The notes below the pieces were generated by a model. The model saw nothing but the letters and a program-made list of their open reading frames with translations. It searched no databases and was not told the origin of the DNA. From Beijerinckiaceae bacterium (lineage in GTDB: Bacteria > Pseudomonadota > Alphaproteobacteria > Rhizobiales > Beijerinckiaceae), in NCBI GenBank assembly GCA_947456505.1, contig CANGTC010000011.1, positions 1 through 48,702 of the forward strand: 48,702 bases of DNA. Reading direction: 5' to 3'. The translations under genes were made by a program, and so were the position numbers. Below, piece after piece: positions 1 to 48,702 of this stretch (positions are counted from its first letter, which is position 1; every line of letters starts with the position of its first letter).

Positions 1-486
1 GATGGCGAACCAGGTGGCGAAGCAGATGACCAGCGAGGCCAGCACCACCCAGGCGCGATATTTCGGCAGATACATGAAGCCCAGATTGAACCCGCCCGCC
101 AGCTCCGGCGGCACCGGATAGGGGCGTCCGGCGGTCTGCAGCCAGTAGACGAACATGCCCTGCGTGAACATGAGGATGCCGAAGGTCAGCAGCAGCCCAT
201 ACATGTGATCGAGCTTGTAGATGCGGCTGAGCAGGGTCTTTTCCACCGCCGCGCCGATCAGTCCCACGAGGATCGGGGACAGGAGCAGCGCGTAGAAATA
301 GCCGATGCCCAGTTCCCGCAGCATCAGCCACGAGAACACCGCGCCCATCATGTAGAAGGCGCCCTGCGCGATATTGGTGACGCCCAGCAGGCCGAAGATG
401 ATGGCGAGCCCAAGGCTCATCATGGCGTAGAAGGAGCCGTTGATGAGGCCGATGAGCAATTGGCCGAAGAGCGCCTGGGTGGACAT
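1..486 (-). CDS. livH: Branched-chain amino acid-type ABC transporter permease (LivH), 5' part only
   Basis: This is an inner-membrane permease subunit of a branched-chain amino acid/aromatic-acid ABC importer. The reading frame opens with an ATG at 486 and runs off the left edge after 162 codons with no stop. The visible part is strongly hydrophobic, with about four membrane segments, and begins MSTQALFGQLLIGLINGSFY, typical of the LivH N-terminus. The segment GLAIIFGLLGVTNIAQGAF (about residues 26-44) is the family's conserved early motif. It starts only 5 bp after the stop of the LivF gene, so it is the fourth visible gene of the operon (receptor, LivG, LivF, LivH); a LivM partner would be expected beyond the edge. 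Family is clear; substrate is not. Confidence 0.9.
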   Translation of the reverse strand, partial: MSTQALFGQLLIGLINGSFYAMMSLGLAIIFGLLGVTNIAQGAFYMMGAVFSWLMLRELGIGYFYALLLSPILVGLIGAAVEKTLLSRIYKLDHMYGLLLTFGILMFTQGMFVYWLQTAGRPYPVPPELAGGFNLGFMYLPKYRAWVVLASLVICFATWFAI

Positions 487-491
487 GGTTC

Positions 492-1196
492 TCAGACCCC
501 CAGATAGGCTTTGATGCGGCCCGCGCTAGCCGCCACATCTTCACGCGCAATGACATCGACGATGCGGCCATGCTCCATGACATAGTGGCGGTCGGCGATC
601 TTCGAGGCGAAACGGAAGTTCTGCTCCACCAGCACCATGGTGTGCCCCTTGGCCTTCATGGCGCCGATGGCGACGCCGATCTGCTGCACGATGACGGGCG
701 CGAGACCCTCGGTCGGCTCATCCAGCAGAAAGATGTCCGCGCCCGTGCGCAAGACGCGCCCGATGGCCAGCATTTGCTGCTCGCCGCCCGACAGGCGCGT
801 GCCCTGGCTGCGACGCCGCTCCAGCAGGTTTGGGAAAAGCTTGTAGATCTCGTCAAGGCTCATGCCCCCCGGCCCGAGGCGCGGCGGAAGCAGCAGATTG
901 TCCATGACGTCGAGGCTGCCATAGATGCCCCGCTCCTCCGGCACATAGCCGAGGCCCAGACGCGCGATCTTCTCGGAGACCATGCCGATGGTCTCCTGGC
1001 CGCGAATGCGGATGGAGCCCTCGCGCTTTTCCAACAAGCCCATGATCGCCCGCATGGTCGTGGATTTGCCCGCGCCATTGCGGCCGATGATGGTGACCAC
1101 CTCGCCCTGAGCCACCTCGAGGGACACCCCATGCAGCACATAGGACTCCCCATAGAAGCCCTGAAGATCGGCGATGGCGAGCGCAGGCTCAGTCAT
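492..1196 (-). CDS. livF: ABC transporter ATP-binding protein, LivF family
   Basis: This is a cytoplasmic ATPase subunit of the branched-chain amino acid-type importer, 234 residues, the normal LivF length. Walker A is GRNGAGKST at residues 38-46, the ABC signature LSGGEQQ at 135-141, and Walker B with the catalytic Glu is IFLLDEPTEG at 155-164. The switch His lies near the end of the domain (after MVLVEQNF). The ATG at 1196 overlaps the 3' end of LivG by 8 bp, which suggests translational coupling. LivF and LivG normally form the heterodimeric ATPase pair beneath LivH/LivM. Confidence 0.93.
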   Translation of the reverse strand: MTEPALAIADLQGFYGESYVLHGVSLEVAQGEVVTIIGRNGAGKSTTMRAIMGLLEKREGSIRIRGQETIGMVSEKIARLGLGYVPEERGIYGSLDVMDNLLLPPRLGPGGMSLDEIYKLFPNLLERRRSQGTRLSGGEQQMLAIGRVLRTGADIFLLDEPTEGLAPVIVQQIGVAIGAMKAKGHTMVLVEQNFRFASKIADRHYVMEHGRIVDVIAREDVAASAGRIKAYLGV

Positions 1197-1941
1197 GATC
1201 CGTCCCCATATAGGCCTCGATCACGGCGGGGTCCTTCGACACCTGCCCATAGTCGCCTTCTGCAAGGATTTCGCCCCGCGCCAGAACGGTGATGCGGTCG
1301 GACAGATCGGCGACCACGGAGAGGTTGTGCTCCACCATGAGCACCGTGCGGTCCTTGGCCACGCGGCGGATGAGGGCCGCCGTGCGCTCCACATCCTCAT
1401 GGCCCATGCCGGCCATGGGCTCGTCCAGCAGCAGCAATTCGGGCTCCAGCGCCAGGGTCGTCGCCAGTTCCAGCGCCCGGCGGCGGCCATAGGGCAGTTC
1501 GGCGGCCTTGCGGTCGCGCAGGTCGTCAAGGCCCACTTCGTCCAGCAGCGCCCTTGCGCGGTCATCCAGCTCCCGAAGCACTCGATCCGATTTCCAGAAG
1601 GCGAAATTGTCAGAACGGAACCGCTGCAAGGCGACGCGCACATTGTCCAGCGCGCTCATGCTGGCGAAGACGGCGGAAATCTGAAAGGAGCGCACCATAC
1701 CCAGACGCGCGATGTCGCTCGGCTTCTTGGCGGTGATGTCCAGCCCCTTGAACATGATGCGCCCGGAGGTGGGCTGATGAAACTTCGTCACCAGGTTGAA
1801 GACAGTGGTCTTGCCCGCGCCATTGGGCCCGATGAGGGCATGGATGGTCCCGCTCGCGATATCGAGGTCAAGATTACGCACGGCGACGAAGCCCGCGAAG
1901 GCCTTGCTCACGCCCTGCATGCGCAGGATGGGTTCGCCCAT
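1189..1941 (-). CDS. livG: ABC transporter ATP-binding protein, LivG family
   Basis: This is the second ATPase of the importer, 250 residues from ATG 1941. An in-frame TTG one codon upstream (1944) is a less likely start. Residue numbers here count from that TTG: Walker A GPNGAGKTT at 39-47, Walker B LLLLDEPMAGM at 170-180. The signature is the LivG-type variant LPYGRRRALEL at about 150-160, in place of LSGGQ. The C-terminal GDYGQVSKDPAVIEAYMG matches the usual LivG tail (the DP-V-EAYLG pattern). It lies between the receptor gene and LivF in one minus-strand operon, about 110 bp after the receptor stop. Confidence 0.93.
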   Translation of the reverse strand: MGEPILRMQGVSKAFAGFVAVRNLDLDIASGTIHALIGPNGAGKTTVFNLVTKFHQPTSGRIMFKGLDITAKKPSDIARLGMVRSFQISAVFASMSALDNVRVALQRFRSDNFAFWKSDRVLRELDDRARALLDEVGLDDLRDRKAAELPYGRRRALELATTLALEPELLLLDEPMAGMGHEDVERTAALIRRVAKDRTVLMVEHNLSVVADLSDRITVLARGEILAEGDYGQVSKDPAVIEAYMGTDHD

Positions 1942-2051
1942 CAAAGCCTCGTCCCCTCAATAGCGCTCATGCGATCCATCCATCGCCCGCAAGCGCCGCA
2001 GAGACTTGTTCTCCACGACGCTCCAGGACAGGTCAGCGGCGCAAGCCAGCC

Positions 2052-3263
2052 TTATTTGGCGAGCGCGGCGCATCCGCCATCAGCCACTGAGCGAAACGCC
2101 TCGCCGCCAGGAATGTCCTTGACGACCTTGATCAGATCCCATTCGCCCTTGGATTCCGAAGGCTTCTTGATCTGCACGAGATAGACGTCATGGACCATGC
2201 GGCCGTCCTCGCGCAGTGTTCCGGCGTTGGTGAAGGCGTCCTTCACCGGCGTCTTGCGCATCTGGGCGATGACCGTCTTGGGGTCGGTCGTGTTCACGGC
2301 TTGCACGGCCTTCAAATAGCTGAGAACCGCAGAATAGGTGCCGACCTGAAAGGTCGAGGGCGCCGTCTTCTTGCGGGCGATGAACTTGTCCATGAAGGCC
2401 TGCGCCTCCGGGCTGATGCCGGGGTGCCAGGGCGTCACAAACATGCCGTCCTGCGCGATATCGAGGCTGGCGCTCTTGATGGCGGGCAGGGAGTCCATGC
2501 CCAGGGCCGCGATCTTCATGCCGCTCGCCGTGAGCCCGAACTCCTTGGCCGCCTTGACCGAATTGATGGCGTCGTCGCCGCCATTGTTCATGGCGACCAC
2601 ATCCGCCTTCGAGGCCTGCGCCTGTAGCACGAAGGACGAGAAGTCGGTCGCCCCCAGAGGCGCCTTCACCGAACCGACCACCTCTGCGCCCGCCGCCTTC
2701 ACGGCGCCGGAAACAGCGGCCTCCAGCGCGGCGCCGAAGGCATAGTCCGCCGAAATGAAGAACCACTTCTTGCCCAAGGTGGGCACGGCGAGGCCAATGC
2801 CCTTGCCCATCTGGTAGGTGTCGTAGACCCAATGCACGGAATGGTCGGGCGCGCAGGCCTTGCCGGTGAAATCGGCGGAACCGGCGCTGGTGAGCAGCAC
2901 CGCCTTGTTCTTGGCCTTGGCCACATCAAGCACCGCGAAACCGACGGCGGAGTTCACGAGGTCGGTGACCGCATCGACCTTGTCGACATCGAACCAGCGG
3001 TTGGCGACGGAGACGCCCACATCCGGCTTGTTCTGATGGTCGCCCGCGAGAATTTCAATGGTGGCGCCGTTGATCTTGCCGCCCATCTCCTCGGCCGCCA
3101 TGCGCGCCGCCTCGACGGAGCCATAGCCGGAATTTTGCTCGTATCCGCCGGACAGATCGGTCAAAACGCCAATGCGAACGCGACCGTTCGCAATCTCCGC
3201 CTGGGCGGAAGAGGCCAGCAACGCGGCGACGGCGGTCGCCCCCAAAAATCGCCTGATCAGCAT
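2052..3263 (-). CDS. Branched-chain amino acid-type ABC transporter substrate-binding protein
   Basis: This is a periplasmic receptor (Peripla_BP_6/LivJ-like class), 403 residues from ATG 3263. That start is chosen over an upstream in-frame codon at 3299 because a GGGGAGGG ribosome-binding site sits about 8 nt before it and a signal peptide (MLIRRFLGATAVAALLASSAQA) then begins at residue 1. The mature start VRIGVLTDLSGGYEQNSG is the canonical ligand-lobe opening of this class. It is the first gene of the liv-type operon. Related receptors in soil alphaproteobacteria often bind aromatic acids rather than amino acids, and the catabolic surroundings make that plausible. The ligand cannot be read from sequence. 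Confidence 0.9.
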   Translation of the reverse strand: MLIRRFLGATAVAALLASSAQAEIANGRVRIGVLTDLSGGYEQNSGYGSVEAARMAAEEMGGKINGATIEILAGDHQNKPDVGVSVANRWFDVDKVDAVTDLVNSAVGFAVLDVAKAKNKAVLLTSAGSADFTGKACAPDHSVHWVYDTYQMGKGIGLAVPTLGKKWFFISADYAFGAALEAAVSGAVKAAGAEVVGSVKAPLGATDFSSFVLQAQASKADVVAMNNGGDDAINSVKAAKEFGLTASGMKIAALGMDSLPAIKSASLDIAQDGMFVTPWHPGISPEAQAFMDKFIARKKTAPSTFQVGTYSAVLSYLKAVQAVNTTDPKTVIAQMRKTPVKDAFTNAGTLREDGRMVHDVYLVQIKKPSESKGEWDLIKVVKDIPGGEAFRSVADGGCAALAK

Positions 3264-3309
3264 AGAATACCCTCCCCGAATGGTCCACGTTAGCCGCAAA
3301 GTTGGGCGA

Positions 3310-3337
3310 AGATTATCGGAGACGGGGTCCTTGTCAA
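3310..3337 (-). promoter_or_regulatory. Putative sigma-70-type promoter of the liv-type operon
   Basis: On the minus strand a perfect TTGACA (3337-3332) is followed 16 nt later by TAATCT (3315-3310); an alternative GATAAT (3317-3312) lies at a 14-nt spacing. It is about 50 bp upstream of the receptor start at 3263. The -35 is convincing and the -10 is weak. Confidence 0.45.
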
Positions 3338-3347
3338 TTAGTTATCT

Positions 3348-3361
3348 TGTATCATGATGCA
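3348..3361. promoter_or_regulatory. Operator-like palindrome upstream of the liv-type promoter
   Basis: TGTATCATGATGCA is palindromic except for one of its seven base pairs. It lies about 11 bp upstream of the putative -35 of the receptor operon, a usual place for an activator or repressor site. No regulator gene is visible in the window, so the binding protein is unknown. Confidence 0.35.
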
Positions 3362-3382
3362 GGATCGGGCCTGCCGCCTGCA

Positions 3383-3399
3383 CATGCGGTCCCCGCATG
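3383..3399 (-). terminator. Perfect inverted repeat just after the TPR gene
   Basis: CATGCGG and CCGCATG pair perfectly over a 3-nt loop, 10 nt beyond the stop of the TPR-glycosyltransferase gene. No T-run follows on the minus strand, so it may be a Rho-assisted end or a protein-binding site and not a classical intrinsic terminator. Confidence 0.35.
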
Positions 3400-3408
3400 A
3401 AAAGGGGG

Positions 3409-4971
3409 TCAGGCAACCAGGCGTCTGGCGCTCAGGGCGACCCGCATCCGCTCAAACACGCCGCGCCAGTCGCCATCAGAGGTTTGTCGGAACAAGCGCA
3501 TTTTCGGGTACCAGGGGCTATCCTCCCGGTCCAGCATCCAGCGCCAATCCGGAACATATTTGAGGGCGAGCCAGGTTTCGACGCCGAGGGCGCCGGCCAA
3601 ATGGGCGACGGCCGTGTCGGAAGTGATGACGAGATCGCAGCACATGATGACGGCCGCAGTGTCCAGAAAAGCATCCGGCCCCGCATCAAAATCCGCACCC
3701 ATGGTCTCAATCGTGAGACCTCTCGGCAAATCCTGCAATTGTGATTCGCCATCCCCCTTGTGCAGACTGATGAACCGCACACCGGATATGTCAGCCAGCG
3801 CCCCGAAACAGCTGACGGAAAAAGAGCGCCCGAGGTCAATGGGGCCTGTGCTGCCCTGCCAGCAAACGCCTATTCGGAAGCCCCCCGATCCGATCCTGTC
3901 ACGCCAACGCGCGATGCGTCCTTCGTCGGCGAAGACATAGGGATTTCGCCCGGGCATATTGGTTTCATCGGTTCTGAACACCAGCGGCAAGCTCAACAGG
4001 GGGATGTGAAAATCAAACTGCAGAGATGGATCGGCCTCGTCCACGATTTCGCAGGCGACGTCGAGACTCCTCATCAAACCCCTGAGTTGCTTCTGTGGCG
4101 CAAAAAGAACGTCTGCGCCGCGCCGCTTGAGCGGTGAGAGATACCGACTAAACTGGATGGAGTCGCCGAGGCCCTGCTCCCAATGGACAAGAATAGTTTT
4201 CCCGACAAGGCTCTCTTCTCCCGACCAGACAGGCTTGGGAAAAACCCGGTCGCCATGCGGCTCTTTGGCCTTTTTGCGCCATTCATAGAGTTCCCATCCC
4301 TCCTGAAAATCGCCACATAGAAGCTTCACCAAGCCCTTGTTCCAATAGGCGTCGCCATAATCAGGCGTCAGGATGATCGATTTGTCCTGATTGCCAAGGG
4401 ATTCCTCGATCCGCTTGAGCCCCTTCAGCGCGACGCCCTGGTTGGAATAGGCCATGGCGTAGGCGGGATCGATCGAGAGCGCCTTGTCATAACTGGCGAC
4501 GGCTTCCTCAAGGCGGTTGAGGTTTTTGAGGGCGCCGCCTCGATTGTTATAGGCCATGGCGTAATCGGGCATGAGCGTCACCGCCCGGTCATAGCTGACG
4601 ACCGCCTCATCAAAGCGTTTCATCTCATCCAGCACGACGCCGCGATCACAAAAGGCTTCGGCGTAATCAGGATTGATGGAGATAGCCTTGTTGTAACAGA
4701 CAAGCGCCTCATCCAACCGCTTGCGATCCTGAAGCATCAGGGCGTAGCTGGTGTAGATCTGCGCGAAATCGGATTTGAGACTGATCGCTTTTTGGAAAAA
4801 GACTTCAGCCTCGTCGAGCCGTCCTCGCTGATAGGTCGCCAGACCCATGAGATGCAGGGCGTCGAAATGCTCAGGGGCGTCTTTTAAAAACTCGGCGTAA
4901 AGCTGCAGGGCTTCATCAAGCTTTTCCTGCTGATGCAAGGCAAAGGCAAGCTCAAGCTTATGGAGGGTCAT
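3409..4971 (-). CDS. TPR repeat protein with C-terminal GT-B glycosyltransferase-like domain
   Basis: The protein has 520 residues. Residues from about 3 to 230 are six or seven tandem tetratricopeptide repeats with the usual pattern of alternating small and aromatic residues (for example DEALVCYNKAISINPDYAEA). The C-terminal half (from about 255) resembles the heptosyltransferase-like domain often fused to TPRs. It contains KTILVHWEQGLGDSIQFSRY, a RIGVCWQGS loop and the nucleotide-sugar-site motif SDTAVAHLAGALGVETW near residue 460. No signal peptide is present, so it is probably cytoplasmic. Such proteins are inferred to transfer sugars to proteins or surface polymers; the actual reaction is unknown. 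It is flanked by unrelated transporter and monooxygenase genes. Its DNA is more A+T-rich than theirs (one sampled 60-base line is about half G+C), which hints at separate acquisition. Confidence 0.8.
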   Translation of the reverse strand: MTLHKLELAFALHQQEKLDEALQLYAEFLKDAPEHFDALHLMGLATYQRGRLDEAEVFFQKAISLKSDFAQIYTSYALMLQDRKRLDEALVCYNKAISINPDYAEAFCDRGVVLDEMKRFDEAVVSYDRAVTLMPDYAMAYNNRGGALKNLNRLEEAVASYDKALSIDPAYAMAYSNQGVALKGLKRIEESLGNQDKSIILTPDYGDAYWNKGLVKLLCGDFQEGWELYEWRKKAKEPHGDRVFPKPVWSGEESLVGKTILVHWEQGLGDSIQFSRYLSPLKRRGADVLFAPQKQLRGLMRSLDVACEIVDEADPSLQFDFHIPLLSLPLVFRTDETNMPGRNPYVFADEGRIARWRDRIGSGGFRIGVCWQGSTGPIDLGRSFSVSCFGALADISGVRFISLHKGDGESQLQDLPRGLTIETMGADFDAGPDAFLDTAAVIMCCDLVITSDTAVAHLAGALGVETWLALKYVPDWRWMLDREDSPWYPKMRLFRQTSDGDWRGVFERMRVALSARRLVA

Positions 4972-5011
4972 CTAAAAGGCGTCCTCGACTCTCGGAAAGC
5001 CCAACCAGAGC

Positions 5012-5039
5012 GTTGCTGAGATCAAGTCGCTCAGCGACT
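5012..5039. repeat. Inverted repeat between the TPR and LLM genes
   Basis: GTTGCTGAG (5012-5020) can pair with CTCAGCGAC (5030-5038) with one G-T mismatch. A competing perfect stem, AGTCGC (5025-5030) with GCGACT (5034-5039), has a TCA loop. It lies about 60 nt past the stop of the LLM gene and about 40 nt before the TPR start. It could end LLM transcription or act in the TPR leader. No T-run follows. Confidence 0.3.
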
Positions 5040-5100
5040 CAATCACCGACTGTCCCTTGAAGTCATACCTCACCTTTGCGCTGAGCGCTCCCTTGCAGGC

Positions 5101-6153
5101 TCATTCAGCGGCGGCGGCCGTCATCATGTCCGCATCAGGGTCAAGATGAGCGAGTTTAGGCGCCACCTCCCGCATGAACATGTCCATGGACTGGGCCCGC
5201 TTTTCGCGAGTCGCATAATCGCGCCCCGCGTGGATGAGCAGGGTTCCGAAGCCACCGGTCTTCTCGAAATGATCCTCGATGAGGGCCTGCACCCTGTCTG
5301 GCGAACCCACGAAGAGATTGCCGGTGTCCACGAGATAATCGAAGGTGATGTCCTTCAATTCGCCGCCCGGAGGGATGCGCTCCACCTGATGGTGCGGCGT
5401 GTTGACGATCTCCCAATCGATGGTCGCCTGATAGGACTCGCGCATGTCGTCGCGTGCTTTCTTGTCGGTCTCCGCCACATAGACCACGCGCGTGGAGCGA
5501 ATGTTCCTGCGCGTGGGCTTGTGCCCATGGGCGACCTGGGTCGCCACCAGCGTGGCGCCAAATTTCTTCAGCCGTGAGGCGGGAATGAAATCACCCGTCA
5601 GCATCATGAGATTCAGCTTGCCCGCCAGTTCCACCGAGGACAGCGAGGTCACGCAGGCGATGGCGACAGGGGGATGCGGGCTCTGCACGGGCGGGCATTG
5701 CAGCACCATCTGCTTGCCAGTCCAGTAGGGGCCATCGTAATCGACGGGGGCGTCCGCATTCCAGAGCTTCAGGACGAGTTCGATGGAGGCCTCGACCATG
5801 CTGCGGGTGTCGGCGGGATCACGCCCGCGCCACTCCATTTGCCGCGCATGAAAGCCGTGGCCAATGCCCAGCATGTAACGGCCAGCGGTCAATTGATCCG
5901 TCGCATTGGCCTCCAGAGCGATCTGGATGGGATGATAATAGCCCAGCGGCCGGACGCCCGAGCCCATGCGAATGTTCTTCGTCAGCGCAGCCGCCTTCGC
6001 GATGATCAATTCGGCGGGTGTCTGATGCTCGCTGATCCAGACCTCGTCGAAGCCAAGTCTGTCGGCCGTGACGATTTCGAAAATGTCCTCTTCCCAGGCC
6101 TCCCCGAGGGTTCTCTGCGGCCTGCGGTTATTGGAGAACAGCCCAAATTTCAT
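5101..6153 (-). CDS. LLM-class flavin-dependent monooxygenase (luciferase-like)
   Basis: This is a 350-residue bacterial-luciferase-fold oxygenase that would use reduced FMN (or F420 in some relatives) and O2. The N-terminal MKFGLFSNNRRPQ, the barrel segment DRLGFDEVWISEHQ (about 31-44) and LTAGRYMLGIGHG (about 88-100) are standard family landmarks. Start ATG 6153 has an AAGGGA ribosome-binding site. It is the last of three minus-strand genes (alpha-hydroxy-acid oxidase, Bug receptor, LLM), 96 bp after the receptor stop, so a shared uptake and oxidation role is plausible. No flavin reductase is adjacent. The substrate is unknown. The C-terminal tail is Ala-rich. Confidence 0.85.
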   Translation of the reverse strand: MKFGLFSNNRRPQRTLGEAWEEDIFEIVTADRLGFDEVWISEHQTPAELIIAKAAALTKNIRMGSGVRPLGYYHPIQIALEANATDQLTAGRYMLGIGHGFHARQMEWRGRDPADTRSMVEASIELVLKLWNADAPVDYDGPYWTGKQMVLQCPPVQSPHPPVAIACVTSLSSVELAGKLNLMMLTGDFIPASRLKKFGATLVATQVAHGHKPTRRNIRSTRVVYVAETDKKARDDMRESYQATIDWEIVNTPHHQVERIPPGGELKDITFDYLVDTGNLFVGSPDRVQALIEDHFEKTGGFGTLLIHAGRDYATREKRAQSMDMFMREVAPKLAHLDPDADMMTAAAAE

Positions 6154-6249
6154 GATCGGGATCCCTTGTCTTCCCTGGATCTATTCGCCTCTGGTGAGCG
6201 GATGAGGGCCTTGCGGCGTCACGACTCCTTATCCGCCGACCGCCTGACT

Positions 6250-7224
6250 TCAATTCTGATCAAACTGGATATTCCGCTCGCGCACAAGGGTCACCCATTT
6301 CTGGATGTCGGCGGCCACCCGCGCGCCCATCACATCGCCTCCCTTGTCCAGAACGATCAGGCCGCTTTTTTCAAGCTTTTCGCGCACTTCGGGAACCCGC
6401 ATGGCCTCGGTGACGCCAGCCTCGAGTTTCTTCACGATGGGCGTGGGCGTGCCCGCAGGCGCAAAGGCGCCGATCCAGGTGCGAACGTCATAGCCGGGCA
6501 GGCCGGATTCATTCAGGGTTGGCACATCGGGCAAGACAGGCTGCCGCTCCAGAGTCGAGACCGCCAGAAGTTTTACTTGCGATGACTGAAGGGCGGGACC
6601 GGCCGTCGACAGATCGGCGATGAGCATTTCCACACTGCCGGACATGACCGCAGTGACTGTGGTGGACCCGCCCATGAAGGGAACGCTCTGGACTTCGGTT
6701 CCCGTGTTGGCCTTGAACAATTCCAGCGCCAGCAAGGTGGCCGTTCCCCCAGAGGCGTGATTGAGGCTCCCGGGGCTCTTCTTGGCGAGAGCGATGAGTT
6801 CGCGCACGCTGTTGGCGGGAACCTTTTCATTCACCATCAGCACAAGCGGCAGGGAGGCGATCATGGCCAGAGGTTCAAAGTCCTTCACGGGATCATAGGA
6901 CAGGGTCTTGAAGACCGCGACATTCATGGCCATGGCGCCATCATGGGCGAACAGCAGCGTATAGCCATCGGGGCGCGCCTTGGCCACGGCGTCGGCGCCG
7001 ATGCGCATGGCGGCGCCAGCGCGGTTCTCGACAATGACTGGCTGCCCCCACTTTTGTTGCAACTGGTTCGCCACAAGCCGAGCGGACAGGTCGATGGATC
7101 CGCCGGGCGCCGTGGGCACGATGATGCGGACCGCCCTCTGGGGCCAATCTTGCGCATTTGCGAAAGCAACGCCAAGGGCGGAAAACATCAAACCGAACAA
7201 ACAGAGAGCTATTTTCCCTGACAT
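6250..7224 (-). CDS. Bug/TTT-family periplasmic solute-binding protein
   Basis: This is a tripartite-tricarboxylate-type (Bug) extracytoplasmic receptor, 324 residues from ATG 7224. A GGAG site supports this start over an in-frame GTG at 7236. A signal peptide ends around AFANA-QDWP. The mature protein shows the diagnostic VRIIVPTAPGGSIDLSAR loop, VENRAGAAMRIGADAVAKA, the PDGYTLLFAH strand and a VPTLNESGLPGYD segment near the end. Bug proteins bind carboxylates or small aromatics and usually work with TctA/TctB permeases, neither of which is in the window. It sits between an alpha-hydroxy-acid oxidase and an LLM monooxygenase, so its ligand may be the substrate of one of them. Confidence 0.9.
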   Translation of the reverse strand: MSGKIALCLFGLMFSALGVAFANAQDWPQRAVRIIVPTAPGGSIDLSARLVANQLQQKWGQPVIVENRAGAAMRIGADAVAKARPDGYTLLFAHDGAMAMNVAVFKTLSYDPVKDFEPLAMIASLPLVLMVNEKVPANSVRELIALAKKSPGSLNHASGGTATLLALELFKANTGTEVQSVPFMGGSTTVTAVMSGSVEMLIADLSTAGPALQSSQVKLLAVSTLERQPVLPDVPTLNESGLPGYDVRTWIGAFAPAGTPTPIVKKLEAGVTEAMRVPEVREKLEKSGLIVLDKGGDVMGARVAADIQKWVTLVRERNIQFDQN

Positions 7225-7374
7225 CGTCGTCTCCACCCCGTTTTTTATTTGTATGCGCGCTGCTTCGCCGCCTTGAAAACGATAATCGCGCCGATCACCT
7301 GACGGTCCGGCGGCGCACGCCGCCCCGCACTTTCATGTCAGCCGGACCGATCTGAACCAGATCGCGCCATTCGC

Positions 7375-8586
7375 CTAACCATGAAAGCTGCTGCTTGGCC
7401 AGGCGCCGGGATGTTTGCGATCAAGGCTGCGCAATTGCGCGACCTCGGAACATCCAAGCTGACCCATGCTGGCGCGCAAATCATCCACCAGCAAGCGGAT
7501 GAAATGCTCGGGACCCCGTTCGCCGAGGGCGCCCAGGCTCCACAAAAAGGCCTTGCCTGCAAAGGCGGCGTCAGCGCCCAGCGCGATGGCCCGCGCGGCG
7601 TCCACGCCCGACCGGACGCCGGAATCGAACAGAAGCGTCAGGCGTCCCGCCACCTGCTCGGCGATAGCGGGCAGAACGTCAATGGATGCGGGCAAGGCTT
7701 CGATCTGGCGCCCGCCGTGATTGGTGACGAAGAGCCCGTCGATTCCCATGCTGATCGCGCGCTCTGCATCCGCCGGATGCAGCACGCCCTTGAGAACAAG
7801 CGGCCCCTTCCAGACGTCCCGATATTTGGCGATCTCTTCCCAGGTGAAGGCGCCGCCCTGCTCGCGCCGGATGAATTCCGTCGTCTCCTCGAAGGTGGCG
7901 CCCGGCTTCATATAGGGTTTCAGCGAGGTGAAACGCGGCATGCCATGGCGCGCGAGCGAGGCCGTCCAGCGGGGCGAGGACAGCGCATCCATGCGCAGGC
8001 GCATGGTCGTACGGAAGGGGTTCTGAATCCCGCTTTTCGTTTCACGCGGACGGGTCGTGCGGATAGGCGTATCGATGGTCAGCACCAGCACATGCACGCC
8101 TGCGGCGGCGGCGCGGCGCGTCAAATCAAGGCCAATCTGGTGGTCGTTGCGGGAGAAGCGATAGAGCTGGAACCACAGGACATCCGGCGCAATGCGCGCA
8201 GCCTCCTCCACATCGATCCCCGAGAGAAGGCCGAGCGCGTAGGGCACGCGGAGTTTCTGCGCGGCCCTGGCGAGATAGGTTTCGGCCCCTGGAAAAGCGG
8301 TTCCCGGGCCACCGATGGGAGAAATGCCGATGGGCGCCGTGTAATTCCGTCCAAACAGGGTCGCCTCGCAGGAGGGCGGCCGCACCACTTTGCCATATCT
8401 GGGCGCAAGCTCGACGTTATCAAGCGATGTCCAATTGCGCCTGACGCCCAGATCGACCCCGCCCGCGCCGCCATCCATATATTCGAAGGCGAAATTCGGC
8501 ATGATCCGGCGGGCTCTGTCACGCAAATCAAAGGCGGTTGGATATTGGCGAGCGAGCGCCAGGAATTCTGGAGAGGCTTGATCCAT
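7375..8586 (-). CDS. FMN-dependent alpha-hydroxy-acid oxidase/dehydrogenase
   Basis: This is a 403-residue member of the glycolate oxidase/L-lactate dehydrogenase/mandelate dehydrogenase family, which oxidises L-2-hydroxy acids to 2-oxo acids with FMN. Visible family residues are FEYMDGGA (34-41), FQLY (139-142), TIDTP (170-174), the FMN-contacting Lys in LVLKGV (266), and the active-site motif TNHGGRQ at 288-294 (catalytic His290, substrate-binding Arg293), followed by DSGVRSG (321-327). The length fits the family. The motif begins with Thr where Ser is usual. It heads a minus-strand run with a Bug receptor and an LLM oxygenase. Electron acceptor (O2, quinone or cytochrome) and substrate are not determinable here. 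Confidence 0.9.
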   Translation of the reverse strand: MDQASPEFLALARQYPTAFDLRDRARRIMPNFAFEYMDGGAGGVDLGVRRNWTSLDNVELAPRYGKVVRPPSCEATLFGRNYTAPIGISPIGGPGTAFPGAETYLARAAQKLRVPYALGLLSGIDVEEAARIAPDVLWFQLYRFSRNDHQIGLDLTRRAAAAGVHVLVLTIDTPIRTTRPRETKSGIQNPFRTTMRLRMDALSSPRWTASLARHGMPRFTSLKPYMKPGATFEETTEFIRREQGGAFTWEEIAKYRDVWKGPLVLKGVLHPADAERAISMGIDGLFVTNHGGRQIEALPASIDVLPAIAEQVAGRLTLLFDSGVRSGVDAARAIALGADAAFAGKAFLWSLGALGERGPEHFIRLLVDDLRASMGQLGCSEVAQLRSLDRKHPGAWPSSSFHG

Positions 8587-8924
8587 GATGCGTGTTCACT
8601 CACGTCTGTTTGAATGGCGGATCGTTTCGCTTTGCGACGACGCTGCCTCCGATGCAATTCATGTTATCCCATCAGCCAGCAGGGTCAATCACCGGCAGAT
8701 CAAGGGCGCCTCGCATGTGCGCCGCGTCACATGCGATCACGGGATCAAACGTAATTTTTTCGTAACGATTTTCAGGTGAAATTCAGTATTCGGAATTTCG
8801 GGTTATCAGGAATTCAGGATCAGGCCCGTCTGGTGCGTGGATCGGGGCCTATAGCCCATTGGCTGCCGAAAAAAAGCCTGAAATAAAGCTTAGGCGTAAG
8901 CAATCGAATCAAATCGGGTTACCC
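8587..8924. other. 338-bp divergent intergenic region
   Basis: This region separates the alpha-hydroxy-acid oxidase (minus) from the lipoprotein gene (plus). It holds one clear element, the inverted repeat at 8711-8736, then an A/T-rich tract (8750-8830). An in-frame TTG at 8859 upstream of the lipoprotein gives no signal peptide at the N-terminus and is not taken as a start. I see no further gene in it. Confidence 0.6.
8711..8736. promoter_or_regulatory. Perfect 9-bp inverted repeat, operator-like
   Basis: TCGCATGTG (8711-8719) and CACATGCGA (8728-8736) are exact reverse complements separated by 8 nt. This is the spacing of a dimeric regulator site spanning about two helical turns. The right arm CACATGCGA recurs at 30141-30149, upstream of a Bug receptor gene. 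It could control the oxidase (start 8586), the lipoprotein (start 8925) or both. Confidence 0.4.
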
Positions 8925-9482
8925 ATGCTGAAATCAAAAGTCGCCATCATCTCCGTGAGCGTTTTCGCCCTTGGTTTGGCGGGGTGCGCCTCTACGCGGC
9001 CCGCAGCCCCTTCGCTGGCCGTGATTCCCGGTCCCAACAAGAGCCAGGCGGTCTTCGACCGCGACGCAGGCGTCTGCGAAAGCTCCGCCCAGCGGGCCAC
9101 CGGCGGCCAATCTCCCGGGGAGGCCGCCAATGACGCCGCCGTCTCCAGCGCTGTCGTGGGCACCGCCATCGGCGCGCTCGCCGGCGCGGCCATCGGCGCG
9201 GCCTCCGGCAAGGCGGGCGCTGGCGCCGCCATCGGCGCGGGCACCGGCCTTTTGGCCGGCAGCGCCATCGGCGCAGGCAAGGCGGACGCTGCGGGCGGCT
9301 CGGTGCAGGCGCGCTATGACACGGTCTACGCCCAGTGCATGCAGAGCCGCGGACACCAGATCGTAGCCCCCCCGCCGCCGCCGCGCGAGACCGTGGTCGT
9401 CTATGAGCGGCCCGAGCCGGTCTATGTCTATCCGAGGCCCTACCCTGGCTATTACCGCGACGGCTATTATCGCCGCTGGTAG
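8925..9482 (+). CDS. Glycine-zipper outer-membrane-type lipoprotein
   Basis: The protein has 185 residues from ATG 8925. The signal peptide MLKSKVAIISVSVFALGLAG ends in a lipobox LAGC (Cys21), so the mature protein is predicted to be lipid-anchored. Residues of about 80-125 form a Gly-zipper-like region of repeating GxxxG units (GTAIGALAGAAIGAASG and GAGTGLLAGSAIGAG), seen in small envelope proteins such as the glycine-zipper 2TM/OmpA-like group. The C-terminus is rich in Pro, Tyr and Arg (PPPPPRETVVVYERPEP, then repeated Tyr-Pro). Cys residues at about 51 and 137 could form a disulfide. It is a housekeeping-type envelope gene amid catabolic genes; a specific function is not known. Confidence 0.8.
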   Translation: MLKSKVAIISVSVFALGLAGCASTRPAAPSLAVIPGPNKSQAVFDRDAGVCESSAQRATGGQSPGEAANDAAVSSAVVGTAIGALAGAAIGAASGKAGAGAAIGAGTGLLAGSAIGAGKADAAGGSVQARYDTVYAQCMQSRGHQIVAPPPPPRETVVVYERPEPVYVYPRPYPGYYRDGYYRRW

Positions 9483-9499
9483 GCCTGGCGCTTCACAGG

Positions 9500-9533
9500 C
9501 GGCGGCGATGGAATGAAGAACATCGCCGCCGCG
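9500..9533 (+). terminator. Strong hairpin after the lipoprotein gene
   Basis: A perfect 12-bp stem (9500-9511 with 9522-9533, core GGCGGCGATG/CATCGCCGCC) closes a 10-nt loop and begins 18 nt after the lipoprotein stop. No T-tract follows, so termination efficiency is uncertain. The position between convergent genes fits a terminator. Confidence 0.55.
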
Positions 9534-9580
9534 CCCGCCCACGCTTCGCGCCTCCGGCGGGCGAGGGCGCTCAAGAAAGC

Positions 9581-10030
9581 CTAACCGACCTTCGGCGAGG
9601 GTGAGAACAGCCAGGGGGCAGTCTCATCCTTCCACCGGCCGATCCGCCGTTCGGCGAAGCGCCACTTGCCCTCAGCCCTGAGACAAAGATCATCGCAGGT
9701 CCCCAGAGATCGCACGCGCGTTTCGCGTGGGCTCGCGGTCGCCTGCACCACAGTCCAGAACGAAAACACGCGCAGACCCTCCCCCTCGGGTTTCACCGTC
9801 ATTTGCTGGAAGAAATGGATGCGCCCGCGCCCATTGGACTGCGACAGAAAGGCGTGGGCGTAACTGCGGATGGCCGCCTCGCCCCTGTGGCTGCGCCCAT
9901 CGGAATCCACCAGCAGCGCCTCTTTCAGGAAGGTGGCGACATAGCCATCGAGATCGCCAGTGTCGGCGGCCCAGACATATTCCATGAAGAGATCATGCAC
10001 GGCGAAGCGGTCTTCTGCGCTGACGATCAT
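9581..10030 (-). CDS. SnoaL-like (NTF2-fold) protein
   Basis: This is a small 149-residue protein of the SnoaL_4/NTF2-like superfamily, which includes aromatic dioxygenase beta subunits, ketosteroid-isomerase-like enzymes and many uncharacterised cone-fold proteins. The opening AEDRFAVHDLFMEYVWAADTG, then YVATFLKEALLVDSDG and a C-terminal GKWRFAERRIGRW are standard for the fold. An AGGAGG ribosome-binding site lies about 7 nt before ATG 10030 and is embedded at the stop of the upstream solute-binding protein, so the two genes are probably co-translated. No dioxygenase alpha subunit is adjacent, so a structural beta-subunit role is unlikely. An enzymatic role is possible but unproven. Confidence 0.75.
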   Translation of the reverse strand: MIVSAEDRFAVHDLFMEYVWAADTGDLDGYVATFLKEALLVDSDGRSHRGEAAIRSYAHAFLSQSNGRGRIHFFQQMTVKPEGEGLRVFSFWTVVQATASPRETRVRSLGTCDDLCLRAEGKWRFAERRIGRWKDETAPWLFSPSPKVG

Positions 10031-10039
10031 GGTCGCCTC

Positions 10040-11059
10040 CTAGAACAGATCCTTGAACACTTTCACCCAGCCCGGCAGCGCATCCATGGCCTCGCGCGGC
10101 GTGACGAACACAACAGGATGCTTGCCCGGGCGCAACTCCGGATCGAGGGAGAGAACCCTGGGGTGCGCGGGGGAATATTGGGCGTCGCGGTAAATAGCCT
10201 GCCCTTCTTCGGAGATCAGATATTCGAGGAGCAGCTTCGCAGCGTTGGGATGGGGCGCGCCAGCCGTAATTCCGGTCGTGGAGACATTCGCCGCCATGAC
10301 CGGCGCCATGGGGATCCAGCAAATGGGCGCCCCCTTCGCAGCGCCGCCCGCCGCATGCTCGGGGAAAATCTGCAGGCTCACGGCATATTCGCCAGCGATG
10401 GCCTGATCGATGACGACGCGGGCGGAGGCGCCGACGCTGGCGATCTTCTGGCCGCTGAGTTTGCGCAGATAGTCCATGGCCTTGTCGTCGCCGAGATGCT
10501 TGATCACCGTGCCGATGAAACCGGCGGCGGCGGAAACCGAGACCGAGTTGCCCCAGACGATCTGTCCCTTGAAGCGTGGTTCCAGAAGATCGTTCCAGTG
10601 TTTGGGCTCCGTGCCCGGCTTGACGAGATCCGTGTTGAAGGCCGCCGTGTTGATGTAATAATTCGTGGCCACCCAATAGCCCTCCGGATCGACATAATCC
10701 GCAGGCAGTTCAGCGGCGGTCTCCGGCAGCCATTTCAGCGCCAATTTCTCTTGCTTGAGAGCTTCGGCGGTGGTCGAGCCGTCATAGACGTCCGCCTGCA
10801 CCTTGCCGGCGATTCCTTCATTGCGGATCCGCAGGGCGATCTCCGTCGAATTGGCGCGCACCGGCTTGATCTCTACGCCGTATTTCTTGCGAAAGGCCTC
10901 CTGCATGCGCAGCACCAGAGGATCGAGAATCTGCGTCGTGTACCAGACGACCTCGCCCTCCTTTTTCGCGGCGGCGATCAGCGCAGCGTCGGCGGCCCGA
11001 GCAGAGGGCGCCGCCAGAATGAGGCTGACGCAAAGCGCTATGAAATGACGACGAGCCAT
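10040..11059 (-). CDS. Family 1 extracellular solute-binding protein (iron/phosphonate ABC type)
   Basis: This is a 339-residue periplasmic receptor of the AfuA/FbpA-like class. ATG 11059 is preferred because a GGGAGG site precedes it and a signal peptide (MARRHFIALCVSLILAAPSARA) follows. The mature start AAKKEGEVVWYTTQ is the family hallmark; later landmarks are KVQADVYDGS, YWVATNYYINTAAFN and SEEGQAIYRDAQYSPAHP. No permease or ATPase is beside it. The complete family 1 transporter core lies separately at 15994-20126. It forms a two-gene minus-strand operon with the SnoaL-like gene 9 bp downstream. The Tyr pairs that bind ferric iron in FbpA are not clearly present, so an organic ligand is possible. 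Confidence 0.87.
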   Translation of the reverse strand: MARRHFIALCVSLILAAPSARAADAALIAAAKKEGEVVWYTTQILDPLVLRMQEAFRKKYGVEIKPVRANSTEIALRIRNEGIAGKVQADVYDGSTTAEALKQEKLALKWLPETAAELPADYVDPEGYWVATNYYINTAAFNTDLVKPGTEPKHWNDLLEPRFKGQIVWGNSVSVSAAAGFIGTVIKHLGDDKAMDYLRKLSGQKIASVGASARVVIDQAIAGEYAVSLQIFPEHAAGGAAKGAPICWIPMAPVMAANVSTTGITAGAPHPNAAKLLLEYLISEEGQAIYRDAQYSPAHPRVLSLDPELRPGKHPVVFVTPREAMDALPGWVKVFKDLF

Positions 11060-11365
11060 GATGTGTGCCCCTCCCAACTCTTTCGCCTGATGATCGCTGC
11101 ATCAGGCGCGGGAGGCAAGGGGATGGTCGCGGGCATAATTGAGCAGATCATCTATCTGGCGCCGCCGGAACCCCAACTGCGACGCCCGCCAGACACTTTG
11201 GGATGGATTAATTGAAGCCCCGAGGCTAGTTTCATCAAAAGCGTTCTTCAAGCGGCGCATCGACGAATGGGAGGCGGCCAGCGCGTCGGCTGATGAGGCC
11301 ATGCACTGAGGCGCGCGCATCGCTTCCCTGGACACAACAAAAAGCGATCAAGGCGGAGACACAAA
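11060..11365. other. 306-bp divergent intergenic region
   Basis: This is the control region between the solute-binding protein (minus, start 11059) and the HpaB-family oxygenase (plus, start 11366). A 77-codon minus-strand frame at 11102-11335 has no recognisable features and is not called. The only structured element is the inverted repeat at 11319-11348. No convincing -35/-10 pair was found. Confidence 0.5.
11319..11348. promoter_or_regulatory. Inverted repeat upstream of the HpaB-family gene
   Basis: ATCGCTT (11319-11325) and AAGCGAT (11342-11348) are exact reverse complements with a 16-nt spacer. They end 17 bp before the ATG and just ahead of the GGAG ribosome-binding site. This is a candidate operator. 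Confidence 0.3.
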
Positions 11366-12832
11366 ATGGGCATTCGCACAGGTGCGCAGGTTCTGGAGGG
11401 CCTTCGGGACGGACGCCAGCTCTACATGGACGGAACGCTGGTCAAGGATGTGACGAAGGACCCGCGCCTGGCGGGCGGCGCGCGCACCATGGCGCAATTG
11501 TTCGACATGCAGAACCAGCCCGAACTGCGCGACGAGATGACCTATGAGTCGCCCAAGACCGGCGAGCGTGTGGGCATGTCCTTCCTGCAGGCGCGCACCC
11601 GCGAGGATCTTGCGCGCAAACGGGGCATGTATCGGCGCTGGCATGACCATACGCTGGGCATGTTCGGCCGCGCCCCCGATTTCGTGAATGTGATGCTTTC
11701 CTCTTTCGCGGCGGGCGCCGACGCCTTCGGGCCCTATGCGAAGAACATGACCGCCTATTACGAAAAAGCGCGGGACGAAGACCGCATCGCCACCCATTCG
11801 CTCACCAATCCGCAGGTGGACCGCACCCATAACGTGGCGGCGCAGGCCAAGGACCTCGCGGCCAAGGCGGTGCGCGAGACGGACGCGGGAATTATCATTC
11901 GCGGCGCCCGCATGCTCGCCACCCTCGGCGCCTATTCGGACGATCTGCTGGTCATGCCCGCGCCCTCCTATCCGCTCCCCAATACGGAGGAGGCCAAGGC
12001 CTTCGCCATCGGCTTCACCATTCCCGTCGCCACCAAGGGCGTGAAGCTGGTCAACCGCCCTGCATCCATCGCGCCGGGCGTCGCCTCATCCCACGATTTT
12101 CCCCTCTCGGCGCGCTTTGATGAAAGCGATTGCATGATCGTGTTCGACGATGTTCTGGTGCCCTGGGAAAATGTGTTGATGTATCGCGACATCGAGATCT
12201 TCAACAGCATCTACCGGCGCGTTCACGCCATGGGCGCCATGGGCCATCAGTTCGCCGTCAAGGACCTCTGCAAGGCCCAATTCATGATGAGCCTCGCCTT
12301 TTCCCTGGTGCGCACGACCAAAGTGGATGAATTCCTGCATATTCAGGGCATGCTCGCCGAGCTCATCAACAGCGTGCAGGTGCTGCGCTCCTGCATTCTC
12401 ACGGGCGAACAGGAGGCCGAGCTCAGCCCGGTCGGCGTCATGGCGCCGGCCATGGGGCCCATCGGCGCGGTGCGCTATCTCTTCCCGGAGATGTTCCGTC
12501 GCTCCTGCGAGATCATCCAGATCATCGGCGCGGGAGGGCTGGCGATGGTGCCCTCCTTCGCGGAGGTGAATGGCCCGCTGGCTGAGGATGTCAAAACCTA
12601 TTACCAGGCTGCAGCGGCGGATTCGACGACGCGCATCCGCCTGTTCCGCCTTGCGGTGGACGCCTCCATGTCCACCTTCTCCGGACGCCAGCAGCTCTAT
12701 GAGCGCTATTTCGCGGGCGACCCCGTGCGCGGCGCGGGCAATCTCTACCAGGGGTTCGACAAGGAGCCCTACGTAGCGCGCATCAAAGCCTTGCTGGAGC
12801 GGTTCGAACGGGAGGAGGCCGCAGGGCTTTAA
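11366..12832 (+). CDS. 4-hydroxyphenylacetate 3-hydroxylase (HpaB)-family monooxygenase
   Basis: This is a 488-residue FADH2-dependent oxygenase-component homologue (acyl-CoA-dehydrogenase-like fold). The N-terminal domain carries MGIRTGAQVLEGLRDGRQLY, YRRWHDHTLGMFGRAPDF (about 89-106) and GIIIRGARMLATLGAYSDD (about 176-194). A mid-protein DCMIVFDDVLVPWENVLMYR and the C-terminal helical domain with IQIIGAGGLAMVPS follow. All are usual for HpaB/PheA1-type hydroxylases. These enzymes ortho-hydroxylate phenols and need a partner flavin reductase (HpaC), which is not in the window. The start has GGAG 7 nt upstream. The 3' end overlaps the convergent DUF6081 gene by 4 bp. The phenolic substrate is unknown. 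Confidence 0.88.
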   Translation: MGIRTGAQVLEGLRDGRQLYMDGTLVKDVTKDPRLAGGARTMAQLFDMQNQPELRDEMTYESPKTGERVGMSFLQARTREDLARKRGMYRRWHDHTLGMFGRAPDFVNVMLSSFAAGADAFGPYAKNMTAYYEKARDEDRIATHSLTNPQVDRTHNVAAQAKDLAAKAVRETDAGIIIRGARMLATLGAYSDDLLVMPAPSYPLPNTEEAKAFAIGFTIPVATKGVKLVNRPASIAPGVASSHDFPLSARFDESDCMIVFDDVLVPWENVLMYRDIEIFNSIYRRVHAMGAMGHQFAVKDLCKAQFMMSLAFSLVRTTKVDEFLHIQGMLAELINSVQVLRSCILTGEQEAELSPVGVMAPAMGPIGAVRYLFPEMFRRSCEIIQIIGAGGLAMVPSFAEVNGPLAEDVKTYYQAAAADSTTRIRLFRLAVDASMSTFSGRQQLYERYFAGDPVRGAGNLYQGFDKEPYVARIKALLERFEREEAAGL

Positions 12833-13608
12833 AGCTCGATCTCGAGATTACGGATCGAGACGCGCCCGCCCTGACCAAACCGATCCTGCAGATTGTCGGG
12901 AATGAAGCCGGGGATCCGCGCGTGATCGTCGGCCCTTTCCTGGTCGTCGCAAAGCGGGTCCAGCAAGGTGAACAGGCCCACGCCGATACGCATCTGATTC
13001 CACTTCACCACGGGGGCAGAACTGCCGATGGGCGCGCCCGCGCGCTCCTGTCGGCCAATCAATTGCCCATCCACCCGCCACTCCACCACATCCGCAGCCC
13101 GGTCATAGCGAGTCTCATAGACCCGCCAGGCTCCCCGCCGGGTCGGCGTCGAGGGCAGTAGGCGACTGAAAGCGGGATAGTTCCCCAAAGCTGCGCGTGC
13201 GAGAGGCAAGCGCTCATACAGCGGGGTGATGCGGTCGTTGCTGATGAAAAAATCGAAAACCATGCCGGTGGTGGGATCAATCAGCACCAGAGCGCCAGCG
13301 GCCAGCCGGGGATCGCCTGGCGGCAGACCATGGGGATTGAGCTCAGTCCCGAAGGTCTCTACCGCCAACTCCGCGCACACCGTGAAACCCCGGGCGGACA
13401 CATCGAAAGTGCGGCTCGTCGTCGCCAGCGCCTTCACATGATTGTCATGCGACCGGGTGAACTGAGGCAACTCAACCGTCAGGATATTGTCGGGCGCCCC
13501 GGGGCAGGTGACCCTGGTGGCCGGATCCCACAAATCGACGGCGGGATAGCGATGCTCCACCCAGCCCTCGCGCGGCCAGCCTGGTTTGCTGAAATCATCA
13601 TGGATCAC
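12829..13608 (-). CDS. DUF6081-like protein of unknown function
   Basis: The protein has 259 residues and begins at GTG 13608; a strong GAGGAGG site 5-6 nt upstream and the lack of a nearby in-frame ATG support this start. There is no signal peptide or membrane segment. The segment MVFDFFISNDRITPLYERLP, followed by ALGNYPAF (about 116-147), matches what I recall of DUF6081 proteins. A DDF near the N-terminus and alternating beta-strand hydrophobicity suggest a concanavalin/lectin-like beta-sandwich. It lies 92 bp downstream of an amidohydrolase on the same strand and ends tail-to-tail over the HpaB-family gene. Its function is unknown; the context suggests a role with phenolic or carboxylated aromatic compounds. 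Confidence 0.75.
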   Translation of the reverse strand: MIHDDFSKPGWPREGWVEHRYPAVDLWDPATRVTCPGAPDNILTVELPQFTRSHDNHVKALATTSRTFDVSARGFTVCAELAVETFGTELNPHGLPPGDPRLAAGALVLIDPTTGMVFDFFISNDRITPLYERLPLARAALGNYPAFSRLLPSTPTRRGAWRVYETRYDRAADVVEWRVDGQLIGRQERAGAPIGSSAPVVKWNQMRIGVGLFTLLDPLCDDQERADDHARIPGFIPDNLQDRFGQGGRVSIRNLEIEL

Positions 13609-13700
13609 GAACCCCTCCTCGCCGCGCCGAACCGCCAGACCCTCTTGCGGATGGAGAGGCGACCCGGCCAGTTTCGCCGACCGGGTCGCCCTGAGCCTTA

Positions 13701-14696
13701 TCAGACCTTCAGTTTCAGCAGCTTGTCCGCATTGCCATGGGCGATCTTCACCCGGTCGGCGGGCGACAGCGGCAGGCTGTCGAGGAAGGCGCGCGCGACG
13801 GCGTTGGAGCTGAAGGGATAATCGACCGAGAACATGATGCGGTCGGCGCCGAAGATCTGCATCAGCATCAGGAAGGACGGCAGATTGTAGAAGCCGCTCG
13901 TCGTCACATGCACCTGATCGAGGATGGTCTGGGCGGGATGGCGCTGCAGGAACTTCGGGATCGCGCCCGAGAAGGTTTCCTCGAACCGGTCCAGCATGGC
14001 GGGCAGGCCTTCGCCCTGATGGCCGATGATGATCTGGAGCTTGGGGTGCTTGTCGAGGGCGCCTGACAGGGCGAGGCGGGTGATATGCACCGCTGTCTCA
14101 GCATGCCAGCCATAGCCAGCGCGCGCGAAGGCCGCCGAGAGCGGGCCCTTCAGGCCATCATAATAGGCCTCGCGCACCGCCTTGGGGGGAATGCCGGGAT
14201 GGACATAGATCGGCACGTCCAGCGCCTCGGCGCGGGCCAGCACCGGCTCGAACATGGGGTCGTCCAGAAACTTGCCATCGGTCGAGCCATTGACCATGCA
14301 GCCATGGAAGCCAAGCTTGGTGACGCAGCGCTCGAGTTCATCGGCGGCGGCGTCCGGCGCGGTGAGCGGCAGATGGGCGAAGCCAGCGTAGCGGTCGGGG
14401 TGGAGGGCGATCTGCGCGGCGAGCGCGTCGTTCATCTCGCGCGCGAAGGCCGGGCCTTCGCTGGGGGGCAGGAGATCGGCGCCGGGGCCAGAGGGGCCCA
14501 TGACCTGCAGGCTGATGCCGGATTCATCGAGAGACTTCAGGCGCACCTCGCCGAAATCCTTCAGTTTGGCGTCGACTTCGGGACGCGCGGAGGGCGCATC
14601 TGGCGGGGGATAGCCGCGCTTGATGACGAGAGCCGGATCAATCCGGCCCTGAAGCTCCGGCATGGAGAAATGTTCTTCAAGGGCGACAATGCGCAT
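13701..14696 (-). CDS. Amidohydrolase-2 family protein, gamma-resorcylate decarboxylase-like
   Basis: This is a 331-residue TIM-barrel metal enzyme of the ACMSD/gamma-resorcylate decarboxylase group, which decarboxylates hydroxylated aromatic acids or hydrolyses related compounds. The order of motifs matches 2,6-dihydroxybenzoate decarboxylases: EEHF at 7-10, IYVHPG with His166, IIIGHQGEG with His226, and FSVDYPF with Asp292, the expected metal and acid residues. TSGFYN (266-271) is also typical. It is divergent from a Bug receptor gene at 14863 and upstream of the DUF6081 gene in an apparent operon. It may be a decarboxylase of a hydroxybenzoate whose product is oxidised by the neighbouring HpaB-type enzyme; this is inference. 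Confidence 0.85.
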   Translation of the reverse strand: MRIVALEEHFSMPELQGRIDPALVIKRGYPPPDAPSARPEVDAKLKDFGEVRLKSLDESGISLQVMGPSGPGADLLPPSEGPAFAREMNDALAAQIALHPDRYAGFAHLPLTAPDAAADELERCVTKLGFHGCMVNGSTDGKFLDDPMFEPVLARAEALDVPIYVHPGIPPKAVREAYYDGLKGPLSAAFARAGYGWHAETAVHITRLALSGALDKHPKLQIIIGHQGEGLPAMLDRFEETFSGAIPKFLQRHPAQTILDQVHVTTSGFYNLPSFLMLMQIFGADRIMFSVDYPFSSNAVARAFLDSLPLSPADRVKIAHGNADKLLKLKV

Positions 14697-14805
14697 GTTC
14701 CACCTTCATTTTCTAATTGCATCAACTGCCTGGCCAGCCCCCGCAGGGGATCGCCAGTCAACATTACTGCATGATCAGCAGCGGCGCCATGGTGGGGACG
14801 GCGGG

Positions 14806-14834
14806 TTGACGGAGTCGCCGCAAGGGTATGCAAT
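14806..14834 (+). promoter_or_regulatory. Putative promoter of the Bug receptor gene at 14863
   Basis: TTGACG (14806-14811), a 17-nt spacer and TGCAAT (14829-14834) fit a sigma-70-type promoter. Transcription would start near 14841, about 10 nt before the GGAGG ribosome-binding site (14851-14855). Confidence 0.5.
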
Positions 14835-14862
14835 CCCACCCTTAAAATCGGGAGGACATGTG

Positions 14863-15885
14863 ATGACCCTTTGGCGCCTGGCGCTCATTCTGCTCGCTTT
14901 TTGCGGCGCGCAGCCCGCCGCAGCGCAGGGCGCCTTTGCGGGCAAGGTGGTCACGATCCTCATTCCCTCCAATCCCGGCGGCGGCATCGACGCCTATTCG
15001 CGGCTGCTGGCCCGCCACATCGGCAAACATATCCCCGGCCAGCCCAATGTGACCGTGCAGAATGTTCCCGGCGCCGGCGGCTTGCGCGCGCTCAACATGC
15101 TCGTGGGCAAGCCCCCGCATGATGGAACCGTGATCCTCAATGTGAATTCCGGGAACCTGATCCACGAACTGATGGGCGAGCCGGGGATGGACATCTCCCT
15201 CAGAAAGCTCAACTGGCTCGGCGACATCAGCCAGAGCAATCCGGTGGACCTGACCTGGCCCCACTCCAGCATCAAGACCATCGAAGACGCCAGGAAGACC
15301 ATCACCCGGGTGGGCGCGACGGGCGTGGGCTCCAGCCCCGCGCAGATCGCCTGGGCCTTCAACGCCCTGGTGGGCACCAAGTATCATGTGATTCTGGGCT
15401 ACACGGGGGCGGGCGAATATGACCTCGCCATTCAGCGCGGCGAGCTCGATGGCCGCAATGTGACCTCCTACACCAGCTATATGGCGGGCGTGCCGGAGGA
15501 GATCAGGCCCAAGCTCAACCTGCTGGCGCAACTGGGGATCCGCAAGGACCCCAATGTGCCGGCCCATGTGCCCCTGCTGATGGATCTGGTGAAGGGCGAC
15601 CCGAAGAAGGAGGCCACCGCGCGCCTGCTCTCCCTCGCCTTCGCCTCCATAAACCGTCCCTTCGCCGTGTCGCCCGCCGTGCCCGCCGAGCGGGTGGCTC
15701 TGCTCCGGCAGGCCTTCGCCGACACCATGAAGGATCCCCAATTCATCGCCGAGGCCGAGCGCATGCATGCGGACCTCTCGCCCACCACGGGCGAGCAGCT
15801 GGAAGCGCTCGTCTCCGAAGCGCTCTCCTTCCCGCCTGACATCGTGGAGATCCTGAAAGAGGCCCTGCGCGAACCAAAGCCCTGA
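14863..15885 (+). CDS. Bug/TTT-like periplasmic solute-binding protein, divergent subgroup
   Basis: The protein has 340 residues. ATG 14863 is chosen for its GGAGG at 7-nt spacing and the signal peptide MTLWRLALILLAFCGAQPAAA. The ligand loop ILIPSNPGGGIDAYSRLLA and VQNVPGAGGLRALNML are Bug-like. The region VGATGVGSSPAQIAW, then LGYTGAGEYDLAIQRGELDG differs from the classical Bug pattern (YKG-PA-TDL-GG-D) and is shared with the receptor at 42131. It is transcribed away from the amidohydrolase and precedes a complete ABC transporter by 108 bp, without sharing its type. No TctA/TctB partner is visible. The ligand is unknown, probably a carboxylate. Confidence 0.85.
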   Translation: MTLWRLALILLAFCGAQPAAAQGAFAGKVVTILIPSNPGGGIDAYSRLLARHIGKHIPGQPNVTVQNVPGAGGLRALNMLVGKPPHDGTVILNVNSGNLIHELMGEPGMDISLRKLNWLGDISQSNPVDLTWPHSSIKTIEDARKTITRVGATGVGSSPAQIAWAFNALVGTKYHVILGYTGAGEYDLAIQRGELDGRNVTSYTSYMAGVPEEIRPKLNLLAQLGIRKDPNVPAHVPLLMDLVKGDPKKEATARLLSLAFASINRPFAVSPAVPAERVALLRQAFADTMKDPQFIAEAERMHADLSPTTGEQLEALVSEALSFPPDIVEILKEALREPKP

Positions 15886-15993
15886 GCCTGTCACGGCGAT
15901 GTCATGTCGCGCCGTTTGAACCGGCCCCCGTCACCCTGTAGATTGCCATGGAAGACTGCGGCGCAGGGCGCCGTCGATCAGAAGGAATGCGTC

Positions 15994-17319
15994 ATGTCCC
16001 GGCTCTCGGTTTTGGTTGTCGCAGCGGCGGTTATGGGGTTGTTGGGCGCGGGCGCGGCGCAAGCCCAGACTGGCAAGGTGAGCGTGGTGACCTCATTCGC
16101 CAAGGATGTGACCGACCCCTTCAAGAAGGCTTTCGAGAAGGCCTATCCCGGCGCCACCCTCGATGTGCAGAACCGCAACACCAATGCGGGCGTCAAATAC
16201 CTTGAGGAGACCCGCTCCAACAATCAGGTTGACATCTTCTGGGCCTCCGCCCCCGACGCTTTCGAGGCGCTGAAAGCCAAAGGCCTCCTGCAGAAATACC
16301 AGACCAAGGCGGTCGGCATCACCGAGAAGATCGGCTCCTTCCCCATCAATGATCCCCAGGGCTTCTATTTCGGCTTCGCGGCCTCCGGCTATGGGATCAT
16401 GTGGAATGACCGCTACGCCCGGGCCAACAAATTGCCGGCGCCCAAGGATTGGAGCGATCTCGCCCGGGCCGTCTATTTCGATCACACCCTGATGGCCGCG
16501 CCCTCGCGCTCCGGCACCACCCATCTGACCATCGAGACGATCCTGCAGGGCGAGGGCTGGGACAAGGGCTGGCGCACCATCAAGGAAGTCTCCGGCAATT
16601 TCCGCCAGGTCACCGACCGCTCCTTTGGCGTACCGGAGGCGGTGAACTCCGGCCAGGTGGGCTTTGGCGTCGTCATCGATTTCTTCGCCTTCTCGGCTCA
16701 AGCCTCCGGATTTCCCGTGAAATTCGTTTATCCCACCGTCACGACCATTGTGCCCGCCAATGTGGGCCTCATCACCAACGCCCCCAACAAGGCGGCGGGC
16801 GAGGCCTTCCTCGATTTCCTGCTGTCGCCCGCCGGACAACAGGTCCTGCTGGAGCCGGGCATCCGGCGCTTGCCGGTCAATCCCGCCGCCTATGCCCAGG
16901 CCCCTGCCGATTATCCCAATCCCTTCAAGGACCCCACCCTGGGCGCCCGCGTGAAATTCGACGTCGAAATCTCGGAAAAGCGCACGGACGTGGTCGATAC
17001 GCTCTTCGACCAGATGATCACCTTCCAGCTCGAAGGCCTGAAGGCAGCGACAAAGGCGATCCACGACGCCGAGGCCGCCCTCGCCAAGAAGGAGAATGGG
17101 GAGGCCCGCGCGCTGGTGAAGGAGGCGCGCGATCTCATCGCCGCCATGCCGATCACCGAGGCGCAGGCGCGGGCGCCGGAAATCACCAGCGCCTTCACCG
17201 GCGGCAAGGAGAAGGGCGCCCGGCAGGCCGAGCTGGAGCAGCAATGGGCGGCCTTCGCCAAGGGCAAATTCGAACAGGCGCGCGCCAAGGCGGAGCAGGC
17301 CGTCAAGCTTGCGCGCTAG
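15994..17319 (+). CDS. Family 1 ABC substrate-binding protein with helical C-terminal extension
   Basis: The protein has 441 residues from ATG 15994 (GAAGGA at 7 nt). The signal peptide is about residues 1-24, ending AAQA. The receptor body (25-325) begins KVSVVTSFAKDVTDPFKKAF and includes VDIFWASAPDAF (79-90), TDRSFGVPEAV (207-217), GVVIDFFAFSAQASG (225-239) and TTIVPANVGLI (250-260). That pattern recalls AfuA-like and PgtC-like receptors. Residues of about 325-441 are a charged, Ala/Glu/Lys-rich helical tail, making the protein roughly 100 residues longer than common family 1 receptors. It is followed 3 bp later by the double permease and then the ATPase, so this is the transporter's own receptor. 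Ligand possibilities are iron complexes, phosphonates or phosphorylated or other organic acids. Confidence 0.88.
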   Translation: MSRLSVLVVAAAVMGLLGAGAAQAQTGKVSVVTSFAKDVTDPFKKAFEKAYPGATLDVQNRNTNAGVKYLEETRSNNQVDIFWASAPDAFEALKAKGLLQKYQTKAVGITEKIGSFPINDPQGFYFGFAASGYGIMWNDRYARANKLPAPKDWSDLARAVYFDHTLMAAPSRSGTTHLTIETILQGEGWDKGWRTIKEVSGNFRQVTDRSFGVPEAVNSGQVGFGVVIDFFAFSAQASGFPVKFVYPTVTTIVPANVGLITNAPNKAAGEAFLDFLLSPAGQQVLLEPGIRRLPVNPAAYAQAPADYPNPFKDPTLGARVKFDVEISEKRTDVVDTLFDQMITFQLEGLKAATKAIHDAEAALAKKENGEARALVKEARDLIAAMPITEAQARAPEITSAFTGGKEKGARQAELEQQWAAFAKGKFEQARAKAEQAVKLAR

Positions 17320-17322
17320 CCG

Positions 17323-19044
17323 ATGACGCAAGCGGCCCTGAGCCCCCTGACCCAGCCCCGACGCAAGGCCTCCGCCACGCCGGGGCAAATCGGCCTGGCC
17401 TTGACCATCGCAGCCTTTTTGGCGGTGTTTCTGGCGCTGCCCGTCGCCACCGTCATCTATGTCGCCTTCACGGAGAAGGGCACAGGCGCCTTCACGCTCA
17501 TCAACTTCGTGGATTTCGCGCGCACGGATCTCTTCATCCGCTCTTTCTGGAACTCCATCTACGCCTCGGGCATGACGGTGGTCGTCGCCTCCTTCATCGC
17601 CCTGCCGCTGGCCTATATCACCACGCGGTTTGACTTTCGCGGCTCGGCGCTCATCCAGACCCTGGCCTTTCTGCCGCTGATCATGCCGCCCTTCGTGGGG
17701 GCTGTCGCCATGCTGCTGCTGTTTGGCCGCAACGGCTCGATCAACCTGCTGCTTGATGAGTGGTTTGATTTCAAGATCCCCTTCATGGAGGGGCTGAATG
17801 GCGTGATCTTCGTGCAGGCCATCCATTACTTCCCATTCATCCTCGTCAATCTCTCCACCGCCATGCGCAACATCGACCGCAGCATGGAGGAGGCGGCGCA
17901 GAATCTGGGGAGCTCGGGCTTTCGCCTCTTCCGTCGCATCGTTCTGCCCCTGGCCATGCCTGGCTATATAGCCGGCGCCTCGCTGGTCTTCGTGAAGGTG
18001 CTGGATGATCTCGCCACGCCCCTGCTCCTCAGCGTGAAGGACATGCTGGCCCCCCAGGCCTATCTGCGCGTGACCTCCATCGGCATCACCGACCCCATGG
18101 GCTATGTGATTTCCGTGGTGCTGGTGGTCATGTCCGTGCTGTGCATGTGGCTCTCGGCCCGCGCCATGGCGGGCAAGGATTATAATACCGAACAGCGCGG
18201 CGGCGGCGGCCTCGCCAAACGCCAGATGAAGCCCCATGAGAAATGGATCGCCTATGGCGCCGTGCTGCTGATCCTCATGCTGGTGCTGGCGCCCCATGTG
18301 AGCCTGCTGCTGCTCTCCTTGGCCACCGTCTGGTCCTTCAGCCCCCTGCCGGACGCCTATACCACCGCCCATTATGTGCGAGTCTTCAGCGAGAGCTTTG
18401 GCTACATCAAGAACACCCTGATCTACGCCTCCCTGGCGGGCCTCATCGACATCGTCATCGGCGGAACCATCGCCTATCTCGTGTTGCGCACGAAGCTGAT
18501 CGGCCGCACCTGGCTCGATTGGGCTGCGAGCGCCGCCCTCGCGATCCCCGGCGTGGTGCTCGGCATCGGCTTTTTGCGCGCCTTCTATGATGTGCAATTG
18601 CCGGGCGGGCGTCCGCTCGCCACCATGTGGATCATGATCGTGCTCGCGCTCGCCGTGCGCCGCCTCGCCTATGCACTGCGCGCCTGCTACGCCTCCTTGC
18701 AACAGGTCTCGATCTCGCTGGAGGAATCCGCCGAAAATCTCGGCGCCACCAAACTCCGCTCCGCCCGCAAGATCCTGCTGCCCCTCATGGCGGGCGGTAT
18801 TCTTGCCGGGTTCATAACCAGTTTTGCGACGGCGGCGGTCGAGCTCTCGGCCACCTTGATGCTCGTGCAATCAAGCGATGATGCGCCCCTCGTCTACGGG
18901 CTCTATGTCTTCATGCAATCAGCGGCGGGACGGGGGCCAGGCGCGGCGCTTGGCGTCATCGCCGTGCTGCTGGTGGCGGCCTGCACCTATCTTTCCCATC
19001 TCGTCATCGAGAAAACCCAGAGCGCGAAGGGGGCGATCCAATGA
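17323..19044 (+). CDS. ABC transporter permease, two fused transmembrane domains
   Basis: This is a 573-residue inner-membrane protein with about 12 membrane segments in two homologous BPD_transp_1 halves, as in FbpB/AfuB- and phosphonate-type permeases, so one chain forms the whole channel. Two EAA-loop motifs that contact the ATPase are visible: EEAAQNLG (189-196, followed by RRIVLPLAMPG) and EESAENLG (467-474, followed by RKILLPLMAGG). A hydrophilic linker around 283-305 joins the halves. It starts 3 bp after the receptor stop and overlaps the ATPase gene by 4 bp (ATGA), a tight operon. Confidence 0.92.
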   Translation: MTQAALSPLTQPRRKASATPGQIGLALTIAAFLAVFLALPVATVIYVAFTEKGTGAFTLINFVDFARTDLFIRSFWNSIYASGMTVVVASFIALPLAYITTRFDFRGSALIQTLAFLPLIMPPFVGAVAMLLLFGRNGSINLLLDEWFDFKIPFMEGLNGVIFVQAIHYFPFILVNLSTAMRNIDRSMEEAAQNLGSSGFRLFRRIVLPLAMPGYIAGASLVFVKVLDDLATPLLLSVKDMLAPQAYLRVTSIGITDPMGYVISVVLVVMSVLCMWLSARAMAGKDYNTEQRGGGGLAKRQMKPHEKWIAYGAVLLILMLVLAPHVSLLLLSLATVWSFSPLPDAYTTAHYVRVFSESFGYIKNTLIYASLAGLIDIVIGGTIAYLVLRTKLIGRTWLDWAASAALAIPGVVLGIGFLRAFYDVQLPGGRPLATMWIMIVLALAVRRLAYALRACYASLQQVSISLEESAENLGATKLRSARKILLPLMAGGILAGFITSFATAAVELSATLMLVQSSDDAPLVYGLYVFMQSAAGRGPGAALGVIAVLLVAACTYLSHLVIEKTQSAKGAIQ

Positions 19045-20126
19045 GCGCTGACCGGATGAAGACCGGGGATCTGACGCGCGGGGCTGTCGATGTGGACATT
19101 CGCCATATCGACCTGTCGTATGGGGCGAACCATGTGCTGAAGGACATCAATCTCCACATCAACCCCGGTGAATTCTTCGCCTTCCTGGGCCCCTCCGGAT
19201 GCGGCAAGACCACCTTGCTGCGGCTGATCGCGGGCTTCAACAGAGCGGATCGCGGCGATGTGCTGATTGGCGGCCATGACGTCTCCACCCTGCCGCCCTG
19301 GAAGCGCGACGTGGGCATGGTGTTTCAATCCTACGCCCTGTGGCCGCATATGAGCGTGGCGCAAAATGTCGCCTTCGGTCTGGAAGAGCGCAAGGTCCCG
19401 CGCGACGAGATCGCGCGCCGGGTCAAGACGGCGCTGGAGCTGGTGGGCCTCGGCCGTCTGGGGGATCGCAAGCCCTCGCAACTCTCGGGCGGCCAGCAGC
19501 AGCGCGTGGCGGTGGCGCGCACCATCGTCATCGAGCCCAAGGTGCTGCTGCTGGATGAGCCCCTGTCCAACCTCGACGCGAAGATGCGCGTTCAGGTGCG
19601 CCGGGAGCTGCGCGAATTGCAGCAACGGCTCAACCTCACCACGATCTTCGTCACCCACGATCAGGAAGAGGCCAACGCCATCTGCGACCGCATCGCGATC
19701 ATGAACGATGGCGTGATTCAGCAAGTGGGGACCCCGGTGGAGCTTTACGAAAAGCCCGCCAATCTCTTCGTCGCCCATTTTCTCGGCGCCGCCAATGTGA
19801 TCGCAGGCAAGGTGGAGGACGGATTGTTCCACATGGGCGACAGCCTGCGCATCGTCATGCCGGAGGCGATCCATCTCCCGGCCAATCCCCATCTTGTCCT
19901 GCGCCCGCATCTCCTCGCGCTCAGCCCGGCGCCGCGCGAGGCCGCCTTGCCAGCCGTGATAAGCCATCGGGAATTTCTGGGCGCGACCGTGCGCTATGGC
20001 CTCGCCTTGGGCAATCTGACCCTGAGCGCCGATGCGCCTTTTGAAAGCGGCGCCGCCCTTTTCAAGCCGGGCGATCCCGTTTTCGTGACCCTGCCGCTGG
20101 ACAAGGGCGTCTGGCTCCCCGGCTAA
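19041..20126 (+). CDS. ABC transporter ATP-binding protein, iron/spermidine/phosphonate (FbpC/PotA) class
   Basis: This is a 361-residue ATPase of the adjacent importer. Walker A is GPSGCGKTT (50-58), Q-loop FQSYALWPH (95-103), signature LSGGQQQR (148-155), Walker B LLLDEP (169-174) and D-loop SNLDAKMR; the switch-region FVTHDQEEA follows. The C-terminal 110 residues form a TOBE-like regulatory domain (LRPHLLALSP, REFLGATVRY). It overlaps the permease gene by 4 bp and closes the receptor-permease-ATPase operon; the next gene has its own candidate promoter. Confidence 0.93.
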   Translation: MSADRMKTGDLTRGAVDVDIRHIDLSYGANHVLKDINLHINPGEFFAFLGPSGCGKTTLLRLIAGFNRADRGDVLIGGHDVSTLPPWKRDVGMVFQSYALWPHMSVAQNVAFGLEERKVPRDEIARRVKTALELVGLGRLGDRKPSQLSGGQQQRVAVARTIVIEPKVLLLDEPLSNLDAKMRVQVRRELRELQQRLNLTTIFVTHDQEEANAICDRIAIMNDGVIQQVGTPVELYEKPANLFVAHFLGAANVIAGKVEDGLFHMGDSLRIVMPEAIHLPANPHLVLRPHLLALSPAPREAALPAVISHREFLGATVRYGLALGNLTLSADAPFESGAALFKPGDPVFVTLPLDKGVWLPG

Positions 20127-20196
20127 TACGAACCCATGCGGACGCCTGATCCCCCGTTTCGTGCATGGTTCAAGGGATTTTGAGGCGACAAAGCGC

Positions 20197-20226
20197 TTGC
20201 CGCGCAAAGACATCTCGGCGCATAAT
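20197..20226 (+). promoter_or_regulatory. Putative promoter of the NMT1-like receptor gene
   Basis: TTGCCG (20197-20202) and CATAAT (20221-20226) are spaced by 18 nt within the 228-bp gap after the ABC ATPase gene. The start would lie about 120 nt before the ATG at 20355. A CATGCGAC word also occurs at 20278-20285 in this leader. Confidence 0.4.
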
Positions 20227-20354
20227 CCTGCAAAATAGAACAGGGAGAAGCCGACCACCGGCAAGCCAACGACACGCCATGCGACAGCGCCATGCCGCGA
20301 GACGTCGCTCCCTTCATCTTAATCAAGGCCGCAAGAGCCAAACCGGAGGACCCC

Positions 20355-21317
20355 ATGATCAACAGACGCACATTCACCGCCAGCGGGCTCGCCGCCCTCG
20401 CGCCTTCGCCCTTGCTCGCGCAGGCGCCGGGTCCGGTGGTCAAGGTTGGCACATTGAAAATGGGGTCGCTGACCAATGTGTGGGTGGCGAAGCAGGCAGG
20501 CTTTTTCGAGCGCAATGGGCTGAATGTGGAGCTCGTCGAATTCCGCAACGGGAATGAGGCCATCGCGGCGCATCAGGGTGGCGCGGTGGATATTCTGCTC
20601 ACCATTCCCGGAACCTCCATGGCTGCACGCGAACGCGGTTTCGACCTCGTGATGCTGACGCAAAGCGAGATCGCGAAAACACAGGGGCCGGATACGGCGA
20701 GCATCATGGTCCGGTCGGATTCGCCCTACAAAACGGCCAAGGATCTCGAGGGCAAACGCCTGGCTCTGGGCGCGCCGCGCAGCCAATATTCGGTGGCCGT
20801 GGAGAAGGCCCTGCAGAACAAGGGCGCGGATCCCAAGAAGGTCCAGTTCGTGGATGCGCCCTTCTACACCCATGCGGACATGCTGCGCTCCGGACAGATC
20901 GACGCCATCGCGGTTCTCGACCCCTGGCTCACCCAGCTGATGAACAGTGGCGCGGGTCGCAACCTGTCCTGGTTCTATCTGGATTCCGTGCCCGCCCAGC
21001 CCATCGGCGCCTGGTGGACGAAGAGCGCCTTTATCGAAAAGAATCCGGAAGGCGCCAAACGCTTCGTCAAATCCATGCATGAAGCCATCGACTACATGAT
21101 GGCGGACGCCGCGCGCGCCCGCAAGAATGTCGCCGCCTATACCGGCATGGACCCGGCCCTCGTCGAACAGATGCCCGTCAATGAATGGAGCTACAAGATC
21201 GACAAGGCGAAATGGCAGGCGGTCATCGACATGATGGTCGAGAATGGCCTGCTGGAAAAGCCGCACAAGGCGGACGAGTATATTTCCGATCTCGCAAAGC
21301 CCTTCGTGATCCCCTAG
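20355..21317 (+). CDS. NMT1/SsuA-like periplasmic substrate-binding protein
   Basis: This is a 320-residue receptor of the NMT1/THI5/SsuA class (sulfonates, thiamine precursors, nitrate, taurine, aromatic acids). ATG 20355 has GGAGGA upstream. The leader MINRRTFTASGLAALAPSPL carries a twin-arginine-like NRRTF at residues 3-7 and probably ends near AQA. Typical features are VWVAKQAGFFERNGLNVELV (about 42-61), HQGGAVDILLT, KDLEGKRLALG (about 125-135) and SGQIDAIAVLDPW. No matching permease or ATPase is adjacent, so it is an orphan receptor. It ends about 90 bp before the convergent LLM gene. Confidence 0.87.
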   Translation: MINRRTFTASGLAALAPSPLLAQAPGPVVKVGTLKMGSLTNVWVAKQAGFFERNGLNVELVEFRNGNEAIAAHQGGAVDILLTIPGTSMAARERGFDLVMLTQSEIAKTQGPDTASIMVRSDSPYKTAKDLEGKRLALGAPRSQYSVAVEKALQNKGADPKKVQFVDAPFYTHADMLRSGQIDAIAVLDPWLTQLMNSGAGRNLSWFYLDSVPAQPIGAWWTKSAFIEKNPEGAKRFVKSMHEAIDYMMADAARARKNVAAYTGMDPALVEQMPVNEWSYKIDKAKWQAVIDMMVENGLLEKPHKADEYISDLAKPFVIP

Positions 21318-21410
21318 GGCTTGCGGAGACTGCAAAAACAAGCTCCGCCGTGAGGGCCATCCTGGCGATCACGGCGGAGCCGGTGATCATGCAGCGTGAT
21401 TTTTCGCTGT

Positions 21411-22541
21411 TTACTGCGCAGCGACCGCCGCAGCGGCGCCATCGCGTTGCGCGAAGTGGCGGCGTACGGCAGGCCAGACCTCCCGACCGAGGAGGGTGAG
21501 GGACTCGCGCTCCCAGTCCTCATTCTGGCCGCTCCAGTCCATGCCGGAGACCAGCAGATTGCCGAAGGGCCCGACTTCGTCGCGCAAGACGATCAGCTTG
21601 TCGCGCACGGTGGCGGGCGAGCCGAAGATGACCCGGGGCATCATGGCTGTTTCCACCGTCACGTCAGCGTCCGCCATGTCGGGCCGGGTCTTGAGAGCGA
21701 TGAGCTTGCCTGCGCGGGCGAGCACCTGACGGATGTAATCGAAGTAAAAACGCACGGAGCTTTGCGCATGGGCGAGGCGGCGCTCCGCCTCCGCGTCGCT
21801 CGGCGCCACGAGCACCACGCGCACCACGCGCCAGTTCTCGCCGGAGACCTCGCGACCGGAACTCGCCAGCCCCTTGCTATAGCCGATCCAATGGGTGGCG
21901 ACGCCAGCGGGGGTCAGCAGCGAGCTCGTCAGCGGGCCCCAGCCCCGCTCGCCCGCCAGCACCGCCGTGCTGGAATTGGGCGTGGACACCGACACATGCA
22001 CCGGCGGGCCCTCAGGCGTCGTGGGCTTGGGCATGATGCCCATCTGCAATTCCGGATGGATGTTCCTGGTGATGCCGAACTTCCAGAATTCGCCATCGAA
22101 TTCATAGGGCGGCCCCTGCTTCCAGATCGCCTGCATCATGCTGATCGATTCAAGCATCATGCGCCTGCGCGAGGCTTCATCTTCCAGTTGGAAAAGCTCC
22201 CAGTCCGATGGCAGGCTGCCGGTGCCGATGCCGAAGCGGAACCGGCCCTTCGCCATCTGGTCGAACTGCGCCACTTCCGCGCCCACCACCGCCGGGTGGC
22301 GGTTCGGCAGACTGATCACGCCGGTGCCAAAGGTGAGGTTGCGCGTCTGCGGCAACAGGCTCGCCATGAACATCAGCGGCGAGGGGATCGCCTCGCTCGT
22401 GGCGGAAAAATGCTCGCCAAGCCAGAATTCATCGAAACCCACGGAATCCAGCAAAAGCGCCTTGCGGGTGACCTCGTCCATCACCTGACCCATGGTCCGT
22501 CCGGGCGGGGACAGGGGCATGAGAAAAATTCCGAGATTCAT
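21411..22541 (-). CDS. LLM-class flavin-dependent monooxygenase
   Basis: The protein has 376 residues from ATG 22541, chosen for the GGAGG at about 7 nt; an in-frame GTG at 22553 overlaps that site. Luciferase-fold landmarks are MNLGIFLMPLSPPGR, SVGFDEFWLGEHFSA (about 33-47), TFGTGVISLPNRHPA (about 69-83) and KGRFRFGIGTGSLPSDW. This subgroup resembles the LimB-like/alkanal-type monooxygenases. It is divergent from the salicylyl-CoA hydroxylase/OYE fusion across a 158-bp shared promoter region. It would need reduced FMN from elsewhere; no reductase is nearby. Confidence 0.85.
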   Translation of the reverse strand: MNLGIFLMPLSPPGRTMGQVMDEVTRKALLLDSVGFDEFWLGEHFSATSEAIPSPLMFMASLLPQTRNLTFGTGVISLPNRHPAVVGAEVAQFDQMAKGRFRFGIGTGSLPSDWELFQLEDEASRRRMMLESISMMQAIWKQGPPYEFDGEFWKFGITRNIHPELQMGIMPKPTTPEGPPVHVSVSTPNSSTAVLAGERGWGPLTSSLLTPAGVATHWIGYSKGLASSGREVSGENWRVVRVVLVAPSDAEAERRLAHAQSSVRFYFDYIRQVLARAGKLIALKTRPDMADADVTVETAMMPRVIFGSPATVRDKLIVLRDEVGPFGNLLVSGMDWSGQNEDWERESLTLLGREVWPAVRRHFAQRDGAAAAVAAQ

Positions 22542-22593
22542 GGCGTCCTCCACGGCGCTGATTTTCGCCTACATCAGCGGAGAATGGCCCCCA

Positions 22594-22646
22594 TGGCAAG
22601 CCCCGGGGAATAATTTTGCCAGACCCCAGGCCACGCTTCCTTTTAT
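22594..22646. promoter_or_regulatory. Divergent promoter candidate with inverted TTGCCA elements
   Basis: TGGCAA (22594-22599) and TTGCCA (22616-22621) are exact reverse complements, so each strand has an outward-facing TTGCCA that can serve as a -35. The plus strand has TTTTAT (22641-22646) at a 19-nt spacing. The minus strand has a weak TGATGT at 17 nt. The repeat may also be a regulator site. Confidence 0.3.
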
Positions 22647-22699
22647 CGCGCGTCCCGATAAGATCGGCCGCAGAAAATGAAAGCGGGGGAAGCAAGCTC

Positions 22700-24931
22700 A
22701 TGAAGGTCATCTGCCTTGGCGTGGATCCAGCCGGTCTCTATCTCGCAGCCTTGCTAAAGACATCCGGCGTCGCCCAGGATGTCGAAATCGTGGAAGGGCA
22801 AGCCGAGGCCTCGCCCACGCCGCCCCATGTCATGGCGCATCCCCTCAAGCCCGCCGCTCCCTTTGCGGATGACGCGCTGGACCGCGCCATAAAATCAGCC
22901 TGCAGGTCCGTGCGCGGGGTGCGCATTCGAGCGGCGCAGGTGGCCACGTCTACGGATCATCAGGCCTACGCCTTCATCGACGCCGCCACATTGACCGGCC
23001 TGCTGCGCGAAAGGGCGCGCGAGCTGGGTTGCCGCCTCACCTACGGCCCGACGCCCCCAAGCGCCGCCTTGGCTGACGCCGATCTGGTGATCGTGGCGGA
23101 GGGCGCTGAAAGCCCCATGCGCTCTGTCGGCGGCGCCTTCAAAACCGCGCTTCAGACCTCCAAAACCCGACATTTCTCCTTCGATGTGGATCTCGCCAGC
23201 GAGCGCCTCGAATACTGGTTTCACCGCACGGCGCAGGGCGTCGGTCAGGCCAGCCTCACGCCCGCAGGCGCGGCGAGCGTTCTTCGCGTGGAGACCACTG
23301 TGCAGGCGCTGGAAGCCGCCGGCCTTGTCGACGCCGACGCAGCGACCATCACCAGCTTCTGCGCCGCAACCTTCGCCGGGGAACTGGCGGGCGCCAGTCT
23401 CCATCCGCGTGATGCTGGCTGGCGCACTTTCAGCCATCTGCGCAACGCCAGCTGGAGCGCAGGCAATCTGCTGCTGGTGGGCGCTGCGGCCTACAACGCG
23501 CATCCCTCGGTCGGCCTCGATATGCGCATGGCCATGGCCGACGCGGAGGCCTTCGCCGAAGCTCTCGCGAAGGGCGGACCCGTCCCCGAGGTGCTCAAGG
23601 CGGTGGAGGCCGCCCGTCGCCCCAAGGGCGCGGAAAGCCTGCAGCGCGCCTCAAAGGCGAGCCTCTCCTGGTTCGAGAATGTGCATCGCTACATCGACAT
23701 GCCGCCGGAGCAATTCGCCTTCTCCTGCCTCACCCGCAGCATGCGCGTCACCCATGAGCATCTGAAATCCTGGGCGCCGGACCTTGTGGGCGAGGTCGAT
23801 GCGCTCGCCGCCGGCGCCATCAGGGGCCGCAACGGCGCGCCGCCGCCGCCCATGCTCACGCCATATCAACTGGGCGACCTCACTCTGCCCAACCGAATCG
23901 TCATGTCGCCCATGTGCATGTATTCGGCTGACGGTGGAACCGTGAACGATTTCCACCTCGTCCACTACGGCAGCCGGGCCATCGGCGGCGCGGGGCTCAT
24001 CATCGCGGAAATGACGGATGTGACGCCGGAAGGTCGCATCAGCCCCGGTTGCGCGGGCATGTACAAGCCCGAACATGTGACAGCATGGAAGCGCGTGGTC
24101 GATTTCGTCAAGAAAAACAGCGAGACGAAGATCGGCCTGCAACTCGCCCACGCCGGGCGCAAGGGCGCGATCTCGGCCTCGTGGGATGGTCACGCGCAAT
24201 TGCCGCCCGACACGGCCTGGGAGACCCTGGCGCCCTCCGCCATCCCCTTCGACAAGGACCGCACCATTCCCCGCGCCATGGACCGCGCCGACATGGACCG
24301 GATGCGCGACGCCTTCGCCAAAGCCGCCGTGATGGCGGACGAAGCGGGCTTCGACATGCTCGAACTGCATCTGGCCCATGGCTATCTGCTCTCCTCCTTC
24401 ATCTCGCCACTGTCAAACAAGCGCACCGACGATTACGGGGGCTCCCTGGCGAACCGGCTGCGTTATCCGCTGGAGGTCGTGCGCGCGGTGCGCCGCGCCT
24501 TGCCGCAGCACAAGCCGATCACCGTGCGCATCTCCGCCCATGACCTGATCGACGGCGGCACGACGATCGAGGATTCCATCCTCTTCTCCCGCTGGATTCA
24601 GGACGCTGGCGCGGACATGATCACGGTCTCCACCGGCGCCGTCACCGCCGAGCGCCGCCCCATGGTCGGGCGCCTCTACCAGACCACCTGGAGCGACCAG
24701 ATCCGCAACGAGACGAAAATTCCCACCATGGCGGTGGGCGGCGTCGCCAGCTTCGCCGACGCCAATACGATCATCGCCGCCGGGCGGGCGGATCTCTGCG
24801 CCCTGGCGCGCGGCTATATGTTCGACCCCTATTTCCCCCGCCATGCAGCCCACCAGCAGGATTACAGGGATATGCGCTGGCCGAACCAGTATCGCGGCGC
24901 CAACGCCCTGATCATGCGCGATTTCGACTGA
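22700..24931 (+). CDS. Salicylyl-CoA 5-hydroxylase/Old Yellow Enzyme fusion with degenerate FAD motifs
   Basis: The protein has 743 residues from ATG 22700 (GGGGGA upstream). The architecture matches the known bifunctional salicylyl-CoA 5-hydroxylase/oxidoreductase fusions: an FAD-hydroxylase half (1-370) and an NADH:flavin oxidoreductase/OYE half (about 385-743). The FAD half is abnormal. The GxGxxG loop reads GVDPAG (7-12, Asp for the second Gly), the DG motif reads VAEGAESPMR (132-141, Glu for Asp) and the GD motif reads LLVGAAAYNAHPSVG (258-272, Ala262 for Asp). The usual FGWGVVFSD segment after the first loop is missing. Late landmarks WFENVHRYIDMPPEQFAFS (324-342) remain. The OYE half looks intact: MSPMCMYS (402-409), QLAHAGRKG (481-489), HLAHGYLLSSFISP (557-570) and ALARGYMFDP. 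Substrate assignment for the first half is therefore doubtful. Confidence 0.85.
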   Translation: MKVICLGVDPAGLYLAALLKTSGVAQDVEIVEGQAEASPTPPHVMAHPLKPAAPFADDALDRAIKSACRSVRGVRIRAAQVATSTDHQAYAFIDAATLTGLLRERARELGCRLTYGPTPPSAALADADLVIVAEGAESPMRSVGGAFKTALQTSKTRHFSFDVDLASERLEYWFHRTAQGVGQASLTPAGAASVLRVETTVQALEAAGLVDADAATITSFCAATFAGELAGASLHPRDAGWRTFSHLRNASWSAGNLLLVGAAAYNAHPSVGLDMRMAMADAEAFAEALAKGGPVPEVLKAVEAARRPKGAESLQRASKASLSWFENVHRYIDMPPEQFAFSCLTRSMRVTHEHLKSWAPDLVGEVDALAAGAIRGRNGAPPPPMLTPYQLGDLTLPNRIVMSPMCMYSADGGTVNDFHLVHYGSRAIGGAGLIIAEMTDVTPEGRISPGCAGMYKPEHVTAWKRVVDFVKKNSETKIGLQLAHAGRKGAISASWDGHAQLPPDTAWETLAPSAIPFDKDRTIPRAMDRADMDRMRDAFAKAAVMADEAGFDMLELHLAHGYLLSSFISPLSNKRTDDYGGSLANRLRYPLEVVRAVRRALPQHKPITVRISAHDLIDGGTTIEDSILFSRWIQDAGADMITVSTGAVTAERRPMVGRLYQTTWSDQIRNETKIPTMAVGGVASFADANTIIAAGRADLCALARGYMFDPYFPRHAAHQQDYRDMRWPNQYRGANALIMRDFD

Positions 24932-25029
24932 CCGCTGCGGTCTCAGGCCGCACGAAATTTAGCTGCGGTTCTCAACCAATGGACTATAAGGGCTCACCGT
25001 CGCAGACCGGCGGCGCAGAGTGAGGACCT

Positions 25030-26607
25030 ATGGACGTACGACAGGCGGATGTGGTGATCGTAGGCGGTGGGCCCGTGGGCATGGGCCTGGCCATCGAGCT
25101 TGGCCAGCGCGGGGTTCGCTGCCTGGTTGTGGAGCGCCACAAGGAGCCCCAGCCCATCCCCAAGGGCCAGAACCTGACCCAGCGCACCATGGAGCATTTC
25201 CATGCCTGGGGGGTGGACAAGGCCGTGCGCGCGGCCTCCCCCATTCCCGTGGATTTCGGCATCGGCGGGCTCACGGCCTATGGCACGCTGCTCGGCCCCT
25301 ACCATTACGACTGGTATCAGCGCGTCATCGTCCGCCCCTTCTATTTTCAGGACAACGAGCGCCTGCCCCAATACGCCACCGAGGCCGCCCTGCGCGCCCG
25401 GGCGGCGCAGCTGCCCGAAGTGACCACCCTGTTTGGCTATACCGCGCGCGAGATCACGCAGGACGCGACAGGCGCCAGTGTGACCATCGCCTCGGCCGAT
25501 GGCGAGCTGCGCCAATTACGCGCCAGTTATGTGGTGGGCTGCGACGGCGCCCGCTCGCTGGTGCGCGAACAGGCGGGGCTGACGCAGACCTACTCAGACC
25601 ATGAAATCCGCATGGCGCTGCTGGTGTTCCGCTCCGACCGGCTGAACGAGCTGCTGGCCCATTTCAAGGGCAAGTCCTTCTTCAACGTGCTGCATCCCGA
25701 ACTCGACGGCTACTGGCGCTTTTTCGGGCGAGTGGACACGGGCAAGACCTGGTTCTTCCATGCGCCCGTGCCGGAAGGGACCACGCGGGAGAATTTCGAT
25801 TTCCACGGCTATCTCGAGGAGGTCGTGGGCGCGCCCTTCGATTGTGAATTCCAGCACATCGGGTTCTGGGACCTGCGCGTAGCCGTGGCCGACAATTACA
25901 GTGCGGGCCGCCTGTTCATCGCGGGCGACGCCGCCCATAGCCATCCCCCCTATGGCGGCTATGGCATCAACACGGGTCTCGAAGACGCCCGCAACCTCGG
26001 CTGGAAGCTCGCCGCCACCCTGCAGGGCTGGGCGGCGCCCGGCCTGCTGGACACCTATAGCGCGGAGCGCCAGCCGGTGTTCGTCTCGACCGCGCGCGAC
26101 TTCATCGTGAACTATATCGAAGATGATCGCGCCTTCCTGCGCGCCCATAATCCTGACCGCGACCGGGAGGATTTCGAGAAGGCCTGGGCTGTGCGCGCCT
26201 CGGGCGTGAGTGGGGAGATCCAGAGTTTCGAGCCCAACTACGAGGGCTCGCCGCTGGTGGTGGGCTCCGCTGGCGGGACGCCGAGCGCCGTGGGCTCCCA
26301 TAGCTTCAAGGCCCGCGCGGGGCACCATCTGGCGCCGCAGATCCTCTCCAGCGGACGCAATGTGTTCGAGGAGCTGGGGGCGGGCTTCACCCTCCTCGCC
26401 TTTGGCGCGGCGGAGCCGGACATCGCCGCCTTCGAGGCCGCCGCTCACGCGCGCCAGATCCCCCTCAAGGTGCTGCGCGACACATTCGCGGAGGGACGCA
26501 GGGCCTATGAAGCCCGGCTCATCCTCGTTCGCCCCGACGCCTTTGTCGCCTTCGCTGGCGATGCGGCGGCAGCCGACGCCGTTCTTGGAACGGCGGTCGG
26601 CGCCTGA
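25030..26607 (+). CDS. FAD-dependent aromatic hydroxylase (MhpA/PheA/TfdB-like)
   Basis: This is a 525-residue class A flavoprotein monooxygenase that would hydroxylate a phenolic or aromatic acid using NAD(P)H and O2. All FAD signatures are present: GGGPVG (12-17), VVGCDGARSLVR (168-179) and FIAGDAAHSHPPYGGYG (296-312), followed by NTGLEDARNLGWKLA. The C-terminal part carries the thioredoxin-like domain found in this subfamily, ending with ILVRPDAFVAF. GAGGA lies just ahead of ATG 25030. It follows the fusion gene by 98 bp on the same strand. Its intact motifs contrast with the degenerate ones next door. The substrate is unknown. Confidence 0.9.
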   Translation: MDVRQADVVIVGGGPVGMGLAIELGQRGVRCLVVERHKEPQPIPKGQNLTQRTMEHFHAWGVDKAVRAASPIPVDFGIGGLTAYGTLLGPYHYDWYQRVIVRPFYFQDNERLPQYATEAALRARAAQLPEVTTLFGYTAREITQDATGASVTIASADGELRQLRASYVVGCDGARSLVREQAGLTQTYSDHEIRMALLVFRSDRLNELLAHFKGKSFFNVLHPELDGYWRFFGRVDTGKTWFFHAPVPEGTTRENFDFHGYLEEVVGAPFDCEFQHIGFWDLRVAVADNYSAGRLFIAGDAAHSHPPYGGYGINTGLEDARNLGWKLAATLQGWAAPGLLDTYSAERQPVFVSTARDFIVNYIEDDRAFLRAHNPDRDREDFEKAWAVRASGVSGEIQSFEPNYEGSPLVVGSAGGTPSAVGSHSFKARAGHHLAPQILSSGRNVFEELGAGFTLLAFGAAEPDIAAFEAAAHARQIPLKVLRDTFAEGRRAYEARLILVRPDAFVAFAGDAAAADAVLGTAVGA

Positions 26608-26643
26608 CGGGACCTTGATAGGCGCTGGAAGACCTGCGCCCTC

Positions 26644-27996
26644 CTATTCGGCGGCCTTCGCCTTGGCCTTGTAGCGACTTTCGGGGCGGGGGAGCCCCAG
26701 ATGATCGCGCAGGGTCTTGCCCGTATATTCCTTGCGGAACAGGCCGCGCTTCTGCAGCTCCGGCACCACCATTTCGCAGAAATCCACATGCTGGCCAGGC
26801 ATATAGGGCGGCAGCACGCAGAAGCCGTCACAGGCCCGGTTGGTGAACCATTCCTCCATGTAGTCGGCGACCTTCTTCGGGCTGCCGTGGATGGAGTTCT
26901 TGCCGCGCGCGCCAGCGCAGCGCGCGCCCAACTCGCGAATGGTCAGATTCTCGCGGCGCGCCATGCCGACGATGGAGTCGTAATGGCCCTTGCTAATGTT
27001 CGTCCCCGGCAGGGGATCCGGCAGGGGGCCATCGAGCGGATAGGGCGACAGATCCATGCCGCCCAGCATGGTCGCGAGGATTTCCCGGCCCACGATGGGA
27101 TGGATGAGGTTTTGCAGACGGTCGAAATCCTCCGCCGCCTTGTCGTCGCTCTCGGCGACCACGACGCTGAGACCCGGCAGGATCTTCAGATGGTCGGGGT
27201 TGCGGTTATAGTTGCGCTGCATCCGCCCCTTGACGTCGTCATAATAGGCCTTGGCCTCGGGAATGTTGAGATGGGGCGAGAAGATCGCCTCCGCCAGTTC
27301 CGCCGCCAGCTCGCGCCCCTCGTCGGAGGCGCCGGCCTGCACCTGCACCGGATAGCCCTGAATGGGACGCGGCACATTGAGCGGGCCGCGCACCTTGAAC
27401 TGCTCGCCCTCATGCCGCAGATAATGCATCTTCTCGGGGTCGAAATAGAGGCCGCCTTCCACGTCGCGCACGAAGGCGTCATCGTCCCAGCTATCCCAGA
27501 GCCCATAGACGACCTTGGCGAATTCCCGCGCGCGACCATAGCGTTCCGCGTGGTTGCCGACCTTGTCGCGGCCGAAGTTCAGAGCCTCGGCGGGCTGGGC
27601 TGACGTGACGAGATTCCAGCCCGCGCGGCCATGGCTGATGTGGTCCAGCGAGGCGAATTTGCGGGCGAGGTTGTAGGGCTCCTGATAGGTGGTCGAGGCG
27701 GTGGCCGTCAGACCGATGTGCTTGGTGACCATGGCGAGCGCCGAGAGCAGGGTCAGCGGCTCGAAATGGGCGACAAACTGGACGGAGCGCGAAATCGCCT
27801 CGATATGCGCCTCGCGGGTGGCGTTGCTGTCGGCGAGGAAGATCATGTCGAACTTCGCCCGCTCCGCAGCCTGGGCCATTTCGACATAATGCTCGATGCT
27901 GACATTGGCGCTGGGGTCAGCGCGCGGATGGCGCCAGGAGGCGACATGATGTCCTGTGGGGTTGAAATAAGCCGCAAGCGTCATCTGCCTGGTCAT
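26644..27996 (-). CDS. NtaA/SnaA/DszA-family FMNH2-dependent monooxygenase
   Basis: This is a 450-residue luciferase-fold oxygenase of the nitrilotriacetate monooxygenase A/dibenzothiophene-sulfone type. Diagnostic segments are MTLAAYFNPTGHHVASWRHP, AERAKFDMIFLADS (about 43-56), TYQEPYNLARKFASLDHIS (about 103-121), GRAGWNLVTS and VQAGASDEGRELAA. The C-terminal GSPKKVADYMEEWF and DGFCVLPPYMPG are also family-typical. GGAGG lies 7 nt before ATG 27996. It is the last gene of a long minus-strand run that includes an amidohydrolase, a Bug receptor and a molybdenum hydroxylase. It needs a partner flavin reductase that is not in the window. It converges on the flavin hydroxylase gene with a 36-bp gap. 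Confidence 0.88.
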   Translation of the reverse strand: MTRQMTLAAYFNPTGHHVASWRHPRADPSANVSIEHYVEMAQAAERAKFDMIFLADSNATREAHIEAISRSVQFVAHFEPLTLLSALAMVTKHIGLTATASTTYQEPYNLARKFASLDHISHGRAGWNLVTSAQPAEALNFGRDKVGNHAERYGRAREFAKVVYGLWDSWDDDAFVRDVEGGLYFDPEKMHYLRHEGEQFKVRGPLNVPRPIQGYPVQVQAGASDEGRELAAELAEAIFSPHLNIPEAKAYYDDVKGRMQRNYNRNPDHLKILPGLSVVVAESDDKAAEDFDRLQNLIHPIVGREILATMLGGMDLSPYPLDGPLPDPLPGTNISKGHYDSIVGMARRENLTIRELGARCAGARGKNSIHGSPKKVADYMEEWFTNRACDGFCVLPPYMPGQHVDFCEMVVPELQKRGLFRKEYTGKTLRDHLGLPRPESRYKAKAKAAE

Positions 27997-28029
27997 CGTC
28001 TGCCTCCGTACCCTTTCGTCGCGCCGGTG

Positions 28030-28054
28030 TGGTTCCCGCCTGCCCCCGGAACCA
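28030..28054. promoter_or_regulatory. Inverted repeat upstream of the NtaA-type gene
   Basis: TGGTTCC (28030-28036) and GGAACCA (28048-28054) are exact reverse complements with an 11-nt spacer. They lie 34 bp upstream of the start at 27996 and over 100 bp beyond the preceding stop. An operator or leader hairpin is possible. Confidence 0.3.
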
Positions 28055-28168
28055 TGCGGGCGAAGCGGTAGATATCACAAAACCCCCGATTCCAACCCCT
28101 GCTTGCGGTCCAAGCCCACAAACCAAGGCTATGTCCCGGAGCAGGAACGCCCTAACTCACGCCTGTCC

Positions 28169-29137
28169 TCAAATCTTCAACCCCAGAAAGGCCGCCGCAT
28201 TGGCCCCCAGAATGGCGTTCTGCTCGGCCTGACCGATCCGCGCCTTCTTCACGAAGCCGACCGGGTTCTTTTCGCCGAAGGGAAAATCCGTCGCCAGCAT
28301 GATGTTGCTCACCGGCACGCGCACGGCCAGATATTCCAGCATGTCCACGTTGAACAGCACGGTGTCGTAGTGGAACGTGGGGAGATAGCTGCTGAAATCC
28401 CCCTTCAGATGTCCCCCAGCCAGACCGCTGCGATACAGATGATCGTGGCGGCCCGTGTAGAAGGGCAGATAGCCACCCCCATGGGCGATGGCGATCTTCA
28501 CCCCGGGGCATTCATCCATCACCCCCTCATAGACGAGGGATGACATGGCGAAGGCCTCTTCCAGAGGCTGGCCCAGCGAGATCATCTGCTTGTGCTTCAC
28601 CATCTTGGGGTCGGGATTGCCCTGGGGATGGATGAACACGGTCGTGCCGAGTTCGGCGACCTTCCTCCAGAAGGGACGCAGGATGGGATCGCCCAATTGC
28701 AAGCCATTGACCTCGGAGCCGATGACGACGCCATGGAGTTTCAGATCGCGCACCACGCGCTCCAGCTCTTGCACCGCAAGCGCGGTATCCTGCATGGGCA
28801 GGGAGCCCAGACCCACCAGCCGGTCCGGATGCTGCGCCACGAGGGTCGCCGCATGGTCATTGCTCATGCGCTCATATTTCAGCGCGACTTCTGGCTCGGC
28901 GAAATAGGTGCATTGTTGCAAAATCGAGGGGCTGATGACCTGGATGTCGATGCCCATCTCATCCATTTCCTTCAGGCGAAGGGCGGGGTTGAGCATGCGC
29001 TCCATCTGGGGGGCGGGCACTGTGGCCTGGGGTGCGCCGCCTTGCGCATGCATCTGCGCATAGCGAGAATGCTTGTAGGCGAACTCCATCACCTCCGGGG
29101 CGACGAAATGGGCATGAAAATCAACAACAAGTGGCAT
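28169..29137 (-). CDS. Amidohydrolase-2 family protein, ACMSD-like
   Basis: This is a 322-residue TIM-barrel metal enzyme of the 2-amino-3-carboxymuconate-6-semialdehyde decarboxylase superfamily. ATG 29137 is taken; a GTG sits one codon upstream. Metal-ligand motifs are in the expected order: DFHAHF with His8 and His10, FIHPQG with His170, IAHGGGYLP with His219, and ATDFPFGE with Asp284. The HxH opening is the zinc-type variant, unlike the EEH opening of the other amidohydrolase at 13701. It follows a Bug receptor by 15 bp, so uptake and decarboxylation or hydrolysis of the same acid is likely. A family member (PicC) decarboxylates a hydroxylated picolinate, which fits the molybdenum hydroxylase upstream but remains inference. 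Confidence 0.87.
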   Translation of the reverse strand: MPLVVDFHAHFVAPEVMEFAYKHSRYAQMHAQGGAPQATVPAPQMERMLNPALRLKEMDEMGIDIQVISPSILQQCTYFAEPEVALKYERMSNDHAATLVAQHPDRLVGLGSLPMQDTALAVQELERVVRDLKLHGVVIGSEVNGLQLGDPILRPFWRKVAELGTTVFIHPQGNPDPKMVKHKQMISLGQPLEEAFAMSSLVYEGVMDECPGVKIAIAHGGGYLPFYTGRHDHLYRSGLAGGHLKGDFSSYLPTFHYDTVLFNVDMLEYLAVRVPVSNIMLATDFPFGEKNPVGFVKKARIGQAEQNAILGANAAAFLGLKI

Positions 29138-29152
29138 CACATATTCCCTTGA

Positions 29153-30124
29153 TCATTCAGGCTCGACGCCCACGGTTTTCACATGGGCGCCCCAGCGCGC
29201 ATATTCCTGTTTCACGAAATCGCCGAACTGTGGCTGCGTCATTTTCAGGACGCCGATGTTGCGGGTTTCCAGCCGCTTGCGCGTGGCGGGATCCTCAAGG
29301 AACCGATTCACCATGGCGTGGATGCCGTCAACGACGGGCTTTGGCGTTGCGGACGACACGACGACGCCAAGCCATGTGCTGACGAGATAATCAGGCAGAC
29401 CAACTTCCGGCGCGGCCGGCACATCCGGCAGATAGGACTGGCGATCCTTGCTCGCCGCCAGAAGCACCCGGATCTGGCCGGCCTCCATGCCCGCGCGCAG
29501 ATCGCCAACGGAACTGGCGATCATGGCGAGACGACCCGCCATCAGATCGGCCACCGCTGGCTGGGCGCCCCGGTAGGGCACATGCACCATCTTCAGCCCG
29601 GCCTGATAGGCGAAGATCGCGGCCGAGAGATGGGGCAGAGAACCCATGCCTGCGGAACCATAATCGAAACCATCGGGCTTGCCCTTCGCCAGCGCGATGA
29701 ACTCCTGCGCGGTCCTGGCGGGCAAGGAGGCGTTGATGGCGATGAATTGCGGCGCATCCACCAGAGAGGCCACATGGGTGAGATCCTTCATCACATCCAG
29801 CGGCATCTGCTTTTGCACGAAGGGGCTGATGACGAGACTGCCGGAAATGGCGACGCCCAGCGTATAACCATCGGGCTCGGCGCGGGCGACGGCGCTCATG
29901 GCCGTGGCGCCCGCAGCGCCCGTCCGATTTTCGACAATGGCCTGCTGGCCCATCTCGCGGGTGATGAAGTCGGCCATGTAGCGCGCCACTTCATCCACAA
30001 TGCCGCCGGGGGCGAAGCCGACCATGAGACGCACGGGCTTGGCGGGATAGTCCTGCGCCAGAGCGGCGTCGCAACCAAGCGACAGGACCGCCGCCACAGC
30101 AGCTATCCATTTGCGAAGCCTCAT
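29153..30124 (-). CDS. Bug/TTT-family periplasmic solute-binding protein
   Basis: This is a 323-residue receptor with signal peptide MRLRKWIAAVAAVLSLGCDA through ALA (about 23 residues). Classical Bug motifs are present: VRLMVGFAPGGIVDEVAR, VENRTGAAGATAMSAVARA, PDGYTLGVAISG, the ligand-domain HVPYRGAQPAVADLMAGR (about 185-202) and LPDVPAAPEVGLPDY. AAGGAA precedes ATG 30124. The next gene, an ACMSD-like amidohydrolase, starts 15 bp after the stop, so the two are co-transcribed. The upstream 219 bp carry a long imperfect inverted repeat that may regulate it. No TctA/TctB membrane partner is in the window. Confidence 0.9.
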   Translation of the reverse strand: MRLRKWIAAVAAVLSLGCDAALAQDYPAKPVRLMVGFAPGGIVDEVARYMADFITREMGQQAIVENRTGAAGATAMSAVARAEPDGYTLGVAISGSLVISPFVQKQMPLDVMKDLTHVASLVDAPQFIAINASLPARTAQEFIALAKGKPDGFDYGSAGMGSLPHLSAAIFAYQAGLKMVHVPYRGAQPAVADLMAGRLAMIASSVGDLRAGMEAGQIRVLLAASKDRQSYLPDVPAAPEVGLPDYLVSTWLGVVVSSATPKPVVDGIHAMVNRFLEDPATRKRLETRNIGVLKMTQPQFGDFVKQEYARWGAHVKTVGVEPE

Positions 30125-30142
30125 TGGATCGTTCCTTCCTCA

Positions 30143-30236
30143 CATGCGACGCAGACCATCGGTCCGCAGTTCGCCTGTTCCCGTCCATCTAGTCTTAAAC
30201 ACCAGATATTGAAACGAAAAAATGGTCTGTCGCATG
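30143..30236. promoter_or_regulatory. Long imperfect inverted repeat in the leader of the Bug gene
   Basis: The left arm (30143-30159) and right arm (30222-30236) are reverse complements over 15 bp (ATGGTCTG then TCGCATG) apart from a 2-nt insertion in the left arm, with a 62-nt loop. Extra copies of the half-words occur nearby: TCGCATG at 30245-30251 and CAGACCA at 30271-30277. CACATGCGA at 30141-30149 equals the right arm of the repeat at 8711-8736. The left arm ends 18 bp upstream of the start at 30124. Confidence 0.45.
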
Positions 30237-30343
30237 GCGCAGTCTCGCATGTTGCGACTCCGCTTTTCATCAGACCAAAATTCGGTGGAATGCCCCAAAA
30301 AACGGAAATGGCGACACGTCGCAAGCGCGCCGCCATATACCCC

Positions 30344-32611
30344 TCAGGTCGGGCGACCGTTGAGAACCGCCTTCACGCGCTCGGGCGTCATGGGGAACTG
30401 GCGCATGCGATGCCCCGTGGCGTCGAAGAAGGCGTTGGCGATGGCAGCCGCCGTCGCCCCCATGACCTCCTCGCCCGCGCCCGTGGAGGGCTCTTCGAGG
30501 CGCTGCACGACCACCGGCACGATCTCCGGATGTTCGGCCATGCGCAGCACCTGATAGGTGCTCCAGTCGAGGCTGGTGACGCCCTTGTTATCGAACGTCA
30601 CCTCCTCCTTGAGGACGCGGCTGGTCGATTGCGTCATCTGACCCACCATCTGGTTCTCGACGAGGGCCGGATTGACCGTGAGGCCGCAATCCATGGCGCC
30701 ATAGAGCCGCTTGGCGACGATCACGCCGGTGCGCTTGTTGACCTCGATCTCCGCCACCGCCGCCCCGTAGGAGACATGGTGCGTGCCCAGCGCGATGCCG
30801 CGCCCGGTGACGACCTCGGCGCTGGAGAGTTCCGCGCCCATCACCTTCGGGCGCCAATTGGCGGTCTTGGCGGCGGCGTTGAGCACGTCCAGCCAGCGCT
30901 CGTCGCCGATGTTGCGGCGGCGGAACTCCAGCGGATCCATCTTCAGGGCCGTCGCCAGCTCGTCCATGGTCTGCTCGGAGGCGAAGGCGAAGGACAGATC
31001 CAGCGGCGAGCGCAGGGCCGCGCCGCGCAGATAGTTCGCCATGGGCGCCGCATGGCTCGTCACCCGGCGGTTGGCGATCTTGTACATGGAGCCGGTGCTG
31101 ATGGGATTGACGAGAATCGACCCCGAGCCGCTGGCGCGCTCGGCGCCCGGTTTGGCGCGGGCGCTGTCGGAGACCGTGGAGGTGATGGTCCAGCCGTGCT
31201 GCCAGCCATCATATTCATAGGCGATGATATTGCCCTGTTCGTCCACCCCTGCGCGCACTTCGGCGAGATGGGCCGGGCCGTAGTTGTCCCAGCCATGCTC
31301 GTCCCAGCGCATATACTGCACGCGCACGGGCTTTCCCGTCGCCGTCGCCATGATGGCGGCCGCCTGCGTGGCGTCCTCATAGCAGGAACGCCCGAAGGTG
31401 CCCGAGCCCTCGAAGTATTGCAGGCGCACCTTCTCCGGCGCGATGTCCAGCACCTCGGCGACCTGGGCGCGCGAACTGTAGACGTCCTGCGTCGAGGAGC
31501 GGATGACGAGCTGCTCGCCCGTTGGGTCCGCCAGCGCGCAATTGGGTGCGAAGGGCACATGGGCCTGATAGGGACAGAAATAGGAGGAGCCCCGCACGAA
31601 GGCGGCCTTCTGCATCATGCCCGCCGGATCGCCCTTGCTGGCGATTTGAGTATCGACTGTTTTATCCTTGCGCATGCGCTCATGGACCGTGGCGTTGGTG
31701 CCGAGATCCGGCCCCTCCCGCCAGACGACCTTGAGGTCGCGTGCGGCCTTCACCGCATCCCATTCGCGCTCGGCGACGACCCCGACGAAGTCGCCCCGGC
31801 GGATGACTTTCGCACCCGCGATATGGGCGATGGAGCTTTCATCGACAGAGACCGGCTGCGCGCCGACGCCAAAGCCCCGTTGACCCCTCGGCAGCACCAC
31901 GCGCCCATGGAGCATGCCGGGAACGCGCAGGTGTTGCATATGCGTATATTTGCCTGCGGCCTTCTCGGGAATGTCCACGCGCGGCGGGCGCTGGCCCACA
32001 AGGCGATACTGGCTCGCGGGCTTGAGCGGCGCCACGCCCGTGTATTTCACATTGAAGGGCTTGTCGCCGAGCAGTTCGCCATAGGTGACCGCGCGGAAAT
32101 TGTTCTCGCCCTTCACCGACACCACGCCATCGCGCACCGTGAGGCTGCCGGGCTGGACGCTCAGCTTCACCGCCGCGCGGGCCAGAAGCTCCTGCCGCGC
32201 CTGCGCCGCCGCCGCCCGCAGCGCAGGGGCGCCGCGATGGATGGAGGAGCTGGAGCTGGTCGCCTGCTGGTCAGGCGTGATGTTGGTGTCGAGCCTGATG
32301 GTGCGCACCTGATGCATGCCGAAATCAAGCTCTTCGGCCGCCACCTGCAAAAGGCCGGTCTGGTTGCCCTGGCCCAGCTCGCATTTGCCCGTATAGATCG
32401 TGGCGGTATTGTCCGCGTGGATGGCGATCCATGTGTCGACCGCCTGATAGTCGGGCGGGCCAGCCTTGGCGCCGCGCGCGACCTGCGCCTTCGCAGGCGA
32501 TGACAGGCTGAAGCCGATGATCATCGCGCCGCCGCCCTTCAGCAGGCCGCGCCGGGAGAGATTGGTCACGCCATCGGCTGGCGCGTGGGAGAAGCTGGTT
32601 GCGTCGTCCAT
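30344..32611 (-). CDS. Molybdenum hydroxylase large subunit (isoquinoline 1-oxidoreductase beta-like), Tat-exported
   Basis: This is a 755-residue xanthine-oxidase-family molybdopterin subunit. These enzymes hydroxylate N-heteroaromatic rings or oxidise aldehydes with water as oxygen donor. The N-terminus carries a twin-arginine signal, LSRRGLLKGGGAMIIGFSLS (RR at 20-21), ending about SPAKA, so a periplasmic location is predicted, as for the IorB-like branch. Cofactor landmarks include GKCELGQGNQTGL (75-87), FEGSGTFGRSCYEDATQAA and the C-terminal STGAGEE with the catalytic Glu at 714. It starts 1 bp after the 2Fe-2S subunit gene, with a GGAGGG site inside it. No FAD subunit is present, as in IorAB-type enzymes, which pass electrons to cytochromes. 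Confidence 0.9.
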   Translation of the reverse strand: MDDATSFSHAPADGVTNLSRRGLLKGGGAMIIGFSLSSPAKAQVARGAKAGPPDYQAVDTWIAIHADNTATIYTGKCELGQGNQTGLLQVAAEELDFGMHQVRTIRLDTNITPDQQATSSSSSIHRGAPALRAAAAQARQELLARAAVKLSVQPGSLTVRDGVVSVKGENNFRAVTYGELLGDKPFNVKYTGVAPLKPASQYRLVGQRPPRVDIPEKAAGKYTHMQHLRVPGMLHGRVVLPRGQRGFGVGAQPVSVDESSIAHIAGAKVIRRGDFVGVVAEREWDAVKAARDLKVVWREGPDLGTNATVHERMRKDKTVDTQIASKGDPAGMMQKAAFVRGSSYFCPYQAHVPFAPNCALADPTGEQLVIRSSTQDVYSSRAQVAEVLDIAPEKVRLQYFEGSGTFGRSCYEDATQAAAIMATATGKPVRVQYMRWDEHGWDNYGPAHLAEVRAGVDEQGNIIAYEYDGWQHGWTITSTVSDSARAKPGAERASGSGSILVNPISTGSMYKIANRRVTSHAAPMANYLRGAALRSPLDLSFAFASEQTMDELATALKMDPLEFRRRNIGDERWLDVLNAAAKTANWRPKVMGAELSSAEVVTGRGIALGTHHVSYGAAVAEIEVNKRTGVIVAKRLYGAMDCGLTVNPALVENQMVGQMTQSTSRVLKEEVTFDNKGVTSLDWSTYQVLRMAEHPEIVPVVVQRLEEPSTGAGEEVMGATAAAIANAFFDATGHRMRQFPMTPERVKAVLNGRPT

Positions 32612-32612
32612 C

Positions 32613-33119
32613 TCAACCCTCCTTCGACATTTTGGCGCCAGCGGCCTGGATCGACGCCAGGATGCGCGGATAGGTCCCGCAACGGCAGATATGGCCGTTC
32701 ATGTGCTCGCGGATCTGCGCCTCGCTGGGGCTGGGATTCTTCGCAAGCAATTCGGCGCCCTTGACGGTCTGGCCATTGTAGCAATAGCCGCAATGCATGG
32801 CCTGCTGGTCGATGAAGGCCTGCGAGAGGGGATGCAGATCCGGCGCCTTGGCCAGCTTCTTCTGCTGCGCATAGAGCGCGGGCAGGCCCTCGAGGGTGGT
32901 GATCGCCCGCGCGCCCACGTCCGAAATGGGCGTCTGGCAGGAGCGGATCTCGACGCCGTCAGCCAGAACCGAGCAGGAGCCGCATTGCGCCAGGCCGCAA
33001 CCAAAGCGCGGACCCTTCAACTCCAGATCGTTCATCAGCACATAGATGAGCGGCGTGTCGGCGTCCGCATTGACCGCCTGTTCGCGGCCATTGACCTTGA
33101 TTTTGAATTCTTGCGCCAT
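32613..33119 (-). CDS. 2Fe-2S subunit of molybdenum hydroxylase (IorA/CoxS-like)
   Basis: This is a 168-residue small subunit with two 2Fe-2S clusters. ATG 33119 is used because a GGGAGG site precedes it and the usual FKIKVNGREQAVNADADTPL opening follows directly. The plant-type cluster ligands are Cys41, 46, 49 and 61 (FGCGLAQCGSCSV, then RSC). The second cluster ligands are Cys110, 113, 145 and 147 (HCGYC and CRCGTYPRI). No signal peptide is present; it would be carried through the Tat pathway bound to the large subunit. The large subunit gene starts 1 bp downstream. The zinc dehydrogenase ends 132 bp upstream. Confidence 0.93.
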   Translation of the reverse strand: MAQEFKIKVNGREQAVNADADTPLIYVLMNDLELKGPRFGCGLAQCGSCSVLADGVEIRSCQTPISDVGARAITTLEGLPALYAQQKKLAKAPDLHPLSQAFIDQQAMHCGYCYNGQTVKGAELLAKNPSPSEAQIREHMNGHICRCGTYPRILASIQAAGAKMSKEG

Positions 33120-33133
33120 GAGGCAGCCTCCCT

Positions 33134-33150
33134 GCCCCGCCATGCGGGGC
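33134..33150. repeat. Short perfect hairpin in the leader of the 2Fe-2S subunit gene
   Basis: GCCCCGC (33134-33140) and GCGGGGC (33144-33150) pair over a 3-nt loop, immediately upstream of the ribosome-binding site of the 2Fe-2S subunit. It could terminate read-through from the zinc dehydrogenase gene or set translation of the subunit. Confidence 0.35.
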
Positions 33151-33251
33151 TCATCCACAGCCGGTTCTTCGCCAGCGTGAGAGGAAGGCTAACGCCTTTT
33201 TCGATGGAGGTGAAGGGGTCCGCAAGGCATTGCGCGCCCCCTCACCGAAAC

Positions 33252-34337
33252 TCAGTCGAAGGTGATGGCGGCCTTGACTACTTCGAAATTGGCCATGGCC
33301 GTCATGGCCTCATTGATCTGATCAAGCTTGTAGCTGGCGCTGATCATCTCCTCGAAGGGATAGCGGTCACGGCGCGAGGCCATGAAATCGAGCGCCTGCA
33401 GCCAATGCCGCGGCTCGCCCGAACGCACCGTCAGGAAGGTAAGTTGCTGGGGCATGGCGTCCACCGCGATGGCGGCGCGCCCACCGACCCCGATATTGAC
33501 GAAGCGCCCACCCCCGCGCAGCAGCGACAGGCCTTCGGGCACGGCGGCGTTCGTCGCCGCCTGAAACACGATGTCGGCCCCGCGCCCGCCGGTGTGCTCG
33601 TGCACCCAGGCCTTGCGATCCTTCTGGTCAGGGACCTCCTCCATGTTGAGCACGGCGTCAGCGCCCATGCGGCGGGCGACATCGAGCCGCTTGGCGGGGG
33701 CGCCGATCATCAGCACCTGCTTCGCGCCCATGTCTTTCGCCACGGCGGCGCAAAAAATGCCGATGGGGCCACTGCCCTGAATCAACACGGTCTCATGGGC
33801 CTTGATGGCGCCGAGCCGGTCGAAGCCATGCATGCAGGTGCGATAAGCGCAGGCGGAAGCGGCTGCGGAAGCGGAGGAAACTTCGTCCGGCACCTTCACG
33901 ATCAGGCAGGGCGCGGGCACATACATGTATTCGGCGCAACTGCCCAGGAGATAGAGATGCTGATCGGCCCGGTTATGCCCCCATGAGGCGCGATCCGGGC
34001 AGATGCAGGGCTGCACCGCCACGCTGCAATAGTAGCAGGAACCGCAGGAGACATAGCTCCACACGATGCGGTCGCCCTTGCGCACGGGATTGCCCAGAAT
34101 ATCCGTGCGCTCGCCGCAGATCTCCTCGACGATTCCGCAGGGCTCATGGCCCGTGATGATCGGCAGGGAATCGCCCCCGCCCAGAGGCCCGTGCCAGCGA
34201 TGCACATCGGTGCCGCAGAGCGTCGAGGCGACGATGCGCACCAGCAGGGAACCCTTGTCGAGTTCGGGGATCGGCACCTGCTCGATCACCAGCGGTTCGT
34301 TGAATTGCTTGATGACGGCGGCTCGGCTGGTGCGCAT
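33252..34337 (-). CDS. Zinc-dependent alcohol dehydrogenase (MDR family)
   Basis: This is a 361-residue medium-chain NAD(P)-dependent dehydrogenase from ATG 34337 (GGAG at 7 nt). Catalytic zinc residues are Cys41 (STLCGTDVHRWHG) and the GHE motif with His64-Glu65. A structural-zinc lobe is suggested by Cys98, 101 and 104 and a fourth Cys at 111 or 113. The Rossmann signature is GSGPIG after HETVLIQ. An inserted Cys-rich stretch (VAVQPCICPD) lies just after the zinc lobe. It falls between the TauD-like gene (41-bp gap) and the molybdenum hydroxylase genes in one minus-strand run. It probably oxidises an alcohol or hydroxy acid of the pathway; the substrate is unknown. Confidence 0.88.
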   Translation of the reverse strand: MRTSRAAVIKQFNEPLVIEQVPIPELDKGSLLVRIVASTLCGTDVHRWHGPLGGGDSLPIITGHEPCGIVEEICGERTDILGNPVRKGDRIVWSYVSCGSCYYCSVAVQPCICPDRASWGHNRADQHLYLLGSCAEYMYVPAPCLIVKVPDEVSSASAAASACAYRTCMHGFDRLGAIKAHETVLIQGSGPIGIFCAAVAKDMGAKQVLMIGAPAKRLDVARRMGADAVLNMEEVPDQKDRKAWVHEHTGGRGADIVFQAATNAAVPEGLSLLRGGGRFVNIGVGGRAAIAVDAMPQQLTFLTVRSGEPRHWLQALDFMASRRDRYPFEEMISASYKLDQINEAMTAMANFEVVKAAITFD

Positions 34338-34378
34338 ATGAATCTCCGTATTGCAGTCCCGACAAAGCGTTGCGCATT

Positions 34379-35221
34379 CTAGAATTGCATCGCCCGCCCC
34401 TCGATGGTGCAGCGGCGCATGAGGCGCTCCTGATCGCGCGGGAAATCCTTGCGCGCGTGGATCGAGCACCAATTGTCCCAGATCACCATGTCGCCCAGCT
34501 TCCATTCGTGTTCGAAGACGATGGAGGGATCTTCGGAAATCTCGAAGAGCTGCTCGAGCGCATCCTCGCTCTCGGCCTTGCTGAGACCCTCGATGCGCGC
34601 GGACATGAGACGGCTGATATAGAGCGCCTTTCGGCCCGTGGCGGGATGGGTGATGAAGATCGGCTGCTCGAAATGGCGCACTTTGTCGAAATCGACCTCA
34701 TCCAGATTGAGGCGCTCGCGGCGCTTGTATTCGTGGATCTGCAGCACCCGGCGCCCTTCCAGCCGATCCCGCAGCTTGCGCGGAATATTCTCGTAGGCCT
34801 GATACATGTTGGAGAAGCAGGTGTTGCCGCCCCAGGTCGGCAGCTTCATGGAGAAGAGCAGCGTGGCGCGGTGGGGCTCGGGATAGTAGCTGGTGTCGTG
34901 GTGGAACCACATCTCCCCATCGCCAAAGGCACCCAGCGACTGGCCATTGGGCAGGATGATGTTGGTGACCATCATGAAGGGCGTATCGAAATCGCCGCCC
35001 GGCGACTTGCCGGGGGGACGGCGACGAATGGCGACCTTCCCAAAGATCTCGGCTGCCCGCAGCTGGCCAGGCTCATCAAGATCCTGATTGCGCACCACCA
35101 GAACGATATGATCATTGAAGGCCTGCACGATGGCGGCGCGGGTCTGCTCGTCGATGGGCTTCGACAGATCGACGCCAATGATCTCAGCGCCCAGCGCCGG
35201 ATGAAGCTTCTTTATTTCCAT
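34379..35221 (-). CDS. TauD/TfdA-family Fe(II)/2-oxoglutarate dioxygenase
   Basis: The protein has 280 residues from ATG 35221 (GGGAG at about 8 nt). The fold's iron triad is visible: His107 and Asp109 in WFHHDTSYYP, and distal His255 in NWCSIHARKDF. Arg266 or Arg269/270 in the following RDQERLMRRCTIEG would bind 2-oxoglutarate. The N-terminal GAEIIGVDLSKPID is the standard family opening. Family members cleave taurine and alkyl-sulfates or hydroxylate and cleave aryloxyacetates such as 2,4-D. The cupin gene lies 51 bp upstream and a zinc dehydrogenase 41 bp downstream, so it may open the pathway by an oxidative cleavage whose product the dehydrogenase then oxidises. The substrate is unknown. 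Confidence 0.9.
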   Translation of the reverse strand: MEIKKLHPALGAEIIGVDLSKPIDEQTRAAIVQAFNDHIVLVVRNQDLDEPGQLRAAEIFGKVAIRRRPPGKSPGGDFDTPFMMVTNIILPNGQSLGAFGDGEMWFHHDTSYYPEPHRATLLFSMKLPTWGGNTCFSNMYQAYENIPRKLRDRLEGRRVLQIHEYKRRERLNLDEVDFDKVRHFEQPIFITHPATGRKALYISRLMSARIEGLSKAESEDALEQLFEISEDPSIVFEHEWKLGDMVIWDNWCSIHARKDFPRDQERLMRRCTIEGRAMQF

Positions 35222-35272
35222 CGTTTGTCTCCCATGGGCGTTCTGAATTGAGTTTGCGGAATGCACGGCCCG

Positions 35273-35860
35273 TCAGGCCGCGATCTCGAACGGCGCCTGG
35301 TTTGGCCCGGAACGCTGGATCACCGTATTCGTGACGGGATCATATCCGTTCTGCAGGACCCGGCCGACAAGGCGCACGGAGCGGAAGATGATCGCCACGG
35401 AGCGATCCGGCCCGCCCAGTTCCGCATGGATGTCATTGGGCGAGACCACGTCCACATGCCCCGCCACGCCCCTGGACGCGCTTTCCAGCTCCACCTTGGC
35501 GTAGCCGGGCACGGAGCCGTCATCGAGCCTGCGCCAGCGCTCCAGGGTCTCCGTACCCTCCACAAGCCCATAGAGCACCCAGGCGTCCGCATGGTCATGG
35601 ACGCTGCCCTTGCGGCCGGGATCGCGCACCACCGCATTGACCACGAAATCGTAATCGGGATCCGTATAGAGCAGGAGATTGCCGACGCCCTCGGTGGAGG
35701 GCCAGGACTTCACCGCTTCGCGGATCGCAGGATGGGAGACCAGACCCTGCATGAGCGGCAGAATTTGGGAGACGCGCTCGCTCATGGGCGCCTGCGGACC
35801 CCAGACTTTCCGCGCTTCGACAATGAAATCATCAAAAACGGCGCGCGCGCTGGTTCCCAT
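35273..35860 (-). CDS. Cysteine dioxygenase-like cupin protein
   Basis: The protein has 195 residues from ATG 35860. This start is preferred over ATG 35869 because GGGGAG lies 9 nt before it and touches the earlier one. It is a small cupin resembling the cysteine-dioxygenase/thiol-dioxygenase fold: the metal motif VHDHADAW (87-94, His88 and His90), GLVEGTETLERW (98-109) and a later His145 in SPNDIHAE give the three-His iron site. Members oxidise thiols such as cysteine or 3-mercaptopropionate, but many are uncharacterised. It is first in the minus-strand run ahead of the TauD-like dioxygenase. No signal peptide. Function in the pathway is open. Confidence 0.75.
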   Translation of the reverse strand: MGTSARAVFDDFIVEARKVWGPQAPMSERVSQILPLMQGLVSHPAIREAVKSWPSTEGVGNLLLYTDPDYDFVVNAVVRDPGRKGSVHDHADAWVLYGLVEGTETLERWRRLDDGSVPGYAKVELESASRGVAGHVDVVSPNDIHAELGGPDRSVAIIFRSVRLVGRVLQNGYDPVTNTVIQRSGPNQAPFEIAA

Positions 35861-36159
35861 GGCGGTCATCTCCCCACTAAAGGCCCGGTCAGGCCCGTTT
35901 GTTTTTCATGCCCCCACCTTAAAGCAGGATTGCGCGGGGCGCCAAGCTCCTGCGCAAGGCGCCCATGACCGGGGCTTCGCGTCCATCAGCGGGTTGCATC
36001 GCCCGGATCGGCTATAGTAAGCAGGCTTTCAGCCGCGCAGGCGACCTTCAGGCGCGGAGGTGGAGCAGTCAAAATGGCGCGTCGTCCGGGGCTTTTTCTC
36101 TCGCATCTCCCCGTCTGTCCGGCTTCTGCGACACCCGCCATCACGTCGCCGTCGCCGAA

Positions 36160-37752
36160 ATGAAACGCTCCGCGCTTGGCGCCCTCCTGGCGCTTCTGTT
36201 CTGCGCGTTCTCCTGCGCCAACGCCTTCGCCCATGCCTCGCTGCTCAAAAGCACGCCCGGCGATGGCGACCTCGTGAAGAACGCGCCGCAGGCGATCGAA
36301 CTCCTGTTCAACGAACCCGTAGAGATCACCGCCGCGACGCTTGTGGACCCCAAGGGCGCCATCGGCGCGCTGAAACCCACGGCGGGGGCAAGACCGCGCG
36401 TGGTCATTCCACTGCCTGGCGCACTTACGGAGGGCTCCCACCTCCTGAGCTGGCGCGTGACGTCGGAAGATGGGCATTCGGTGAGCGGCAGCTTGGTCTT
36501 TTCGATAGGCCGCGCGAGCGGCGGCGGCGGCGAACAGGCGTCGGAGGACTCCACCATCATTCTTTCTCCGTTATCAGGCCCTCTGGTGACGATGCGATTG
36601 CTGCTCCTCGCGGGCCTTATCTCCGGCGTGGGCGCGAGCATCTTCGCAGCCTTCGTGGGGCCGCCAGCGCAGGTTCGAACGCTCGCCCTTGTTGCGCTGG
36701 GCGCGGCGGCCTTCGCAGCGCTTCTCGCCATCGGCCTGCAAGGCGCCGACGCCCATGGGCAGGGCCTGCTGGCGCTCACCGAGCGCGCCATCTGGCGCTC
36801 TGGCCTGAGCCTGCCGCAGGGTTCCGCCTCGATGCTCCTGCTGCTGGCGATTGGCTGCGCGACGCTTGGATTGTTCACGCGCGGGTCAACTGCGCGCGTT
36901 CTCACTTCGTTGGCGCTGGCCTTTGTGGCCTTGGGCCTCGCATGGACAAGCCACTCCCGGGCATGGCGGCCAGAAGCCTTGATGCAAGCGGCCATCACGC
37001 TGCATCTTGCGGCGGTCGTTTTATGGGCGGGGGCGCTGCTTCCGCTCTTGCGGGCTTCCTGGTGCGATGACTTCGCTACGCGCTTGCGGCTCTTTTCCCG
37101 CCTTGCGGCGCCGGTCTATGCGCTCTTGCTGCTGAGCGGCGTTGCGCTCGCGGCCACGCAATTTCTCGCCCCGCGCGCGGTCTTCGCCACCGCCTGGGGC
37201 GCGGCGCTAGGCGTTAAGCTCGGTCTGGTCGTTGCAATCAGCCTTCTGGCGCTCATCAATCGCTATCGCCTCACAGAGCCTGCCCTGGCGGGCGACTACG
37301 CTGCGCTCATGAATCTGCGCCGCTCCATCAAACTTGAATGCGCCGCCGCCCTTCTCATTCTTGCGACTGTCGCTTTCTGGCGCCTGACGCCCCCGCCCGG
37401 TTCTCTTGGCGTCCGCAACGACCGGGCGGCCCAGATCCATATGCACGGCGCCGACGCCATGGCGAGCATGACCATCAAGCCAACGCGCGTTGGCCCCGTG
37501 CGAATAGGCATCGAGCCGAAGGCCATTGATCTCTCACCTTTGCGCGTGAAGGAAATCGACCTTTATCTCACACCGGATGCGGCGGGTGTCGCGCCCATCC
37601 ACCGCACGGCGCGGCTCTTGCCCGGCGGCGATATCTGGGAGGTCGATGGTTTGACGATTCCCGCGCCAGGAATTTGGATCCTGCAGCTTGATCTGCTCAT
37701 CGACGATTTCGACCGCAGGCGTCTGGATGCGGTGGTGACCATCAAACCATGA
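36160..37752 (+). CDS. CopC-CopD fusion copper-handling membrane protein
   Basis: The protein has 530 residues from ATG 36160; no clear ribosome-binding site is seen. A signal peptide ends at FA, so mature His1 is His25 of HASLLKSTP. With Asp104 and His106 in TSEDGHSVSG it makes the CopC-type Cu(II) brace. No Met-rich Cu(I) loop is visible. CopD-like membrane segments follow (about 144-420), with WTSHSRAW and TLHLAAVVLWAGALLPLL containing the conserved His and Trp residues. A soluble C-terminal domain (about 430-530; IHMHGADAMASM, then LYLTPDAAG) resembles YtkA-type modules. The 299 bp upstream contain no gene; a lone TATAGT at 36013 is the only promoter-like element. It is functionally separate from its catabolic neighbours unless it supplies copper. 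Confidence 0.85.
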   Translation: MKRSALGALLALLFCAFSCANAFAHASLLKSTPGDGDLVKNAPQAIELLFNEPVEITAATLVDPKGAIGALKPTAGARPRVVIPLPGALTEGSHLLSWRVTSEDGHSVSGSLVFSIGRASGGGGEQASEDSTIILSPLSGPLVTMRLLLLAGLISGVGASIFAAFVGPPAQVRTLALVALGAAAFAALLAIGLQGADAHGQGLLALTERAIWRSGLSLPQGSASMLLLLAIGCATLGLFTRGSTARVLTSLALAFVALGLAWTSHSRAWRPEALMQAAITLHLAAVVLWAGALLPLLRASWCDDFATRLRLFSRLAAPVYALLLLSGVALAATQFLAPRAVFATAWGAALGVKLGLVVAISLLALINRYRLTEPALAGDYAALMNLRRSIKLECAAALLILATVAFWRLTPPPGSLGVRNDRAAQIHMHGADAMASMTIKPTRVGPVRIGIEPKAIDLSPLRVKEIDLYLTPDAAGVAPIHRTARLLPGGDIWEVDGLTIPAPGIWILQLDLLIDDFDRRRLDAVVTIKP

Positions 37753-37819
37753 AGCGCCTTCACGGGGTAAATGTGTCCGCCACCGTGCGCTTGATGAGAC
37801 CAGAGGCCTCGCCCTTTGA

Positions 37820-37847
37820 TTGACCTTTAGCCTTTATAAGCTAGATT
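37820..37847 (+). promoter_or_regulatory. Putative promoter of the alpha/beta hydrolase gene
   Basis: TTGACC (37820-37825) and TAGATT (37842-37847) are spaced by 16 nt in the 165-bp gap after the CopC-CopD gene, about 70 bp before ATG 37918. The area is visibly A/T-rich. Confidence 0.5.
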
Positions 37848-37917
37848 ATAGACAGACGAAGCTGATCACCGTCCATGCACAAAATACGCTGCGAAGAAAC
37901 GAATTCGGGGAGTCCAG

Positions 37918-38787
37918 ATGCTTGAACAAAAGGTGTCGTTCGATTCGGACGGCTTGAAGTTGAGCGGCGTTCTGGCTTTTCCCGAAGGAGCTGAGGCGAC
38001 AAAACGCTATCCGGCGATGATGGTCTTGCATGGATTCGGCAGCAACAAGGACTCTGTTCGTTGCATTGATCCCTGCAGACTTCTGAACAGCCTGGGCTAC
38101 GCCACGCTGCGTTTCGACATGCGCGGATGCGGCGAGAGCGAAGGCGAGCGCCAACGGGTCATCTGCCTTGAGCAAGTCGCGGACACGCAGAGCGCCGTCT
38201 CTTTTCTCGCCTCTCATCCCAATGTGGACCCCGCTCGCATAGGCTGCATGGGCTCAAGCTTCGGTGGCGCGGTGACTATCTATACAGCAGGCGTCGATGA
38301 ACGGATTGCGGCCGCCATCTCGGTCGGCGGCTGGGGAGACGGGGTCAGCAAGTTCCAGCGTCAGCATCCTGGCCCAGAAGCCTGGGCGCGATTTCTGGCC
38401 ATGCTGGAAGAGGGCAAGCGCCATAGGGAAAAGACCGGACAATCCCTGATGGTGCCGCGCTACGACATCGTGCCCATGCCGGAAGCCCTGCGCCACAAGG
38501 TCGCCAGAGGCTCGCACCAGATGTTTCCTGCAGACACGGCGCAGAGCATGTATGATTTCCGCGCCATCGACGTCGTCGCCAAAATCGCGCCAAGACCTCT
38601 GCTCCTGCTGCATCCTGCCGTGGATTCGGTGACGCCAACAGAGCAATCCATCAACCTGTTTCATGCGGCAGGGCAGCCAACGGAATTGCATCTCTTCGCC
38701 GGCATGGATCATTTTTTGCTGGGCGACAAGGAATCCGCCGTCGACCAATTGCTGAAAGATTGGTTGAAGCGCTTCTTCCCCGCCTAG
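37918..38787 (+). CDS. Alpha/beta hydrolase
   Basis: This is a 289-residue serine hydrolase with GGGGAG ahead of ATG 37918 and no signal peptide. The oxyanion-hole segment LHGFGSNKDS (37-46), nucleophile elbow GSSFGG (112-117, Ser114), acid Asp236 in HPAVDSVTP and His265 in AGMDHF form the triad. DMRGCGESEG is the usual strand-turn of the dienelactone-hydrolase/peptidase-S9-like group. The NMT1-like receptor starts 57 bp downstream on the same strand, so they may be co-transcribed. It could hydrolyse an ester, lactone or acylated intermediate; the substrate is unknown. Confidence 0.87.
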   Translation: MLEQKVSFDSDGLKLSGVLAFPEGAEATKRYPAMMVLHGFGSNKDSVRCIDPCRLLNSLGYATLRFDMRGCGESEGERQRVICLEQVADTQSAVSFLASHPNVDPARIGCMGSSFGGAVTIYTAGVDERIAAAISVGGWGDGVSKFQRQHPGPEAWARFLAMLEEGKRHREKTGQSLMVPRYDIVPMPEALRHKVARGSHQMFPADTAQSMYDFRAIDVVAKIAPRPLLLLHPAVDSVTPTEQSINLFHAAGQPTELHLFAGMDHFLLGDKESAVDQLLKDWLKRFFPA

Positions 38788-38844
38788 CCTGTTTGTGGAA
38801 CCGCTGATGAGCAAGCCAGAGCACAATCATAAAAGGCGCCGAGC

Positions 38845-39867
38845 ATGAGATTGATCCTCCTCCTGTGTCTCGCGGCCAGCTCTTTTTCCGCAACAGCTGC
38901 GGAATTGACGCGTGTGAAAATGGGAGTTGTGGGAGCCTCGGCGGACGTTGTTTTCTGGGCGGCGTTCGAGCGGGGCTATTTCCGGGAAGAAGGCCTTGAT
39001 CTGGAAATCGTCAAATTCGATTCCGCCGCGCGCACCATAGCGCCCCTTGGTAGTGGCGATCTGCAGATTTCGGCGGGGGGAATATCAGCGGGCTTCTTCA
39101 ACGCGGTCGCACGTGGCATCGACATCAAGATCGTCGCTGATAAGACGCAGACCATCCCGGGGCTTGGAACGCAGTCTTTGCTGGTGCGCAAGGACCATCT
39201 GGATTCCGGTCGCTTCAGGTCCATCGCGGATCTCAGGGGCATGAAGGTGGCGAGCCCCGCGCCCGGATCAGCCTCCACAACAATCCTGACGAAGATGCTG
39301 GCGAAAGGCGGACTGACGACGAAAGACATCGAGATGGTGTCGCTCGCGGTGCCGCAGATGACCACGGCCTTCGCCAACAAGGCGCTGGACGCAGCCGTTC
39401 CGCTCGAGCCCGGCGTGTCATTGGCTACGCAGACGGGCTTCGCCAAGCGCGTCATGGAAGATTACGACGTCTATCCCGAACACCAGATCGCCGTGCTCTT
39501 TTATTCCGGCAAGTTCATTCGCGATAATCGCAAGGCGGGCGTGGGCTTTCTGCGCGCCTATCTGCGCAGCGTTCGCGAATTCAACGAGGCGCTGGAGAAT
39601 GGCCGTTTTTCGGGCCCCAAAGCCGAGCCATTCATCGAGATCCTGACGCGCCGCGGCCCTTCGCACGACCCCGCCTTTTATCGCTCCTTCACCCTGGGTT
39701 TTTCACACCCTGATGGAAAGCTGCATCTGCCCAGCCTGAGCGAAGACCTCGCCATTTTCCGCGACGAAGGCCTGATCGAAGGCGACGTCACAGTGGGACA
39801 GGCCGTCGATTCCACCCTGCTCGACGAAGCCTTGCAACGCGTCGGGACTTACCGTCCCGCGAAATAA
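38845..39867 (+). CDS. NMT1/SsuA-like periplasmic substrate-binding protein
   Basis: This is a 340-residue receptor with signal peptide MRLILLLCLAASSFSATA (cleavage about residue 19). Family features are VFWAAFERGYFREEGLDLEI (about 36-55), GSGDLQISAGGISAGFFNAV, SIADLRGMKVASPAPGSAS (about 126-144) and a helical C-terminal lobe. The ribosome-binding site is weak. It follows the alpha/beta hydrolase by 57 bp and ends 7 bp before the convergent acyl-CoA synthetase. No ABC permease or ATPase of the sulfonate/taurine type is near, so it is another orphan receptor. The ligand is unknown. Confidence 0.87.
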   Translation: MRLILLLCLAASSFSATAAELTRVKMGVVGASADVVFWAAFERGYFREEGLDLEIVKFDSAARTIAPLGSGDLQISAGGISAGFFNAVARGIDIKIVADKTQTIPGLGTQSLLVRKDHLDSGRFRSIADLRGMKVASPAPGSASTTILTKMLAKGGLTTKDIEMVSLAVPQMTTAFANKALDAAVPLEPGVSLATQTGFAKRVMEDYDVYPEHQIAVLFYSGKFIRDNRKAGVGFLRAYLRSVREFNEALENGRFSGPKAEPFIEILTRRGPSHDPAFYRSFTLGFSHPDGKLHLPSLSEDLAIFRDEGLIEGDVTVGQAVDSTLLDEALQRVGTYRPAK

Positions 39868-39874
39868 GCGCGCG

Positions 39875-41968
39875 TTATTTCGACACGATCAAACCATCGA
39901 GCGCCACGGCCCGATCTGGCAGCGCCAGCAGCGGATTGATTTCGAGCGAGGCGATCTCGCGCCCATGGCGGAATGCCAGCACGGACACCCGCGCAATCGC
40001 CTGCGCCAAAGCCTGAAGGTCCGCAGGCCTTGAGCCCCGCGCGCCATTCAGCAGCGAGAACCCGCGCAGTTCATGCAGCATCTCCAAAGCAGCATCCTGC
40101 CCAAAGGGCGCGATGCGGATGGCGGTGTCACGCAGGGCCTCCACGAAGATCCCGCCAAAGCCCACCATGACCAGTGGCCCGAAAACCGCGTCATTGACCA
40201 CGCCGACAATCATTTCGACGCCGCCCTGCACCATCGGCGACACAAGCACGCCATCGAGACGCGCCTGCGGAGCGTTACGCGCGATATTGCCAGTGATGGT
40301 CGCAAACCCCGCCTCGACCTCAGCAGAAGTAGCAAGATTCAGCAGAACGCCGCCCACCTCGGTCTTGTGCGGAATATCTTCGGACGCCGCCTTCAGCGCG
40401 ACAGGGCCACCAAGACGCCGAGCCGCCTCCGCAGCTTCTTGCGCAGTCGTGACGCGAACCTCTTCGGCCACATCCACACCCGACGCGCGCAACAGACGGC
40501 GCGCCTTGATCTCATCATCCGGCCCACGCAACAAAGCCGCGTCGATGGTGGCGACATCAGGCAATGCCTCGGCGCAGCGGTGAACAGATGCGGCCTGCGC
40601 CTGCAGCCGCGCGATGGTGCGCACCGCGCGCGTCGGCTCTTCGCAGGTGAAGATCCCGAGGCGCTGCAGTTCGTCTTTCTCCTCGAAAGACAGGCTCGCG
40701 ACCATACCAATGAAATGAACGGGGTGGGCCGCCCGGTGGGCCGCAAGATGGGCGCGTAACTGCGTGGCAGGCTTCGCGATCAGGCCGAAGTGGCCGATGG
40801 CGAGCAGGGTCGCGCCAAATCCCTCGTCAAGCAGAAGCCGCGCGGCGTCGTTCATCTGATCAAGATTGCCGATGTCGACGGGATTGAGCGCGGTTGTAAG
40901 GTCGCGGCCAGCCTTCAGCGCCTGTTGCGAGGCTGGCGACAGCTCCGGCAAGGTCCAGCCATTGCGCGCGGCCTCATCGGCGATGAGAATGCCAAGACCC
41001 CCTGAAACGGTGGCCACGCCGAGCGTCTTTGCGCCGGGGCTGCGGCCCGTATCCAGCGCCGCGACGAGATCGACAAGCTCTTCGATGCTCTGCGCGGTGA
41101 AAACGCCATGGTGACGGAAAATCGCTTCAAAGGCGTCGTTACCACCCACAAGCGAGGCGGTGTGCGAGGCGACGGCCTTCTCGCCTGCGGCGGTCGTCCC
41201 CGCCTTCAGCATCACCACCGGCTTGCCCTTGGCGCGCGCCAGTTCCAGCGCATCGCGAAAGGCCTGCGCCCGCTCGACGCCTTCGAGATAAACGGCGATG
41301 ACGCGGGTCTGCTCGTCCTCAGCCAGCCAGGCGATGCAATCGGAGAGATCCACGTCAGCCTGATTGCCGGTGGCGATCCAATGGGCGAGCCCAACGCCGC
41401 GATCACGCAAGAGCGCCATGAGATGCGAGCCCACAAAGCCGCTCTGGCTGGCGATGCTCACATGTCCAAGTCGCGGCCAGCCGCGTCCCTGATGATCCGC
41501 GATGCTGGTGAAAGTCGCGCTCATGCGATTGCGGATGCTGAGGCCGCCCATGCTGTTAGGGCCCACCATCCGCAACCCCGCCTCGCGCACCCGCGCCGCC
41601 ATGCGCTCCTGCGCCGCGCGACCTTGGGGGGAATGTTCGGCGAAGCCGGAACTCAGCACAATCAGCAGCGAAACGCGCTTGGCGATGCAGGCCTCAATGG
41701 CCGCCTCCACATGTTTGGCGGGAAGAACGATCAGCGCGCAATCGATCCCTTCGGGCAGATCATCGATGGAGGTCACGGACTCGCGCCCTTGAATGAGGCC
41801 GCCGCCCGGATTCACAAGATAGAGTTCGCCCGCATATCCAAGATCGATGTTCTGTGCGACGGCTCGGCCGCCAAGCTTGCGCGGATCAGCCGAGGCGCCA
41901 ATGATCGCAAGGCTGCGTGCGTTGAAAAAATGCCCAAGCCCTGAAGACACCTTGTTTCCCCCACTCAT
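39875..41968 (-). CDS. ADP-forming acetate/acyl-CoA ligase family protein (fused alpha-beta)
   Basis: This is a 697-residue acyl-CoA synthetase (NDP-forming), activating an acid to its CoA thioester. ATG 41968 gives the usual FFNARSLAIIGASADPRKLGG opening. Domains are CoA-binding (about 10-140), succinyl-CoA-ligase-like (about 150-460) with SQSG (174-177), GNQADVD (201-207) and the phosphohistidine region VASHTASLVGG (His269), then an ATP-grasp domain (about 475-697) with GPVALKAAS, DIPHKTEVGGV and ASLEINPLLA. Fused alpha-beta proteins of this kind activate acetate, phenylacetate or other organic acids. It is divergent from a Bug receptor pair at 42131. Its acid substrate may be the one imported there; this is inference. 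Confidence 0.88.
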   Translation of the reverse strand: MSGGNKVSSGLGHFFNARSLAIIGASADPRKLGGRAVAQNIDLGYAGELYLVNPGGGLIQGRESVTSIDDLPEGIDCALIVLPAKHVEAAIEACIAKRVSLLIVLSSGFAEHSPQGRAAQERMAARVREAGLRMVGPNSMGGLSIRNRMSATFTSIADHQGRGWPRLGHVSIASQSGFVGSHLMALLRDRGVGLAHWIATGNQADVDLSDCIAWLAEDEQTRVIAVYLEGVERAQAFRDALELARAKGKPVVMLKAGTTAAGEKAVASHTASLVGGNDAFEAIFRHHGVFTAQSIEELVDLVAALDTGRSPGAKTLGVATVSGGLGILIADEAARNGWTLPELSPASQQALKAGRDLTTALNPVDIGNLDQMNDAARLLLDEGFGATLLAIGHFGLIAKPATQLRAHLAAHRAAHPVHFIGMVASLSFEEKDELQRLGIFTCEEPTRAVRTIARLQAQAASVHRCAEALPDVATIDAALLRGPDDEIKARRLLRASGVDVAEEVRVTTAQEAAEAARRLGGPVALKAASEDIPHKTEVGGVLLNLATSAEVEAGFATITGNIARNAPQARLDGVLVSPMVQGGVEMIVGVVNDAVFGPLVMVGFGGIFVEALRDTAIRIAPFGQDAALEMLHELRGFSLLNGARGSRPADLQALAQAIARVSVLAFRHGREIASLEINPLLALPDRAVALDGLIVSK

Positions 41969-42046
41969 GCCTGCGATTCCCCTCGCGCTGCGCAACGAAT
42001 AACGGCGCCGCATCAGGAGTCAAATTCCCCCAATGGGCGGAACGTC

Positions 42047-42075
42047 TTGCAGCGCGTCAGGGCTTTCGTTAGCAT
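42047..42075 (+). promoter_or_regulatory. Weak putative promoter of the Bug receptor gene at 42131
   Basis: TTGCAG (42047-42052) and TAGCAT (42070-42075) are spaced by 17 nt in the 162-bp divergent gap, about 55 bp before ATG 42131. The match to consensus is modest. Confidence 0.3.
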
Positions 42076-42130
42076 CGCGCGCAACTCTGCCGCGCAGGCT
42101 TGCGGCAGGCCAATCCAAGGGGGAAACCGC

Positions 42131-43144
42131 ATGGCGGTTCATATGACACGGCGGACTCTGGCACTGGGCCTCGCCGCCGCCGCGAGCCTGCCGGGCGCTG
42201 CGGGCGCGCAAAGCAGCAAATCGCTCACGATCTATGTTGGTTTCGCAGCGGGCGGCGCTGTGGACCTCTATGCGCGCCTCGTTGGCAAACATATGGCGCA
42301 GGAACTTGGCCTCGCCGGCGCCATCGTCCAGAACATCCCGGGGGCGGGCAGCATCGAAGCGGCCAACCGGCTTTATAACTCGGCGCCGAAAGACGGTTTG
42401 ACCATTGGCGCCCTTGGCCGGGGCATCGTCACCGAGCCCCTGTTCGAAAACGCCAACGCTCGTTACAACGCCGCAAAATTCAACTGGATTGGAAGCCCCT
42501 CGCGGGAAAACGCCACGGTTCTGTCCTTTGGAAATTCGAAGTTTCGGACGCTGGACGACTTGCGTAAATTCGAGATGAAAGTCGGCGCCACCGGGCCAGG
42601 CGCGGAAGGCTATTCCTTTTCGCGCGTGCTCAACGAAGTCCTCGGGACCAAGCTACGGCCCATTCTCGGCTACACCGGCTCCGCCGATATCTTGCAAGCG
42701 CTTGAGCGGGGCGAGATCGACGGCTCAGCCGGCCTCTCATGGGCGGCGGCCATTCGCGGCACCCATCCCCATTGGGTGCGGGACAAGCTCGTCAACCCGA
42801 TCCTGCAACTGGGCCAGGCGCCCTTCGCCGAACTTGAAGGCGCGCCGCGCGTGGTGGACCTGATCGAGAAGCCTGCCGACAAACAGCTCTATTCCATTTT
42901 CGCCTCGCGGCTGGACTACGCCTTTCCGTTCATCGCCCCGCCGGGAGTCGCGGAGGCGGAGGTCACGCGCTTGCGGGCGAGCTTCGACAAGGCGGTGAAG
43001 AATCCGGACTTCCTGGGCGAGGCGGCCAAGATCGCCCTTGATGTCAATCCCCTTTCGGGCGAGCAGATGAGCGTGCTCATCGACAATATCTTCAAGAGCG
43101 ATCCGGGCACGCTCCAGCGCGCAGCCGCCATCATGAAGCCGTGA
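42131..43144 (+). CDS. Bug/TTT-like periplasmic solute-binding protein, divergent subgroup
   Basis: The protein has 337 residues from ATG 42131 (GGGGGA at 7 nt); a second ATG at 42143 is possible. The leader MAVHMTRRTLALGLAAAASL has a twin-arginine-like TRRTLALG (6-13) and ends about GAAGA. The loop LTIYVGFAAGGAVDLYAR and VQNIPGAGSIEAANRLY are Bug-like. As in the receptor at 14863, the middle reads VGATGPGAEG, then ILGYTGSADILQALERGEID, a shared variant of the ligand domain. The next gene, a 4,5-dihydroxyphthalate decarboxylase-like protein, starts 36 bp downstream, indicating co-transcription. No membrane partner is near. Confidence 0.86.
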   Translation: MAVHMTRRTLALGLAAAASLPGAAGAQSSKSLTIYVGFAAGGAVDLYARLVGKHMAQELGLAGAIVQNIPGAGSIEAANRLYNSAPKDGLTIGALGRGIVTEPLFENANARYNAAKFNWIGSPSRENATVLSFGNSKFRTLDDLRKFEMKVGATGPGAEGYSFSRVLNEVLGTKLRPILGYTGSADILQALERGEIDGSAGLSWAAAIRGTHPHWVRDKLVNPILQLGQAPFAELEGAPRVVDLIEKPADKQLYSIFASRLDYAFPFIAPPGVAEAEVTRLRASFDKAVKNPDFLGEAAKIALDVNPLSGEQMSVLIDNIFKSDPGTLQRAAAIMKP

Positions 43145-43180
43145 GACCCCTGCGCCAAATTTTTGGAATGAAGTCACCCC

Positions 43181-44158
43181 ATGCCCAACTTGCCACTCAC
43201 CTTCGCCTGCGGCCTCTATGATCGGGTCATGCCGCTTTATACAGGCGAGGTGAAGCCCGAAGGCGTCGACCTGCGTTTTGTGGTGGAGAATGCGCCGCGC
43301 CATCTCTTCGACCAGATGCAGGGCGACGGCGCCTTTGACGCCAGTGAAATGTCGCTCTCCGAATTCATCTGCCAGTCCGCCAATCCCGATTGGCCATATG
43401 TAGCCTTGCCGGTGTTTCCCTCGCGGGTGTTTCGCCATGGCTATATCGTGGTCAATCGTCAAAGCGCCCTGTCATCGCCCAAAGAGCTTGAGGGCAAGCG
43501 GATCGGTGTGCCCAATTATTTCATGACGGCGGCGATCTATATTCGCGGCTTGCTGCAACATGAATATGGCGTCGATCTCTCCACCATCACCTGGGTGCAG
43601 GGCGAGCTTGATCGGGCCGGCGGCCACGGCAAACCGCCGAACCTGCCTCTGCTCGGCCCGGTGAAGATCGAGAACAACGCGAGCGAAAAATCGCTTAGCC
43701 AGTTGCTGGAAGCGGGCGAGATCAGCGCCACCATCGGCGCCAATGTGCCGGCTTCGCTGGGGGTGAACCCTGATCTTGTGCGGCTGTTTCCAAATTACCG
43801 TGACCTCGAAATCGACCACTACAGGCGCACGGGCATCTTTCCGATCATGCATGTGGTAGCGCTGAAACGCAGCCTCGTCGAAACGCATCCCTTCGTTGCG
43901 CAGAGCCTCTACAACGCCTTCCTGGCAGCGAAGAACAAGGCGATGGCGAGCCTGCGCCTGAAGGCCGCCAGTTTCTCCATGCTGCCCTGGGCGCGGCATG
44001 AGGCCGAGGAGATGCATCAGTTGTTCGGCGGCGACTTCTGGCCCTATGGGCTCGAAGCCAACCGCCGCACCCTGGAGGCGCTTGTCACCTATCTTGTGGA
44101 GCAGCACCTGCTGGCGGCGAAGATCCCCGTGGAGCAGCTTTTCCTGCCCATCGAGTAG
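43181..44158 (+). CDS. 4,5-dihydroxyphthalate decarboxylase-like protein (periplasmic-binding fold, cytoplasmic)
   Basis: This is a 325-residue member of the type II periplasmic-binding-fold family commonly annotated as 4,5-dihydroxyphthalate decarboxylase (Pht5-like). It lacks any signal peptide, starting MPNLPLTFACGLYDRVMPLY, which supports a cytoplasmic enzyme over a receptor. Typical segments are VKPEGVDLRFVVENAPRHLF, FDASEMSLSEFI (about 52-63), VFPSRVFRHGYI (about 78-89), LEGKRIGVPNYFMTAAIYIR and the C-terminal FWPYGLEANRRTLEAL. It is in an operon with the upstream Bug protein and faces the Rieske oxygenase gene tail-to-tail 9 bp away. A decarboxylase of a dihydroxylated aromatic acid is the best guess; phthalate itself is not established. 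Confidence 0.8.
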   Translation: MPNLPLTFACGLYDRVMPLYTGEVKPEGVDLRFVVENAPRHLFDQMQGDGAFDASEMSLSEFICQSANPDWPYVALPVFPSRVFRHGYIVVNRQSALSSPKELEGKRIGVPNYFMTAAIYIRGLLQHEYGVDLSTITWVQGELDRAGGHGKPPNLPLLGPVKIENNASEKSLSQLLEAGEISATIGANVPASLGVNPDLVRLFPNYRDLEIDHYRRTGIFPIMHVVALKRSLVETHPFVAQSLYNAFLAAKNKAMASLRLKAASFSMLPWARHEAEEMHQLFGGDFWPYGLEANRRTLEALVTYLVEQHLLAAKIPVEQLFLPIE

Positions 44159-44167
44159 AACCTGCGT

Positions 44168-45193
44168 TTACTGCTCCGCCCCGGCCATGCGCTCGATCAT
44201 GCCGCGGGCGAGAAAGGACGCGCGGTCATTGACCGTGCTGACCTTGCGTGGCGCAGGCCGCTCGTTGATGCGTTTTTGCTGCGCTTCGAGAATGACGAAG
44301 TCCTCGCGGAACACATCCACCATGACCTCGCTGAACAGACGCTCCACCTCGGGATCATCATGGGCGAAGGCGCGGGAGAAGCCGAAGAAATAATAGCAGG
44401 AGGTGTCCGTGGAAGGCGTCGGAAGGCTGATGGCCACCAGCTCCACGCGGCGCTTGCTGGCGGCGATGTCGCCGTCAGGTCCGCCATGGCCCACATCCAC
44501 GCAGCCCGCGAAATTGACGGCGGCGCAGGGCGCACGAAATTCGACGGCGGCCCAACGATCCGCATTGCCTTCGAAATTCCCCGCCTTGGCGTACATGGGC
44601 GGCGGCGGCTTGTTGAGCACCCAGCGCGACACGCGCACATGGTTGTCGCCGGTGTCGACCGTGGGCTGCACCTCGGTCAGACCGCCGCTGCCGATGGAGC
44701 TGGCGTGCACATAGGTCAGGTGGGTGGCGTCCAGCACATTGTCGATGATGAGCCGGGAATCGCAGGCCAGCGGAACCATGTCGGGCGCGGTGAACTGCCA
44801 ATCGGGATGGTCGGCCCACCAGAGGTCCGGAATTTTCGAGGGATCCGCCAGAGCGGGATCGCCGGGCCAGATCCAAACCCAATGCCAACGCTCCACAACG
44901 GGGAAGGACCGCACGCCCGCATTGGGGGGGATCGTGGTTTGCCCCGGAATTTCAACGCACTCGCCCGAGGCGTCGAAACGATAGCCATGGTAGCCGCAAC
45001 GCAGCCCGTCGCCCTCGATCTTGCCCAGCGACAGCGGCAATTGCCGGTGGCAGCACTGGTCCTCGAGCGCGGCGGGCTTTCCGTCGGTGCGACGAAAGAG
45101 AACCACATCCTCCCCGAGGATCTTGCGCGCCAGAGGCTCGCGCGCCACCTCCCGCGCCCAAGCGGCCACATACCAGGCATTGCGTGGAAACAT
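44168..45193 (-). CDS. Rieske aromatic ring oxygenase, vanillate O-demethylase/phthalate oxygenase-like
   Basis: This is a 341-residue single-subunit-type oxygenase. ATG 45193 has a GGGAGGTGA ribosome-binding site. The Rieske 2Fe-2S ligands are Cys47 and His49 (DQCCHRQLPLS) and Cys66 and His69 (LRCGYHGYRFD). The mononuclear iron motif is DNVLDATHLTYVH (151-163; Asp155, His158, His163). The opening FPRNAWYVAAWAREV is characteristic of VanA-like O-demethylases and related oxygenases, which hydroxylate or demethylate aromatic acids. The FMN/ferredoxin reductase that should feed it electrons is not in the window. It ends the minus-strand run that begins with a VOC dioxygenase, suggesting ring activation before cleavage. 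Confidence 0.9.
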   Translation of the reverse strand: MFPRNAWYVAAWAREVAREPLARKILGEDVVLFRRTDGKPAALEDQCCHRQLPLSLGKIEGDGLRCGYHGYRFDASGECVEIPGQTTIPPNAGVRSFPVVERWHWVWIWPGDPALADPSKIPDLWWADHPDWQFTAPDMVPLACDSRLIIDNVLDATHLTYVHASSIGSGGLTEVQPTVDTGDNHVRVSRWVLNKPPPPMYAKAGNFEGNADRWAAVEFRAPCAAVNFAGCVDVGHGGPDGDIAASKRRVELVAISLPTPSTDTSCYYFFGFSRAFAHDDPEVERLFSEVMVDVFREDFVILEAQQKRINERPAPRKVSTVNDRASFLARGMIERMAGAEQ

Positions 45194-45312
45194 TCTCACC
45201 TCCCGGGTCGATCTTCTGACCAATGAGTCCATGGCTCCTGAGGGGCCACTTCTCCAAATTCTAGCGCCGAGTTCACCGCAACGCCAGCGCAGGGATCCAT
45301 GACGGCGGCCGC

Positions 45313-45741
45313 CTATGTGTTGATGGACTTGCCACGCACGTCCTCGGCCCGATCAATCCGGATCAGAACGCCCACGCCGGTGTCGGCGCCCACATGGGTG
45401 GACTCGCGCTCGTTCAGTCTGGCGAAGATGGCGTCATGCATGGGGCCGCTCTCATGCAGTTCGGCAGTTCCATAGAATCGCAGGATGCCCGACTCCAGCA
45501 CCTTGTCGCGCTGCGCCTGCATGTTGCTGTAGATGACGACCACGCGATTATCGTGTTGCAGATTGGCCAGCGCCTGCTTTTTGGATCGCTCCCAATAGGC
45601 CAGATGCTGATCGTCAAAGAGCATCATGCTGCCTTTGGGGCTGACGTTAGGACCATGCTCGCCGGAAGTCCCCAGCAGGCACGGATAACCATCATCCCAG
45701 GCGTTGGTGATGAGGCGGCGGATGGTTTCACTGAAAGCCAT
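45313..45741 (-). CDS. Pyridoxamine 5'-phosphate oxidase-like flavin-binding protein
   Basis: This is a 142-residue split-barrel protein of the PNPOx-like superfamily, which binds FMN, F420 or heme. Features include YPCLLGTSGEHGPNVSPKG (about 19-37), HLAYWERSKKQALANLQHD (about 46-64) and RVVVIYSN. AAGGAG lies 6 nt before ATG 45741. It is 38 bp from the upstream Bug gene and ahead of the Rieske oxygenase in the same run. Its exact reaction is unknown. It is not a clear HpaC-type flavin reductase, but an FMN-related supporting role for the oxygenase is conceivable. Confidence 0.8.
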   Translation of the reverse strand: MAFSETIRRLITNAWDDGYPCLLGTSGEHGPNVSPKGSMMLFDDQHLAYWERSKKQALANLQHDNRVVVIYSNMQAQRDKVLESGILRFYGTAELHESGPMHDAIFARLNERESTHVGADTGVGVLIRIDRAEDVRGKSINT

Positions 45742-45779
45742 GATGGCTCCTTGCTGTTAAAAGAATGGGCGTTGCGCCA

Positions 45780-46754
45780 TCAGGGTACGGAAACGCCGGC
45801 GGCTTCAACCATCTTGCCCCAATTCTGGATCTCGGAGCGGAAGAAGGCGCGGGAGTCTGGCTGAGACCGATTGGCGATGATCAGACCCATGCCATCGATT
45901 TTCGCCTTGACTTCAGGATCTTTCAAAGCCGCGTTGATCTCGGCGTTCAGTTTCACGAGGACCGCGTCAGGCGTCGCTTCGGGCGCAAAAAACCCGGCCC
46001 ATGAACTCGCCAGAAAATCAGGGTAACCCAACTCCGCAAAAGTGGGAACGTCAGGGATGGCCGGGTCGCGCTCGGCGCTTGCGACGGCGAGGCCGAGAAT
46101 TTCCTTGTTCACCATTGCAGGGATCGTGGCGGCCGTCGCCGTGCTGGACAGGACCGTCACATCGCCAGCCAGCAGTCCCAGCTTGGCGGGCGCACCGCCT
46201 GGGAAGGGGATATGTTTGAAATTGGCCTTGGCGAGGACCTTGAAGAAATATTCCGCCGCCAGATGGGAGCCGCTGCCAATGCCCGGCGTGCCCAGAAACA
46301 CCGTCTGTCCGGCCTTCGCTTGCGCCATGAGGTCGGCGAGAGACTTGATCGACGATTTCGGATTCGACGCCAGCGATTCCGGCGCGGAGACCGGCAAGGC
46401 GATGGGCGCCAGACCCTGGGCGGAAAAGCCCTTGGTCTTGTAGAGCGTGTCATTGATCGCCAGCGAGGTGGTCGTCACCAGGATCGTATAGCCGTCCGGC
46501 GGCGCCGCCGCCACATGGCGCGCCGCGATGTTGCCGCCAGCCCCGTCCATGTTCTGGGTGATGATCTGCTGGCCCAGCCTTTCGCTGAGTTTGGCGCCGA
46601 TGATGCGCGCAACGCTATCAGCGAAGCCGCCGGAGGCGAAACCGATGACCAGCGAAACACGCTTGGTCGGCCAGGCCTCCTGCGCCTGCGCCAATCCTGC
46701 GAAGGCTGCGATATTGAGACATACAGCGCCCAGAAGGCTGACTTTGGCTGACAT
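45780..46754 (-). CDS. Bug/TTT-family periplasmic solute-binding protein
   Basis: The protein has 324 residues from ATG 46754, where the signal peptide MSAKVSLLGAVCLNIAAFAG through AQA begins; an upstream in-frame codon at 46787 is unlikely. Bug landmarks are VSLVIGFASGGFADSVARI, TQNMDGAGGNIAARHVAAA, PDGYTILVTTT, HIPFPGGAPAKLGLLAGDV (about 186-204) and IPDVPTFAELGYPDF. It is inserted in the ring-cleavage run between the FAH-family gene (48 bp upstream) and the PNPOx-like gene (38 bp downstream), so it probably binds the aromatic or other acid consumed by that pathway. No TctA/TctB is adjacent. Confidence 0.9.
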   Translation of the reverse strand: MSAKVSLLGAVCLNIAAFAGLAQAQEAWPTKRVSLVIGFASGGFADSVARIIGAKLSERLGQQIITQNMDGAGGNIAARHVAAAPPDGYTILVTTTSLAINDTLYKTKGFSAQGLAPIALPVSAPESLASNPKSSIKSLADLMAQAKAGQTVFLGTPGIGSGSHLAAEYFFKVLAKANFKHIPFPGGAPAKLGLLAGDVTVLSSTATAATIPAMVNKEILGLAVASAERDPAIPDVPTFAELGYPDFLASSWAGFFAPEATPDAVLVKLNAEINAALKDPEVKAKIDGMGLIIANRSQPDSRAFFRSEIQNWGKMVEAAGVSVP

Positions 46755-46802
46755 GTTCCACCCCGATGTTTTATTGTTGAAAGTCACGATTTCAGATGTT
46801 GG

Positions 46803-47591
46803 CTATTCCCCGACAACCCTGTTGCGCAGCACGCCGATGCCGGAGATTTCGATCTCAAGATCATCCCCGGGCTTCATGTTGAGCGGCTTGTCGTCGGTGC
46901 CCAGCCAGATCACGTCGCCGGGCATGAGCGTATTGTATTTCGATATTTCAGCAATGACCGCCGCCGCGTCAAAGAGCATGGCGGCGGTCTTGAAGGAATG
47001 CACGGTCACGCCGTTCAGGCGCACCTCGGTTTGCATCTGATCGGGGTCCACGCCCCTGACGATCCATGGGCCCATGGGCTTGAAGGTGTCGGTGTTCTTG
47101 GCGCGGATATTGGTCTGGTCCTTGACCTGCCAATGGCGCTCGCTCACGTCATTGCCGATGGTCCAGCCGAAGATGCAGTCGAGCGCCTCCTGCGGCGAGA
47201 CCCGGCGCGCCTTCTTGCCGACGACCGCGACGAGCTCCGCCTCATACTGGAACTCTTCCCCGGCGTCCCGCGGCTTGATGATGTCCTCGCCATGGGCGAT
47301 CAGGGCGCTGTTTGCGCGGTAGCCCACGCGGGGCTGCTCGTAGAAGACCGGCTTGCGCCCCATGGCCTCCGCCATCTTGATGACGTGGTCATGATAATTC
47401 GAGCCGATGGCGTAGAAGGTCGGCGGAATCACCGGAACCAGCAGTCGCGCCTCGGAAAGCGGCGTGAACTGTCCGGTTCGCTTGAACGAAGCGAAGGGAG
47501 AGCCCTCCACCAGTGCGATGCGCTCGCCCTCGACCAGACCGAAGCTCGGCCCCACAGGGGTCTCCAGACGACACCATGTCTCGTTTGCCAT
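46803..47591 (-). CDS. Fumarylacetoacetate hydrolase (FAH) family protein
   Basis: This is a 262-residue FAH-superfamily enzyme; members hydrolyse or isomerise ring-fission products, such as 2-hydroxyhepta-2,4-diene-1,7-dioate isomerase and acylpyruvases. AIGSNYHDHVIKMAEAMG (61-78) and the metal site FQYEAELVAVVG (Glu117, Glu119) with TIGNDVSERHWQ (Asp148) are intact, and GDVIWLGTDD closes the core. GGAGG precedes ATG 47591. It follows the VOC dioxygenase gene by 31 bp, the usual pairing for meta-cleavage pathways. It probably acts on the product of that dioxygenase; the exact reaction is inferred. Confidence 0.9.
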   Translation of the reverse strand: MANETWCRLETPVGPSFGLVEGERIALVEGSPFASFKRTGQFTPLSEARLLVPVIPPTFYAIGSNYHDHVIKMAEAMGRKPVFYEQPRVGYRANSALIAHGEDIIKPRDAGEEFQYEAELVAVVGKKARRVSPQEALDCIFGWTIGNDVSERHWQVKDQTNIRAKNTDTFKPMGPWIVRGVDPDQMQTEVRLNGVTVHSFKTAAMLFDAAAVIAEISKYNTLMPGDVIWLGTDDKPLNMKPGDDLEIEISGIGVLRNRVVGE

Positions 47592-47622
47592 CAGCGCCTC
47601 CCTCCTCGTGTTTCGTTTCCGA

Positions 47623-48210
47623 TTATTTGGGCGACCGACGGATCAGGCGCTCGTCGAACACCTTCGTATTCTGCCCGCGCACGGGATTGTCGATGGCTTC
47701 CTCAAGGCTTTTGGCGCCCTTCCACTCCGATGGCGGACGGGTGACGCCGTCGCTGCCGACCTGATCGAGGCCCCAATAGATTTCCAGCATATGCCCATCG
47801 GGATCGGCGAATTCGACGGCGATCTGCACGCCCGCGCGGCGCCGCCCCTCGACGATGATCGGGACCTTGTGAAGCTCCAGATGCTCGCGCGCCCGGAAGA
47901 CCTCATCGAGGGTGGAGACCGCGAAGGCCATGTGATGCAGCTCGATATTCGGCGAGCTATCGGGCAGGGAGCCAATCAGCGCCACCCCATGATGATCCGC
48001 ATTGAAGCGCATGAAGACCATGCCGCCGGGGATCATCTCCTCCTCATAGACATCGGAAACCTTGAAGCCGAGAACCTCGGTATAAAACCGGACGGACTTT
48101 TCGAGATCGCGGCAGTTCAGCACGACATGGCCGATCTTGGTGATCGCGAAAGGCGCAGCCGCATTCTGCGACATCGCCTTGATGCGCGCGGTGCGCCCTG
48201 CATCGGTCAT
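47623..48210 (-). CDS. VOC-family (glyoxalase/extradiol dioxygenase-like) protein
   Basis: The protein has 195 residues from ATG 48210, chosen for AGGGAG at 7 nt. It is a vicinal-oxygen-chelate metalloenzyme: likely metal ligands are His28 (KIGHVVL), His92 or His93 (IELHHMAF) and Glu143 (DPDGHMLEIYW). The one-module length and the HMLEIYWGLDQVG tail resemble type I extradiol dioxygenases (catechol 2,3-dioxygenase-like) and their glyoxalase relatives. It is the first gene of the minus-strand run VOC, FAH, Bug, PNPOx, Rieske, which supports ring cleavage. A glyoxalase or other isomerase role cannot be excluded. Confidence 0.82.
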   Translation of the reverse strand: MTDAGRTARIKAMSQNAAAPFAITKIGHVVLNCRDLEKSVRFYTEVLGFKVSDVYEEEMIPGGMVFMRFNADHHGVALIGSLPDSSPNIELHHMAFAVSTLDEVFRAREHLELHKVPIIVEGRRRAGVQIAVEFADPDGHMLEIYWGLDQVGSDGVTRPPSEWKGAKSLEEAIDNPVRGQNTKVFDERLIRRSPK

Positions 48211-48329
48211 GGTTTGCTCCCTTGCTGTGTTCACGCTTGCGTTCAACGCGCGCGCGAGCGTCGCCTTTCACTGCAAGAGCCTCAATCCATAATGATCTTT
48301 TCGCCCCCGCGCCAGAGCCCCGGCCTGGG

Positions 48330-48702
48330 TCAGGCGACGCCCGACATCACGCAGCGGCAGTTCTGGACCATATGCCCGGCCTCGATCTCGATCAGGCTCG
48401 GCTCGATATGCGCGCAGTCCGGCGTGGCTGTGGGGCAGCGGGTGTGGAAGCGGCAGCCGGAGGGGGGCGCGATGGGCGAGGGCAATTCGCCCTGGATCAC
48501 ATTGGCGAAGGCCGACCCGCGCGCATGGGTGGACAGGGCCGCCGAATAAAGCGCCTTCGTATAGGGGTGCCTAGGGTTACGGAAAAGCTCCTTGCCCGGC
48601 GCCATTTCCACGACCTGGCCGAGATACATGACGGCGACCTGATGGCTCATGTGCCGCACGGTCGCCAGATGATGGGCGATCATCACATAGGACAGGCCCT
48701 GC
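48330..48702 (-). CDS. Oligopeptide/dipeptide-type ABC transporter ATP-binding protein, C-terminal part
   Basis: The right edge cuts this gene; 123 full codons remain, with the Walker and signature motifs lost. The visible start QGLSYVMIAHHLATVRHMSH is the switch region (usual form ISHDL, here AHHL). MYLGQVVEMAPGKELF and HPYTKALYSA follow. The oligopeptide-class C-terminal domain comes next with GELPSPIAPPSGCRFHTRCP and Cys-rich PDCAHIEP. This makes it an OppD/OppF or DppD/DppF-like ATPase of a peptide, nickel or other small-molecule importer. It lies 119 bp upstream of the VOC gene on the same strand and could be transcribed with it. Confidence 0.88.
   Translation of the reverse strand, partial: QGLSYVMIAHHLATVRHMSHQVAVMYLGQVVEMAPGKELFRNPRHPYTKALYSAALSTHARGSAFANVIQGELPSPIAPPSGCRFHTRCPTATPDCAHIEPSLIEIEAGHMVQNCRCVMSGVA

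Follow-up and report, generated by a model that had tools for sequence, protein, structure and literature searches.

A hydroxylase/OYE fusion from a Beijerinckiaceae bacterium with a putatively flavin-free N-terminal half

The DNA analyzed here, referred to as the window, is a stretch of 48,702 nucleotides from a Beijerinckiaceae bacterium (contig CANGTC010000011.1). It contains a gene for a fusion protein in which a half resembling the class-A FAD hydroxylases is followed by an OYE half (Table 1). The gene begins with an ATG at 22700 and ends with a stop codon at 24929-24931, and its frame is open throughout; the earliest in-frame start of any kind is a TTG at 22616. A gene for a luciferase-like monooxygenase (LLM) lies upstream in the divergent orientation. 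Downstream, positions 25030-27996 hold a class-A aromatic hydroxylase and then an NtaA/DmoA-type FMN monooxygenase, both of which are 94-97% conserved in L209, a collinear locus of the genome G036. The fusion protein belongs to a clade of seven, which is distinguished below from the ordinary fusions of the same family.

Table 1. Features of the fusion gene and its immediate surroundings, in window positions
Feature	Positions	Strand	Basis or remark
LLM gene, divergent, 380 aa, like 3,6-diketocamphane 1,6-monooxygenase	21411..22553	-	
Interval present in the window, absent from the collinear G036 locus (L209)	22627..24950	.	
Fusion gene, pseudo-hydroxylase N-half and OYE C-half (putative)	22700..24931	+	743 aa
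Class-A FAD-hydroxylase-like half, degenerate, residues 1-372	22700..23815	+	Pfam, VioD matches, lost conserved columns
GVDPAG in place of GxGxxG, residues 7-12; second glycine to Asp	22718..22735	+	
Segment in place of the ordinary RN..DTFG(W/F)GVVFSD (flavin-ring segment)	22796..22852	+	alignment
EG in place of DG (AEG, residues 133-135), a weak sign	23099..23104	+	alignment
GAAAY in place of the GD motif, residues 261-265; Asp lost	23480..23494	+	alignment
GLDMR in place of the loop GSGT(K/R)	23513..23527	+	alignment
OYE half, class III, XenA/YqjM-like	23858..24919	+	Pfam Oxidored_FMN, 238 bits; conserved columns kept
OYE Cys406 (SPMCMYS)	23915..23917	+	alignment
AHGYL motif with His560 and Tyr562	24374..24388	+	invariant in 7/7
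Ordinary class-A FAD aromatic hydroxylase, intact Rossmann motif, neighbouring gene	25030..26607	+	present in L209

In the N-half, the only Pfam match is a partial one to FAD_binding_3 (26.4 bits, profile positions 149-348), which covers its second part. The PDB structures nearest to this half by sequence are those of VioD, 3c4a (1.5e-13, 53.8 bits) and 8gqr (2.2e-13, 53.3 bits). The OYE half has its nearest structures among OYE-family reductases, for example 8pun and 5ocs; XenA and YqjM rank lower. No structure was found for the ordinary or the clade fusion family, and an AlphaFold model of the fusion, built on only three sequences, had a mean pLDDT of 35.7. The top NCBIfam model is that of the bifunctional salicylyl-CoA 5-hydroxylase/oxidoreductase, NF006101, at 729.8 bits against a curated cut-off of 1078. 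All five other clade members scored (all except L013) also miss this cut-off, with 529-755 bits, while the five ordinary fusions scored all pass it, with 1118-1350 bits. The label of salicylyl-CoA hydroxylase in the original prediction is therefore not upheld; the domain order of the known fusion family, which had also been predicted, is borne out by alignment and trees. Because NF006101 is the best NCBIfam match of the clade proteins, a pipeline that ignores the cut-off of the model would give them this name, and there is a risk of mis-annotation.

Several of the residues expected in an FAD site are absent from the N-half. The original prediction held that all three FAD signatures had been lost, and two of these losses, of the GxGxxG glycine and the GD aspartate, are confirmed at residues 7-12 and 261-265. 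Neither is peculiar to the window protein. The position of the second Rossmann glycine is occupied by D, N or C in 7/7 clade members and by G in 48/48 ordinary fusions, and that of the GD aspartate by A or S in 7/7 clade members and by D in 48/48 ordinary fusions. The third change, of DG to EG, is real but is not diagnostic of a pseudo-hydroxylase, since DG is still present in the two nearest relatives of the window protein (L008 and L009), the otherwise ordinary fusion L158 has EG in its N-half (L175 is also listed), and VioD has Asn. Similarly, the FGWGVVFSD motif was correctly described as gone, but it is not simply absent: a stretch of similar length that is particular to the clade and semi-conserved, P(P/A)xxxx(H/N)(P/A), stands in its place.

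These changes are part of a wider loss. Of 100 N-half columns with at least 95% conservation in the 48 ordinary fusions (13 truncated or stand-alone rows were left out), the whole clade retains 18, and 35 survive in no member. Among those lost are the flavin signatures and the motifs WxG, HxY and GFxGxxR of the putative active site (the Phe of GFxGxxR survives in one of the seven), and among those retained are the histidine of HxSxG and the linker's Thr-Arg. The flavin and substrate contacts of these columns are presumed from class-A enzymes. The window protein itself retains the first Rossmann glycine, the HxSxG histidine (His268) and, as Glu32, the acidic residue that ends beta-2, which is Asp in L008 and L009 and absent in L013 and L034. 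A sequencing or frameshift artefact, or chance, can be ruled out, as six further genomes share the losses of the glycine, the segment and the GD aspartate. We infer that the N-half no longer binds FAD or hydroxylates, although weak nucleotide binding may remain given the kept glycine, acid and histidine.

The OYE half, on the other hand, has changed far less at its conserved columns. As originally predicted, it keeps its Cys, His and AHGYL motifs: Cys406, Gln481, His484, His557, His560 and Tyr562 are present and, together with Tyr408 and Arg610, invariant in the clade, with roles that we take to be those of the corresponding residues in YqjM and XenA. The features of class III OYEs, namely the Cys26-type residue, the His/His pair, the active-site Tyr and the FMN-phosphate loop, are all present. 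The position of Cys406 is Cys in 7/7 clade members, 28/55 ordinary fusions and 18/18 stand-alone OYEs. In this half, 55 ordinary fusions share 85 conserved columns, of which 69 are retained across the whole clade and two by no member at all. Column retention differs between the halves with a Fisher p of 2e-18, where columns are treated as independent and the reference rows number 48 for the N-half and 55 for the OYE half. The OYE half thus still looks catalytic by its residues. Nineteen residues are typical of the ordinary fusions and rare in stand-alone OYEs; five of these are kept and four (Asp642, Gln647, Tyr656 and His706) are gone in all seven, and the loss of these four suggests a changed substrate pocket. 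The possibility that the OYE half is nearer to the stand-alone OYEs was rejected, with 17 positions siding with the fusions and one with the stand-alone enzymes. All of these OYE-half column and residue counts use the sequence set of the 80-row tree described below.

Clade members with intact frames are present in 7 of the 51 genomes of the genus, that of the window included. They comprise subclade A (the window protein, L008 and L009) and subclade B (L010, L011, L013 and L034). Every member is without the GD aspartate, the second glycine of the Rossmann motif and the segment TFG(W/F)GVVFSD, and no frame contains an internal stop. The prediction of a maintained frame, which in the window runs for 743 aa from the ATG at 22700 to the stop at 24931, agrees with this. 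Two members were found in a named collection, as Rhizobiales/Hyphomicrobiales MAGs. Searches of 397 order, 398 phylum, 385 class and 397 family genomes, which are overlapping samples with two to four candidates scored per genome, yielded no further members. A plasmid search with the N-half gave 141 matching records, all below 60% identity, and the four inspected had ordinary motifs; scans of viral contigs gave no clade relative and a single stand-alone hydroxylase (L154). Profile A1 scores the clade at 553-642 bits and everything else among the matches listed at 293 bits or less. The glycine and the aspartate are both present in 98 of 99 distinct aligned relatives outside the clade, which include fusions and stand-alone hydroxylases; the exception, L028, is truncated short of the Rossmann part.

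Phylogenetic analysis of the OYE half places the clade among the fusions. In a tree of 80 rows, the clade is recovered at 100/100 inside the fusion group, and the split from 18 stand-alone OYEs has support of 100/99, so that the predicted subclass sharing these changes stands as a clade of seven members. An earlier tree of 90 rows also groups the clade with the fusions (96 SH-aLRT). The 90-row tree was built after removal of the OYE L153 and of 13 rows that were truncated or nearly identical to others; for the 80-row tree, 30 ordinary rows (near-duplicates or truncated) and eight stand-alone OYEs (long branches, near-duplicates and L153) were dropped and 14 ordinary rows were added. Judging from these trees, the clade shares its ancestry with the NF006101 fusion family. 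The 90-row tree suggested that the clade is sister to all ordinary fusions, but with the wider sampling of the 80-row tree just 23% of bootstrap trees recover the ordinary fusions as one clade against it, and the sister position is therefore tentative. In the N-half tree, which carries long-branch warnings and was used for branch length only, about 2.7 changes per site separate the clade from the rest.

Substitution rates were estimated for seven clade pairs, some of which are near or beyond dS saturation. By NG86, dN/dS is 0.12-0.35 for the N-half and 0.03-0.24 for the OYE half; YN00 gave no values for most clade pairs. The ratio of N-half dN to OYE-half dN is 2.5-4.6 in the clade pairs and 0.44-1.74 in six ordinary pairs (six of ten submitted gave output). 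Because its dN is raised to this extent while its dN/dS stays in this range, the N-half is judged, from these rates, to evolve under relaxed but continuing purifying selection. Furthermore, the seven N-halves are identical at 46 positions, and the residues at 11 of these are rare (at most 10%) in 58 ordinary fusions; the OYE half likewise has 10 newly invariant residues. Two N-half cysteines, Cys111 and Cys343 (codons 23030-23032 and 23726-23728), are invariant in 7/7 and nearly absent from the 58 ordinary fusions.

The gene is accessory. The G036 locus is collinear with the window, with 90-91% DNA identity on both sides, and the fusion gene alone is absent; when L209:5726-5920 is compared with window 22553-25030, 42 unrelated bases between the LLM gene and the FAD hydroxylase gene replace it. 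An ordinary fusion is carried elsewhere in G036 (L024). Loss in G036 is a simpler reading than gain by the others, since loci L095 and L096 share the arrangement of LLM and fusion. The rate and distribution data bear on the alternative that the N-half is a passive relic, drifting in an untrimmed fused frame, while the gene itself is being lost from species. The raised dN of the N-half, the presence of the clade in only 7 of 51 genus genomes and the clean gap in G036 would all be expected of a relic. However, the dN/dS of the N-half is still 0.12-0.35, all seven N-halves are near full length and stop-free across two deep subclades, and 46 of their positions are invariant, including the 11 that are rare in the ordinary fusions. 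We therefore regard a relic as unlikely.

The neighbourhood of the gene suggests a possible partner in subclade A. In all three of its loci, the divergent LLM gene starts about 140-150 bp away, and the LLM proteins are 81-82% identical to each other, which is higher than the identity of the fusions themselves. No LLM was found near any of 27 ordinary loci or four subclade B loci. The pairing is not obligatory, because LLM orthologues (at least 67% identity) are present in 10 of the 51 genus genomes and in seven of the 10 no fusion adjoins them. In the genome G032, a 731-aa RTX-repeat protein (L210:7851-10046) is encoded divergently from the LLM, in the place of the fusion. A haloarchaeal ordinary fusion on a plasmid of Haladaptatus salinisoli (L219) adjoins an LLM gene, near a gene for benzoate-CoA ligase. 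The best match of the LLM is 3,6-diketocamphane 1,6-monooxygenase, a type II Baeyer-Villiger enzyme whose FMN is reduced by a separate protein (PMC4631483). An F420-dependent LLM was set aside, since CofD was not found in the window's own genome, which is 88% complete. Two other candidates were rejected. An apparent extra N-terminal domain of about 450 aa in L008 and L009 proved to be an open stretch antisense to the divergent LLM gene. The Zn-alcohol dehydrogenase adjoining subclade B, presumably a housekeeping S-(hydroxymethyl)glutathione dehydrogenase, needs no link to the fusion to explain its high identity and was not retained as a dedicated partner.

These observations raise the question of whether the N-half has acquired a new role in ligand sensing, allostery or partner docking, with the LLM supplying oxygenation in the window's subclade. 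Such a role would fit the 11 newly invariant N-half residues, Cys111 and Cys343 among them, and the conserved LLM about 145 bp away (81-82% identity) in 3/3 subclade A members. Nevertheless, we consider it improbable, as seven of the 10 genus genomes with an LLM orthologue have no fusion beside it, the four of seven members in subclade B have no LLM nearby, and the invariance may be due to chance in seven related rows, given that the OYE half also has 10 such residues. A further proposal, which is speculative and which we hold to be slightly less probable again, is that the class-A fold has become a flavin-free binding or docking domain serving the ene-reductase, while the LLM, as a type II Baeyer-Villiger-like enzyme, oxygenates in the window's subclade. 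If true, a hydroxylase/reductase on one polypeptide would have become a two-gene pair of oxygenase and reductase, with the pseudoenzyme half as the link. Least probable of all is that the N-half remains a monooxygenase, with an altered substrate, and uses other residues to bind FAD or a related nucleotide. Its fold is recognizable by sequence (VioD, 1.5e-13), and the window protein keeps His268, the acid of beta-2 and the first Rossmann glycine. However, the second Rossmann glycine and the GD aspartate, present in 48/48 ordinary fusions, are lost in 7/7, and the flavin-ring segment, the GSGT loop and the GFxGxxR, WxG and HxY columns are lost too.

With moderate confidence, we favor the reading that the protein is an FMN-dependent OYE ene-reductase with a flavin-free pseudo-hydroxylase N-half that is kept as a scaffold. 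The ancestor of the N-half would be the FAD monooxygenase half found in the 2-aminobenzoyl-CoA monooxygenase/reductase fusion family, and FAD binding and hydroxylation would since have been lost. The C-half may reduce an activated C=C bond, though in a substrate that differs from the hydroxylated anthraniloyl-CoA intermediate. The N-half would then serve the OYE half, which would have grown dependent on it, as a scaffold for folding, for the dimer or for positioning the substrate, and a scaffold appears to be the most economical reading of its sequence. As several related species share the change, the domain looks like a pseudoenzyme that has been retained and not like an error. At the level of sequence, the clade-wide losses, the purifying selection and the kept OYE residues support the degenerate first half and the pseudo-hydroxylase/OYE subclass of the original prediction. 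No paper on a flavin-free hydroxylase/OYE fusion was found in the open-licence PMC literature. We take Rab GDI to be a precedent for an FAD-related fold working as a binding domain without FAD; it is eukaryotic and is not fused to an OYE. A study of how flavin monooxygenases evolved (PMC4981433) names functional cofactor binding as a main constraint on these enzymes. The clade looks like the opposite case, with the cofactor site gone and the length and the fusion retained. For the change of a catalytic domain into a scaffold, the seven clade fusions, the dozens of ordinary fusions and the single locus from which the gene is cleanly absent would form a small natural series.

Known systems resemble the protein in part. 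It is like the NF006101 family (2-aminobenzoyl-CoA monooxygenase/reductase) in domain order, linker and OYE half and is of similar length, but the clade has lost the FAD signatures and the columns of the putative hydroxylase active site, and no CoA-ligase operon was found around its genes. The enzyme of this type from Azoarcus evansii is a homodimeric flavoenzyme, according to a review (PMC4539516). A named ordinary fusion with ordinary flavin motifs, WP_011928002 from plasmid pAL1 of Arthrobacter Rue61a, is 49% identical to the window protein in the OYE half and 30% in the N-half. The class III OYEs (XenA, YqjM, PDB 8pun and 5ocs) are matched by the OYE half over approximately its whole length, including the catalytic Cys, the His pair and the Tyr; unlike them, the window protein has a 372-residue N-terminal pseudo-hydroxylase, and the trees group it with the fusions. 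VioD, an FAD hydroxylase of violacein biosynthesis (3c4a, 8gqr), keeps GxGxxG and GD and has Asn at DG, whereas the window N-half is without the second of these glycines and the GD Asp, and the VioD model scores the ordinary fusions (5/5) at 189-222 bits and the window at 63.

The operon context also differs. Genes for aryl-CoA ligase, enoyl-CoA hydratase, acyl-CoA dehydrogenase and SDR were sought within 10 kb at 50% identity or more, with query proteins supplied by two of the ordinary loci. One or more of them stand at 23 of 27 ordinary loci, and the aryl-CoA ligase itself is near 19 of the 27. At the same identity, genes of the 2-aminobenzoyl-CoA operon were found at none of the seven clade loci, several of which have short flanks (contigs of 5.9 and 4.4 kb for L096 and L097, and less than 1 kb on one side for L099 and L100). 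L095 and L096 have two further genes in common beside the LLM, one for a transporter binding protein (86%) and the other for an ADP-forming acyl-CoA synthetase (81% across the 271 residues present in L096), so CoA thioesters may still be substrates. In the window, an NMT1-like binding protein gene stands beside one for an ADP-forming acyl-CoA synthetase at 38845-42013, with 41% and 46% identity to the pair in L095 and L096. TctC-like binding-protein genes were identified by Pfam at 29153-30124 and 42047-43144, and binding-protein genes similar to them by BLAST lie at 6250-7236, 14662-15885 and 45780-46787.
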